NCBI GenBank assembly: GCA_003117195.1
Contig: BDSI01000150.1
Coordinates: forward strand, 216,708-280,707
DNA: 64,000 nt
Direction of reading: 5' to 3'
Source of the DNA: Eudorina sp. 2006-703-Eu-15
Lineage: Eukaryota > Chlorophyta > Chlorophyceae > Chlamydomonadales > Volvocaceae
Part shown: positions 1-64,000 of the stretch, in pieces
Numbering within the stretch: position 1 is the first letter of the stretch
How the letters are laid out: every line of letters starts with the position of its first letter
The notes under the pieces: generated by a model
What the model was told of the DNA's origin: nothing
Databases searched by the model: none
Seen by the model: only the letters and a program-made list of their open reading frames with translations
Made by a program: the position numbers and the translations under genes

Positions 1-23
1 TGCACCAGGCTGCCCCGGTTGTG
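1..23 (-). other. Possible next exon of the FMO-like gene (cut by window edge)
   Basis: On the minus strand a pyrimidine-rich stretch ends in CCGCAG at 29-24, a good splice acceptor. Entering here from exon 8 (phase 2) leaves an open frame for the 23 bases to the edge. Too short to confirm; other acceptors exist between 24 and 820. Confidence 0.25.
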
Positions 24-641
24 CTGCGGAGGGAAAGCGCGGCGGCGCCACCTGAAGGGCGAACCGGGCGGGGACACGGACACGGACACGTACACGGTGG
101 GACCGCCGCTGGTGAGGGCGGTTGGGGAGCGGATGAGCGGCCTAAACGCTCCTCAGCAAACAGCGGTTCAGTCATCGCGGGGCATCAAGGTTGACGCCCT
201 CCTGGCACATCAACTCCCAACCGCATACCCTGCCGTAACTACTTGTACGGCAATGTCGCGGTTCTCCCTACCCTCCCTGAACCTCGCGGCGCTTCCTGCC
301 CCATGACCCCTTCGCTCCGCAGCGCTCCCCCCCTTGGCGGGTCGTCTCGTCCGACGCCGGGCGCCCCACCTACCTGCCCGGCCGGCTCAGTCCGCAAGCC
401 GCAAGATCAGCCATCGCTTCGGCTTCCGGCCGCGTCCCCGCTGTCCCGCCTCCCCTTTCAGGCCACGCCGGGTGCACCTTCGCGCTCGGCCCCCTCCCTT
501 GCCAGGTATGCTCGGGTGCGCTTGTGGGTGCGCTCGGGTGCGCTTCCCCATGCCTGCTCTCGCAGCTGTGCGTTTGTGTGGCGCCCCGCGGCAGGTCCCC
601 CCAGGGCCCCCGTCCCGCCTTTGTCCGGGTTCGTTGTGGGA

Positions 642-720
642 CCTGGTTTGTGGAGCCCTGGTTTGTGGAGACCCGATTTATGGGCGCGGTTTGTGGGCCC
701 GGTTTGTGGGACAAGGTTGT
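642..720. repeat. GGTTTGTGG minisatellite in FMO intron
   Basis: About five degenerate copies of a 15-18 bp unit around the core GGTTTGTGG, lying in the last resolved intron of the FMO-like gene. No coding signal is seen here. Confidence 0.7.
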
Positions 721-823
721 TGTTTGCCCCCCCCCCCCACGCCACTAATGTCCGGATCCGGTCTGGACCCGGTTTGTCGCTAGCGTCCCGCGGCCCTCCG
801 CGCCCTTCAATCCTGTCACTCAC

Positions 824-3800
824 CTCCGCTGTCGGTACACGTCCGCCTTCATGGCCCTCTGCCCGGGGAGCGCCATCCGTCCGCTGACCAGCTGCGCCAC
901 CCAGTGGGCCTGCAGGCTGGCGGTCAGCCAGCAGTACGGCGAGGTGGTCTCGCAGCCCAGGAACGCCAGGGAGGGGACCGCGGGGGGCACGATGCTGCGG
1001 TACAGGTGCAGGCCGTCCTTCCGCAGGCCCAGGGTGGCCTGCAGGGGCGGGGCAGGGTATAGGAGTTTCGTTGGCAGGTCGAAGCTGCGCTGCAGCCAGA
1101 GCTGAAATCCGATTGGGAAAGGTACAGTGCCATGGATCAACCCGGGGGGCCGGGGCGGGAATATACCGTAAGTGAAACCAGCCCTGGAGGGATCTCAAGG
1201 TCTTGATGTCGACAAGGGGCAGGGGGTGTCAATGACAGACAAGCCCAGACAACTCCTGGAAGGGGGCCCCGGGAGGGCTATGGGACATGGGTAGATACTT
1301 TGAAGTGGGGAGGGCGGCTCTGCGAAGGGCAGTGACGGGGGACGAGTCCAGTACGGCAGCATGGTGGCGGACTGGGCGCCTGTGAAACGTAAAGAGATTC
1401 ACAAACCCGACTTTTGCCAGGACTTGAGAGGTGGTGCAATGCCAGCAGGCGGTGCGGTCATCAGACTTGGTGCATATTGGATCAACACCACACCTCCCTC
1501 ACTATCTTCTCACCATCGTGGTCCCACCACCACCTCCAGCACCTCCTCCTCCACCTTCAGCACCACCACCTCCCCCCAAACCCGTCCGTCAGCCTTCCCC
1601 ACCTGCAGCTCGGGGTCGAACACCGTGTAGTTCCGGGTGTACGGCGTGCAGTGTACGAGCACGGTGGCGCGCAGAGTGGAGTTGTCCTTGAGCACCACGA
1701 AGTCGGGGCCCAGGCGGCTGATGTCACCTGGCGGTGCCGTCAAGAGGGAGGGGGCACGTGGAATCACGGGGATTCGGGAATCAGACAACCCCGCCCCGAA
1801 ACCACTAGCCGGCGGTCGTCTCGGCGGTTGAGATACTGCGACAGAAGTCAAACCCTAAAAAGCTCCCTGCGCGCGGCTCCGTGCCTACAACGCAGACGCT
1901 TCCCAGCCCCTCTGCGCCCCGTCTCGTGGCACAGTTCTCAATTAAGGATCATAAGAGGATCTGCTTTCTTGTGGATGTACTCGTTGATCATACACACACG
2001 GCCGAGCTGGACTCCTCGTCTCTCGACTGGTTCAGTTTTTTTCTCATACACCCTAATAAACACACGCGCACACACCTCGCACCAGCCGCACGTCCGAGTC
2101 CTGGAGCACGCCCACCCAGTTGTCATCCGCGGGGTTGGCCTGCGACCGAGGCAGAGTCAAAACCGAGATCAAGGGGAGGGGCCGGGGCGGCCGGGCGGGC
2201 GGTTCGAGCCGATGCCGATGCGCGCGGCCATGCGGCATGACCGTACACACGCGCACGTGGCTGTACGTGTCCTTGTGCTGTGTACCGCACCGAGGCGGGT
2301 CCCTGCCGGCCAGGCACAACCATCCCGACCGGCCCATACAGCACCCCTGCACATCGCCGGCACCACACACCTACCCGCCCAACCCCCGGCGCCCCGGAAC
2401 ACCCAGCCCAGCAGCTTACGGCCATAGGGGCGGCCGAGTCAAAGAGTCAACGACCGACCCTAGACCCCCCCGGGACATCCAGGCCTGGGCCCCGGGGCCC
2501 TACCTGAGCCTCAGCCCTAGGGGACCCCTTATGCCGTACGTACCTGCATCGCGTAGAACATGTCCCTCGCGACGCTGACCGGCGGCCGCGTCATCTCGTC
2601 CACGCCGTACTTTGCCGCCAGGCGCCGCTCCAGCAGCCACCAGAACAGCCGCCGCAGCGGCGTCAGCGCGGAGCTCAGTGTGCGGGCGGTGCTGCCCGCC
2701 GTGTAGTACGGCGGGAAGAGCAGCGAGGGCAGGAAGCGGCCGTGGGCCAGATTCGGCAGCGGCCGGCCCAGGAGCTTGCGGGGCAGAGGCCAATGAGGCT
2801 GCGGTGGGGCGCGGGTGCGCGGCAGGGCAAGGCGGGGCGGGGCGGGGCGGCGGAGGCCATGCAGGGGGCCGTGAGCGGCCGCCTCCATACAAGTCAAGGC
2901 ATGCGGTACTGGAATGGGGTAGCTGTGACACGTGACAGACGGAAGACGGCCCCTGCTGGCGCCCACAGCCTCGAGGAGTCCAACTGGGCGGCTCCTCGTC
3001 ATGTGCCTTCCACCTCCCAACCCCTTGTCTGGGTGTGTCTGGGCCGTTTCCTTTTTACCCCCTCCCTCATGCTTGCTCCCCCTGTCGTACATGCCGTACC
3101 TGTCGTACGGCCTCCCGTCCCATATCCCACTCCCCCTCGTCCGCCCCGTCCTCTTTCGCGCCGCGCTGCCGCCCCGCCATTCTCGCATACTGCTTTCTTT
3201 TTTATGTTTCCTTTTGCCATTCCGTACTGTAGTTGCCACCCTCACTCACTCCGTTCCTCGGCTTCCCTCCCTGCATCGCCATGGCCCTGGACATCGCTCG
3301 CGGCGCCGCTACTCCGTCTGCCACCACAGGCCGGTAAAGTATCTGTCCTCTCCGGGTTGGGTCGGGTTCGCATTTTGCTTGTTACTGCACTGGCGGCAGC
3401 GCGGCCGCGCCGCCACGCGCCCGCGCGCGGTCTCTATCTTTCCGTTGCTATGCAGGTACCGCGCCACGTAAGTATACTGAGTTGTGCTGGGTGCGCCCGG
3501 GTTCGTTCTTCGGGTTTATTTCTTTTTTCAATTTAACCCCCTCCCCCGTGTCGCGGATAATACCGCCCGGCGTCACTGTCCACCTTCGATGTACCAAAGT
3601 TGACCTCCCAAACACCCCCCGACCCCCATACAACAATTACTTTTAATGCTCCCGGCCCACCTGTTCCGGTCCCCAGCCCCATTCCCAACCCCGTCGCCCC
3701 CCACCCTCCCACCCGCTCACCTGCCGGAACAGCAGCGTGACACTGGCCGCCCCCGCCTCCGCAGCCCGCCGGGCGCACTCCACTGCCGTACGGTCGTCCC

Positions 3801-6800
3801 CCGCCACCAGCACGTGCTGCCCCGAAACCACAGGCCTCGCGTCCGCCAGGTCCCGCAGCTCCCGAGCGTGGCACCTCAGGCCCGCGAATTCGCTGGCGCC
3901 CTGAGTTGTGTTGGGGCCGGGTTGCGTTGGGTGCGTTGTGTTGTGTTGGGTGCGTTGTGTTGTGTTGGGTCGGGTCGGGTTGGATGGGCTTGTGTGGATT
4001 GACAGTGGGGATTGGGTGGGACTGCGCCGATCGCGGATCAGGTCGGAGAGGTGACGGCTGCCCAGAGCCCCAAGGCACGGGCCCACCCTGCGCCGCCACG
4101 CGGTCGGTGAGGACGTGAGCAATGGAAGCGGCTGAGCACGCTTGCTTTGCAGTACAACGACAACCGCTTCCCGCGCGCTCCCTGCCCGTTCCGCCTTCCC
4201 ACCTGCAGCTGCGGCAGCGAGGGCACCAGGCAGGCCCCCGCGGAGATGACCAGGTAGTCGGACGTGAGGCGGTGCAGCCGCTGCGGGTCCAGCAGATCCG
4301 AGCATACGATGCACCACCGGCCGTCATCGCCCACCTGGGGTCGGGTCGGGTTCGGGTCCGGCGTGATGGGTCGAGTGCGTCGCAGCGTCGGGGCTGGAAT
4401 CCGGGATGGCATTGGATTGGATTTGGGTTTGGGTTTCAAGTTCAAGTCGGGTTAGGCAATACAATAAAAGGCAAGGCCAGGACGGACATAGAGGAACCGA
4501 ATTGGGTTGATGACCGGGTCGGGGGGTGGAGACTACGTTTGGAAGAAATGGGTCCACACGACAGACCCACGGACGCCCAGCGCCGATATCCGGGGGTACA
4601 ACACAGGGCCGGCGGCGCCAGAGGAGGCCCCGGCCGGCTGCTGGAGAGCGGCGCTCATCTGGGTCGGCCTGGGCGAGGGCCTGCGTCAGATTCAGGTCCC
4701 GGGACTGGGGTCTTTGGCCTAGTGCGAAGGCGGGCTTCACCGGGCTGCGGAACCATGGCGCACGTCCAGGCCCCGCCTGCTGCTGCTAGCTGCCGCTGCA
4801 AGCTGCCGCCGCTGCTAGTCCTGACGTTTCTAGTCGTGACGCCACAAGCTTCGTCTGCCTGCCATGCCTCGGCATCAGCCTCCAAGCGCATCAAGCCATT
4901 CCTGATTCCTGAGCGATGGGTTGCGCCTGGGCTGTGCCCTTGAGCAGTCCGCGTCCCCCGCTTGGTCCCTGACACCACCCGGGGACTCCAACGAAGCGCA
5001 GCTACTGCAGCCCGATCTCCGCGAGCTTCACGCCACAGCACCCGCTGCCATGGCAGCTGCCGCTCCAGCTCCCGCCGCCACCGCCACATCAGCGCCACAC
5101 CAAGGGTCCCCCCCTTTCCGGGCGCAAGGCGGGGCACCCGGACCTGCCCAGCAGCAGCAGGTGCAGGTGCAGCATAGGCGACGTCTGATGCGCTGCGGGG
5201 GCTCGGCTGGGCGCCTGAGCTGCCACTGCTCCGGCAGACAGCCAGGACTGGCTCCGTGGCACAGGCCGCAGCTGCCAGCTTTGGCCGACGTCAGGTTCGT
5301 CGCAACCGAAGCGGCGCTGAGGAACCTGCAGCTTCCCCCTTGAAGCCATCATCCCCACCGAAGTCATCATCCTTCGGACACGACGCTCTGCCCTCCGCAT
5401 GCTGCGTTTCTAGGCTCTGTTCTGTGTATGTGTGGCGTTGCCGGTCCCCCCGCCGTGGCTCATGCGGTTTGGAGCAGCGGCCGCATGCTCCAATCACATG
5501 CATGACCACGGCGGCAAGGCCTCTCTCTCCCACGCCCCCTCATTCCTAGGTTGCGGCACACGTCCTCATCTACGCACATCGCTCTGGGGCGCCTTCCAAG
5601 TCCCTACCCCGACTCGACCTCCCTGCCGAGGGACCAAACCCAGGAGGCACCTCTCATCCAGTCCCCTGGGGTCCCGCATGGCCCCTCCGAGCGCGCCCTC
5701 AGACACCGGCAGACCGTCTCAGCGCACAAGTCCGGCTACAGCTGGCCCCAGCCCGAGGAGCCCCAGAGCATCACCCAACCCCCCCGCAGGAGCACGCCCC
5801 ATGGCACAGCGGCATACGGTGTGTATGCCCCAGCCAGGCCCCGGGGCCGACCTGCGCGTGCTCCAGCTTGCATGAGAAGATGATGCGCTGCCGCAGTTTG
5901 AAGTGGTCCACGTAGGAGAGGAGGTACTGCCGGAGGTCCTCCGGACGCACGCCGGTCGGGGGCAGGTACTCGGGCAGGCTGAGGAGGGCGCCCACATCTG
6001 GGTTGGGTGGGGTGGGGTGGGGTGCAGCGGGGGCAGAGGCGAAAGGGGGGGCCTGTTGCAGCGGAGGCGAGAGACGGGTGGGGTGCGGGGGTGCAGAGTA
6101 AGGGTCGCTGGGAGATGTTGTGTTACCCTGCACCTCCGCTCCCCAACCGTGCCCAAGGTCAGCATCCGGCAGGCGGGAATGACAGGCATATGTGGTTTAT
6201 CAGGCCAGGGCGCAAGCGCACGGGATGCAGTGGAGGGGCCGCAGGGAACATCCGGAGGCAGTGGACAGGGTTGTTCATGATGAGGCCAGGGGCACGGTCG
6301 TCAACGGTGAGTCGGAACGGTGTTGACGCACGCACCGGGAAGCAGCTTAGCCCGTCTGCGTAGTGTGGACGGGCTTAGTCATATGCTTCGCGGACAAGGC
6401 AGCCGCGGTTCGCACGGCACGTCGTAAGCACGGGCAAGGTAGGCCAGGTTCACATGCCACGTTCTAAGGACTACCAAACGTCGCTGACGATTTGAACATA
6501 CAACTTGCGTAGGACCGTTTGGACTGTGAGGCCCGCACCGGGTCAGCAAACAGAGGCACAGGTAAAATTAGACAAGCTCGAACCCACACTACTAATGCAT
6601 ACTTCGGCGAAAGACTGACCTGGATACTTCTCCACAAGCTCGACCGAAAAGCGCGAGCTGGCTGGTCCAGGAAACAAGTCCGATGCCCTCTCAACAACGA
6701 CGACACTTACGCCAACTTCCAAAAGCGCACGCGCACACACCAATCCTGTAACTCCAGCTCCGACGATGACCACGCTCGTGGCTGAGCGCGGCGGAACCGC

Positions 6801-6803
6801 CAT
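824..6803 (-). CDS. Flavin-containing monooxygenase-like protein, 3' end not resolved
   Basis: Eight exons join in phase on the minus strand: 6803-6620, 5997-5852, 4334-4203, 3900-3721, 2798-2544, 2139-2076, 1727-1603 and 1101-824 (454 codons, ending in phase 2). The start is the first ATG of the Rossmann exon. Residues 15-20 form the FAD-binding GAGVTG, with the acidic residue ~25 further on. DYLVISAGACLVPSLP matches the FMO strand before the NADPH domain, and FAGLRCH (159-165) is the FMO signature FxGxxxH. The second dinucleotide motif reads VAGDDRT, without the usual glycines. Exon 8 carries a typical FMO C-terminal block ending ALPGQRAMKAD. The family uses NADPH and O2 to oxygenate nucleophilic N or S atoms; the substrate is unknown. 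Introns are long (350-1,870 bp) and repeat-rich. The last exon(s) probably lie left of the window. The splice phases agree at every junction, so the model is strong; activity is uncertain. Confidence 0.85.
3903..3990. repeat. GTTGTGTTGGGT minisatellite in FMO intron
   Basis: Repeats of GTTGTGTTGGGTGC directly abut the acceptor of the FMO exon ending at 3900. On the gene strand this forms the A/C-rich pre-acceptor tract. It grades into GGGTCGGGTCGGG. Confidence 0.65.
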
Positions 6804-8383
6804 GACGCCACTTGCGTGTCGCTCCAATGCATTTCAAGTATACATGTCATTACCTGTTTGGATATGCGTAACCCAGCAAGTCCAAATGAAAAACTTTGAC
6901 AAATCTTATCACATTTTCCATTTCAGCGGTATGGATGTCAGATGTCAAGCAAACAGGTATCGCACAATTATGCAGAGGACCTGAATTTAATCGTTGTGAT
7001 GACTGCATTCCGCAAAGCGTCGAGAGTTGCTCCGATGGAGGTCCGGCACGGATCGTACACCCCCTTGCAAACGAGCAAACGTCACGGCTCACGCAGGCAT
7101 CGGCATGCCGATTTTCTCATGTAACAGTCCCATGGCACGCGACATAGATTTCCACAGGTGTCTTCTGGCCTGGTGTGCAACTCTTCTTAATAGTCAAAAC
7201 CTGTCACGAAACTTTACCCGGCGCCGCCTCACCCCCGCCTAATGGATGCCCATGCCGGCATGCCTGAGTATGCATGCCACCAAAGGGGGCCATCCTTGCA
7301 TCTAGGTAGCCCTTCACGGCACTCGGGGCAAGGGTACCCTTGCTCGGGGCAGGTACATTGGCACCGCTTACCTCAAACTGGCATATGTCGGCATCTGGGG
7401 AAAAAGGTTTCTCAGGGACTGCTTGATCAGATAATCTCACCAGAACACAGATATGGAATGGACCTGTTACAAGCACAGCTCTGGCTCACAGGCTATGACC
7501 CCTCTAGCTCTAGGACTATAATAAACGCCGAGCTAGGACTGAACGCGGTATGTGTGTCGATTGCATTTCAACCAATCCTGCTGTTATTGTAACGACAGGT
7601 GAATGCCAAGGTTTGCGCAAGTACAAATTTATGCGAATAAATATTACAAGCCATAACCTTAGTCCGGAAGCACATATCTGAGATGTGCACGGAGACCAGA
7701 GCAGGAGGTGTAACCTACCTAGTTAGTCACAGCCTACCCCACAGCCTACCCCATAGCTATGTACGATGGATGTTGTAACCTAGGCCATGAAGTAATTTCC
7801 TGCAGGGGTTCCTTAGATTCCACCTCTGTCGTTCTATGATAACGTGCCAATGAGTCCGGACAGGTCCGGAACTCAGGCGCAGACAGAGAGACCAGACATC
7901 TCCCACCACAAAGCAATTTACGCCGTAAACGCTTATTTTCTAGCAATAGTTCCCCCACATACGAATGCTCCATTCCATGCCTCATGCACTTTGATGAAGT
8001 TATCGGCTGTACACAGTCAAACGTGGTCAAGGAATGGGTTTGCATGCAATTGTACCAATGCGCATGAAAGCCTGGGGATGACTTGGACTGATACAAACAA
8101 CCCAAGAGAGGAAGAGTGCCTATGGCTGTTGGCGTATGAGGCATCTTGATCTACATTCATATGCAACCGTCACGCAGTCAATTTGAAAGCAGGATGTTGC
8201 ATCTTTTGTAAATTTAGCTGTTGTAGATGCGTCCGTTCTGACTTTTTTGAATTCGGGCTTATCGTGTACTTAGCTATCAAGAACGTGAACGAAGACACTT
8301 GCGGTCTTGCACGGTGCTGGACTTGGTTTAATGATCCTATATGCAACGATGTAGAGCGTTGATCAAGTCTTTGGCCGGCAATC
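6804..8383. promoter_or_regulatory. Divergent upstream region between FMO-like and glycosyltransferase-like genes
   Basis: A 1.6-kb AT-richer stretch between two divergent start codons. It should hold both promoters and 5' UTRs, but I see no certain TATA box or motif. A 132-codon ATG ORF on the minus strand (8144-7746) has no recognisable domain and is treated as chance. Confidence 0.4.
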
Positions 8384-10804
8384 ATGCCCAGCAAACGATT
8401 TTTGCTGAAGCTGTTGCAGATGTCCAGTAGTTGCCGCGACGTCAGCCGCAGGCGCAGCTGCAGCACGCGCCAACAGCTCGTCCTGTACGTTACCATCCTT
8501 CTTGCCGCGGCTCTCACCAGCCCCGCCACCAGCGCAATAGTCGACGAAGGGGTCGGCGACTCAGCGCGCGGGTCGACGATTGCTGTCAGCGGATCTGCAG
8601 TGTCGGCAGGCGATTCCAGCACTCGCACTAGTGAACTAGCCGCCGGTGCAAGTATTGCGCTCACAGCAGGCGGAGTCACTGCATCGGGCCTAACCACGAC
8701 GTCTGTCGGTGGGTTGGCCAACCCGGTCGCCACGACAGCCGGCCTAACCTTGCCTGCCGGCACGGGTGTGTCTGCGGGTGCGACTCTCTCCCGCGCGGGA
8801 GCCACCAGCACGGCCGCATCTGCACTTACAAGGGGGGAATCCACCACGACGTCGGTCCAGTCCGGCGCATTGGCGGGCGGATCCACCACCACGGCCGGCG
8901 GGGGTGCCACCGGCAAGGGCGGCTCCGCCACCGGCACGGCCGCCGGCGGATTCGCCACGGGCGTGTTCGCTGCCGACGCGGGCGGCTTCACCACCGCCGC
9001 CGCCACCGGCTCCGTCACCGCCGCCGTCGCCGGGACGTCCGGCGGCGCCCACTCCGCAACCGCCGGCCCCAAGCCCGCCGACCTCTCCTCCTGCCCCGGC
9101 CTCCGCATCGGCATCATTAACGGCGTGCTCTACCACTACGAGGTCCTCGCGGGCCTCATGCACATCTTCCGGCCCTACGCCCGCCGCACCGACATCTACA
9201 TCAACCGCTACACGCGCTCCGCCTCCGGCGACGGCGCCTGGGACATCCTGCGCCGCTCGCGAGCCAACTACGTGCTCCTCACGCGCACCATCCTCAGCTC
9301 CCTCGCCCGCGAGAAGCCCTTCTACGACCTGCTCATCCTGGTCAGCCCCGACTACGAGCTCGACGCCAACGAGGAACTCCTGCGCCACATCCGGCGGCGC
9401 CTCACCGTCGCCATCGTGCACAACTCCGACTTCAACGAGACGCAGCGCCTGATCCGCGTCGCGGAGAGCGGCGGCAGCGAGGCGCGGCTGCTGAGCCTGT
9501 CGCCGCACACGGCGGCGACGCTGGCGGAGGCGACGGGGCGCCGCGCGGACTGGGCACTGGCGGTGTACCCGTTCAAGCCGCAGACCAACTGCCTGGAGGC
9601 GACCGCGGTGGATCTGCTGGGGATGTGCCTCAGCGGCTTCGCGATCCAGGTGCGGCCGAGGCCGTGTACGGGTTCTACCGGCCGCCGGATGTTCGCCGAT
9701 CGGCCGGCCGGCGCGCGGCCAGTGGGTTCAATGGAGGGATGGGGGGCCGCAACGCTGCATGCGTGCACCCCGTCTCGGGTCCGCTGCATACGCGCGTGGT
9801 GTTTGGGTCCCTCGTCACCTGCGGTACATCTGCCCGGCCGTCACACACACGCACTGCGGGGTCGGACGTGGGGTGCATGTTATCCGCATACGTTGGGCAC
9901 CTGTTGGGCACTGCTATGCCCCTTGCCTATCACGCGCGCCTGCCTTGCCTGCCTACTAACACACTCGCAGCGGCATAAGGCGGGTTCCGCAGCGGCTAAA
10001 CACGCTCACCCTGGTGGCGGGGCGCTGAAATTTGGTGCGGCCATCCCTTGCTTATACTGGCGTTTAAGCCTGGCCGCCGCTATCCCACCAAGATCCCGCC
10101 GGGGCCCCAATGTCGTAGGACTGATCCCTCGCCCAGTTCTGTCCCGCGGGCCAGGCCTCGCCCGCGTCCCGGACCCAACTCCCTCCGCCCTGTCGCGCCT
10201 TCCCCCACCGCGCCGCCGCCGCCCCGTCGCACTCGGCCGGCAGGGCAAGTTCTCCAACCAGCGCCGCAACTACAGCGCCATCTGGAGCCAGATGCTGGCC
10301 CGCCGGGAGGACCTCACCACCGGCTACGCGGCGCGGCTCTTCCACATCAACATCCTGGGCAAGGGCCAGGAGGAGCGGCTGGGGGTGCCGGAGGACCTGC
10401 AGTCCTTCGTGACGCTGCAGCGCCGACTGCCTTTCCGCGGCTTCTACGACCACCTGCACCACAGCTTCGCCATCGTGCCCGTGCTGGCCAGCCCGCGCTA
10501 TCTGACCCACAAGTTCTCCTCCTCCGTCCTGTCCGCGCTCATCTCCGGGACGCCCCTGATCGCGGACGCCCGGTTCCTCGCGTCGTACGGCATGTTCGAC
10601 GAGGCCAGCGTGTACCTGCAGCGCGCGGGGGAGACGGAGGTGGACGTGATGCTGCGGCTGGTGGCGACACCCGCGGAGGAGCTGTTGGTGGTCCGGCGGG
10701 CGATGCAGGAGGCGCGACGGCGCATGAACGAGCGCGCGACCGAGTACTTCGCGGGGCTGCTCAAGGAGCTGTGCAGCAAGGCGGCCGGCGCCGGCGGGCG
10801 GTGA
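8384..10804 (+). CDS. Signal-anchored glycosyltransferase-like protein
   Basis: Two exons, 8384-9649 and 10244-10804, give 608 codons plus stop. The 594-bp intron (AG/GTGCGG...CGGCAG/G) is a multiple of three without stops, so the frame also reads through, but the intron translation is low-complexity. Residues 32-51 are one hydrophobic helix (LVLYVTILLAAALTSP) after a basic N-terminus: signal anchor or signal peptide. Residues ~60-235 are a Thr/Ala/Gly/Ser-rich stalk. The rest resembles algal and fungal GT-B-like glycosyltransferases known to me only by pattern: IGIINGVLYHYEVLAGL, then AIQ joined to GKFSNQRRNYS across the splice, then KFSSSVLSALISGTPLIAD. That last motif suits a sugar-nucleotide pocket. 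Likely Golgi or cell-surface glycosylation; donor and acceptor unknown. Confidence 0.7.
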   Translation: MPSKRFLLKLLQMSSSCRDVSRRRSCSTRQQLVLYVTILLAAALTSPATSAIVDEGVGDSARGSTIAVSGSAVSAGDSSTRTSELAAGASIALTAGGVTASGLTTTSVGGLANPVATTAGLTLPAGTGVSAGATLSRAGATSTAASALTRGESTTTSVQSGALAGGSTTTAGGGATGKGGSATGTAAGGFATGVFAADAGGFTTAAATGSVTAAVAGTSGGAHSATAGPKPADLSSCPGLRIGIINGVLYHYEVLAGLMHIFRPYARRTDIYINRYTRSASGDGAWDILRRSRANYVLLTRTILSSLAREKPFYDLLILVSPDYELDANEELLRHIRRRLTVAIVHNSDFNETQRLIRVAESGGSEARLLSLSPHTAATLAEATGRRADWALAVYPFKPQTNCLEATAVDLLGMCLSGFAIQVRPRPCTGSTGRRMFADRPAGARPVGSMEGWGAATLHACTPSRVRCIRAWCLGPSSPAVHLPGRHTHALRGRTWGACYPHTLGTCWALLCPLPITRACLACLLTHSQRHKAGSAAAKHAHPGGGALKFGAAIPCLYWRLSLAAAIPPRSRRGPNVVGLIPRPVLSRGPGLARVPDPTPSALSRLPPPRRRRPVALGRQGKFSNQRRNYSAIWSQMLARREDLTTGYAARLFHINILGKGQEERLGVPEDLQSFVTLQRRLPFRGFYDHLHHSFAIVPVLASPRYLTHKFSSSVLSALISGTPLIADARFLASYGMFDEASVYLQRAGETEVDVMLRLVATPAEELLVVRRAMQEARRRMNERATEYFAGLLKELCSKAAGAGGR

Positions 10805-12969
10805 CGGGCAGCCGCAGCGGATGGGGGGGGATGTAGGAGGGCCCGGGAAGGGCGCCGCGGCGCGGCTTTGGGGGCCCCTCGGTCAGGAGGAATAGGGCGC
10901 GTTGCTGTGGCGCTGCCCGCCTGGGTGCACGGCCCCGATCCGGAGTGTGCGAACCACGGGGCGCGGAGCCGGCGTTGTTGCCGCGTTCTTGCGATGATTA
11001 CACGGCATGCCCTCCCCGTGTTGGAACCCGGTCGCTGTTTGTTATCCTGGGCAACGGCTGGGCGTGAAGACGCCCGCGATTGGGAACCGGCAGGGACTCG
11101 GCCTTCATGGGAACGATGCGGCTCGGAAGCTTCCGCTGGAGAGTTTCCGTGGTGCCGCAGGTGCAGGTGTGCAGCCAGGCCTCAGCGGCCTCGAGACCTA
11201 TGTCCACGACCTATGTGCGGGGGAGACCGGGAAAGGGGTGCGTGCATCAGGAAGCACAGGGAAGGAAAGCGGCGTGCGGAATGCGTGCGGGGGGCTGTAT
11301 GGCGGTCAGCTGGAAGCTCGAGGGGGGCCGGGAGCTGCAGCAGGGCCAAGGAGGCGCACCCGCACAGCTCTGGGCGGGTTCAGGAGTGGGCCGTGGCACG
11401 CGGGCCAGCCGGCCGTGGTGATTGGTGGCTCCCAGTCAGGGGTCGTCGGTACGGGTGTGTGGGGGCCTTTCAGCACCCTCTGGCTTCGGATGTGCCACAG
11501 CCTGCGTGTCCATCAAGGGAAGGGGGTGAGCACCACTTAGGCTACAGGGCGTTTCGTGTTTCGGAATTTTTTTCCCATAGTACTTGCATATATTGCCGAC
11601 ATGGCGGACCACGGATGTTCTTGTGGGGCCCCAGTCGGGATTCCTTTTGGGGCACCTGCATACCCTGATACTGATTTGATGTTGGATTGAAGGGCGTGTC
11701 GGGCCCGCGGTGGTGGCCGCGCATGTGTGTACGGCGGGAGTACGGCGATAGAAGACAGTCGCGGGTTTGGGCCTGCGTCAGGAGTGTGCACCTCAGCGCC
11801 TTGAGTACGGGACGGGTGTGGTGCTGTGTCTTACTGTGCTCAGAAAGCAGTGACGCCCGGATCGGGCCGACCCGGTCGTCGTGCGTGTCGGTGGGTGGCG
11901 GCGTAGGGGACAGCGCCGGAACCGCGCTCATGTCGTTCACAAGTCCTGGCTGGGAGATGAGGCGCGGGTGCAGATCTAAACCCCCTCCCAACACCAACCC
12001 AGTTGTTACGTTGCACCAGTGGCCGAACGGCATCTACAGTACCCGTATTGCACCAGGCGCGAGCGGCTGTACCGCTGTGGCATACATCGCTGATGTGAAT
12101 GCCAAGCAGGGATGCCTTGTGCGGTGACCCAGATTCAGACCAAGCCCTGGGCTTGAGTGATAACATCAGCAGCGCCGACCGCCTCGGGCAAAGCCATCAA
12201 GCAATGTCCGACCCGCTGCTGTTGTCCAGTTTGGCGCCAACCACCGACCCGGCAAGAAGGTGGCTGTGTATGCGCTGCCCTTGCGAGGGGCGGGTGGGAG
12301 GGTATCAGAGGCCACAATCGTCCCAGCAGCGGGACAAGACTCATAGCATAAACATGATACTATTGGCAGTTCACCGGGGCGTGCTGCCACGCGATCTCAG
12401 AGCGTTGTTCAGCTTCACAGGTCGAGGGCTAGTGTGGGGTGCGGCCGGACGCAGCAGGACATGCCTGGTTGCAGTGCACGGCTGGCGGGGCGGGTGCGGG
12501 CGGGCAGCCGGCAGCGCGAGGGCCGTGACTGACATGACTGGGGCGAGGGGGTGCGACTGGTTTCAGTGCGGCGGGCTCGCGCTCGCATGTTCATGACTGG
12601 CCGGTGCCGTGCCGGTGGGTGCTGACGTAGGGACAGCACCGGAACCGCGCCCCACGGATCGCAAAGTCGCTGACCAGCCCTGGCAGGGAGACGTGGGTGA
12701 CAGCAGTGATCCCCGCGCCACGGGTCAGCCCTGACCTCCACTCCACCCATCCGACTGTTCCCTACGTCCCATAGACGATACGGCTCAGCTGTCACGAATC
12801 CGTTGCCGCCCGAACAGCACCTGACCCGCCCAAGCTGTCCAATCGGTGCATCGGCCCCTTCCTGCCCCTCTCCCTTTCGGCTAACCAGCCTGCACCTAAC
12901 TAGCGCCCGCGTCTGCACCCAGCCAGCGCCCGCTTGGCTACACGAAGCTACACGACGTTTCACGCGAAG
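10805..12969. other. Convergent intergenic/3' UTR region with a short duplicated segment
   Basis: Lies between two convergent genes, so it should hold both 3' UTRs. No coding region is supported. About 80 bp at 11,885-11,965 (GTAGGGGACAGCGCCGGAAC...) recurs, diverged, at 12,613-12,705 in the same orientation. No clear TGTAA polyadenylation signal was found just after 10,804. Confidence 0.5.
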
Positions 12970-15448
12970 CTAAACGTTGGTGGGGATCCGAAGTTTGAAA
13001 CTGAGCGCCTTGGGCCGCCCCTCCCCACCGGCCGCCGCCACGCCCGCGTCGCTCCAGCCACCCCCGGCTGCCGCCGCTCCACCGCCACCACCACCGCCAC
13101 CCCCCGGCTGGTCATCCATGTGCATGGCCTCTGACCCCTTCCGGTCCATGGCTCCCGGCACTCCTCCGGCGGCCCCGGAGGGCCCGACGTGTAACCCGCT
13201 GGTCGAGGCGCCGCCGGGGGGCTCCCCTGGAGGGGGCGGTGGCGGCCCGCCGGCGACTGCCGTCACCGAAGCTTGGGGCGGCGGCAGCGCCGCCGTGCCC
13301 GCGGCGGCCTGCGGGGGCGCGGCCCCAGCGGGTGGCTCCGCCCTCCCCGCAAAGGCCGCCTCCTCCCCTTCCACCATCAGCGTCGCCTGCTGCACCACCT
13401 GCGGCCGCCGTCAAGGCGTATTGAAACCCCGCGAGACGCATCAGTGCGGAACCGGGTCAATGCGGAGGCGAGTCGGTGCGGAGGCGTGTTGTGCGGCGAA
13501 GACAAAGCGCGTCTGCGGGCCGGGAGGTGAGGGAGCGCGGCTACGCCCCTTGCATGACACGCGCTCCTGCCGTACCACCAACGAACACGCAACCTCTCAC
13601 ACACACAGGCTCGACTCCCTCTTGTCTCGCCGCTCAGTTCTCCTGAAGCCCTCAACAAGCACGCACACACAGAGAAGCGCACCGTGGTCAGGTCCTCCTG
13701 TGCCCGGGTCAGCTCCACTTGCGCCGCCTCAACGCCCGCCCGCGCGCCGTCCACCCGCCTCAGCGCCGCCACGAGCCGAACCAACATGTTGCCCCGGTTC
13801 TTGGACCGCTCGGCCACAGCTCGGACCTGTGCCGGACGGCGTCAGCAGGGCCAGCCCCGAGAAACGTGGGGAGAGGTCCCGAGGGCCTAGCTGTCCGGGG
13901 CCGCGTCATAGACGCCGCAGCCGCTTGAAGCGACGGCGATCGATAGCGATCCGCCCCCATATTGAACATACTGAAAGAATCCAAGGTAGCCACCACTCAG
14001 AGCCAGCAAGCCGTGCGCATGAAAGGCCCACCCACAGTTTCCGGACTTTTGCCCAGTCAATGACATGTCGGCCTGTCTCGCAACAACCAAGCTCCAGGCG
14101 CCCCGCTCCTCCACGCGCGCGTGGGTCGCTCGACACCGCACGGCACCCGCAACGCAATCCATCTCCAACGCGTGCCGGGTGTGCCCGGGTTCGTTCTGGA
14201 CCTGTTGTCCGTCAGTACCTCTTTGGTATTGCCGTGAAGTTATAGGCCCATCCCTGCCCCCCCCCCCGGCGCTTTGACCCCCTCCCGCGCTCCAAGCCCA
14301 AGGACCCCGATTCCCCAAGCCCGGGTTGTTGCCGCCCAGGTCCCACCTTATCGCCCAGGAAGTCCAGCTTCTTGCGGTCCGCCTCGTGGGCCGCCCGCTC
14401 AGCGGAGAGCTCCTGCTCCAGCGCGTCCACCCGGGCCAGCAGCTCACCCTCCCGACGGCTGGGGTCAGCGGCGCCGCCAGGCGGCCCGCGGCCCCGGGCG
14501 CCGCCACCGGCGGCAGCGGGCGGTCCTGACCCTCGCCTCGGCGGCCGGTCTGTTTGCATTACATCGCGGGGGCCAGGGCCCAACGAACGATCGTAATGGG
14601 GTCGGGGAGGGAGGGAGGGAGGGGGTCAAAACCCGCACGCGACCGATGTGGCAGATTTAGAACGAGCGGTGCGGTGACGGTGGCTGCGCTTGGGGGCCCC
14701 AGCGCCCCACCATCACGCCCCGATGTGGATCAAACGGTAGTCACATCAGTTCGGCTATCATCCTGATTAGCGATTGCTGTCGCACCTGATTCCCCGGAGG
14801 ATGACGATGATGCGCTGTCGTCGCTGCGACCATCCCGGTCAGGGCTGTAGCTTCCGCCTGGACCGTTGTAGCGCTGTTGCGGTGGCGGACCTCCGCGGTA
14901 ACCCTGTCCGGGGCCGTAGCCGCCGCCGCCGCCTCGACCCCGTCCGCCGCCGCCGCCAAACCTGAATGGCCAGCCGCGGGGCGGGCATATGGTAGGCGGG
15001 CTGTGGGTCAAGTGGCCCGAACCCAGATCGGGTGACTCGTTGACGGAAACTATAATGCACATGCAAATTTGTACGGCAACAACGTTATTCGGAATGTGTG
15101 ACAAAGCAGAGTGTCGTGAAGGTTGTTTGTTGCCCCTCACCCTCCCTTCGGGTTCACCTGCCACCCCCGGCAGCGCCCCTTGGCGACCGCGACCGGCTCC
15201 GAGACCTGGAGCGGCTGCGGTCACGGTCCCATCCTTGTCCCTGAGGGCTGCCTCCCCATCTGTAATTGGTGCAGCCGCGGTGTAGGTGTCAGCAAGGGGT
15301 AACCATGGACAGGTGAACTACGACTGTGCAATGCTACCCGTCGAAGCATTGAACAGCGACACCATAGATAAATGGTTGTATGTGACATGATACCAAAAAA
15401 ATCAGATGAGCACCTGTCCGGCGAGCGAGGCCTGCCGCCGCGTTGCAT
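12970..15448 (-). CDS. RS/RGG-rich coiled-coil protein, putative RNA-binding or splicing-associated
   Basis: Six exons join in phase: 15448-15414, 15259-15158, 14961-14786, 14549-14347, 13826-13683 and 13398-12970 (1,089 nt, 362 aa). The start ATG opens MQRGGRPRSPDR. Residues 26-39 are alternating Arg-Ser dipeptides, and 44-85 are Gly-rich with RGR/RGG repeats and Tyr. A Ser run (SDDSASSSSSGES) follows. Residues ~140-220 are strongly heptad-like (ELLARVDALEQELSAERAA), and the tail is Pro/Gly/Ala-rich. RS domains usually mediate splicing-factor contacts and are SR-kinase targets; RGG boxes bind RNA and are arginine-methylated. No RRM or zinc finger is seen, so the role is inferred from composition. 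I do not recognise the family. The phases 2-2-1-0-0 across five introns support the model. Confidence 0.75.
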
Positions 15449-17998
15449 TTAGAACCACTGCCTGCTCCCAATTTGAGGTAAAGACGATTATACTGTGAAT
15501 AGGTAGATATATGATACTACTTTATTTTATGCATAGCAGGGTCATGCTTAAAAGGGCGCGCCCTTTCTTACGACGGCAACGTCTCATCAATAAAACGAGA
15601 TATATTCCTTTATATCCTGAAAGCTATCAGCTTTTCTCGTTTGCTGGAGGTCCTGAACAGTGGTACGGCATGTTTGACTTGTGCGCCCCTTGACGTAAAT
15701 CGTTGTGGGGGAACGCATGTCAGTATTGGCCATACGACCAGTACAACATGTAACATACATACATACATATACGACAATGGCTCAGGTGCGGAGAGGCAAC
15801 TGATCTGGTTTTTTTTATGTTAGACACATACAGTGTGACGAATCAACGCCACCAAGAGCGCTTACTGTGTGCCAGATCGCCCCGACGATCGCCTGCGGCC
15901 CAAGGGTCCTTAGTAATTACCTTCGAAAATTTGGACACGCTGCGCGATCCGCAGATCTGGTCTGTACTTGCTGTAGATGAAGAGTACTATGCAACCTTGG
16001 CGCAATCTGTAAGAACTCACGAAGGCAGGTGCGTTTTCGAACAAACTGTTACAGATTGGCCAAGCTCCGTCCCCGACATGTCCGTGGAAGCTCCTGGGAG
16101 CCTCTCACTTGAAGCACCCACCAAAGACTGTGCACCCCGGCACCTCCTTCCATCGGGTCGTGTAGCAATACCAGCCACCGATACCACGAAAGCCGGAGCG
16201 TAACAACTGACTGGTTCCTGCGGTATTCTTGCTGTGACTGATCCGGCCGGTGAATTGTCGTTCGTCATGGACATTCACCATTCTCAATGCGATCGCTGCT
16301 GGCAGCGGGCACCCCTAAGGCTTGCTGCTGCCAGAGGGTAACCCCCTCGTGTGATTACATTACATTACAGACAGCCTTGTGTATGCGCGGGACATGCATG
16401 CACAGGTACCGATGCATGCGCAGGTACCGACGCGTACCAGGCTGTGAGCATACATACCAGCCGATTGTTGATGGCTCAACAGGGACAATGCAACTACAGG
16501 AATGTATCAACCAGCCTCAGTGCCGCCCTCGCACAAACCCCACTGCCAGGCGAAGCCCCAGAAAGAGAACGATGCAACGACGCGTTGCACAGCTCGCCGA
16601 TTGACCGTAAACAAAGTTCCCGTCCTGAGAGCATCCTTGGCAGCATCACATCGGGTCGGGCGCCCTGGACCACCCCGCCCGCTCGCTGACGCCAGGATGA
16701 CTCCAGGGGACACCATCATCCTTACCGATTACCTCGCGGCTGTCGTACGGCTGCCCACCATGATCGTACAGGAGTGCCGATCGCACCGCACGTGGGATAC
16801 GGAGAGACCCCTGAAGACGGACCGTCGCGGTTCCCTAGTTCGACCCTAGTTCGACACCCGCACGGTGGGTTGACGGTCAGTAGGCGGACTGCTCGTACGA
16901 CGGACCCACCAATCCACATAAGGAAAAAACGCCACACGACGTTCTGGTCGGCTGCGCACCACACGCACGCGCACGCCCAACCTCGCGCAACGGCGCAAGT
17001 AACCCTTGCGCAACAACTTACAACAGCCAACCTCGTTCTTCCGCGCTCGCCGTGTCTGTAATCCGGGCTTTCGTGCCCCACTCCCTGGGCCTTATGGCCG
17101 CTGCTGCATGACGGCAGTCACGACCCAGACGACTCGGCGTCCGAATCCTCATAGAATGTGGAACTGCAAGACCCGCAACATCCCGCTTCCCCAGCCCCCC
17201 AGTCGCCGCAGAGGTCCGCCAACCGCGCCGCACCCGACACCGGGCGCTAATCGGTTGTCCTGTAAGCTGTAACACCATTTCCCCGCTGGGGACATATACA
17301 CGGGCGGGTCTCTTGCTGTCGAACCACACACAGCGAGCGCAAGCCGATCTTGGGCCCTTCTGCAGGCCAAGTCGACCTTGTTGCGCGAGAATCGAGCGGC
17401 ATGACGGGAAGCCCGTGTGTGTGTGTATGCGAATGTGTGCGCGCTGGTGGGCTTTCTCCGTCAGGTACGACCTAGGGCCCGGGGGCCCTAGGGGGTCACG
17501 GGCCTGGGCGCCCGGGATGGTGCTGCCGGGTGCTGCCGTACGGTGTCCGGCGCGGACTGGCAGAGGGCTGCGAACGGACGGGCTGATATCAGGCCCCCCC
17601 TGGAGCCTCGCGGATCACCGCCACCAGGGCCTGCGTGAGGGTCCCAGGAGGGATTTCACCGAGAACCATGGGTCACAGCTAGTGAGACCCATGGGTCACA
17701 GCTAGTGAGACCCATGGGTCACAGCTAGTGAGACCCATGGGTCACAGCTAGTGAGACCCATGGGTCGCAGCGAGTGAGGCATGGACGCGACCCGTGGGTC
17801 ATGCGGACGTACCCGGCGTCGCCACGCCATGCCGTGTATCGTGTCTCAGTAGCCCTCATGCCTCTCTAAACTTCCAACCTGTCAGCGCAGCAATGCCAGG
17901 TGACGGGGGCCCCCTGTCGGCTGCGGCACCCCGGTCCATCCTATAGAACATAGAATGAAACTGCTCTATGTTTCCCCGCACGCATCGTACACCAATGA
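15449..17998. other. Intergenic: upstream of RS/RGG gene and downstream of expansin
   Basis: Should hold the RS/RGG gene promoter (next to 15448) and the expansin 3' UTR. TTACA at 17,018-17,022 reads TGTAA on the gene strand, the green-algal polyadenylation signal, about 980 bases after the expansin stop. A 129-codon plus ORF at 15,817-16,203 has no recognisable domain and no supporting neighbours. Confidence 0.4.
17663..17777. repeat. 23-bp tandem repeat, five copies
   Basis: Five head-to-tail copies of a 23-bp unit, each with the self-complementary core ACCCATGGGT followed by CACAGCTAGTGA. The copies start at 17663, 17686, 17709, 17732 and 17755. The middle three are identical; the first and last are degenerate. 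It lies about 220 bp past the expansin stop codon, in the predicted 3' region. No spacers separate the units, so this is not CRISPR-like. Confidence 0.9.
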
Positions 17999-20525
17999 CT
18001 AACGGTAACAGTTACCCTCAGACCTCACGGAGCTACAGTGAGGGTAGATCGTACGATCGTACCTGCGGTCATGCCAGGATGAAGGCCTCCCGATGCGCGA
18101 CACCAGCGGGGTGGCGTCCGATGGGGAGTGGGCGGGTTTGCTTGGCTCCGCCCAGCAGGGCACCCGCCGCACCTGAAGGCCGATTACTCCCCACTTCTTA
18201 TCCGCCAACTGCCGTACAGCCGTACAACCGTACCGTGGCCCAGCCAGGTCAAGGCCGAGCGCGCATACGCAGGAAACAGGGACAAGGAACAAAGCGGGGA
18301 TGCTTGGGAAAATGATGAGAAGGATTCTTAAGCAATTGGGCTCGAGCAGTGTAACTCGATGCCGACAACCCCCTCCTCAGCGTTTGCTGAACAGCACACT
18401 TCTCGGTCGCGCCTTTGGCAATACCGCACTTGAATGAATGCCTTGTAAACATGTCAAGGCGGTCCATCCAGGCTACCCCGCCGCGCACCCGCGTCGTACT
18501 CTGCCCCACATCCGTACCTACCTTCTCGAAGGCCCAAACGGACAAATCCATATGGTACATGTCACCGCAGCACTGGGGGGGGGTGTACGGCACGTGGGTA
18601 GATGGACGTGAGCCGGGGAAGCAGGGCATGATACCGACGATACCGATTTGCGATTCCCGGTGCACCAACACGCCGTCGAGAAGGCACCTTTGGAGCTGGC
18701 AAATCGCGCTTGCCCTCTGTTTACGGTGTCGGAGTTATGGGTTCTAGGTGAGCTGCAGGAGCAAGAAGTAAGCGTGCTTCTCTGCCGCGCGGCAGCAACC
18801 GTGTGCCGCTCAGACGGACGTGTACCGCCGCACAGCAGGTGGATCAACAGCAAGGTGCACGGGGTGTGGTTAGATGCCGTACATGGTGCGGACTCCCCTC
18901 CGCCGCGCACGCGCTCACCCAGCGGGAGTTGGAGTAGGCGTTGCTGGGGTAGTGGCAGGGACACGAGTCGGTAACCTGCGGACGGTAGTTGACGGTTGGC
19001 GGTTGGTTGGAGGAAGTTTTAAGGGTCGGATGGGCAGGGATGCCGTACCCAAGGCAGGGTGTCAAAGGACACGAGACAAGCAGAAGGAGGCCCCGCACCG
19101 GCATGACACCGCCGTACTATGAGCGTTACTGTCGTACCTGTACGATAACGCTCGCGTCCGGATCTCGGCAAACTTGACTGCGGTCCAACCTCTGCCCGTA
19201 TCCGTCGGTTAGCATTACTGGATCGCACTTGACCTCCAGACAACGCCTGTGTTCAGTACGGCACAGTACGGCACAGTACGGCGGTCACTGGAGACGCCCG
19301 ACAAAGGGTGCGTCACGTCTCATGTGGCGGTCAGCCGGTGTGACTTTGCAACGACGGACGGGGTGAGGCGCGGAGCGGGCCCAACCGTACGGCATCCCAC
19401 CGATGGTTCTTACAAAACCTCGGGGCTCAGTCCACGGTCCGCGACCCGCCACTCTGCTCATCTCTGCGTGATATGAATCGTGCAAGGAGTCCTTGATGTG
19501 CTGTCCGGTTCGCCGTAGGGTTTCCGAGGGGGCCGCTTACAAAGCGGAGGAGAAAGTGCAGCTGGGAAAGCGCAACGAGTGCGATACCGTGAGGAACAAC
19601 AGCACCCCTGCCCGGCACCGCTCCAAGACCAACGGCCACCCGACTCGCTTCCTCGGTATCTCCCTGAGCCCGCTGAACTCCGCTCACCCGCACGAACCGC
19701 TGAAGTCCTCGCAGGCGTCCGACAGCGCGCCCACGTCCCAGCCGGTGGCGTAGCCCTGGTCCAGGTAGCCGTAGCCGCAGGAGCCCTCGTGGATGGACCA
19801 CCAGTCGTCAGGGCCGTCTGGAGGGGATCGGGATGGAGGCACGGGATGGGATGGGATGGGGTCTCAATCGACAAGTGGATGTGGAGGAAGATGGGGACCG
19901 CGCGGCGTGGCGTGGCGAGGACGGCGGCGGTGCGGATTTGGTGGATGTGGCGGTTCACTACCCTGGCGCGGCGTTACCCGATGGCCCTTTTTCGTGGCGC
20001 CCGCTTTCATACTCATATTCATGCAGTCTCGATGGTGCAAAGACAACATCTTGCTCGGGTTTCCACCATAAAAATCGGCGACAGGCAGTACGATTGCCGT
20101 GCAAATCGCGCAGAGTGCAATGAGCGTTACGAAACACGATCGACTGCCCCCAGCTGATGAGCTGCCCGGCAGCCCGGGTCGCAGATGCCGACGAGTGAAA
20201 ATGAGCCACGCGATTCGCGGTGAGCACCGGTTGTGTCGGCGAGGACCAAGCCCTCTCACCCAGGTACGCACATCTGCCGCCCGCGTCGCTGGCACTGGGG
20301 CCGTGGATCCCATCGCGGGTGGCGGCCGCGCTCACCGTAGCGGGTAGCTCGTGCGGTTCGCCATTCGCCGTAGTCGATACCGACCTCACTCTGGCCGTTG
20401 TCGGGGCCCATATTGATTGCTGTTGCGCTTTTAAACGGCGAGATGGCGGCGAATGACACCAGAACGAAAATCGCGACGCCGCGAGCGGTCGCATCGGCAC
20501 CTCGGCGCGCACGCCCCATGCGCAT
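17999..20525 (-). CDS. Expansin-family protein (double-psi beta-barrel domain only)
   Basis: Six exons in phase: 20525-20336, 19817-19688, 19246-19138, 18975-18919, 18572-18522 and 18208-17999 (747 nt, 248 aa). The start ATG opens a signal peptide (hydrophobic GVAIFVLVSFAAI). Then come WRTARATRYDG, GSCGYGYLDQGYATG, CGRCLEVKC, TDSCPCHYPSNAYSN, RWCCGDMYHMDLSVWAFEK and LADKKWGVIGLQVRRVPC, which follow expansin domain 1 closely with its paired cysteines. Plant expansins loosen cell walls non-enzymatically; algal wall targets are uncertain. The HFD motif reads HMD. The C-terminal grass-pollen-like domain 2 is absent: after VPC only ~50 polar residues precede the stop. A possible donor (CGCAG/GTACG, about 18,073) could instead splice to an unseen exon. 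The domain call is firm; the last exon is less so. Confidence 0.83.
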
Positions 20526-23500
20526 CAAAATCACCCGGCAGACTTGAAACATTGGTCGATGCCTTTTTCAGGATTATAAGAATTGCTCGCAGCTGTCGCG
20601 AAGCGCGAAGTCGAATTTTCACGCTTGGGCGCGCGCGCAGGCGATGTAAATCCAACCCGCTTCAAAATGACGCTACCCAGAGAAGCTTCCCGGTAGATTC
20701 GCTGATAGGTGCTGAAATGTGCCGCAATGTGAGTGCTCGCGGCCCCAATGGCCGGCAATCGCGGCGCGTCTCAGCCCGGCTGCCTCCGGCGCGGGCTGGC
20801 CCGTCGCGTCTGCGGCGCGAGAGCGCGCAGAGCGTCGCAATGTCGGCGCGAGGACGCGTGTGCCGTTTTTGAGGGTGCCCGGGGCAGCAATGCGCCTGGA
20901 GGCGAAGGGATCGGGGTCCGTCTGCTGAAGCGCTTGCAAGCCGCTCCCGCTGTGCTGCAGAGACTGCGACGGCAGAGCTGCACGATCGATCCAGCGATTG
21001 GGTTCACGGGAAAACAGACAGAGCGGGTCTGGTCAGGAATGTGTATGGACGCAGTACGCATTGGGCTGAGACCAGTTCTGCATGCCGCACGTGGACGATC
21101 GTCCGTACGGTACCGGAGCAGCAGCAACGGCGGTCGTTGCAGCTTCCTGAGACCCGCTTAGACAGACTTTGGACGCGCTCGAGCCCATGAAGCGGCTTTT
21201 TCTAGAACAGCTAGGATGGGAGGCTTCAGTTGATGTTGTTCGCCTTGCCATCACGCACTTATGCGTAGGCAAGCGGGGAAGCCCCCTTGAAGGCGAGACC
21301 GGGCGATTGTGTCGCCACAACAGGCTGTGCGCTGCTGAGGCTGCTGAGGCTGTACGCTGCTGCACCGGATATCAAAACCTAAACACGGTCGGGAGCAACG
21401 GCTCCTGGCATCTGACTGCAGCCGCAGCAGCGGTGGCGGTAGCGGTAGCGAGACGCAGAGTCGGCAGAGCTGCGCCCTGCTGCGCAGGGACGCGCCGGGC
21501 TGCGCCACCTCGTCAGCCGCGCTCGCTGCCAGTCATTCCCTAACCGAGCCAGCGCCTCCCCCCTACAACCAGACAGCAGGACGACATACCGTATGGCCCC
21601 CCCGGTGGGGCGGCGCAAATTTAAATTTGCTCTCCCCTGCACTCCTTATCCTGATCCTCCCCGCTGCTCAACCGACCGCGCGCAGGCCGCCCCAGCTGCC
21701 CCACCGTCTCAAATCGACGGGGAACACGGGCAGCCGGGTTGCCCAACACGACACGTGCGAGGCACTTCCCGTTGGGCGCCCTCACACCCTCGCGGCTAAC
21801 CCCTCCTTGGGCACGTCCTCAGGACCTAGGGGCCCCTAGGAGCAAAACCCCTTCTGGCAATTGCCGCACGTCTACCTGCCGATCCGATGCTGCAGTGCGG
21901 CACCGCGGGGCTACGGTATCTAGTCATCACCCGCCATGGCGACCGCGTCCTCTCTCCGAGTGAATCAATGATCGAATACCGAACGAGTCCGAACCCATCC
22001 GCACGGAGGGTCCGCCGCGGTTCCGGGACACTGGAAACACCAAATACCACAGACCCGGCGCGCGTCGCTCTGACGCCCCCACACACCCGGATGCGCTCGG
22101 CCACCACTACTAAGCCGGTACAGACTCACGCTTCCAGCGCGACCCGGCTCCTAGGAAAACGCGCGCACACACACGCGCCTGGGCGGTTCTGGGTGGGCTT
22201 CTCGTTAAACACACACGCGGCTTCGTGGCTCAACACACGCACGGTTTTGGGTCGGGTGAATCTCCTCGCAAAACATACACACAAGCGCACACGCACGGGT
22301 TTCTTTGCTGGACGCATGCACCAGCTGCCACCCATTAGAACTGCGCCCAGCCTCATCAGCACACCAACCTACCGCCGGAGCGCCAGGAACGACACGGCTC
22401 TGGCGGCGGCTCTGTCCCGCCGCGACCTTTCCATTCGTCAGGTGTTACTTCGGGTACTAGTTCAGGGCTGGAGATGGGTGCTTATTCCGCATCCGGGCCT
22501 CTGAGGGTGCTGCCGTGCCCTTCGCAGATCAACAGGCACAATGCCGTACAACCGACGCACACACATACACACACACGCACACAGACACGTCGGGCGGGTT
22601 TCACTAAACACACACACACACACTCCCGTCAGTTTTCTTATACAAACGTCCTCGCAACGCACACACACACAAACCTGATGGGTTATGGGTGGGCTTCTTG
22701 TTAAACACACACAAACCTGTCACCGGCTTTCTGTATCGCAGCATCCGTTTCCTCTCACACGACGCCCGTATCAGTACCGCCGCGTCCCCAAGTGCCGCCG
22801 CAGCCCCCAGCCCCGCACTAGACGGCGCGCGGCCCGCCGGCCTGTCAGCGGGATGAAACCCGGTCAGCCGCGACACTCAAAACGCGTCAGCGCAAGGCCC
22901 AACCCAAGCCCAAGACAATTCTGTACAACGTGCGAAAATTGAATCAATAAACCCCCGAACAGAAGAATCACATCACAACCCCGGCGGAGCTCTCCCTACC
23001 AGCGACGCCGGCCTGCAGCCTCCAGCCGACGAGAGAGACCTAGTTCAGCCAGCCACCCAGCCAGCGCAGGGCGCGGGGGCTCAACGTGTGACAACGCGCG
23101 ATACAACGAGATCGGCAGCACGTGGGCGGCCACCAGGCCAAGTGCTTCCCCCGGCGCCTGTGACAGTCGCGCAGCCAGGCGAGACCTCGGTCGCGTAGCG
23201 CCCCCGCCACCGCTATCCCGCACCTCCGCCAGCGACGCCTGCGTGCGCATGAACCCACATCCCCGCTGCGCTGATGCGCCCGCCTTTCCGACAGTGAGTC
23301 CTCCCGTCTTCCCCGGAGCCCCCTCTAGCCCCGTCTCCCCTGGCCCCTCCTACACCACGTCCTTGAGGCAGGGCAGCAGCGGCGGGGCGGGCTGCTGATG
23401 GGACCCCATGGCCCCACGAGGCCTGGGCGAGGGAGCGGCCGCCCTGACTGTCCAACATGTTGCCTAATCTGGCCCGAACCCGAACCTCTACTACGTCTCG

Positions 23501-23589
23501 TCCAGCTGTCCTCCTGTCTGCTCAGCTACGTCCTGTCGTGTCGGTTCGACTACGTCCTGTGCTGTGCTGTGCTGTGCTGTCCCGACTCG
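20526..23589. other. Intergenic: expansin upstream region and ERO1 3' region
   Basis: Nothing coding is supported. 22,160-22,720 contains scattered (CA)n/(ACAC)n runs linked by related phrases such as GGGTGGGCTTCT(C/T)GTTAAACACACAC, so it looks like decayed tandem repeats. The expansin promoter should lie just right of 20,525. Confidence 0.5.
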
Positions 23590-26500
23590 CTATGTCACGG
23601 GGTCGCCCGAAGCCACGGCCAGCGGCGCCAGCTCAGCTCCCTCCAGCGCTTGCAGCTCCAGGGACAGCTGCCTGCGGGTGTCAGCATGAGCAGCGCGCGA
23701 TTGCACGAGCGGTGGCGCTGCTGGTGGTGGTGCTGGTGGTGGTGCGGGGGAGTTTTGTTGGAGCTCTAGGGTGGTTGACCCGGTGGCGGGTACGGCAGTC
23801 AGGAGGGCGTTGGCAACGAGCGAGAGACATCCCGGGTAGGGGCGCCTCCTTCATGGTACGACCATGACGTAACGGCGCAGGCAGGCAGGGGTGCTCCACC
23901 TAGGCCCCCAGGGCTTTCCAGAGGCGCAAACAGGGCCCATTCCTCCCCCACCCCCTCCCCCTCCTGCGCACCAAGCCCCCGCACGACAACACCCCTCGCA
24001 ACTAGCAGCAGCAACTGGCAGCAGCAACAGCAAAACCAATCAGGCGGGGCGGGGCCGCGGTCCGCACCTGTAGTACTCGATGCTCGCCGAGAACCTCTCC
24101 AGCAGGTTGACCAACGCAATGACCTCGTTGCGCTCCAGCACCAGGGTGCTGAGGGCGGGCGCGGTGGGCAGGGCGCCGCTGCAGTCCGAGGAGCTGAACA
24201 GCACCTTGAGCGCGGTGGCTACGCCTGGGGGACCGGACAGGACAGGACGGGGGGGAGGAGCGCAACGCGAGGGTAACAGGGTTCAGGGTCAGGGTATAGG
24301 GTCTGGGGTTTGGGGATTTGGGGCGGGGCGGCACAGTTTGGAGTCAACAGGGTGCGTGTCGGCAGCCCGTGGCAGAGGCCGGGGGGAGGTCACTTTAGGC
24401 AAAACCCGGGGGTTGCATGCCCCTTTAGAGGGGGTTTCTCCGGTTTGGAACCCCCCACACAGGGTGTGTCTGGGCTGTTCCTTTTTTAACCCCCACACAG
24501 GCGCTTCCGCCTCCTCCTCCTCCCCCTCACCCAGCGTCTGCAGCTTGCCCCACAGCTTGCACTTCTCGCAGCCGACGCAGTCCATGATGCGGGTGATGTT
24601 GACGAAGGCGGCCCGCAGCTCCTCGCGCAGCGCCAACCCGTCGCTGCCCTTCCATAGCCGCCCCTCGTCGAAGGGCATGGGGCAGGAGGACCGCAGCTCG
24701 GGCAGCTCCATCTGCGACCGGCCGGGCGGGCGGAGGGCGGCAGGGAGGGCGGCAGGGAGGGCAGGGTTACAGAGAACGGCCGGCCGGGTTACAGAGCAGG
24801 GAGGGCCGGGTTAGAGAAGGAAGCAAGTACCGTATATCTGTGGAGGTTAGGGTTCTCACCCGGGCGGGGTTCACATGCCAGCCAGTCCACTCACCAAGCT
24901 GCGCATGAGCGCCGCCGCCGCCTCGTCCTCCTCCGGAATGCCCGTCACGTACTCGTACCGCGCCAGCAGCGGCCCCGCCTTCATCACCGCCCGCAGCACG
25001 AACAGATAGGCGAAGTAGAGGTTCTCCACGCGGTCGCGCAGCGCGGGCGTGCCCAGACGCGCCCGGAAGTCCGTCAGGTTGTGGCCCCACAGGCTGCGCT
25101 CCTCGTCTAGCAGGTAGTTGGCGGAGATGTGTGCGGAGATGGAGGCGTGCATGCCCGAGATGAGGCGGTAGAAGACGCGCTTCTCCGGACACAGCTCCGG
25201 AACCGGATCGGCGGAGGCAGAGGCGGAGGAGGAGGAGGGGAGGGCCTGCTGGAAGCAGGACTGGGAGTAGATGGCGTTCCAGATGCGGTGCGCGTGCTCG
25301 CCCGAGTAGCCTGTGGAGCGGATGGCGGGGCGGGAACAGGAACAGCAAACCCAGAAATGATCTCTTTGGCACACCCCGCAGCACTCACCACACATACAGG
25401 GCCGGGTGCGCGGACCAACGAGTTGAGCGAGGTGTCTCCTTCCACCCCGCCCCGCCCCACCCAACCCCCCGCCCCGCCCCGTAACCCCGCCCTGCTCTCA
25501 CCGGTGTACCGCTCCGGGTTGATCAGCAGGTTGACGTACTGGTAGTCATCGGAGCCCTCCGGTTCGGCCATCCAGGGGTTGTTGAAGCCGCGCCACCCCT
25601 GGCCAGTCGGAGGGCGGCAGCAGCGGAGGGCGGCAGCAGCGGCAGTCGGAGGGCGGCAGCAGTGGCAGCGGCAGCGGTAGGCGCCCAACAACGGGTAAGC
25701 AGCTGCCCCACGCCCACGCCACAACCCATCCGCCGACTAGTCCTCCGCCGTAAACCCCCCACCCCCCTCGAGCCGTGAGCCCCACCTTGAGGTTGAGCAG
25801 CCGCACGGCCGTCTCCGGGTCCACGGTGCTGTCCACTCGGCTGTCCAGCTCCGCCGCGCCTGTGACCCGCGGGTCAGTGGGGACGGAGGGGGTGGGCGGG
25901 CGGGCGGGCGCCACGTGGGACGTTCGCATGCATCTACCGGCCGCTATCTCGCTTGGGCATCACCGACACGGCACCGCACGCAGCGTGTGAACTGCGTGGG
26001 TATGCGCCCATCCGTCCATCCATCCATCCATCCATCCATCCATCCATCCATCCATCCATCCCCGCAAACCCGCGTGAGGGCTGAGCCCCGGGCCATCAGC
26101 CAGCCAGCCCATCAGCCCGCCGGGCGTCGAGCTCACGAATGAACTACGCGCCTGACGCGGGCTTAGCCTGCCGGTACGCAGCGCCCGGCTGGGCGCAAGG
26201 CCCACCCACGCCCCCGTGGCCACCCACACCCACATTGGTTGGTGTTGCACCAGCCCTCCTCCTCCTGCTGCTTCCACGGCTGCGGCACCTCCGCCTCCTC
26301 GCACTCACACACGCTACAGGCCCGCAGGCTGCACATCGAGTCATCCGGCCAGAGAGGGCAGTCGCAGTAGATGTTCACCTGGGAGCACGTGGATGAGGGT
26401 GAGGGTGCACGAGGGCGAGGGATGAAATGAGAAAGGCGCCCTACGTCGTACAAGTTGTCGCACCGCTCAAAACGCCCTAGGGCACACTCCTCGTCCCCTC

Positions 26501-28175
26501 TGATGCAGGCCCTGCGGCTGCGGGGTGCGGAGGCCCAGCTGCCGCGGCCCGCAGGCCCAAGAAACCCACGACACATTCACTTGCGCGCTGACCGCCATCC
26601 CCTCCAGTTCCTCGGTCCGGTCGGTTGGTTGCGACACTGCTTCAACACGGATGCTGCAACACGGATGCTGCTGCTGTCGCCGCCGCAGCGGCAGCCCCGT
26701 GTCGTACCTTGAAATATCGGAAGAATGCCGTACGCACCAGCTGCCGCAGCAACGGGTGCACCACCGTGTTCAACCTGTCCACATCCTGGTAAGTGCAGTT
26801 GCCTGGGGGGAAGGGGTGGCCGCCGGCGCCGCCGAGTGCGCATGTGGGGAGGGACAGGGGGCCGGGGTTAAGGCGGGTGTGCGGCGGACGCGTGTCCTTA
26901 CAGAGGGCGGGCAGCCTGCAAGGGAGCTGGCTGCGCCACTCGCACGGCGAACGCAAGTGAGCTGACGTGTGTGGCCAAGGCATCTGACGGCCAGGTAGCT
27001 TCCTGCAGCTGCCGCACCCTTTTTGCCGCGCCAGGGTCACCGCGCCACCGTCCGTACTGCCCCACACCACCGCGACGTGCGTGTTGCTGGCGCGGTGCGG
27101 CGCAGCGCCTCCGCTCCACACGGATGTCAGTGCAGCGGTCTGACCCCGGGGTCACGGCCGTTCCTAAGCCGGCTGCCCAACGTTTTCCGCAATCGACTAC
27201 CGTCCGTCGAGGGCATGATGGCGGGACGTGGACCCGTGGACGTAAGCCCTAGGCCCCCCCTGGACTGCCATCTGCAGGACTGTCCGGCGGGCGGACTGCT
27301 TCTCTTTGCCATATCGTGGGTCACGTCCGCTGGGGTCCCGTGCACCTCATCCGTGCCGTCTACGAGCACACGGACGCCGCCGTGGCCGGAGCCCAGGCCG
27401 CGCGTCCCAAGGCGTGGTGTCCGGTCCTCCCTTGCGCTCGTCCCCTGCCCTGGAGCACATCCGCCAGTCGGCCCTCACACGGCGAAGGGGTCGTGGTCGT
27501 GTTGGGACGGACGGCCTGTCCATCCCGCGACGGCGGTTCCCCGCAGGTCGGGGCTTGACGACAGGCATGACGACTGCTGGTGCCCTTGCCACATCCCCGC
27601 CAGCCAAAGGCTCTTCCCCGGCTTACAGCACTCGTCAACATGGCCGCTGAGCTTGCATGCCTCCCCCGCCACCAGCTCGCCAGCAGCAATCTCAGCAGCC
27701 CCCTGCGCGAACCCGCGGGGATCAGGAAGAAAGAGCGTGGATATGCGCGCAGCGCGGCCGGTAGTCCTTGATGGGCAGACACCGTCACCGTCAGCAGCAG
27801 CCGAGTAGCTGCAAGGCGGTCAGGAGAGCTGACGGGGGTAGGCCGGGGGTAGCCCGGCTGTGTCGCCGTCGGCGGGGGAAGCAGTCACGGCGGCGGCCCC
27901 ACGCGCCGCCAGGTACGCACCTGCTCCGCCTCGCCGAGCACGAACCCCCGGTTGGTGGCGAATGACTCCGCGGCGACGGGAGCGCCATAGTCCGCCGGTG
28001 AGATGCCGGTAACGTTGGCCTCCGAGCTGGCTGCTAGGACGACGTGCTGCGCGGCGTGCGAGGTAAGGTTTGAGGGGTGCACTTCCACGGCGCTGCCCTC
28101 ACTAACGTCGGCGCCTACACGGACGGCCGCCAGCAGGAGTAGTGCGGCGCGCCAGGCAGACCAGCGAACCGTCAT
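23590..28175 (-). CDS. ERO1: ER oxidoreductin (thiol oxidase) ERO1
   Basis: Ten exons join in phase: 28175-27921, 27702-27627, 26802-26708, 26378-26234, 25859-25786, 25598-25502, 25310-24895, 24711-24531, 24224-24068 and 23671-23590 (1,578 nt, 525 aa). Residues 7-22 form a signal peptide. ERO1 blocks appear in order: [30 protein letters not shown], the shuttle-type pair CSLRAC (158-163), [56 protein letters not shown], the active-site CVGCEKC (431-437), and [24 protein letters not shown]1 is an FAD enzyme in the ER lumen that reoxidises protein disulfide isomerase and passes electrons to O2. A Ser/Ala insert ([11 protein letters not shown]) lies before residue 280. The 76-nt second exon and the short last exon were placed by phase and consensus sites; the rest is plain homology. 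Confidence 0.93.
26015..26060. repeat. (CATC)n microsatellite in ERO1 intron
   Basis: About eleven CATC units in the intron between ERO1 exons 4 and 5; one unit is CGTC. Confidence 0.9.
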
Positions 28176-28901
28176 CGTCAAGCGGCACGCGAGAGGCACG
28201 CAAAAGTGTGAAACGGGCAGCTTCAGAGCAACCGTTCCATTGACGCCGAGCAAGACATCGGTTGAGTATCTCGGTCCGACACGCGTAGAGAGAAGCGTCT
28301 AGTGACACCGTCGGGACGAGTGGATCAGTCAAGGGAACTCAATTCAATGTTTTCACAGGATTTTGGCATTCCAGTTACTCAGAGGGTCATAGGCAAAAGT
28401 AGGTACAACCCGTTGATGTCCCGTATGAACAGCGTGTCCCCGGACAGGTGTCCCCAGTGCGCGAAAAAATGGATCACTGTTCAGGGAGTATCGGAATAAC
28501 TAGGATTGCTCGCAAATGTTGTGAAAGTATCAGTATGACTATATGCAATAGTCAACCTATCCCAGAATGCCCAATAAAAATCGTACGGCAGAAATCCTCG
28601 AAGTCGAGTCGACCTTCGCAAGCGCATGTGCTAAATTGTTCAAGATTTTTACATCAAGATAATTCCATACTTAAGTTTGCCGTGAGACGACGACTTTAAG
28701 TTTTGCACACTTCACCCCGCACTGGACGGACACCAGATGGATTATTTGCAACTATTAAATCTTACCAGAGACATATTATTCCACAAATGTAGCTGAAGAA
28801 ACCAGAGCGGAGTGCGGCCCCACTTAGCGCATTTAGCTCATAGCCGTACTAGAGCAAACAGCTAGCCTAGGCAGTGAATTCGCCATCAGGTTGAGCTAAG
28901 C
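28176..28901. promoter_or_regulatory. Divergent upstream region of ERO1 and coiled-coil gene
   Basis: 726 bp separate two divergent start codons. The right part (about 28,480-28,800) is clearly AT-richer than the flanking genes. No specific promoter motif is identified. Confidence 0.45.
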
Positions 28902-31900
28902 ATGGACGGGTCGGCCTTGCCTCCGGTCAACGGCGCCTCGCTGCCGGATGCCCCGGAGGACATCCCCGAGCCCCCCGGCTCGCGCCAGCGTGCAAGCGAG
29001 CGCGCCGGAGAGGTCTACTCGGAGTTTGCACAGGAGGACGGTACCCTGGCCGTGTCATCTCTGGGCGACCTGCTGTCGGCCGTGGACATCAGCAGCTCCC
29101 CCGACTCGTATATGCGCGTGGTCACCACAGTTGCGGGCCCTACAGCGGACAGCATGACACGAGACCAAGCGTAAGTCTGGTGCAGCTCGCCACTTGTCAG
29201 CGGGCATCCCGAGAGGTGTCCGCGGGCTCCCAGGGAGGGTTGTTGGTTCGCGGCCCGGCAACCCCCGGCGTTCGTACGGCGGAGCCCCGCTGAATGCGAC
29301 CCCGCCCCATGATGCCATGGGCAGGCCATGGGTGGCCCCTGAGGTGTGGTTCACTGTCATGCCGATCCAAACCCCCCATGCCACACCTCAGCCTCCCGCC
29401 CAGAAGGGCAGGACCGCCGGACGGGTTACCCTCGCCTGAAGCCCAAAGCCCCCCCATCCCGGGTTCCCTCGGGCCTCATCTTTCTCTTCACACCCACATA
29501 CCCACACCCACGGCACTGGGACACACCAGGGGTCCAGGGCGCCGTGTTTGCAAGACACGAGCCGCCGACGTGGCGCCTGCACATGGCCCAGCACCCAGTA
29601 CTGTGGGTCCGGTCGCGCTTCCCTGAACCCCGCGCCCAGCTCTCGAGGGAGCCAGGGCACTCTGTATGGCGGTGTGGGAGGGAGCCGTGGGCAGCGGAGC
29701 CATGGCATGATCAGTCGGCGGCAGCAGGGCACGTAAGGGCAGACAGCGAGGGTCTGACGAGCATTCCATGGGCCGCATCCGGGTGGCTCCACTCGCCCGC
29801 CCATGGTGACCGCAGCGGGGCCACAGCAAGCAGTCCTGCAGTCATGGGCGGGGATGGGTGCCGTACAGCAGCTTGCGGTCCCCTCCGCCCAGGTATGAGA
29901 CGTCAGTGAGGGAGGCATCATTCCTGAACAGGAAACAGCAAGCGCGCAGTGCCGGAGGGGCACTGGTGGGACTCCACCCGTCGTCATACGCTCACGCCAG
30001 GCCCGAGCAGCCGCCGTTCCTCCGGGGGATGCCTTCATGAGTCAGCGCAGGTGGCCGTCAGGCATGGCCGTCAGTCACCCCGGGTGACCTTCGCGGATCA
30101 GAGCGGACCCGTCCCGCAGACACTCGGTCGGCCCGAGACGCCCGACAGCCGACTGCGCAGCCCCGGGAGGGGCACGTCCGGAGAAGCAGCTGGTGGCAGC
30201 TGCGTCATGCGAGCCGCACCCCACAGCGCACTGCAGCGACCTGCGTCCGCTCAGGCCGCGGCCAGCGGCCTGAACCCCGCCGCCGCGGCCTCCGCCCCGC
30301 CCGGGGCCCACCCTCAACGCCATGACGACCCACGGGTCGTTTCTTCACCGGCGGACTCCTCCTAGCGGGCGCCATCCATCTCGTCGGCCCAGTTGCACGC
30401 CCTTTCAGCTCCGCTGACGTGCGCCACCCCGTCCGCCGTACCGTGATCGCACGGCCTCACGGGCTTGGACGCCCGAAGGGCCCCGGCGCGGTCCTGCACC
30501 CCCACGGCCCCCCAGGCTGTTTCTCTATACCCCCAGGGCCCCCGGATGGCGCAACCGGAGTGCTTACGCGAGTCCGCAGCCCTGCCTTGCCCTGCCCCCC
30601 CTGGACCACATCGCCCCTCTACTCTTCCCTCGTCAACGTGTGCTCACGGCCCCTTGCCCCGACAGGCTCGCGGCGGTGGGTATGATCTCGGCGGAGCCGC
30701 CCGCCCCGGCGTCGTCGCCGCCGCAGTACGTGCTGCAGCCCTCGGCGTCGTCGCAGCCGCTACTGCCATCGTCTTCCTCGGCGGCGTCCGCCTCCGCCGC
30801 GGCCGCGGCGATGGCGGCGGCAGGGCCCTTCGGGCGCCTAGAGTCGTACGCGCCGCCGGGCTCGTCGCAGAGCTTCTCAGGCATACCCAGCGTCGGCGGC
30901 ATTGGCGGCGGTGGTGGCGGCGGCGGCGGCGGGTCTGGGAGCGTCGACGGCGGAGGCCTGGGCAGCGCAGGCCCGTCGCGGCCCTTCCGACGTATCCTGA
31001 CTAAGAACCGGTCGTACTTGGAGGTACGGCATTTGGGAGTACGATGACGTGGCGCAGGGTGGGGGGGGTGCGTGCCGGATTTGCGTGCTGGGGCCCTGAT
31101 GTGCGCAACACGGAAGAGGAGAGCGTTACTGTGAAGCAAGCTCAGAATGACCCCGGGCACACTCGGGCGAGGAGGGGGCTGACGCGGGTGCTGTAGAGAG
31201 GTGGCTGGGGCGCAGAGCTGGCGGCTAGTCAAAAGGAAACGACCCATACACATCAGCCCGGCGACAAATATTCTTGCTAGCGACGATTACTGGTACCTGA
31301 AAGGCACAGAGTGAAACGCAAGCGGAAACAAAGCAGGCGCGCCACCACGACGGCGCCATGCAATCGCAAGAACCGGCGGGGGTGGGTGGGTGGGTGGGTG
31401 GGTAGATCCCCGCCGATGCCCGTCTCGAGCCTGCCTACCTTTTATTTTCGCTCCCGGCCACAAACCACGTGGTCGAGATGTGTCGATGTCGTATATGCGA
31501 TGTTCGATGTCCTGGGGCGAACGCGCTGACGTGTCCGGAGCTCTGGCACCGTACCACGTCGTACCGCACCGTATTTCATCATGCTGCATGTGTGTACCGC
31601 GCCGTACACAGACCGGCGCGCTGCAGCTGGACGACGCCGTGGTGCAGTACATGGCCAAACTGGAGGAGCACCGCCGCAAGTGTGAGATCGACGGGCGGTA
31701 CCAGGAAGCCAAGGTGGCGTCGAGACGGCTGGCGGACCTGCGTACGGCACAGGTACGGCATGGGTGTGGATGCCCCCTCAACAAATGCAGGGGTCGGGCG
31801 AGGCCCTGCGCGTTGTTCCCGGCTCCGCTCCCGCTGCCGCCCGGGGCGCAGCGTAACCTGACTTTGGCGCTGCCACCTGATGTTACTTTACCCGCCATTT

Positions 31901-34815
31901 TACCCGCCATCACATCCCGGCGATTTCGCGCTGGTCCAGGCAGCAGTTCTTGCACCTGTCCTAGCCTCCCCTCGTTACACCGGCATCGCAACCTGCCGCT
32001 GGCCCCCACTGTCAAGCTCGACGCACCCCACGCCCTCCAGCTCACCCCACCGCGCACCCTCAACCCCTGGCGGCCCCCTCCTCCCCCTCCTCCCCCTCCT
32101 CCCCCTCCTCCTCCTCCTCCCCTCCTCCTCCTCCTCCCCCTCCTCCTCCTCCCCTCCTCCTCCTCCTCCTCCTCCCCCTCCTCCTCCTCCCCCTCCGCCC
32201 CCTCCCCCACCCGGCGCAGGTGGACAGCCTGCGCCAGGAGCTGACCTGCAACCAGGCCCGCGAGCTGGAGGAGGTCCACGCGGTGTACGAGGAGGAGACC
32301 GCCAAGTTCCACCAGCTGTGGGACCAGCGCATGAGGGACTACGCGGCCAACCTGGCGCAGGTGGGGTCCGTCAAGACAGCGAAACCGCACCGCAGGGCGG
32401 AGCAGAGCACATACGGTAACCGAAAACCGCCGACGTGGGCTCCCGGTGGCCCCTGTGCGGGCTCCCGGCCGCCTGCCTGCCTCCCTCCCTCCCGCCGCCG
32501 CCGGAGTCGACCAATGAATGTCCTATGCCCTCCCGCTGCCGCCGGAGTCTACCCATGAATGTCCTGTACCCCCCCGCTGCCCTCGCCCCAGGCCCTAGAG
32601 GACCTGAAGTCCAGCCACACCGGCCAGCTGGCCGCCTTCGTGGAGGAGCTGCAGCGCAAGAAGCCCACCCGCGCCCGGCCCTCGCGGGACTACCTGGTGC
32701 AGCGGGAGATGCAGGACAAGCTCGTCAAGGCCAAGCTGTACGGCAGGGCGACCAAGGTCAAGAACATGGCGGACGAGCTGTACCAGGTGCCGGAGCGGAA
32801 GGGGACGCGGGAGGGGCAGAGGGGGAAGGGAAGGGCAGAGGGGGAGGGAGGGGCAGAGGGGGGAGGGAAGGGCAGAGGGGGAGGGAGGGGCAGAGGGGGG
32901 AGGGAAGGGCAGAGGGGAAGGGAGGGGCAGAGGGGGGAGGGAAGGGAAGAGGGGGAGGGAAAGAGGAAGGTAAAGGCGGTATGCTGGGATTGGAGCGGAG
33001 TGGAGTGCGGCTGCTGGGTCTCGTGGCGCCTCGCCACGAGAACATGTCCGTCCGTCTTCTGTAGCTCCAGTCTCGCACGGAGGTCCCTTGCGGCATGAGC
33101 CGGGCAGGCAGTCAGGCAGGCGGGCTTTCGTCGCTGGATGCATGACGTGACCCCAGCCGCCCCAACTCGTGTGCCCTGCCGCGTCCCCCGCGACACCCGC
33201 CTCCCTGCCGCAGGCCGAGCTGGAGACCACCGTGGCGGCCTGGGAGGCGGAGTCCAAGCTCAAGATCGCGAAGCTGCAGTCGAAACAGCAGAACGAGTAT
33301 GAGGTGCTGCTGCAGAGGGGGGCCAAGGTGAGGCCGGGGCAGGGGTGAGGTTGGGTTGGTGGTGGGGGTAGGCCGAGGCTGGGGCAGGCGTGGGGGATGG
33401 CTTGCTCTCATGTACGGTACTGTACGGTACGAGCGGCGATAGATCATCATCAGGCGGTACGACCCAGCTCGTCACTGCCGCGAATCCCACCTCTGCCATG
33501 CCGCGACCGACAGGGTGTGGGTATGTCGGTGTGTGTCATTGCCCCCCCCCAGGGTCGGGACGAGCTCGAGCTGAAGCGGCTGGCCGAGACGGAGCGGCGG
33601 ACGCTGCGGTTTCGGAACATCGTGTCGGTGAGCCCTCCCTGGGGCATGGGAGGCCGGGGTAGGGCAGCAGGGGCCACAAACAGCATGGACACACACAACG
33701 CGGAGTGGTCCATGGGGGTTGGTCCGGGTATCCGCGATGGGGCCGCGGTGGCTCGGGGCGGGGTTGGGGAGGAGAGCCCGGCATGGGCGGGGAATCCTGG
33801 CAGCAGAGGGAGGTCGTCGTCGGTGGGGCGCAGGGGCCTGCAGGCGATGGGGCCACCTCAGGCGATGGGGCCATCTCAGGCGACACAGCGGTGCGGCGGA
33901 GCCGTCGTGTGGGGGATCGGTGACGGCTGGATCTGCCGTCTGTCACGTCTCCCCCATCTGCCGTCAACCGTCTGCGTCCTAGGCCCCAGGCGCCTTCCGT
34001 CAAAAGTGTCTCTCTGGCTCTCTGGGTGGGATGAGCCCGACTCAACCCCACGCACCCCCGTCCCTCCTGCCCGCTGCTGCCCGCCCCTGCCGCGCACCGC
34101 CACAGGAGCTGGAGCAGCTGCACAAGGTGCGCCCCAGGGAGTCGCTGGCCCATGCGGCCGGTTGCTTGCCGGTCGGCTTGCCGGGATGCATGGATTCGCG
34201 GTTTGCGAGTTGGTGATTTGGTTGGTTGGTCGGTTGGGTGGAGGGTTGTATCTTGTATGGGGGCGAATGTACCTCCGTCGGCGGCCGGGAGGCCTCGGGG
34301 TTAACCCCGGGACTGGGGATTCCTGGAAGCATGCTGTCATGTACGGACACATCCTGTACGACACACGGGCACCCTGGTCCGTGTGCATGGCTCTCGGGCG
34401 CACGCGCGGGCCGCGGCATTCGGTGGCGAGGCGCACCACCAGCACCACCACGGGCGCCCGTCGTCGCACCGTGTGGTGCGGCCCCCTCCCGGGCAGGAAA
34501 GACGCTGGCGGTCACAGGGCACCTTACCCTGTCGCCCTCGCGGCCAGGCCCAGCATCGCCTCCACGCCTCGCCCGCCTCCAGATCCCACTCCCCAACTCC
34601 CAACCATCCCCCGCCGCCTCTTCAACTCCAACCCTCCATCTCGAAACCCTCCAACTCCCAACCCCTCCCCTCCAACTGCCCAACCGCAGCTGGAGCTGGC
34701 CCACCTGGAGAACTTCCTGGACGCCCAAGTCCTGGCGGGGAAGGCCACTCCGCTGAAGGACCCGGGGGCCTTCCGCCGCAAGCGCGAGCAGCTGTTCAAC
34801 CTGTCGCTCAGCTGA
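28902..34815 (+). CDS. Coiled-coil protein with Ala/Ser/Gly-rich N-terminus, possibly cytoskeletal or ciliary
   Basis: Nine exons in phase: 28902-29170, 30666-31023, 31612-31752, 32220-32360, 32592-32786, 33214-33327, 33553-33627, 34106-34126 and 34690-34815 (1,440 nt, 479 aa). Exon 8 is only 21 nt (ELEQLHK). Residues 1-90 are acidic, and 91-209 are low-complexity (Ser/Ala runs, polyglycine). From ~210 to the end it is nearly all helix: HRRKCEIDGRYQEAKVASR, EEETAKFHQLWDQRM, then ELELKRLAETERRTLRF. The phrase HRRKCE(x)nGxYxEA plus FHxxWDxRM looks like a conserved eukaryotic coiled-coil family found in ciliated organisms, but I cannot name it. All introns after exon 2 are phase 0, with good acceptors. 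A ciliary role is inference only. Confidence 0.85.
31381..31404. repeat. (GGGT)n microsatellite
   Basis: Six GGGT/GGTG-type units in the second intron of the coiled-coil gene; G-quadruplex-capable on the plus strand. Confidence 0.7.
32069..32215 (+). repeat. Long CCT/CTC polypyrimidine tract before exon 4 acceptor
   Basis: About 145 bases almost purely C and T (CTCCTCCTCC and CCCCTCCT units), ending at the acceptor CGGCGCAG of the exon starting at 32220. It is an extreme polypyrimidine tract and can form triplex DNA. Confidence 0.85.
32815..32968. repeat. 37-bp polypurine tandem repeat
   Basis: About 3.5 copies of a 37-bp unit built of GGGAAGGGCAGAGGGGGA-type blocks, with AAGGGCAG at 32831, 32868 and 32905. 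It lies in the intron after the exon ending at 32786. Confidence 0.85.
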
Positions 34816-36600
34816 ACCCCCGGCGCCGGCCCGGCACCGACCTCTCTCGTCAACCAGGCACCGACCTCTCTGGTCAACCAGCAGGTCCAGCACCGACCCG
34901 CACCTTCGCGCACCTCTCCTGACCTGACCTGACACGGCTCCTGACCTGACACGGCTCCTGACCTGACACGGCGAAACGGTGCACGTCCGCACGGCACCAG
35001 CTGCACGTGCGCCGTGCAACCCGCGGGGGGAAGGCGGGCACGGGGTGGTCAGGGGCGGGAGGGCGGTTGGCGGTGGAGCAGGGGGCTGGACGGGGCGGGA
35101 AGGGGTTTGGGGGGGAGGGCAGGGTGGTGCGCAATCGGACACGGGCCGTGGCGAGCATGAGGGGCCCGCCGGCCGGAACTTGCCCGGACGTGGCAGCTGG
35201 GCGGGAGGGGAGGCAGTCGCTGACCTCGGCAGTGACGAGGTTGGTAGGGTAGGGTCGGCTTGCAGGGCAGGCCAGGGCGGGGGGCAGGGAGCAGGGTAGG
35301 GATGCGCAGGGCCCGGCATGGGGCGCCGTGATGGGGCCATGAGGGCGCCCGCCGTTGCGCATTCGGTTCGTTGGGAGGGAGAGGTGGCATGCCTGGGAGA
35401 CTAGACGTACAGAGCCCGGTGGGGAGGCCTGCGGGTGGCTGGCAGGGGTTTCAGAGGGGTGGCCAGAGGGGGCGGCACATGAGGCCCCTGAACGGCAGGG
35501 CTTCATGCGGGGAGTCCGGACGCGGGCGGGGGATACAAGAATGCTCTGTGCGTGTGTGTGTAAAAGATAACTGGGCCGCGTGTGTGTGTGTGGGGGGGGT
35601 CCGTTGCAAACGCGGCATGCAGAGCTGTTTGGGGTGGTCCTGGCGCGCAGCGGCCGTGTTGGCGCGAGGCCGCACCGCTGCGGTTGCGGCATAGGAGCTG
35701 CGGCGGCATATACGGCAAGCAGGCAGATGGCAGACGCAGCCCCACGGTCGGCAGGCCGGGGGCGCTCTCTCTGTGTGAGGCGGCGCCGCTCTGCGGCGCT
35801 CGTCGCGACTGAGCGGTCGGTGTTCTTGGTGTAGTGTACGGACGCCCCCGGCTGTGTGGGATGGTGTTTAACTGGGAACACCACACGACACCGTGATTTG
35901 TGTCCCCGCCCGTGGTCGGGTCAGCACGGTGTTGCACGGCATAGGTCTGCCCTGCGGTGTTTCGCAGCGCGGGAGGAGGAAGGGGCCAGGGCTGAATGAT
36001 GTCAGGCGCTGCCGGGTGCACGCAGGAAGTACGGTATCAGCACGCATGACACCGGGCTGCAGACCGGGATGCGTGCGTGGTGCGTGAGAACACTGAGCCG
36101 GGTGTGTGTGTGTGTCTGTCTGTGCGCGCGCACATGTGACTTGGTTCGGTTCGGCTCGGTTCGGGACGGGGCGGGGCGGGGCGGGCAGCGTCATGTCTCA
36201 AGGACAGCCCCACGCGAGCCGAATGCCCGAGGGCACAAGGCGAACGTGCCGCCATGCGCTGCCCATAGGATCTTCACGGACCGGAGACTGAGCGGACTGA
36301 CGTCCAAAAGCCGCGAGGAAGGTCCGGTGAGAGGGTTTGGGCCCATCTGTATCCTCAGCCCCCCCCCCCGGGACAGTCTGGATCCCAAGCCATCGCCCAA
36401 GTCATCAGAGGAGTACGTGTGAGGGGGCAAAACCTCCTCCGCAACGGACATCATGGCACGCGGGGCAACAGGTTCACCAATTGACTTGGTACGACGGCGC
36501 CGTAACGGCGCCGTACTGATTCCGTGGGCCCTGTAACAGTCCATCCCGCAACGCAGCCGGCGTTGCATCAGCTTCCGAGATGGCATATGGATGCAGCACG
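34816..36600 (+). other. 3' flank of the coiled-coil gene
   Basis: No coding region supported. It should contain the 3' UTR. GT-rich runs occur at 35,551-35,592 and 36,102-36,130. Confidence 0.45.
35559..35563 (+). terminator. Candidate TGTAA polyadenylation signal
   Basis: TGTAA is the usual green-algal polyadenylation signal. This is the first plausible plus-strand copy I noticed, about 745 bases after the coiled-coil stop codon. It sits at the end of a GT repeat, so it may be chance. Confidence 0.35.
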
Positions 36601-36606
36601 GGACGG

Positions 36607-36999
36607 TCACGTAACGGTTGCCTGCCCGCCTGCCCTTTCCGGCGGCGACGGGCCCCGGCACACGTCAGACCGTGTCATGTTGCAGCGGCCTCCGCTAGGG
36701 TCATCGGTGACAGCCGCAGCCTCCTCGCTAACCACACACTGCAGGACACCGGCTCCTTTGGTGCCTTCTTGATGGGCACTTGGATGCCGCCCGGCCACGT
36801 CACTAAGGCGCACGACCGCCCGTGAGTCAGACAGCCCGCAGACCTCCCCCTGGATCTCTTCGCAGTCCAGGGTGCAGGGCGAATGGCGAATCGTTCGGAC
36901 GCTGTCGCTGTTCTGCCCCTCAAGGGGGGGTTTGCTCGACAGCCAGTCGAGGCGCTTGTACATCCCCATGCCCCCGTGACCATCGACATCTCGCGGCAA
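36607..36999 (-). pseudogene. Transposon-like ORF remnant ending in an AVTDDP-type motif
   Basis: A minus-strand open frame reads ...SEEAAAVTDDPSGG, matching the C-terminal peptide found at 40.5, 57.2 and 61.4 kb. Upstream residues (LDCEEIQGEVCGLSDSRAV) look protein-like but match nothing I can name. The end is degenerate (DPSGG instead of DPRDPL). Confidence 0.4.
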
Positions 37000-39900
37000 A
37001 CAGTCCCCAAGACCCGAACATCACCATTGCCTCCAAACGGGGGCAGACGTCAAAATGAGGCTTCCAAGCGACGCCATTCCGGAGGGGACACGTTTGTGGC
37101 GAAACGCTGTCACAGTCGGTCAAACGCTCACACCGGGCAAGCGTGCATGTATGTTAACCGACATATTTTACAGCTAGCACAACCAGGACTGTCACATCAA
37201 GCAAATGCCGGGAGTATGCGGCTGGTGGGCGAGCATGGCCAAGATAATACATGGTTCGATGGTTGCGACCACCGACAAGTTACGACTGCCCTCGCCCGAT
37301 GACTTGTAAGAACCATACTAGATGAACATGTATATGTATCTTAATTATAGGTATTTATAGGTAACTATAGATAATTAAAATACACGCGTGCTATGCATTC
37401 GATGTCATGCATACCCAGATGCTACACCGCAACACCGGTACTCAAGACGTGCACATATATGCGTGCGTGAGCTATGCCTTATTCAAATTGATATGTAGGT
37501 GACTTATTATATCCTCAGATAACAGTGCATGAGGATAGACAGGCAACCCACATTGTACCACGCGAGCCACGATATTTAAAGAGTGCTTAGTAAGCACTTT
37601 CTTTGCTCGATCAACTCGTAACGAAGTGCCATGCCAAAAAACTACCTGGGAACTACAACAACTTAACAGCCGATTAGGGTTTATAGAGTTAGGTAGACCA
37701 TCTGGAAACTTGTCTGGAAAGCGCTCCACCCTGGAAACAGGACCACAAGACGCCCTGTCCTTGTTACTGTCAAGGGAATAATCACTTAGAGTGATATCTG
37801 CCATTTATAAGATTTTGCTATTAAATTGGTGGGACAGCGGTTAGGGCTCCACCGCCTCCCAGCTTCTCAGGCACACGCCGGTCTCGGAGCCCATTGGAAT
37901 TAGTTCTGGAACTCACTCAGTCTTCTTTGTACCGCGTTTCTGTCCTGCTGAGCAGATGAGGTCAGGTTTGGCTCAATTTGTTAAGGTTGATTAGCCTTCG
38001 GGAGGTCAATAACTGGTGATGGCTTGACGCTTCACGGCGGCAGGACTGCCCTGAACTGCAGCTTTCCGAGGCTGTGCGCCGGTTTAGTTATATCAGCAGA
38101 ACCATGTGATCAAATCAGCGTGCTCGACTCGGTTGGCACACATTTGTACGCAAGGTGAGTCGCCGCATGGACGACTGTCGGAGTGAGAGAATCAATTTGT
38201 AGGGCGTTCAACGGTTTAAGAAATATCCGTTAGGATGTGAGCCTCACAATTGATCCCATTGTGTACCATTTCCTTGGTCGGCGCGTTCCGTGCCTGCTTG
38301 CGGCTTTAGGGAACAATTTAACCGTAACGGCAATTCTCGCATGTTAAATGCGCCAAAGTTGCATCCTACCACATCTTTTGTTTTAATTTTTGTAATGGTA
38401 CTTGAGTACAGGACAGGACCAGCCCATACGTCAAGCACTCGATTAGCACGTTCCGCCTGTCGTCCAGGCGGTGGCTTTCCTCTCTGCCGCAGATGTAGAT
38501 CTGTGGTTAGATGCAGATTGCGATCAAAGTAACAAAGTATGTGTAAGCGCATTCAGTTGTTTCATATTGCCCAACCATGGCACTACAACATTACAATGCC
38601 CAGACGCACCAAGGACTGACCTTCAGACTGCTTCGGTGAATGATTGCAGGCACCAAGCAGGTATGCTGGTGCCACAGGTCGGGGTTCTCCGTCCTGGCCG
38701 GAGCGTCGACGGTTCAGCTCGTTGGCGAAAGCCTTGCCATCCATCACATATGTGCATCAATGCTGCGAGTCTACCCCTGGCATCGTTGCGAATATTGATC
38801 ATTCACATTATCAAATCTGACTGTCAATGCATTCACTCCTGAACGGTTGGAAAGCGGTGTGACGTCAAAATTGATGCTGAGGGATGATATGACCTTTTGC
38901 GGTCTAAGTTGCGCATGGATACGAAGTGCTGAACATGTTATTCTTCTTGCGTCATGTTTGACGTATGCCCGAAGTCGATCTTGTTATGCATTTGCCGCGA
39001 TGTATGCTGGTTAGGGTTGTTCCAGTCTTATTCAGGACCTGAAGGGCTTGGTGATCAACTGATCATGGCGAGCACCCCAAGCTCCTTCGCCTTACTTAAC
39101 CCCTCGTCGGTTTCTTTCCCTGCATCAAGTCCCATGCACCTATGACCGTCACGAATTTTACCCAGCAAAGGCACCACCGCCGTGTGAAGATGTCTGTGTA
39201 AGCATTGCGAGGCAAGATCGCGACCTGGGTGTTTGAATTTGTCAGTTCGTTTTCAGCGGCTGCTGCTGCTGCTGCTGCTCTGATGTCAGGGTCGTCGTAT
39301 CAAATGGATGAGGGTGGAGGTGCTGTATCCAGCGACGACGGATGTTGATGCGGTGTTTCGCAGCAGTGCGAGGGGCAGCGTTGCCCGGGGGTCGCCATCG
39401 CATGCGAGGGGATGGATTGAGGTTTCATACTCATGTGCTCGAGGTATCATAATCGGCAAAGGCAGATTCAGAAGGAAGGCTTGCAGGCCGTGTGTGCTCC
39501 GTGGCGTGTAGTGCAAGTGTGGTACGACATGAATGATGAACGTTACAGCGGACCCCAAAGGTACGACATGGCTTGCATTCGTTCGTCGTCATGCTCCCTG
39601 TCCCGGCTGGGTCACCCCGGTTCTTCGCGCCGCGCGCTCTGGCCCCACGTCGGCAGGGATGTTAGACAAGCACAAGCCAGCATCGTGACGCGTTGCATTT
39701 CGATGCATTTCAATGCTCCATTGTTGTTGCATACTTGTGCTGCGGTAGCCGAGCTGCAATAGCACGGCACATATACACCCAGCCGTACAGCCTAACAGTT
39801 CTTTCTCGGGGCGGAGAAACGTCTCGGCGCCCCTCGCTGAAGAGGCTATCAGCTACTTACTGTTCTGCAGTGATGTATGTGTGTGCGGGTGACCTAGAAG

Positions 39901-40140
39901 CTAGAGCCCCTAGGTGCCGATTCATGCGCTGAAACCTACCTGCACTGCGGGGCGTGTGTGGCGCACGCGGCCATCCCGGTTATTTGTGCCGCGATGTCCT
40001 GGCCGCCGCAGTGAGGTGCACCACACCGCGCGCGTCCGTGCGTTCGTCTGTCTGCCAACCATTGACGGGTGGTGTAACGCCGCCAGCCCATAGGAAGTCG
40101 TCGCTGGAGCTCCTAGGAGGCTAGGCTGGTTCGGAGGGGC

Positions 40141-40488
40141 TGCCCCCTGGGTCTTCTGCTGGTCTTACCGCGGATGATTGTGTTGATGAGTGCGTTGCTG
40201 ATTCTGACGGTCCTGTCGCTCTGTTGCCCCTGTCTCTGTGGCTTCAATCAACGACACCGTTGCACGCCATTGCCGAGGCGTGCGCAAGCTGGAACCGTTG
40301 GCGTCTCGCTGACTTGAACACGCCATGTGTTGCCGTTTCCACTTCGCTCGATGCGCGTCCTGCGCGTGCGGGGTTTGATTCGTATGCGACCTGGGGGTCG
40401 GCAGCGCTATGTTGTGACGACCTAGGCGGTCGCACCGTTCTGTTGGCCCCTGCATGGCTAACTAAAACGCCCGTACATTATTATTACT
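40141..40488 (+). pseudogene. Protein-like ORF fragment, probable transposon remnant
   Basis: A plus-strand frame ending HYYY-stop at 40,488 reads continuously from about 40,140 (ADDCVDECVADSDG, then SLWLQSTTPLHAIAEACASW, then DLGGRTVLLAPAWL). Composition suggests real coding. It abuts a copy of the GGATCCCGCGGGTCATCGG repeat at 40,502, so it is likely part of a mobile element. Family unknown. Confidence 0.35.
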
Positions 40489-40495
40489 AAGGGTG

Positions 40496-40747
40496 TTACA
40501 GTGGATCCCGCGGGTCATCGGTGACAGCCAATGTTTCCTCACCATACATTGCATAAACGAAACTGCGCCACGAATTCTCTACTTTTCCTAAACCTTGATG
40601 AGTACGGCTTGGGCCGTCACAACCGCAGCGACCGTCATCCACGCATTTACACATAAACACGCTCCACGATACATTGATTGACGCAACGGACCCGCATCCC
40701 GGCCGAGATCTCAACTGGAGAGGTCTGCACATCCAGCGGACCAGCAA
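40496..40747 (-). pseudogene. Transposon-like C-terminal fragment (AVTDDPRDPL)
   Basis: A minus-strand frame reads CVDDGRCGCDGPSRTH, then SWRSFVYAMYGEETLAVTDD, then PRDPL and a stop. The end is nearly the same as the plus-strand ends at 57,207 and 61,429 (RGFVFAVYSAEAAAVTDD). The DNA reads GGATCCCGCGGGTCATCGG at the end of each of the complete copies. Confidence 0.5.
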
Positions 40748-40973
40748 GCACGCACGATGAGCCGCACAACACTGGACAGCGCGGAGGAAGTCATGAATTG
40801 TGGGTAGTGATTGCCTGCAATGTAATTGTTATAGTCGTTTCCAGATGGAATCTTTCTACGGAGTGTAGGGACAGCTAGCGGGGGCCCACGTACGGTCCAA
40901 GCACTGACACAAAGGGAGACATAGGATAGGTGCAGTGCCTCTGGCGCTTCTGTGTGTGGAAACGACGGGCCTT

Positions 40974-41042
40974 ACAGAGCGTAAACACAACACTTCGCCA
41001 CCTTGATGGCTAGGCGCAGCCATCTGTTGTGTTTACACTCTG
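40974..41042. repeat. Hairpin-forming inverted repeat
   Basis: ACAGAGCGTAAACACAACA (40,974) is mirrored by TGTTGTGTTTACACTCTGT (41,042), a 19-bp stem with one mismatch around a ~31-bp loop. Could be a small foldback element. No promoter or gene context. Confidence 0.6.
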
Positions 41043-41747
41043 TACGGCATGTCGTCCTCATGCTGGAGCCGCCAGTTGGCACCATAGATAGAGCTAAAGA
41101 CTGTATGTGAGGCGTTTGCCCTGTCGGCTAACCACGAGGGCGGAACGTAGGCTAGGTAGATGCTGATGGCAGAGTGTGTTAGTGAGAAAGCATGTCCGCA
41201 ACGGTCCGCAGCATGACTATCATAGACCCCACACAGCGACAACGGGATGAACGGAAACATGGCGATAGTCTTACATGCTTCCGCGTAGTGACACACCGTC
41301 ATAAGCCTGGCGTGGGCGTTCAAGACCTCGAGCAAGGGCGGCGCGCGGGGTGGATCCGAGTTGGTGGTGGTGGTTGTGGAGGTGACTGGCCTATGAACTA
41401 AGCGCCTGTGTTGGCGACTTTTCACGTGTTCCGCTTGTCTGCATTTATTTGCCGCCGCGCCCGTGGTGTGCCGCTCTTGCTCCTTTGGTACTGGCGCCCC
41501 TCTGGGTGACCGCGTGCGCGCGTTTGATGGGTGTCACTGGGGTTTGTCCTGGTAGGCACCGATGATCCCTTCGCCGTGTCTGCTGTAACGATCATTCAAC
41601 CTTTGTCGGCATAACCGAAGTCGATTCCTGGCTCCGCTGCCTCCAATTTCTGCCTCCAATTTCCGCCCTTACGGGGGCCCAGCACTTCGTGCGCTTGCCA
41701 CACGCAGTGAACAGACAGTCATGCTGCCTTGATCGCTGGGGACGCGG

Positions 41748-42221
41748 ATGAGAACCCCCCAGACAGCCTGCACCCACCGCCGGGCCTGGGCCGCCTTCGT
41801 AGGCGAATGCTTGGGGATAGGCGTCAACGAGTGGCAGGAATGGCACCAGTGGCGGGAATGCGAAGCGGCCCTGGAGGCCCTTCGACAAGCCATCCCAACT
41901 AGGTGTTGGGAGGCAGCAGAGGCTGCCATGGCACCAAACGAGGCTACACCTCCGGGGCGGGAGGAAGCCACGGCTATGCTGGTGAATCGCATGGGTTGGA
42001 GGCTGCAAAACGGTGTTCGGCTGGCGCTCCGTGAGTACACCGTACGGTGCGGTACGGCTCTGCAGCTGCGCGGGGTCGGGGAGGGGAGACGTGTGGCACA
42101 CGCAAGATTTGTCTGTGAAGCACTGGGAGTGGAGGATACCCACGCCCCAAATGCAGAGGATGGTCTCAAGGGTGGCGGAGAACATGCAGAGGATTTGGAC
42201 GGAGGTCAAATGGGACAAGTA
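41748..42221 (+). pseudogene. Frameshifted transposon ORF remnant upstream of repeat R1
   Basis: One frame is protein-like from 41,748 to ~42,050 (WAAFVGECLGIGVNEWQEW, LVNRMGWRLQNGVRLALREY). A second frame then takes over and ends SVKHWEWRIPTPQMQRMV, then IWTEVKWDK and a stop near 42,221, so a frameshift lies near 42,050. It ends exactly where R1 begins, so it is probably the tail of the element's protein. Family not recognised. Confidence 0.45.
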
Positions 42222-42700
42222 GGGGGTCGGCTTCCTTGAAGCCGGAAAAGGGCGGGGCCCCCTACAATCCGTACAGGCCGCTTGCTTTACAACGAAAACT
42301 CTATTACCGCGCAAGAGTGTGAGAGAGTGAAAGGGTGCCATTGAGGGTGTCGTTGATGTTGAAGGTGGATCGGCGTGTATAGATTCAGCAAGCTCAAGCA
42401 GGTAGGTAGCCCCGAAACCAACCTGCAGTACACGGCGGTCATGGCATCTGCATTATCACTATCGTAACGCTAGTCGCTTCTGCACTACCACATCCGTCTG
42501 TCAAGCAGATGATCACAAATCAAGCTTGAAGCATTCTGGCCGTGAAACTGTCGTTGTTTGGTCCGTCGGCAAGCTTGCAACCCTTCTGCTGCACGCGTGC
42601 AGCAGACGTGAACCTCTAAAGTTTGCTACAATAGTTACATAGCAATGTAAAGCAAAAGCAGGGTGCAAAAAAGTCGCGGTGAGAGCCGGACTTCGGGCCA
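42214..42700 (+). repeat. Repeat R1, copy 1 (probable transposon 3' end)
   Basis: Starts GACAAGTAGGGGGTCGGCTT and ends about TCGCGGTGAGAGCC. The same ~490-bp sequence, ~85-90% identical by eye, occurs inverted at 61,129-60,652, and its first 291 bases occur direct at 60,361-60,651. It contains an internal GGAAAAGGGCGGGGCCCC motif. Confidence 0.8.
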
Positions 42701-43092
42701 TCGGAACTGGAGAACTCCTTGGTACTCGGTATGCTATCCCTTTGCATCTTGAAACTTTGATTCAATACATAATGTTGAATTGTATTCATCTGGCAAAACA
42801 GAAAGGCAAATCTTGGTGTTGGTGGCGTCTTGATGTTCAAACATCAGAACACTATGGAAGTTCAATTTAGCACGCGCCACCTGCCCCTAATCCAAGTATT
42901 CATCACGCGGCACCTGTTGCAACAAACATGAGCGCGAGAGGCGTTGGGTGGATGTTGACTCGGGTCCATACTTTGACCGTTTGTGCGCAAAGAATTTTTT
43001 TCAGCCAAACCAAAGTTACCTTGCAATAGAGGACAATTAATATGACAAACATAACGAATTAGTTTAGCGGATAATGAACGTTTTGCCGTTAC

Positions 43093-43124
43093 CGGACACA
43101 CGGACACACGGACACACGGACATG
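43093..43124. repeat. 8-bp tandem repeat CGGACACA
   Basis: Four copies of CGGACACA, followed by a GC palindrome-rich stretch (GGGGGCGGGGCCCCCC, 43,135-43,190). Confidence 0.8.
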
Positions 43125-43632
43125 GGCAATCCTAGGGGGCGGGGCCCCCCGAACGCGCTTCGCGCTGGGGCCCCGCCCAAAAAAATGCCAATAACGAGGC
43201 GTATTGGCGACTGGCGGTTGATGGAATCCATGAGGGGGGCAGCCGTGACCCCTTGCGGGGCATACACGGGAGCAGGGGCGTGTCACGCCGATTGACTGCA
43301 CCCGTCAGTTTACTGCTCCATTTCGATTATTTGCGGTTATTGTGAGTTATTGTGTGATTCGGTTGTCCGTTTCCTTTGGTTTCGTGACCATCTCTGATGG
43401 TAGAGTGTCGTACTTGTTTGTCTTGTGATGTAGGTCGAGGCTTTGCCTTGGTGCTTTGTCTGGATTTGCTCTTCGGCAATAGCCGATGAGCAACTAGTAG
43501 GCCCCTTTCGTTAGGTTATGGACCTGGCCTAGCGGAAGAGACAAGTAAGGTCGTTCATCACATCATTCATCTCCTGGACCGAGCCCTTGTTCCATTGTCA
43601 TCATTTGCACGCATAGTGCTTACATCAGCGTT

Positions 43633-44133
43633 ATGGAACAACTCCTGGTGCAGGTGAATAACTGAGGACAGGCAAAACAAGCTGAAGACTCGGACACTGT
43701 AGATCCAATTGCAAACGGTTCAGACCTCCTAATCGATAAAACCAGAATGGCACACACGGCTGTGCGACACACAGCAGGAAATAAACGAGCGACAGGAGGA
43801 CAGGCTCCTAAGTGTTGCGGCGATGGCAACGTTCGACCTACTGATCAGGCAGGTGAATTGCGCGGCACGGGCGCGCTGTATGGCTACCTAAAAGGACAGC
43901 TTGCTTAGATGAAAATGATGACGGGCTTACCGACGGAACGAGCAGCCCTCTGGGACGGAACCTCGAACAAGCAAGGGCGACGACAAAACAAAGCCGAAAT
44001 CTGCGCGTCCGCAGACCCGGACCCCAGAATCACTCACTTTGTTTTTCCCTTCTTGAAGCCTTGACGGCTTTTCGGCTGGGATGCGGTGTTAAAAGGGGAT
44101 GGAGGTGGGAACGGACGACTATCTACAAGCTCC
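43633..44133 (-). repeat. Inverted copy of retrotransposon 5' end (left arm)
   Basis: Reverse complement of 44,167-44,668 with few differences: a 4-bp insertion near 44,122 and an 8-bp deletion near 43,952. The 33-bp spacer 44,134-44,166 separates the arms. The arms end abruptly at ATGGAACA / TGTTCCAT. Confidence 0.93.
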
Positions 44134-44166
44134 ACCAGTGTGCCTTCGCAACAGCTCTTCATCGTC

Positions 44167-44668
44167 GGAGCTTGTAGTCGTCCGTTCCCACCTCCATCCC
44201 CTTTTAACACCGCATCCCAGCCGAAAAGCCGTCAAGGCTTCAAGAAGGGAAAAACAAAGTGAGTGATTCTGGGGTCCGGGTCTGCGGACGCGCACATTTC
44301 GGCTTTGTTTTGTCGTCGCCCTTGTTCGGGGTTCCGTCCCAAAGGGTGCAGAGGGCTGCTCGTTCCGTCGGTAAGCCCGTCATCATTTTCATCTCAGCAA
44401 GCTGTCCTTTTAGGTAGCCATACAGCGCGCCCGTGCCGCGCAATCCACCTGCCTGATCAGTAGGTCGAACGTTGCCATCGCCGCAACACTTAGGAGCCTG
44501 TCCTCCTGTCGCTCGTTTATTTCCTGCTGTGTGTCGCACAGCCGTGTGTGCCATTCTGGTTTTATCGATTAGGAGGTCTGAACCGTTTGCAATTGGATCT
44601 ACAGTGTCCGAGTCTTCAGCTTGTTTTGCCTGTCCTCAGTTATTCACCTGCACCAGGAGTTGTTCCAT
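44167..44668 (+). repeat. Right arm of 5' inverted duplication
   Basis: Pairs with 43,633-44,133. It lies just inside the proposed 5' end of the element and is followed by coding-like sequence from about 44,670. Both arms carry the same open frame (PSPQHLGACPPVARLFPAV), which is best seen as part of the duplicated leader rather than a gene. Confidence 0.9.
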
Positions 44669-44669
44669 C

Positions 44670-45245
44670 ATTTCTAAAGTGGTTTGTGTTGCTTCTGTGT
44701 TACGCCTTCAGTGCAGTACCCTCACGGCGCGGGATCCGGCGGCCGTCAGTCCCACAAACGCCAGCACCGCAATCAGGACGAGTCTGGTGGTACACCGTCC
44801 CACCCTGCCTCCTCCTCGCCAGCCAGGACCCTACGGCGACGAGCCGCCGACGAACATCATTGAGGCGCGGGGTGGCCCTTTCCCTGGCCCTGGGCCGGTG
44901 TTCGTGCACGTTAACGGGTTCAGTCAGGTGGCCTTAGGCTGGAACCAGCTGGCCCACGGTTTCACGGTACCGGCCGCAACGGTGCAGCAACAGCAGGGAC
45001 CAGCGCGGATCCGTCGTTTGGTTTACCTCGAATACAACGAGGGTACGGCCTGTCCCGCTCCTAGCGGGTACGACTATTTTACGATCGGGCCCTACTCCCA
45101 GCTGCTGCCCGTGTTGGTTTACCACGCCGGCCAGCCTCCTGCCAGTAACGCACCACCACCTGTGCCTGCGCCGGGCCCTCACGGGTCCCAGCCTCCGCCG
45201 CCGTTCAACTTAGGCTCGTCGGGCTCCACGCCCATGGCTCAGTAA
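44670..45245 (+). CDS. ORF0 of the retrotransposon, unknown function
   Basis: An open frame ending TAA at 45,243 is coding-like from about 44,670: ARDPAAVSPTNAST, GPGPVFVHVNGFSQVALGWN, RRLVYLEYNEGTACPAPSG, YDYFTIGPYSQLLPVLVYH, with a Pro-rich tail. It precedes gag and is in a different frame from gag proper. It may be a separate product or a detached gag N-terminus. The true start is unclear because the frame opens upstream inside the inverted-repeat arm. I recognise no domain. Confidence 0.45.
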   Translation: MSKVVCVASVLRLQCSTLTARDPAAVSPTNASTAIRTSLVVHRPTLPPPRQPGPYGDEPPTNIIEARGGPFPGPGPVFVHVNGFSQVALGWNQLAHGFTVPAATVQQQQGPARIRRLVYLEYNEGTACPAPSGYDYFTIGPYSQLLPVLVYHAGQPPASNAPPPVPAPGPHGSQPPPPFNLGSSGSTPMAQ

Positions 45246-45414
45246 GGAGCGAGTGTGAGCGACGCTGGAGGTGTGATCACCTAGTGGTGCTCGCCGTAGG
45301 CCCAGCATAGGGGTCACGGGCCGACTTGGCCGTGTCGGGCGTTCTGCCTGTGGACAGGATTGATTTGCCATTCAGGCCTCGGGCGTCCCTCGACGCGCCG
45401 TCACAATAGGATAT

Positions 45415-45560
45415 CACGAATTGTACGAGCATAAGACCTTCACGGCTGCTCAGACTTGGCATTGAACTATACGAGCGTAAGGCCCTTGTGGCTGTTCTGA
45501 GTTGGAGTGGAACTGTTCGGGCGTAAGACCTCAGTGGCTGCTCTTTTGGCTATATTGGCG
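45415..45560 (+). repeat. Degenerate tandem repeat in retrotransposon leader
   Basis: Three diverged ~45-bp units, each containing ACGAGC(A/G)TAAGRCC...GTGGCTG(C/T)TC followed by TTGG. Non-coding; possibly a leader or packaging structure, which is inference. Confidence 0.6.
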
Positions 45561-45589
45561 CTGGACCTGGCATCTGGCACCTTGTAACG

Positions 45590-47727
45590 GGACTTCGGTA
45601 TTAATCTGGATTCGTCACAAGACTCTGGACCTTCTTCCGCTCTCCTGCGCCGCAACCCGCCTCGTGGCGCCACCAATCAGTTATATCGCTCCAACTCCGC
45701 GCGCGACGCGCAGGAGGTAAGTTCCAGGGAGGGCAAGAACTTTAAGAGGACTTCAGCATCAGGGTCTCCGGGTGGGTCAGGCTCGGGTGATCCTGAGGGT
45801 GATAGTGGGCCCTCATCAGCCCTTGCGTCGGGTCGTTCCTTACGAGGGAGTCAGGGCGTCGGGTCCGGTGTAGCTGCTCTTCCTCCGTCGGGGGCCGGGC
45901 GGGCTGGTACTTCTGTTAACCCTAGCAATTCTGTATTCGCGTGCCAGCAAAAACATCTCGCAAGTCAGTGGGCCAAGTTCCTTGAGTTTGTTACGCGGCC
46001 TAGATAGACATACTCAGCCACCTCCTCAGCCGTACGACTGGGAAGACATGAGTGGCGGTAGCTTTCCCGTACTAGAACCCTTTCACTGTAAGGGTGTGGA
46101 TGGGTTCTTACACGAGGTGAAACAAAAGGCGCTGGTGGATGTAGAATTGAAACACGGCGCCGGGTCGGTCACGCCGGCCACCTTCTTTCAAGTGCTAGAT
46201 AGCCTGCCGAAGCCCCACAGTAGGCATGCGGACTGGTGGGACACAAAGAAGAGCACCTTCTTAGCCGATGCAGCCGCGCACGTACAAGCGGCTCAACCGC
46301 AGCAGGCTCCCGCAGCGGCGCCCGCTGCAGGCGCGCCTGCCGCTCAGCCCGCCGTCACTCCTGTCGCTCCCATGGCTACCGCGTGGCAGCTGTTCGATTA
46401 CTACAAGCATATTCTTACTGAGCATTTCAAAGCTGAGGCCGAGCAGGCGGATCACGGCGAATTCACTAGCGCCGTTCAGGGTGACGGGAAGCCCAGCGAC
46501 TACTACCAACACCTTAGAACCCTGCACGCCGGCTTAGCGGGCAGGGTCAGCACGTATCAGCTGGCGGAGCGTTTCGTAGAGGGTTTGCACCCGACCGTGC
46601 GCGAACACGTTAGGCGCGAACTCATGCGGTACCCGGGCACGGACTGGTACAACCGCATGGCCCAGACCGTCACGGATGCGGACCGCATCTGGGAGAACCT
46701 TAGCCCGGATGAGTGAAAGCCCACGAGCGCAGCCAAGCATGCGGAAAAGACCGAGAAGGCGGACAAGCCGCGCACGACGCAGCAGAAGGGGTCCTCTGAC
46801 AAAAAGGGGATGTTCCTGTGCGAGAAGCACGGCTGGAACACCAGCCACACCACTGCTGACTGTCGTGTGCTCCAGAACCAGGTCCGGTCCCGTCCCGCCA
46901 TGGTCTCAACCGGTGCGGCGGACGGGATCGTGCAGCAACTCGTCGCACTGTTGACGCAAAGCGCCGCAGCAAACCAGAAGCCCGCGCAGCCTAACCCAGC
47001 CCAGAAACCGCGCCGTCCCGCGGTAGCTGGGGCTGGCCCATCCGGATCGGGTGGCTCTGGCCCACCCCGGCAGGGCCAGCAGGGTGGGCCGCGGCGCCCT
47101 CGCAGCGAGCTGCATTGTGACTTTTGCTTCCTATCCGGTCACTTACGTGACCGGTGCTTCATCGAGCATCCGGAACTCGCGCCCGCGGGCTTCAAGCCCA
47201 GCAGCCCAGCCCTCCAGGTGCTGTTCGAGCTGCAGAAGGCGAAAGCCCCAAAGGTGGCGGCCGCCGCGTGTGTCGAGGAAGATGATTTCGCTGAGGACGA
47301 CTACCAGTCAGCGTCCGCGCTTGTTACCCTCAAGCTGGATGACGTCTCAGCCTCCAGCAGCTCCGCGCTCGCCTGTGCGGAGGCGGAGCTGCCGGGGCCC
47401 AGCTCTGAGTCGCGCACGTTCCTGGATTTGCCCAGCTACCACCCATACGGTCGCGTATCGGAGGTTCGCGAACCGTGCACTTTTTTGTCTTACACCGAAC
47501 AGCAGCTTGCCGCGGCCATGGAGGTGCCAAGCGCACCCCCGACGCCGTCAGGGCTGTCTTGGAACGAGCAGCCGCAGCCGCGGCGAGGCAGCAGGTGCCT
47601 AAGAGCTTCGAGCCGCAGCCGCTTGACGCAGATAGGTACCCAGTCCCTGCGGTCCCCAAGGAACCTGTGCGAAAGCCGTCGTTGCCACCCTCAGACGAAG
47701 TGTCCATTCAGCGTCTGTCGCGCATGA
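45590..47727 (+). pseudogene. gag: Retrotransposon gag (capsid-nucleocapsid), broken
   Basis: The first part (45,590-46,007) is a Ser/Gly-rich frame ending WAKFLEFVTRPR-stop. The capsid-like part uses another frame from about 45,982 (PYDWEDMSGGSFPVLEPF, LAERFVEGLHPTVREHVRRE, WYNRMAQTVTDADRIWENL). An in-frame TGA at 46,714 interrupts it, after which the same frame continues to 47,727. Two zinc-knuckle-like motifs follow: CEKHGWNTSHTTADC and a canonical CCHC, CDFCFLSGHLRDRC. Gag packages the RNA into virus-like particles. The TGA could derive from CGA by CpG deamination. The end overlaps the next ORF by ~250 bp in the -1 frame, as in elements that express pol by frameshifting. Confidence 0.75.
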
Positions 47728-50700
47728 GTGTGCTCGATTTTGCCAAGCGTGTGGTTGGCGCTCAGGCGCCGGCTGCTGAGGAACCCGTGCCAGTCCCGGG
47801 TGACTCCAGTGTGGCCGCGGCCACGTGTGGCAGTGAGCCCGCTTCCGTGCCGGATACGACGCAGGACGATGCACAGTCGGTGGCACCAAAGCTGGTCACG
47901 TCTGTAAAGCCTCAGGACATCAGCTTGTTGACAAGCCCCTCATGTCAGGGAGGGCAGACCATATCAAGCGTCATAAATAAGCACTTCTCCACTGATACTT
48001 TTGCCTACGAGGTCGCGGGTTCTGCGTCGGTGCCCCCGCGGACCTTGAGTTCCATTCCCGTTTCGGAGCGTGAGACTGCCTTACGATGCAACCCTATGGC
48101 CGCGCGGTACCTTACCACGCCGGCGGGCATGTACTACTACCCCAAGCAGGCCTGTGCCATTGAGCGTGAGGGCCGGCAGGTGCATGTTCCTGCCCTTCGT
48201 GATTTTGCGGCAACCGCTAGCCTCATTCCTACGTCGGTGGCACGCGCCCACAACCTGCCCATCAAACCCACAAACACCCGGCTGTCAACTTCTGCGCAGC
48301 TAGGATGCAGTGTGCGCGGCGAGTTGGATGTGAGCGGTCTTTACCTGACGCTCCTGCCGGGCACACCGCACGCCACCAGGGTGCCGTTTACCCAGACCCT
48401 GGTGGTGGACGTGGCACTGCACGTGTTCCATCTCCTGGTTGGCAACGAGCAAGCCAAGCTGTGGGGCAATGGCTTGGACTCCTACCCCACGCCGCGTCTG
48501 CACTTTCACCCCAACCTGGTTGAGTATCCGGAATATTGTGTCACCATTCCCATGCAACCGGTCATAAGCAACACGAACAAAACGGCGCAGCTGGCCGTTG
48601 CCTGTGTTAGCGCGACCACGGACAGCTCGTCTCCCTCTGGTTCCGATCTGGGGGGGGAACCAGCCAACGCTGCCAGCATGCCCGTCGAGCCCATGCACTG
48701 TTCCACGGGGGATGCCGCACCGCCACCAGCAGCATCTCCCTCACCAAAGCCAGCCAACGCTGCCAGCATGCCAGTCGAGCCCATGCACTTCTCCACGGGG
48801 GATGCCGCACCGCCACCAGCAGCATCTCCCTCACCAGGCGGAGCTCAGCCATCCAAGTGCGTAACGTCTCTGCCAAGGCATATTGCCAGCTGGGGCATGT
48901 GGAAGGGCGTCCTCACGTACCTCCTCACCAGCCTGCTCACGCTGATCTCCACGTCCACCGCATTCTGTTGCGCCGCGGCAAAGCCGGTGGGGATGGTTCT
49001 GGATCGGCTGATCGAGTCAGCGTGCATGGCGACTGCCTCGTTCCCTGTTACACCACCACTTTCGACCCGGTCATCCGTCGAGCGCAAGGGTAAGCGCAAG
49101 CGGGCTCGTTTGGGGCGCCGTCAGAAGAGTGTTAGCAGTCCCCCACCCGCTCAGCGGACCTGGTTCAGCCTTGCTTCCTTTGCGCTCGTCACTTGTTTGC
49201 TGTTCACACTCGCTGCGGGTGCTGGTGCCATGCACGGCGCCGTGCTTGACAGTGACCTTGCATCTATATCTTCCAATGTCGTGACTTCCGGGGGCATTCT
49301 CTTGCAACACGGGGGTGTTCGTCTGCCTGAGTACGGCGGTTTGGGATATGATCCTTGGGCAGAGACAGATCCTAGGGACTATGCGCGATGGGAGACGCGG
49401 GGTCACGCCATGGCTATGGCCAGTGTGGGATCTTTCACCCCTGAGGGAAATTCGGCCGCCGCTGCCTATCAGCGCTACGTGAAGGACAGTGATGGGGGAT
49501 GGATTTGGGGAAATAGTTCCTTGTTTGAGCCCAGTGCGTCACACGCCTTGCGCGAGGCCGTTCGCATGCACAAGGGCAAGGCTTTTGCGTACAGCATGGA
49601 GGAGCTGCCCGGTTACTCGGGTGAGCAGGGGCCGTTCACCTTAGATTTGGACACCGATCGCCCCATCGTGCAACCGCCGCGCCGGTACTCGCCGAAGGAA
49701 AAGGAGGTTATCATGCAGAAAACGGCGGAGCTGGTCAAGGCGGGCATAGTCCTTGAGCATACGGGTCCCACGGTGTGCGCTGTCAATCCTGTGATCGCCG
49801 CCAAGAAGGATCCTGACACGGGCCTGTGGACGGATCACCGTATGGCGCAAGACTACCGACCGGTGAACAAGCATACCCGATCTGACAGGTATGGACTCCA
49901 CCGCCCGGAGGACATTTTCCATCAGTGTGCTAAGGCGAAGGTTTTCTCTAAGTTGGACCTTAGGCAGGGCTTTCTGCAGATCCCTATTGCCAAGCAGGAC
50001 CAGCCCAAAACTGCGTACTGGATGGGTAATAAGTTGATGATGTACGGCCGTATGCTGTACGGGTTGAAAAATGCGTCTGCCAAGTTTCAACGGGTCATGG
50101 ATTACGAGTTGGCTAAGGCCGGCTTAGACCACTGCGCCCGTGCGTACATTGACGATGTTTTAATCTTCAGCAATTCCCCCCAGGAACATGTGCAGCATGT
50201 CGCTGCTGTCCTCGATGCCCTTCACTCATGTGGTCTTCGTGCGCATCCGGATAAATCCATTTTCGGAGCTGATGTCATTGAGTATTTGGGTCACAACCTG
50301 AGCGCGGACGGAATCAGCCCTCACCACGCCAAGGTGTCCGCGATCCTGAACCTTCCCACTCCTCGCAATGTGTCTGAGCTTCGCGCTGACATGGGTTTCA
50401 TCAATTACTACCGGTGCTACATCCCCAACATGAGCCTGCTCACCACCGATCTCACGGTGCTTCTCAAGAAGGATCAGCCATGGGTGTGGGGTCCCGCTCA
50501 GGATGCAGCTTTCACCGCGCTCAAGTCCGTATCCTCCAAGGAGGGGTTGATTCTTCGCCCTATCGACTACTCCAGGCCCCTCATCTTGCACACCGACTTC
50601 TCCAACAAGGGGTTGGGTGCCGTGCTGGGTCAGCTGGACGACCAGGGCAACGAATACATGTGCGCCTGCATCAGCAGATCACTCAATAAGCATGAGCGGA

Positions 50701-51605
50701 ATTACAGCAGCTACAAAGGTGAGATGCTCGCGGCCGTGTGGGCAGTGAAAATGTTTAGACATCACTTGTTGGGTGGTCCGAAGTTCAGCTTGGTCACTGA
50801 TCATCAACCTCTCACGTACCTCATGAGTGCGGACAGGCTCACGGGCCAGTACGCCCGGTTTGCCCTTGTACTGCAAGAATACGACTTTGAGGTTATCCAT
50901 CGCCCGGGTCTCAAGCATCAAAATGCTGATGTGTTGTCGCGACATCCTGAGGAGACGACCGCTGATAATACCGGTGCCCGGCTGGATGAGGAGGATTTGG
51001 CCGGCGTTCGGCATGTGTCTGCTGCCCTGTCGCATGCATCTCAGGAGTGCACAGCAGTGCGCACCGCACTGTCTTCCCACGTGCCGCACGCTAAGTTTTC
51101 CGACGACTTTTGCTTTGTCCCTGACCAGTTTCTGTCGGGCCATCTGGGCCTTCCGTCTGATGTGATAGACATGCCTCCATCTAAGGAGTCTGACTTGGTC
51201 AGGGAGCGTCGTGACGCCGTTCATGCCTCGGCGGTCAAGTGGGTCCGTTCAGCTGCGCGCGCCAATCCCGAGCTTTTCGCAAATACTTCACATCCTACGT
51301 CCCGCGCATTCTTTTCTCAAGCCTTGGGTAAGGGAGTCACTGTTTACGAGCCCTTGGGGGGCATGTGTGCTGGTCTGGAGGCCCTGCTTCGGTGCGGCGT
51401 CCGGGTGAACCGCTACATCTCGTCTGAACCAGATCCAGTTGCCGCTCAAATCGTGTCTGCGCGCTTGGATCGGTTGAGCGCTGAGTACCCCACGCAGTTC
51501 GCCCCTGACTCCTACAAGCGTGTGTGGTTGGACCTTCCTCTTGATCCCCGCAAAGTAACGGAGGAATCACTCATGGCCACTGGAGCTTGTGACGGCTCCC
51601 AGTAG
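47475..51605 (+). CDS. pol: Retrotransposon pol part 1: protease-like, reverse transcriptase, RNase H, start of methyltransferase
   Basis: A 1,376-residue open frame with residue 1 at 47,475; true coding probably begins near 47,545. Around residue 241, RDFAATASLIPTSVARAH is the aspartic-protease position, with DFA instead of DTG/DSG. Residues ~475-500 and 561-587 are hydrophobic helices between protease and RT. RT runs from ~707 (PGYSGEQGPFTLDL) through VFSKLDLRQGFLQIPI to the catalytic YIDDVLIFS (~890). RNase H begins at ~1037 (LHTDFSNKGLGAVLG), with KGEMLAAVWAVKMF and LVTDHQPLTYL. From ~1289, VYEPLGGMCAGLEALL starts a methyltransferase. The frame stops at TAG 51,603 inside that domain, but the same frame continues beyond. 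These enzymes copy the element's RNA into DNA. Confidence 0.9.
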   Translation: MHFFVLHRTAACRGHGGAKRTPDAVRAVLERAAAAAARQQVPKSFEPQPLDADRYPVPAVPKEPVRKPSLPPSDEVSIQRLSRMSVLDFAKRVVGAQAPAAEEPVPVPGDSSVAAATCGSEPASVPDTTQDDAQSVAPKLVTSVKPQDISLLTSPSCQGGQTISSVINKHFSTDTFAYEVAGSASVPPRTLSSIPVSERETALRCNPMAARYLTTPAGMYYYPKQACAIEREGRQVHVPALRDFAATASLIPTSVARAHNLPIKPTNTRLSTSAQLGCSVRGELDVSGLYLTLLPGTPHATRVPFTQTLVVDVALHVFHLLVGNEQAKLWGNGLDSYPTPRLHFHPNLVEYPEYCVTIPMQPVISNTNKTAQLAVACVSATTDSSSPSGSDLGGEPANAASMPVEPMHCSTGDAAPPPAASPSPKPANAASMPVEPMHFSTGDAAPPPAASPSPGGAQPSKCVTSLPRHIASWGMWKGVLTYLLTSLLTLISTSTAFCCAAAKPVGMVLDRLIESACMATASFPVTPPLSTRSSVERKGKRKRARLGRRQKSVSSPPPAQRTWFSLASFALVTCLLFTLAAGAGAMHGAVLDSDLASISSNVVTSGGILLQHGGVRLPEYGGLGYDPWAETDPRDYARWETRGHAMAMASVGSFTPEGNSAAAAYQRYVKDSDGGWIWGNSSLFEPSASHALREAVRMHKGKAFAYSMEELPGYSGEQGPFTLDLDTDRPIVQPPRRYSPKEKEVIMQKTAELVKAGIVLEHTGPTVCAVNPVIAAKKDPDTGLWTDHRMAQDYRPVNKHTRSDRYGLHRPEDIFHQCAKAKVFSKLDLRQGFLQIPIAKQDQPKTAYWMGNKLMMYGRMLYGLKNASAKFQRVMDYELAKAGLDHCARAYIDDVLIFSNSPQEHVQHVAAVLDALHSCGLRAHPDKSIFGADVIEYLGHNLSADGISPHHAKVSAILNLPTPRNVSELRADMGFINYYRCYIPNMSLLTTDLTVLLKKDQPWVWGPAQDAAFTALKSVSSKEGLILRPIDYSRPLILHTDFSNKGLGAVLGQLDDQGNEYMCACISRSLNKHERNYSSYKGEMLAAVWAVKMFRHHLLGGPKFSLVTDHQPLTYLMSADRLTGQYARFALVLQEYDFEVIHRPGLKHQNADVLSRHPEETTADNTGARLDEEDLAGVRHVSAALSHASQECTAVRTALSSHVPHAKFSDDFCFVPDQFLSGHLGLPSDVIDMPPSKESDLVRERRDAVHASAVKWVRSAARANPELFANTSHPTSRAFFSQALGKGVTVYEPLGGMCAGLEALLRCGVRVNRYISSEPDPVAAQIVSARLDRLSAEYPTQFAPDSYKRVWLDLPLDPRKVTEESLMATGACDGSQ
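48661..48840 (+). repeat. 90-bp in-frame tandem duplication in pol
   Basis: Two 90-bp copies encode a 30-residue unit (NAASMPVEPMH, then STGDAAPPPAASPSP) between the protease-like and hydrophobic parts of pol. They differ at few positions (Cys versus Phe), so the duplication is recent. Confidence 0.95.
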
Positions 51606-52330
51606 GTGGTGTTTGCGAGCTGGTGCTGGCACGACGTAGGTAAGGAACCGGGCTCCCTTGCACCCGAGTCCTGCGTCGTGGATCACGTCGTTCGCATTGT
51701 TCAGACTCTGCAACGCGTCCAGCGGCGGCCGCCCGCTTATTTCCTTGTTTGTGAGCAGCCTCGTGAGTCCTGGAAGAACGCATGCGCTGCCCAGTCATGA
51801 GTCACGAGTGTGTTCGGTGACCCCATCACGTTTGATGCAGTACAATTTGGCGCACTTGCGCATCGCGTATCCACGCATTGGACAAACCTCTCACCGCCAA
51901 AGCCGCTTGCCGCGGTGATCTCTGGGGTGCAGCCGCCCACCGCGGCCGTGCTCCAGGATGTGCTCTCCCCAGGGCGCACTGTGTGTCTCGCGCAAGCGCC
52001 TGATCCCCCGGGCACGTACCCCCGGAACAAAGTGGGTGAGCCTTTGTGTGTGGCTCCCAGCCTGAGTCGGCCGGAGCTGCAGCGCCAATATGATCTTGTG
52101 TTCGATCCCTGTGAGCCGGAATTGGGCAGTCTAACAGTCCTTGAGTGTGCCCGGGCCATGGGCTACCCTGATGACGCCACAGAGGCTCGAGAGGTGAGCG
52201 AGGCTCAGAAGCGCCGCATTCTGGGTCTTGCGCCCGACTTGGCCTCCACCGTTGGTGTGTTGTCTTTGTGCCGAGTTCTTTCCAACACGCCACTGCATGA
52301 GGTCGTTGCTGCGTGTGCTCTGAGTGACTC
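51310..52330 (+). other. Cytosine-C5 DNA methyltransferase domain within pol
   Basis: In one frame, broken by TAG (51,603) and TGA (51,798), the C5-methyltransferase motifs follow in order: motif I EPLGGMCAGLEALLRCGV with the SAM-site acidic SSEPDP; the catalytic-loop position SWCWHDVGK (Pro-Cys reads Trp-Cys, Cys kept); motif VI YFLVCEQPRES (ENV reads EQP, Glu kept); motif VIII FDAVQFGALAHRVSTHWTNL, close to the DNMT3 IDAxxVSAAHRARYFWGNLP; and the C-terminal LECARAMGYPDDATEA...RRILGLA, like the ErExxxGFPxxYT...R..LLG end. About 330 residues, as expected for a catalytic domain. The family transfers methyl groups from SAM to cytosine in DNA. It sits exactly between RNase H and integrase. Homology is strong by motif order; activity in this copy is unlikely. 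Confidence 0.85.
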
Positions 52331-54524
52331 GTCCCCAGCTGTGCCTGAGCCGTCTCATGGCCTGGCCTATCCCCTGTTTCCCTGCGAGCCTGTTTCCCCT
52401 TGGCCCACGGTCTTCGCCGCGGCTGTCCAAGCGGAGCAGGAGGACTCTTCGGGGTCCCAGGGACGATGGCCGGACATCTGGGATGATGAAGCATCTATGC
52501 ATTTCCTTCGTACGGGCACGCACGTGTCCAACCTGCCCCCGTCCGAGCAAAGGCGTGTCACGCGGAGGGTTCGTGCCTACCGCATGCAAGGGGGTGAGTT
52601 GTACCGCGTGTTCAACGATTCCAAAGCACGTCTGGTTCCCAAGCCTTCTGATCGTGTGGAACTGATCAAACTCACGCACGAGGAGACTGGCCATTTCGGG
52701 GTACGTCGTACTGTCGCGCTGCTGCTTACCCGTCACTGGTGGCATGGCGTCTACCGAGACATAGTCAACTTTGTCAAACACTGTGAGCATTGTGATCGTG
52801 TTAATACTTCGTTTTCAGCCCCGTCGCCTGACCTGCATCCATTGCCGGTACAGGGCTTGTTCTATCGCTGGGGCGTGGATCTTTGTGGCCCGTTCACTCG
52901 CACCAATTCGGGGAATGTCTACGTGATGATTTGCGTAGAGCATTTCTCTAAGTACGCAGTTTTTGTTCCGTTGCCTGATAAGGAGGCCGATCACACGGCT
53001 TCCGCGTTCTTGCACCATATCCTAGGGCGCTACGGTGCATGCGCCGAGGTCTGCACCGACCAGGGTAGTGAGTGGAAGGGTGCCTTTTCGTTGCTCTTGC
53101 TGAATTCGCTGATAGATCATCGTGAGACGTCACCCAACCACCCGCAGGCCAATGGTTTGGCGGAACGGGTGGTCCAGACCTGCAAAAGAGCGCTCCGTCG
53201 CATGGCGCGGCAGCGGGCTGAAGGCAGGGATTGGGATGAATTGTTACCGTACGTCATGTTAGGTTATAACTGTTCCGTGCATCAGTCCACGGGGTTCAGC
53301 CCTTACCTCATCATGCATGGTGTAGAGCCCACCATTCCCCCTGCGATCAAACCCCGATTCGCGGATAACATCTCCTTCGACAACCCTGAGCTAGCCGCCT
53401 CATCGCTTCTCTCACGAGGGGAGGCCATGCGGCAGCGCATCTCCATTGCTGGGGATAACCTGCTGATCGCGCAGCACAGGGACATCCTTCGGTATGCTGC
53501 TCTTCGTGGGGGTGGCTACCATCCAAAAATGCGCGAGTTCGAAGTTGGGGACTATGTCTACTACCGCAATACTACTTCTCAGACGACGCTGGACCCCGCC
53601 GCCAGGCCCACTATTCTGCGGTTCATTGAGGTGCGGCCCACCGGTGTTTTGGTTCTTCAGGGTCAGAACGGGTTGACACTCAAATCTCACGTAAAGGATT
53701 GTGCTCCTTGCCACCTGCCCATTCGGGATGAGACTGTGGATCCACGTCTTGCTAAACCCTCTGCTTTGCTCCCTTGTGAAGTGTGCCGATCCCCGTCCGG
53801 TGACGAGTGGATGTTGCTCTGCGATGGCTGCGGGAAGGGCTGGCACACGTACTGTCTCACTCCCCCGTTGCGTCGCATCCCCGAGGGTACCTGGGTGTGC
53901 CCCGAGTGCGTCGCTCAAGGTGTCACTCCCCAGCAGATTGATGCCAGGCCTCTTGCCAAGGTGCCTGTTCCCGATGTATCCCCCAAGCCTGTGCCCGAGC
54001 CCCCTTCGTACCTAAAGCATCTGCAGGGTGCCAGGGTGCTTCGCACAGGGTCCGGGATGGGTGCGCAAGGTGCTGTGTCCGGCATTGCCACTTACGTAGG
54101 CCTTCAGGGCCGCACTCATTTGTTTGACGTCGTGTATCAGAATGGCGCTAGCGAAATGGTCACGGTACGACAGCTGCGCACTATGCTTGCCCCCACTAGT
54201 CCACGCCCAACACGTGTTCTGCGCGCCTCAGCGGCGGTGACCTCCGTCCAGTCAGGGGATTGGAGCTTGGAATCTGGGGGGGCGGTAGCCGCTGCACTCT
54301 CTATGGCCATGCCTGGGGCGGGAGCACTCCGCGTCCAAGGTTGCACTCATCTCCAATGCGCTGTCCAGCAGTTTCACCGAGTCCAGCGTGCCCAGCGAGC
54401 ATGTCGATGTGTTGAAGTCGGCGTTGGATCTGGGCATGGTGGGGGAGGTCGTTTGCCCTTGGGAGGTCTCGCCGGCGGTGCGGTCGGTTTTGATGTCGCA
54501 TGGTGTCCGCATCATGAAAGGTAA
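51810..54524 (+). CDS. int: Retrotransposon pol part 2: methyltransferase C-half, integrase, PHD finger, Tudor/chromo-like segment
   Basis: A 904-residue open frame, the continuation of the pol frame after TGA 51,798. Residues 1-165 finish the methyltransferase. The integrase has the HHCC zinc site (HEETGHFGV...HWWHGVYRDI...CEHC, from ~289), the catalytic triad regions WGVDLCGPF (~353), CTDQGSEW (~414) and NHPQANGLAERVV (~446), and a C-terminal FEVGDYVYYR block. Residues 656-700 form a PHD finger: CEVC, LLCDGCGKGWHTYC, WVCPEC (Cys4-His-Cys3). At ~757-790, GIATYVGLQGRTHLFDVVYQ, then EMVTVRQL resembles a Tudor- or chromo-type barrel. PHD fingers read histone H3 tails, so the module may target integration; that is inference. 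After ~835 the frame is low-complexity because the coding frame shifts. Confidence 0.9.
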   Translation: MFGDPITFDAVQFGALAHRVSTHWTNLSPPKPLAAVISGVQPPTAAVLQDVLSPGRTVCLAQAPDPPGTYPRNKVGEPLCVAPSLSRPELQRQYDLVFDPCEPELGSLTVLECARAMGYPDDATEAREVSEAQKRRILGLAPDLASTVGVLSLCRVLSNTPLHEVVAACALSDSSPAVPEPSHGLAYPLFPCEPVSPWPTVFAAAVQAEQEDSSGSQGRWPDIWDDEASMHFLRTGTHVSNLPPSEQRRVTRRVRAYRMQGGELYRVFNDSKARLVPKPSDRVELIKLTHEETGHFGVRRTVALLLTRHWWHGVYRDIVNFVKHCEHCDRVNTSFSAPSPDLHPLPVQGLFYRWGVDLCGPFTRTNSGNVYVMICVEHFSKYAVFVPLPDKEADHTASAFLHHILGRYGACAEVCTDQGSEWKGAFSLLLLNSLIDHRETSPNHPQANGLAERVVQTCKRALRRMARQRAEGRDWDELLPYVMLGYNCSVHQSTGFSPYLIMHGVEPTIPPAIKPRFADNISFDNPELAASSLLSRGEAMRQRISIAGDNLLIAQHRDILRYAALRGGGYHPKMREFEVGDYVYYRNTTSQTTLDPAARPTILRFIEVRPTGVLVLQGQNGLTLKSHVKDCAPCHLPIRDETVDPRLAKPSALLPCEVCRSPSGDEWMLLCDGCGKGWHTYCLTPPLRRIPEGTWVCPECVAQGVTPQQIDARPLAKVPVPDVSPKPVPEPPSYLKHLQGARVLRTGSGMGAQGAVSGIATYVGLQGRTHLFDVVYQNGASEMVTVRQLRTMLAPTSPRPTRVLRASAAVTSVQSGDWSLESGGAVAAALSMAMPGAGALRVQGCTHLQCAVQQFHRVQRAQRACRCVEVGVGSGHGGGGRLPLGGLAGGAVGFDVAWCPHHER

Positions 54525-54888
54525 GTCTGCCGATCCTAAGGGGCCGTTGGTGCCGTCGTTTTATGAGTCCGTGCAGCGGCAGGTGTCCGCCGTCCAGTCT
54601 GTGTTCTTGTCTGCTTCCGGTCATGTGCTTGATCTGGCCTTGCCAGCGGCAGTCCGTTTCACGCAAAGTTTCGTGGTGGCGCGTGTCCCTGTGTCATATA
54701 TCGCTACGGCGGATGAGTTGCGCATGCGCTGGTTGAAGTCGTTGCAGCGGCAGGGTCGTTTGCTTATGCTGCGCTGCCCCCTTGTTCCGTCCGAGGAGGC
54801 GCTGTTCATGTGGGTGATCATTTTCGCGTCGCCGTTGGTCAAGCAGCTGATCGTGAAAGATAGCGGTTTGGTGGAAGATTTGGTTTAA
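54315..54888 (+). CDS. C-terminal retrotransposon ORF of unknown function
   Basis: From ~54,315 the coding signal moves to the +1 frame: SKVALISNALSSSFTES, PSEHVDVLKSALDLGMVGEV, CPWEVSPAVRSVLMSHGVRI, SASGHVLDLALPAAVRFTQS, then FVVARVPVSYI, with the stop at 54,886. It may be an independent product or the last domain of the polyprotein after a frameshift mutation. The alternating hydrophobic strands suggest an alpha/beta fold. It is not one of the standard retrotransposon domains and I do not recognise it. Confidence 0.6.
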
Positions 54889-55739
54889 AGTTCGTGCCTC
54901 GTGGCTTAGTCGCCGCGGATCACCCTGCATGCATCGGGTGACCGCTTGGGGGGAGTCTCCCCTAGGCACTTATTACGTCAGTAGAGCAGTCATACGGCCT
55001 GACAGCTGTCACGCGTTTGGGTGTCATCGTCATTTTACTGCGCAGCAAGCAGCAGTTACCTAATTTGGATTTATGTTGGTTAGTTTGTGGCATTAGCCCA
55101 CCGTTTTGTCGCGAGTGAGGTGTTCCGCCGCGATGCGTTATGGTGCGCGTTGTAACCGCCGCCCAGTCGGTAGCCGGCCCGTAGGTGTGAGGAATCGAGC
55201 GGGAAAGAGTGATCGTTCGATTCGTGAGTTGGGATCAGGTAGCAACCGTGAATTGCTTTGCGTTGTTTATTCCGTTGCGTATATCTTGGCGTCTTATTTG
55301 CGTGTGTATTGGAGCGCCGTGTTGCGGCAAGACTCCAGTCGGCCTTACGAAGTTGAGAGGCGTTCGAGCCCACGAGGTCGTACGTCTGCGTTTGCGCTTA
55401 TTAGCCAAAAGCGTGCTGGTAAGCATCGCTTTTCGGCTCTGTCTGGATGATTGTAAGCGTCCTCTGAGCTAGACTAAAGGCCCTGTGCATTTCTGTCGCA
55501 CAAGTATTTTGCTCCTGATCACATCACCACTCACATTGGCATCTTTTACCGGCAGCTCAGCGCGTGGGAACTCGCGATCCTCACGCTCTGTTGTAACAGC
55601 CGGCGCGGTGAGAAGGGGACTTACAGCTTTCTGCTTTGCAGCGCTGTGCGAGCGCACGTGGTGTGCCTTCGCAACAGCTCTTCATCGTCGGAGCTTGTAG
55701 TCGTCCATTCCCACCTCCATCCCCTTTTAACACTGCATC
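54889..55739 (+). other. 3' non-coding end of the retrotransposon
   Basis: Begins after the last ORF. A purine-rich GGGGGGAG at 54,948 could be a polypurine tract. A ~60-bp block here (54,946-55,005, with GAGCAGTCATACGGCCTGAC) recurs at 56,006-56,065, and the last 79 bases match the 5' end. LTR boundaries cannot be fixed from this. Confidence 0.5.
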
Positions 55740-55870
55740 AGTAGCCGCGCCGTTGGTGTTCCCTGTTGCGAGTCTGTTGCCATCATGTCGGACACTGTCT
55801 GAGCATGCCGTGCTTGTCGTACATTTCGGGTCTCGGTCGCCATGTACTTCATATTGCCAGCTACGCATGC

Positions 55871-55948
55871 TGGTCGCTTATTGCCGCATTTGGACGCAAT
55901 TACTGGCTCTGGTCGCTTATTGCCGCATTTGGACGCAATTACCTCACG
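55871..55948. repeat. 39-bp tandem duplication
   Basis: Two copies of TGGTCGCTTATTGCCGCATT-TGGACGCAATTAC start at 55,871 and 55,910. Confidence 0.95.
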
Positions 55949-56069
55949 CATCCACACCACACCACCTGGAACCCATCTTTCCAGCTTTGCTACTGCGTTG
56001 CACGCTGGGGGGGGAGTCACGGGTAGGCACATGATACGTCAGAGAGCAGTCATACGGCCTGACAGGCGG

Positions 56070-56460
56070 TGCGACCAATGCCGAGGCAGCACCACTCTTG
56101 GGGCTGCGGGGTGGCCCAAGCAGTCGTCGTGGACATCGAGGCAAGAATCGGGATGGGCATCCACAGACAGCAAATCTGGCTGGCCAGCGACCGATGGGGG
56201 CGGCCCGGTAGACATCCAACGGCGGCAAACGGAAGATGCAGAGGGAATGGCCGCCCGGCGGGCGGTGGTGGATTTTTGGAGCCGGCACTACGGGTTTGCG
56301 GAGCTGGGCACACCGAGGAAGGTCAGCGGTCGGGACGACACACCCCATCTCGAAGGTACCCGCTACCCGGTAGCTGCCTGGTGTGCCGAGACCCTTTGCC
56401 ACCAGGACAGGATAACTAGCCGAACATCATCAGTGGCCTCAGTGGGGACGGGGCGATAAC
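56070..56460 (+). pseudogene. Protein-coding remnant, probably from a transposon
   Basis: Two plus frames share the signal: AVVVDIEARIGMGIHRQQIW then, after a shift near 56,200, VDIQRRQTEDAEGMAARRAV, VDFWSRHYGFAELGTP and EGTRYPVAAWCAETL. This pattern of two consecutive protein-like frames suggests a frameshifted gene fragment. No family recognised. Confidence 0.35.
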
Positions 56461-56809
56461 GTGACGACTGGGCCCTTGTTGAGGCTGGGAAGTTCTTGGC
56501 CCGGAGAGGCATTCCGGACAGATAGATCCTTGATGGTGGCTCGCGAGCCCCCGTCGCCTTTCCACGAGTACGGGCCACCCCGCCGGAGACGGGAGCCGGT
56601 CTTGGCCGTGGTGGTGATTCGCGAACGAATAGGGGCCGGAAACTCCCCCTAAATGGGGTATATCCTTGGCTAGGGCTGGTCCCCAGGAACAGGGTACCTA
56701 GGGTTTCACGGTAGAGTGGGTGCGGGGGATACTTCGGTGCACTTTGTGTATGGCGGGGGGGAGGTAAATTGAGAAAAACAAATAAACCCGCAGAACGAAC
56801 CCGATGGGG

Positions 56810-57230
56810 GGGGTCATCTACGGTAATGGCACTCTGTACAGAGATCCGCGGTTCGAATATCGACTCCTTCCCCGCCATGTGAAACCGAGGGTCTGGCGCG
56901 GTTTTCAGGAGAGGCAAACCTGGCGCGCTGGTAACCTGGTGTGTTGGCCGGTATGGCTGCATGACCCTCCGAGGGTGGTGGAGGATGGGTGCGCAGTCCT
57001 TTGGTAGGGGTTGATGAGATGAGGCGCCTACGAGCTATCTGGGCCCGTTGGAACACCCGGTCGGGACTCGGTCCACCTTGTAAAGGTTACTACTACTTGT
57101 GGAGCCTGTCCGGTGCGCAAAAGTGGCGCGGTTTCGTTTTTGCAGTTTACAGTGCGGAGGCTGCTGCTGTCACCGATGACCCGCGGGATCCACTTTTACA
57201 TCATTAATTAATAGAAGTGGGAGCGGACGC
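56810..57230 (+). repeat. Repeat R2, copy 1, encoding the AVTDDPRDPL C-terminus
   Basis: From ~56,905 (GGCAAACCTGGCGCGCTGG) to the ATTAATTAATAGAAGTG end, it matches 61,136-61,440 directly and 60,360-60,120 in inverted orientation (partly). The last frame reads GPPCKGYYYLWSLSGAQKW, then RGFVFAVYSAEAAAVTDD, then PRDPLLHH and a stop at 57,205, apparently the end of a mobile element's protein. Confidence 0.75.
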
Positions 57231-57724
57231 AAAAGGCAATGGAGCAGGGGTTTGGTATGTTGTCATAATTATTATACCCAATGGCATTTTGCAGCGGACT
57301 TCATCTCTTCAAGACATTTTAACGGCATGACATGCAAACCTGGAATGCAACCGTGGCTCGGGAGTCGGAACCACCGTCGGAAAGTGACTGGCGCTGCCAT
57401 GGAGTTGCGTGTGCAGGGGTCGCCTGCAAGGGTCGTATGCTGTTCCAAGCTGCGAGCAAATAGGGAGAGTGTTCTTGGGTAGAATTTTATTGGTAAGGCG
57501 GGATAAGGCTCCTGGCTCAATGCACTGTCAGCCAGTCGCACGCGCCCAACCGCACGCTGGATGGCATCTGCATCCCGTTCTGCACATTGACCCACATGAG
57601 CGTCCGTGTTGCCACGCTCCAATTCTATTAACTTCTATTATTTGCATTGCACGAATATGGCAACTTCGCGCGTGTCGCAACACTCTGCACTCTGACACTG
57701 CCCCTCTGTTGCCATGATTGACCG

Positions 57725-57752
57725 CAATTGTGTATAACATTATACACAATTG
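57725..57752. repeat. Perfect 13-bp inverted repeat
   Basis: CAATTGTGTATAA and its exact complement flank a 2-base centre. The palindrome's other arm carries it at about 63,758-63,786 with a slightly different centre. Confidence 0.9.
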
Positions 57753-58486
57753 TTGTCTGAGGACCCATAGGGCAAATCGTATAGTGCACGGCCCTTTGAA
57801 TTGCGAGTCGTCGTCGTGATTTCGGACGTTGAATGGAAAATGCGCAAAAGGCGTGATTGTTACTTGGTTATTTACAATGAAATCATACATGATTTTTTAC
57901 TCAACCATGTTTAATGAAAAATAAAAGAAACGTGCTTTATGGTGCTGAACAGTCAGAAACTTGGTCAGAAGTGTGAGCGACCCGATAACTTTTATATAAT
58001 CAATGACCATGCAACCTGAATCGTTTTTGTGTTTGATCAATAAGATGTTATGATTGCTTAATTGTAAAATTATAAATTCAGCCAGCAGAAATACAATGTC
58101 CGGAAGGAACGAACAGAAAGCGTTTCTGATGACTGAACAGCATGACTTCACAACAACCAACGCGAGTTAGCATTTAGTACCAATAACTTGTAAATTCTAC
58201 ATATGTTAGTTCTCAGGCAGCGCTTTGGTGATGCCTTTGGCACATCCCTCCCGCAATACGATAGTATACTTGTATGAATGAAACTTACCACAGCTCTGAT
58301 TGATCACAGCTCTGCCGCTTGCAACTTTTTTACGTGATGAACTTCATGCTGCCTTCTGAGGCAAGATTACACAGACGACGCAAGTACACCAAATCCGCAT
58401 CGAATTGTTCGGCCGTTACTTCGTCAGCCGTACTTCAACGTCGTTTTTGCACAATACATTCAAACTCATGCCGGACATCATGAAAA

Positions 58487-60362
58487 TTGAAAGCCATATC
58501 TGCATTTCAAGGGATTGACACCCGGCTCGACTGCAAAGCAACCCACTGCGGAGACGGGCTGGCGCAGTGCCTGGCGCCCCGATCATCGCCGGCTTTTATC
58601 CTGTGCTCTAATAGCTTCATTGGCATCGTTGGTCGACGAGCGGTGGCGGGCTCAGCGCATCACAGTCGATGTTGAAACGCTTTGCGCAATGTTTTCGCTG
58701 CGACACGAGGACCACGCGCGACCTTGAGGAGCTTCCGTTCACGGGCTGCGGTCCTGAGGAACGGCGCTCGGCTCACCAAGGGCCCGCCTTGCGCTTACTA
58801 ACGCGCGCCGACATTTTGGGTTATGCCGAGTCATCTCGACCTGTCCTGGTGTTCGCCAACAGCGAGGCTCCTGGCAGCGGCAAGACTGCGGCGCAGAACT
58901 CGGCCGACCAACAGAACCCAGTGTCCAGAGGTCACAGCCGCGCGGCGCTCGTCTACTGCAACCGAGCGGCGGCATGCTTGCTCGGGTTGGATTTGGGTGA
59001 TAAGCGGGTCGGCGTCGCAACGCAGCCAGAAGCGTCCCTGAGGCGGCTCTTGACCGAACTCTCGGTCTTGGACTGTCCTTTCCTGCCTTTGGTGGGCGAG
59101 GTCCTCCAACTCCATGAAGCCGGAGCAGAAGCAGCCGCTGTCACAGCTGCCCTGGACGCCCTCAGGGCGGCAGCGCCGATTCGCGTGCGGCTCAACCGCA
59201 ATGCGGCAATGCACGCTTCACGGGGGGATGCAAGCCCTGCAGCGGCGGCATCAGCGTCCCCGCGGGGTACACTGCCACCTCCAACCCGACCACCAGCGAT
59301 GCCTCCAAGTCATACACACGGAGGCGGTCATGTACAAACGGAGCCTTGGCAACCGCGGCAGCAACTGCTTGTTTCGACTCGCAACTGCCGCTGTCGAAGA
59401 GGCCACGAGCCGGCTGCCACAGAGTCAGCAGCAGCAGGAAGCGGCTCCGGGCTTGTGGACGTCACGAAGCAGTGGTCGTCCGGTGGACTCATCTGCTGTC
59501 AAAGCCACTCGTACTGTCAGTACCGCCGCCGCAGAATGTCAGCAGCAGCAGCAGCAGGGCAAGCTCCCGGGTGACCAGGGCAGGGTGCCAGACGCCTTCA
59601 GTGATGATGGCGACTGTGACTATGTGCTGTGCCCTGCTGTCGTGGCCGTGTTCGGCAACAGTCAGGACAGCGCCTCCAGTGCGACAGGTGCTCCGCGTGG
59701 CATCCCTGCCAGTGGTGTTAATGTCGATGCCGGTGTGGCTGCTGGTGTTGCGGCGGGCCCGGCGGCCGTTAGCGGCAGTTGTGAGGCGGCCAGCGGCGCC
59801 GCCGCAGCACGCAGACGCGTTGGGAGTGCGACGGGGACCCGGACGGCACCCGACGCGGTCAGCCAGCAGCGTATCTCGATCCAGGGAGCCGTGCCCGCCC
59901 GCGCCGCCCTTGGAGGGGACTGCTGCCGGCAGTCCGCATGGGGCAGTGGTGGCGATCGAGCCCGTCTTGCCTGTGGCTGAGAAGGCCATCCCAGATTCGA
60001 CCACCACCAAGATAGGGGACCTCCTGGTTCCCAATGAGCCTGCTTCAATTTCATCAGTGGCGGTATTGGCGGAGGCGGAGGCAGTGACAAGCGTGTTCAA
60101 TGCAGGTGGCATAGGCCAGCAGCAGCCATTGCACCTTGACACTCCGCTTTTGCGCACCGGACAGGCTCCACAAGTAGTAGTAACCTTTACAAGGTGGACC
60201 GAGTCCCGACCGGGTGTTCCAACGGCCCACATAGCTCGTAGGCGCCTCATCTCATCAACCCCTACCAAAGGACTGCGCACCCATCCTCCACCACCCTCGG
60301 AGGGTCATGCAGCATACCGGCCAACACACCAGGTTACCAGCGCGCCAGTTTGCCTCTCCTGA
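58487..60362 (+). pseudogene. Degenerate ORF locus in left palindrome arm
   Basis: The open frame 58,669-59,574 begins MLKRFAQCFRCDTRTTRDLE and includes ILGYAESSRPVLVFANSEAP, RAALVYCNRAAACLLGLDLG and LQLHEAGAEAAAVTAALDAL. Coding character then appears in other frames up to 60,362 (RGSNCLFRLATAAVEEATSR; AFSDDGDCDYVLCPAVVAVF). LVYCNRAAACLLGL faintly recalls a PAS/MEKHLA-type core, but I would not assign it. The second arm carries the same locus with different indels, so at least one copy is broken. Either the locus is a spliced gene or a frameshifted one; sequence alone does not decide. Confidence 0.4.
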
Positions 60363-60651
60363 CAAGTAGGGGTCGGCTTCCTCGAAGCCGGAAAAGGGCG
60401 GGGCCCCTATAATCCGTACAGGCCGCTTGCTTTAGAAGGAAAACTCTATTACCGCGCAACAGTGTGAGAGAGTGAAAGGTTGACATTGGGGGTGTCGTTG
60501 ATGTTGAAGGGGGATCGGCGTGCATAGATTCACCAAGCCCAAACACGTCGGCAGCCCCGAAACCATCCTGCAGTACGCGCCGCGGGCGACGGCGGTCACC
60601 GTATCGGCACTATGGTAACGATAGTCGCTTCTGCACTACCACATCCGTCTG
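60361..60651 (+). repeat. Repeat R1, copy 2 (truncated)
   Basis: Direct copy of the first 291 bases of R1, ending at ACATCCGTCTG where the palindrome arm ends. Confidence 0.85.
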
Positions 60652-61129
60652 GGTCTCACCGCGGCTTTTCGCACCTGTTTTTGCGCTTACATTTGATATG
60701 TACTATTGATAGCAAACTTTAGAGGTTCACGTCTGCTGCGAGCGTGCAACTGAAAGGTTGCATGCCTGCGACGGACCAAACAACTACAGTTTCACGGCAA
60801 AACAAGGATGCTTCAAGCTTGCTTTGTGATCATCTGCTTGACAGACGGATGTGGTAGTGCAGAGGCGACTATCGTTACCATAGAGCCGATACGGTGACCG
60901 CCGTCGCCCGTGGCGCGTACTGCAGGATGGTTTCGGGCTGCGACGTGTTTGGGCTTGGTGAATCTATGCAGCGCCGATCCCCCTTCAACATCAACGACAC
61001 CCCCAATGTCAACCTTCACTCTCTCACACTGTTGCGCGGTAATAGAGTTTTCCTTCTAAAGCAAGCGGCCTGTACGGATTATAGGGGCCCGCCCTTTTTC
61101 CGGCTTCGAGGAAGCCGACCCTACTTGTC
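60652..61129 (-). repeat. Repeat R1, copy 3 (complete, inverted)
   Basis: Reads as R1 on the minus strand from GACAAGTAGGG at 61,129 to GCGGTGAGACC at 60,652. The palindrome spacer (60,652-60,841) is therefore just the distal ~190 bases of this copy, which the left arm's copy lacks. Confidence 0.85.
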
Positions 61130-61135
61130 AGGAGA

Positions 61136-61440
61136 GCAAACCTGGCGCGCTGGTAACCTGGTGTGTTGGCCGTATGGCTGCATGACCCTCCCGAGGGTGG
61201 TGGAGGATGGGTGCGCAGTCCTTTGGTAGGGGTTGATGAGATGAGGCGCCTACGAGCTATGTGGGCCCGTTGGAACACCCGTCGGGACTCCGGTCCACCT
61301 TGTAAAGGTTACTACTACTTGTGGAGCCTGTCCGGTGCGCAAAAGCGGCGCGGTTTCGTTTTTGCAGTTTACAGTGCGGAGGCTGCTGCTGTCACCGATG
61401 ACCCGCGGGATCCACTTTTACATCATTAATTAATAGAAGT
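61136..61440 (+). repeat. Repeat R2, copy 2 with AVTDDPRDPL ORF end
   Basis: Direct copy of ~56,905-57,215. It encodes GPPCKGYYYLWSLSGAQKR then GFVFAVYSAEAAAVTDD then PRDPLLHH-stop (61,429). Confidence 0.8.
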
Positions 61441-61916
61441 GCCTCCGCCTCCGCCAATACCGCCTGATGAAATTGAAGCAGGCTCATTGGGAACCAGGAG
61501 GTCCCTATCTTGGTGGTGGTCGAATCTGGGATGGCCTTCTCAGCCACAGGCAAGACGGGCTCGATCGCCACCACTGCCCCATGCGGACTGCCCGGCAGCA
61601 GTCCCCTCCAAGGGCGGCGCGGCGGGCGCACGGCTCCCTGGATCGAGATACGCTGCTGGCTGACCGCGTCGGGTGCCGTCCGGGTCCCCGTCGCACTCCC
61701 AACGCGTCTGCGTGCTGCGGCGGCGCCGCTGGCCGCCTCACAACTGCCGCTAACGGCGCCGGGCCCGCCGCAACACCAGCAGCCACACCGGCATCGACAT
61801 TAACACCACTGGCAGGGATGCCACGCGGAGCACCTGTCGCACTGGAGGCGCTGTCCTGACTGTTGCCGAACACGGCCACGACAGCAGGGCACAGCACATA
61901 GTCACAGTCGCCATCA

Positions 61917-63002
61917 TCACTGAAGGCGTCTGGCACCTGCCTGGTCACCCGGGAGCTTGCCCTGCTGCTGCTGCTGCTGACATTCTGCGGCGGCGGTACT
62001 GACAGTACGAGTGGCTTTTGACAGCAGATGAGTCCACCGGACGACCACTGCTTCGTGACGTCCACAAGCCCGGAGCCGCTTCCTGCTGCTGCTGACTCTG
62101 TGGCAGCCGGCTCGTGGCCTCTTCGACAGCGGCAGTTGCGAGTCGAAACAAGCAGTTGCTGCCGCGGTTGCCAAGGCCGTTTGTACATGACCGCCTCCGT
62201 GTGTATGACTTGGAGGCATCGCTGGTGGTCGGGTTGGAGGTGGCAGTGTACCCCCGGCGGGACGCTGATGCCGCCGCTGCAGGGCTTGCATCCCCCCGTG
62301 AAGCGTGCGTTGCCGCATTGTGGTTGAGCCGCACGCGAATCGGCGCTGCCGCCCTGATTGCGTCCAGGGCAGCTGTGACAGCGGCTGCTTCTGCTCCGGC
62401 TTCATGGAGTTGGAGGACCTCGCCACCAAAGGCAGGAAAGGACAGTCCAAGACCGAGAGTTCGGTCAAGAGCCGCCTCAGGGACGCTTCTGGCTGCGTTG
62501 CGACGCCGACCCGCTTATCACCCAAATCCAACCCGAGCAAGCATGCCGCCGCTCGGTTGCAGTAGACGAGCGCCGCGCGCTGTGACCTCTGGACACTGGG
62601 TTCTGTTGGTCGGCCGAGTTCTGCGCCCGCAGTCTTGCCGCTGCCAGGAGCCTCGCTGTTGGCGAACACCAGGACAGGTCGAGATGACTCGGCATAACCC
62701 AAAATGTCGGCGCGCGTTAGTAAGCGCAAGGCGGGCCCTTGGTGAGCCGAGCGCCGTTCCTCAGGACGCGCAGCCGTGAACGGAAGCTCCTCAAGGTCGC
62801 GCGTGGTCCTCGTGTCGCAGCGAAAACATTGCGCAAAGCGTTTCAACATCGACTGTGATGCGCTGAGCCGCCACCGCTCGTCGACCAACGATGCCAATGA
62901 AGCTATTAGAGCACAGGATAAAAGCCGGCGATGATCGGGGCGCCAGGCACTGCGCCAGCCCGTCTCCGCAGTGGGTTGCTTTGCAGTCGAGCCGGGTGTC
63001 AA
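61917..63002 (-). pseudogene. Degenerate ORF locus in right palindrome arm
   Basis: Mirror copy of the left-arm ORF. The frame is open for 361 codons and shares ADILGYAESSRPVLVFANSE and ALVYCNRAAACLLGLDLG. Between these it reads AGAELGRPTEPSVQRSQ where the left copy reads AAQNSADQQNPVSRGHS, because a +1 and a -1 indel compensate. After LPLV the two copies use different frames. Function unknown. Confidence 0.4.
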
Positions 63003-64000
63003 TCCCTTGAAATGCAGATATGGCTTTCAATTTCATGATGTCCGGCATGAGTTTGAAGTTTTGTGGCAAAAACGACGTTGAAGTACGGCTGACGAAGTAA
63101 CGGCCGAACAATTCGATGCGGATTTGGTGTACTTGCGTCGTCTGTGTAATCTTGCCTCAGAAGGCAGCATGAGTTCATCATGTAAGAAAGTTGCAAGCGG
63201 CAGAGCTGTGATCAATCAGAGCTGTGGTAAGTTTCATTCATACAAGTAAACTATCGTATTGCGGGAGGATGTGCCAAAGGCATCACCAACGCGCTGCCTG
63301 AGAACTAACATATGTAGAATTTACAAGTTATTGGTACTAAATGCTAACTCGCGTTGGTTGTTGTGAAGTCATGCTGTTCAGTCATCAGAAACGCTTTCTG
63401 TTCGTTCCTTCCGGACATTGTATTTCTGCTGGCTGAATTTATAATTTTACAATTAAGCAACATAACATCTTATTGATCAAACACAAAAACGATTCAGGTT
63501 GCATGGTCATTGATTATATAAAGTTATCGGGTCGCTCACACTTCTGACCAAGTTCTGACTGTTCAGCACCATAAAGCACGTTTCTTTTATTTTCATTAAA
63601 CATGATTGAGTAAAAAATCATGTATGATTTCATTGTAAATAACCAAGTAACAATCACGCCTTTTGCGCATTTTCCATTCAGTGACGTCCGAAATCACGAC
63701 GACGACTCGCAATTCAAAGGCCGTGCACTATACGATTTGCCCTATGGGTCCTCAGACAACAATTGTGTATAATGTTTATACACAATTGCGGTCAATCATG
63801 GCAACAGAGGGGCAGTGTCAGAGTGCAGAGTGTTGCAACACCGCGAAGTTGCCATATTCGTGCAATGCAAATAATAGAAGTTAATAGAATTGGAGCGTGG
63901 CAACACGGACGCTCATGTGGGTCAACGTGCAGAACGGGATGCAGATGCCATCAGCGTGCGGTTGGGCGCGTGCGACTGGCTGACAGTGCATTGATCCAGG

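What the first reader, a model, noticed from the sequence alone, without database searches (positions are those of the whole stretch)
51310..52330. Cytosine-C5 DNA methyltransferase domain captured inside a Ty3/gypsy retrotransposon
Between RNase H and integrase, in the same pol frame, the ordered motifs of a C5-methyltransferase are present (motif I EPLGGMCAGLEALL, SWCWHD loop, CEQP, FDAVQFGALAHR, LECARAMGYPDD). Standard Ty3/gypsy pol has no such domain. Capture of cytosine methyltransferases by retrotransposons has, from memory, been reported in dinoflagellates and a streptophyte alga. A copy in a volvocine-like chlorophyte with this exact position would be a separate case. A mobile element carrying its own methyltransferase could methylate its copies to escape or manipulate host silencing.
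Basis: partly seen in the sequence, partly recalled or inferred. Interest (0 to 1): 0.93.

Follow-up and report, generated by a model that had tools for sequence, protein, structure and literature searches.

The report
Retrotransposon carrying a disarmed DNA methyltransferase
A jumping gene in a genome that is likely a green alga's carries, inside its copying-and-pasting protein, a domain descended from a DNA-methylating enzyme whose active-site residues have been replaced; it likely no longer methylates DNA, yet its sequence is still conserved, so it would seem to do some other job for the element.

Summary
In detail: a DNMT3-type cytosine methyltransferase domain lies at 51285-52328, in the pol frame between RNase H and integrase of a Ty3/Gypsy-type element. 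It is no one-off: the genome has 24 matches at 96-100% (window included) and seven further families with the same insert, many stop-free. Pfam PF00145 misses it, but a family profile finds only DNMT3 chains in the PDB (29 of 29, best 1.5e-9), a family B model's 50 listed folds are all DNMT3, and a profile of catalytic relatives matches it at 1.7e-63. Outside 11 disarmed rows, 167 of 168 relatives keep the catalytic Cys (the other ends before it); the window family reads CWH where they read PCQ, and lacks the motif VI Glu in register and the second Arg of RxR. No family here keeps the set, nor do the Pleodorina, Tetrabaena and Chlamydomonas rows. dN/dS still points to purifying selection. Best reading: a captured DNMT3 turned into a non-catalytic Pol module. 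DNMT3 in Gypsy pol is published for Klebsormidium; loss of catalysis with the domain kept I met in no paper opened or listed by ten searches. At least two losses are favoured, not settled.

The parts
51285..52328 (+). DNMT3-type cytosine-C5 methyltransferase domain, catalytic residues replaced
   Evidence: profile of 37 catalytic relatives, E=1.7e-63 with X at two stops; PDB profile hits of the family alignment all DNMT3
51621..51635 (+). codons for WCWHD, in place of W[P/E]CQD (motif IV); Trp stands at the catalytic Cys column
51603..51605 (+). in-frame TAG inside the domain (this copy is broken)
51798..51800 (+). in-frame TGA inside the domain (this copy is broken)
49830..50300 (+). reverse transcriptase (RVT_1)
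   Evidence: Pfam 7e-22
50487..50882 (+). RNase H (RT_RNaseH_2 / RT_RNaseH)
   Evidence: Pfam 3.4e-25 / 2.4e-31
52644..52808 (+). integrase zinc-binding domain (Integrase_H2C2)
   Evidence: Pfam 5.2e-15
52866..53144 (+). integrase core (rve)
   Evidence: Pfam 1.1e-6, 29.3 bits, under the curated cut-off of 32.6
53775..53909 (+). PHD finger behind the integrase
   Evidence: Pfam 1.2e-11
45874..46716 (+). gag-like frame
   Evidence: Retrotrans_gag E=0.01, under its cut-off: weak
54289..54888 (+). C-terminal part of the polyprotein, in another frame in this copy; continuous in P0001
   Evidence: read by eye; no Pfam family over its cut-off
44138..44216 (+). remnant of the 5' terminal repeat A1 (last 79 nt); an inverted duplication lies where the rest should be
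   Evidence: 2 mismatches in 79 to the end of A2; longer A1 in other copies
43633..44668 (.). palindrome at the 5' end of this copy
   Evidence: 94% self-inverse
54954..55004 (+). short repeat B1
55007..55739 (+). long repeat A2
   Evidence: matches the 5' repeat of other copies
56015..56064 (+). short repeat B2, end of the element (..CCTGACA); 275 nt of extra sequence lie between A2 and B2 in this copy

Best explanation
The segment is a DNMT3-type cytosine-methyltransferase domain built into the pol of a Ty3/Gypsy-type element between RNase H and integrase, in a lineage where the catalytic residues have been replaced, so that it likely works as a non-catalytic module of the element's Pol and not as a methylase. 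Shown here: homology to a domain that still has the catalytic set in relatives from other green algae; replacement of the motif IV Cys (PCQ to CWH), of the motif VI Glu in register and of the second Arg of RxR; retention in this family of motif I, of the motif III Asp and of the Gly and Asp of motif X (AdoMet side); dN/dS well under 1 in three of four domain comparisons; identical terminal repeats in two copies, so recent movement. Inferred: that catalysis is gone, and that the fold is kept because it still binds DNA (perhaps AdoMet) or holds the RNase H and integrase parts together. Together with the PHD finger it would help the integration complex dock on or choose chromatin, much as DNMT3L (recalled) is a dead DNMT3 that works by binding.
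For: Homology: A2 profile against PDB, 29 of 29 matches are DNMT3A/3B/3C, best 1.5e-9; with six catalytic relatives added, best 2.7e-13, the first 26 of 48 rows DNMT3, then 4onj 'DNA methyltransferase' 3.2e-8, DRM2 3.7e-5, HhaI 7.8e-4; Foldseek of the family B model (pLDDT 77.5) and of the family F model (pLDDT 66.9): all 50 listed rows of each are DNMT3 entries. Order RNase H < MTase < integrase in 108 of 108 relatives in which motifs for all three were found (a loose motif test; 35 of 179 rows without the RNase H motif and 41 without the integrase motif were not counted). Loss of the set: 179 protein rows have the domain; Cys at the catalytic column in 167; the 12 without are P0001-P0010, P0012 and P0020, a fragment that ends before it. 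Own families A-H: none has Cys + motif VI Glu + second Arg + motif IV Ser, which are each about 100% in the catalytic rows. Genome-wide, the DNA pattern for GW[A/D/E/H/P/Q]CQD has 3 matches against 13 for its reversed control, none at a domain locus listed; WCWHD has 40 against 3. Retention: A against B over the domain, dN/dS about 0.04-0.05; two G copies, without motif IV Cys, 0.18; two B copies 0.11. Eight A copies have no stop over query residues 4-236 of the domain. A1 and A2 are 100% identical over 738 and 735 nt in the two copies compared.
Against: No assay; a replaced residue is not proof of a dead enzyme. Family A has a Cys one position before the catalytic column and a Glu two after the motif VI column; an alignment with two indels would put the Cys in register. 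Family E keeps a Cys in register, and F, G and H the motif VI Glu. dS between A and B is close to saturation, so 0.04-0.05 is rough; C70 against C56 gives 0.69 on few differences, and A8 against A15 0.47. The domain evolves faster than RT and integrase (A against D: 33% identity, against 79% and 66%). Copies differ from L008 by C-to-T (and G-to-A) about two to three times as often at CpG as elsewhere (59 of 6607 against 83 of 19757; 31 of 6604 against 28 of 19203, unpolarised), which some methylation by whatever enzyme could cause. Models rest on 11 and 8 sequences, no templates. Nothing measured here speaks directly for a role in integration; that step is inference from position and from the PHD finger.
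Confidence: 0.6

Rival explanations
1. It is an active methyltransferase that methylates the element's cDNA or new copies to escape or steer host silencing (the reader's reading, and one of the roles de Mendoza et al. discuss for other elements). The changed motif IV would then be an unusual but working active site.
For: Relatives with the full catalytic set; published DIRS-type DNMT3 domains of Symbiodinium methylate CG (PMC5890265, abstract and section 11); families A to D keep motif I and the motif III Asp; a Cys lies one residue off; a mild excess of C-to-T differences at CpG.
Against: Cys, motif VI Glu in register, second Arg and motif IV Ser all replaced together in A, B and C; families D, F and G have a deletion at motif IV; CpG o/e of the element 0.90 against 0.91 for 40 kb of the window, so no mark of heavy methylation.
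Confidence: 0.14
2. The domain is a decaying passenger: catalysis became useless or harmful in these hosts and the domain is being lost slowly, without a function.
For: Replacement of catalytic residues, deletion at motif IV in families D, F and G, faster evolution than RT and integrase; one related clade has lost the domain altogether and still has RT and integrase (P0038, P0060, P0068, P0094), so the domain is dispensable. That all eight families keep it is no counter-argument, since I found them by the domain.
Against: dN/dS of 0.04-0.18 in three of four comparisons of the domain; matches without a stop over most of the query in eight A, six B, five C and seven D copies and three F copies; the fold is still recognised as DNMT3 in family F.
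Confidence: 0.19
3. The domain binds and misleads host methyltransferases or other silencing proteins (a dominant-negative decoy), as a dead DNMT3 can pair with live ones.
For: DNMT3 works as dimers and tetramers, and DNMT3L is a dead partner (recalled); the fold models match DNMT3 chains, several solved with DNMT3L.
Against: No host DNMT3 found: the two PF00145 exons found in this genome look like DNMT1 and DNMT2 (exon-by-exon search, low sensitivity), and a review passage places DNMT3/DRM homologues only in Cyanidioschyzon merolae and Klebsormidium flaccidum among the algae it covers there (PMC9861306, passages).
Confidence: 0.07

Closest known systems
KnitGypsy-Dnmt3 of Klebsormidium nitens (de Mendoza et al. 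2018, PMC5890265; abstract, sections 9 and 11 and passages read)
   Same: Gypsy domains, DNMT3-type domain in the Pol frame, DIRS-like repeat arrangement with Gypsy domains (figure legend), purifying selection on the domain.
   Different: The paper says its key functional residues are conserved; here they are replaced.
SymbioDIRS-Dnmt3 and SymbioLINE-Dnmt of dinoflagellates (same paper)
   Same: A methyltransferase domain captured by a retrotransposon.
   Different: Other retrotransposon classes (DIRS with tyrosine recombinase, LINE) and, by the paper, conserved key residues.
Catalytic chlorophyte relatives (Haematococcus lacustris P0018, P0022, P0178; Monoraphidium neglectum P0189; Cymbomonas tetramitiformis P0191; many unnamed metagenome rows)
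   Same: Homologous domain between RNase H and integrase where both were found, often with a PHD finger in the precomputed Pfam list.
   Different: Catalytic Cys and Glu kept, Glu-Asn of motif VI too (P0191 reads IECV). PF00145 matched 6 of 10 members of A4; the four without are the own families.
ChloroDNMT lineage of chlorophytes and charophytes (PMC12344493, passages)
   Same: Methyltransferases of green algae.
   Different: Described as often having a PWWP domain; relation to the present domain not tested.
DNMT3L (recalled)
   Same: DNMT3 fold without a working catalytic site, kept by selection.
   Different: A host protein that stimulates DNMT3; no such partner is known here.

Membership tests
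Retrotransposon-borne DNMT3 in Gypsy pol (KnitGypsy-Dnmt3 kind) | DNMT domain inside the Pol frame of an element with Gypsy RT, RNase H and integrase | tested here: met
Retrotransposon-borne DNMT3 in Gypsy pol (KnitGypsy-Dnmt3 kind) | domain of the DNMT3 class | tested here: met
   29 of 29 PDB profile matches DNMT3; DNMT3 ahead of DRM2 and HhaI. No tree against cellular DNMT classes was built
Retrotransposon-borne DNMT3 in Gypsy pol (KnitGypsy-Dnmt3 kind) | conserved key functional residues | tested here: not met
Retrotransposon-borne DNMT3 in Gypsy pol (KnitGypsy-Dnmt3 kind) | DIRS-like arrangement of repeats (here A1-internal-B1-A2-B2) | tested here: met
   both ends of five copies and 3' ends of four more: 4-base target duplications at 4 sites (ATGG, TCCC, GGGT, TTAC); B2 complete in six, a variant in C73, short in C11, missing in C31. 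K. nitens: one figure legend. Tested for the window's family only
Retrotransposon-borne DNMT3 in Gypsy pol (KnitGypsy-Dnmt3 kind) | common descent with the Klebsormidium element | not testable with these tools
Active C5 cytosine methyltransferase (PF00145) | score over the Pfam cut-off | tested here: not met
   0 of 3, 0 of 11
Active C5 cytosine methyltransferase (PF00145) | catalytic Cys in PCQ/PCN and Glu in ENV | tested here: not met
   Trp and Val at those columns in A, B, C; Cys in 167 of 168 relatives outside the 11 disarmed rows
Active C5 cytosine methyltransferase (PF00145) | AdoMet-binding motif I, fold | tested here: met
   motif I acid and Gly kept in A to D; Foldseek of family B
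Active C5 cytosine methyltransferase (PF00145) | methyl transfer | not testable with these tools
   needs an assay
Ty3/Gypsy (Metaviridae) | order RT-RNase H-integrase with Ty3-type domains | tested here: met
Ty3/Gypsy (Metaviridae) | simple long terminal repeats at both ends | tested here: not met
   split repeats instead

The most novel reading that the evidence does not exclude
A captured DNMT3 has been turned, probably at least twice, into a pseudo-methyltransferase inside retrotransposon pol: in every row I saw from Chlamydomonas/Volvox-type hosts of this green-algal Ty3 clade the catalytic set is gone while the domain is kept under selection, as an integration or chromatin-docking module, a retroelement counterpart of DNMT3L.
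Probability: 0.45. Interest if true: 0.87.

Novelty: new variant of a known kind. Interest (0 to 1): 0.72.

Why it matters
Retrotransposon DNMTs are read as tools for self-methylation. Here close relatives differ in exactly that: one set keeps the catalytic residues, the other has lost them and still keeps the domain. That is a natural experiment on what the domain does besides methylation, and it ties loss of catalysis to one group of hosts. It also places DNMT3-bearing Gypsy-type elements across green algae, where one review reports cellular DNMT3 from few species.

Tried and rejected
Rejected: chance resemblance (41 DNA matches and 99 protein match pieces in the genome; profile E=1.7e-63). 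Rejected: one-off insertion of host DNA (same calls). No viral source seen: IMG/VR scans with the domain and with alignment A4 gave no relative (two scans of eight). Led nowhere: NCBIfam on three sequences (one irrelevant weak hit). Number of losses: with RT-RNase H alone (58 rows that I chose out of 129), one clade of all disarmed rows is not rejected (AU p 0.11 without family E, 0.096 with it); with integrase added (48 chosen rows, LG+G4) it is rejected (p 0.0037 and 0.012), but family E with F-H is not (p 0.27). A tree of the domain itself (45 chosen rows, midpoint root) puts the disarmed rows on one side (87/85), which fits long-branch attraction, or one loss followed by domain exchange. 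So at least two losses are favoured, not shown. CpG depletion: none, but a mild excess of C-to-T differences at CpG. Rejected as an argument: that 8 of 8 families keep the domain (they were found by it); with that argument gone I moved 0.02 from the best explanation to the passenger rival. Papers: ten searches listed no title or abstract start on chlorophyte Gypsy elements with a disarmed DNMT3; four papers opened (PMC5890265: abstract, sections 9 and 11, passages; PMC9861306, PMC12344493, PMC11244446: passages), the rest seen as listing only; no supplements; the library lacks most subscription journals and preprints. The script ended in an error before its last pair; one search did that pair.
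Full report
What is there. The window (G000:C150:216708-280707 of an unnamed 181 Mb genome) holds a Ty3/Gypsy-type element between about 44138 and 56064. One frame, 47409-54524, carries reverse transcriptase, RNase H, integrase and a PHD finger, with two in-frame stops, TAG 51603 and TGA 51798, both within the segment reported. The segment lies between RNase H and integrase. The copy looks dead: besides the stops, its 5' repeat is reduced to 79 nt next to a palindrome, and the C-terminal part stands in another frame (by eye).

Ends of the element. Matches of both ends across the genome, both ends of five copies and the 3' ends of four more show split direct repeats: A1 - internal - B1 - A2 - B2, with A about 733 nt and B about 51 nt. 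The copies start TGTC and end CCTGACA, with 4-base target duplications at four sites (ATGG, TCCC, GGGT, TTAC; C1593 and C955, and the 3' end of C1070, share the last one and its flank, so I count one). B2 is complete in six of nine 3' ends, a variant in C73, short in C11 and missing in C31. For Klebsormidium's KnitGypsy-Dnmt3 a figure legend says that the repeats are arranged as in DIRS elements while the domains are those of Gypsy (PMC5890265). A1 and A2 are identical over 738 and 735 nt in the two copies compared (C298, C11), so the family moved recently.

Is it a methyltransferase? Pfam alone says no: no PF00145 for three open copies or any of 11 aligned family members. A single family B sequence finds only DNMT3A/3C chains in the PDB, weakly (17 of 17, best 0.018). 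A profile of the families gives 29 of 29 matches to DNMT3A/3B/3C, best 1.5e-9; with six catalytic relatives added, 48 matches, best 2.7e-13, the first 26 DNMT3, with DRM2 and HhaI further down. AlphaFold models of families B and F (mean pLDDT 77.5 and 66.9) match DNMT3 entries in all 50 listed Foldseek rows each.

Relatives. A search with the family B domain in its pol found one protein, Pleodorina starrii P0001. A search with the RT-RNase H part of P0001 gave 1523 proteins at E 1e-30 or better, 120 listed; a search with the domain of P0057 gave 134 at 1e-5, 120 listed. Together 196 protein rows. A profile built from 37 of them that read AGWPCQ[D/E] matches the window at 1.7e-63 and all eight families of this genome (A to H, weakest H at 1e-14). 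Named rows with the domain: Pleodorina, Tetrabaena, Chlamydomonas, Haematococcus, Monoraphidium, Cymbomonas. The order RNase H, methyltransferase, integrase holds in 108 of 108 rows in which motifs for all three were found. So the capture is spread over green algae and is not a separate volvocine event.

The active site. In 167 of the 179 rows with the domain the catalytic Cys stands at its column, mostly as (A)GW[P/E]CQD; the other 12 are P0001-P0010, P0012 and P0020, which ends before the motif. In the catalytic rows the motif IV Ser, motif VI Glu and the second Arg of RxR are each about 100% (the class was defined by leaving out those 12 rows). Families A, B and C, with P0001-P0003, read A[S/G]WCWHD, VCEQ and AHRxS: a gapless replacement of PCQ by CWH between a conserved Trp and Asp. 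Families D, F, G and H have other residues or a deletion there; E has a Cys in register but Gln for the motif VI Glu and Val for the second Arg; F, G and H keep that Glu. No family has the whole set. Patterns over the whole genome agree: GW[A/D/E/H/P/Q]CQD 3 matches against 13 for the reversed pattern, none at a listed domain locus; WCWHD 40 against 3. WCWHD was read in 35 of 37 loci scanned; of the other two, L026 lacks that part and L027 was not followed up.

Selection. Over the domain, A against B gives dN/dS 0.04 to 0.05 with dS near saturation, two G copies 0.18, two B copies 0.11, two C copies 0.69 and two A copies 0.47, the last two on few changes. The domain changes faster than RT and integrase. 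Families A to D keep motif I and the motif III Asp; E to H erode these in part.

How often was catalysis lost? In RT-RNase H trees the disarmed rows fall in three places among catalytic ones: A-D with P0001-P0010 (sister P0052, catalytic), F-H with P0012 (next to catalytic rows such as P0097 and P0109), and E, whose place is unsure. One clade is not rejected by RT-RNase H (AU p 0.11 and 0.096) but is rejected with integrase added (p 0.0037 without E, 0.012 with E; E with F-H p 0.27). The domain's own tree groups the disarmed rows. I favour at least two losses; one loss with domain exchange is not excluded. Nine of 121 rows of the clade have no domain match; P0038, P0060, P0068, P0081 and P0094 have RNase H and integrase close together and truly lack it, the other four (P0019, P0039, P0058, P0072) are incomplete proteins or could not be judged.

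How it likely works. Catalysis probably gone, fold kept, next to integrase and a PHD finger: a non-catalytic Pol part that helps assembly, DNA binding or chromatin docking. The position and conservation are shown; the function is inferred. The host seems to have DNMT1-like and DNMT2-like exons but no DNMT3 was found. The element shows no CpG depletion (0.90 against 0.91), though copies differ by C-to-T at CpG more often than elsewhere.

Against what is known. de Mendoza et al. 2018 (PMC5890265) describe DNMT capture in dinoflagellate and Klebsormidium elements with conserved key residues, and discuss cDNA methylation; 'chlorophyte', 'Volvox' and 'Chlamydomonas' do not occur in its main text. 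A 2025 survey (PMC12344493, passages) mentions DNMT3 in retrotransposons as reported in streptophytes and dinoflagellates, and a ChloroDNMT lineage whose relation to this domain I did not test. I therefore call this a new variant of a known kind.

Noticed in passing
57511-60083 and 61440-64000: Large inverted repeat, arms of about 2.57 kb at 98% identity, running to the window end, with smaller nested inverted and direct repeats (56902-57219, 60144-61441); a large palindrome, hairpin element or assembly fold-back.
   Followed up: no
relatives P0017, P0018, P0027 and others (37 rows read AGWECQD): In about 40% of the catalytic rows a Glu stands where C5 methyltransferases have the Pro of PCQ: an unusual but otherwise complete motif IV.
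   Followed up: partly
P0058, P0072 behind GARMD: A Cys/His-rich stretch between RNase H and the place of the methyltransferase, perhaps a zinc-binding domain of the ADD kind (by eye).
   Followed up: no
P0038, P0060, P0068, P0094: A well-supported subclade (100/100) of the same Ty3 clade that lacks the methyltransferase and has RNase H and integrase close together.
   Followed up: yes
55740-56014: About 275 nt of extra sequence between A2 and B2 in the window copy; similar sequence beside two other copies (C4, C57).
   Followed up: no
L001 (C76), L002 (C118): The only two PF00145 matches of a whole-genome search look like DNMT1 and DNMT2.
   Followed up: partly
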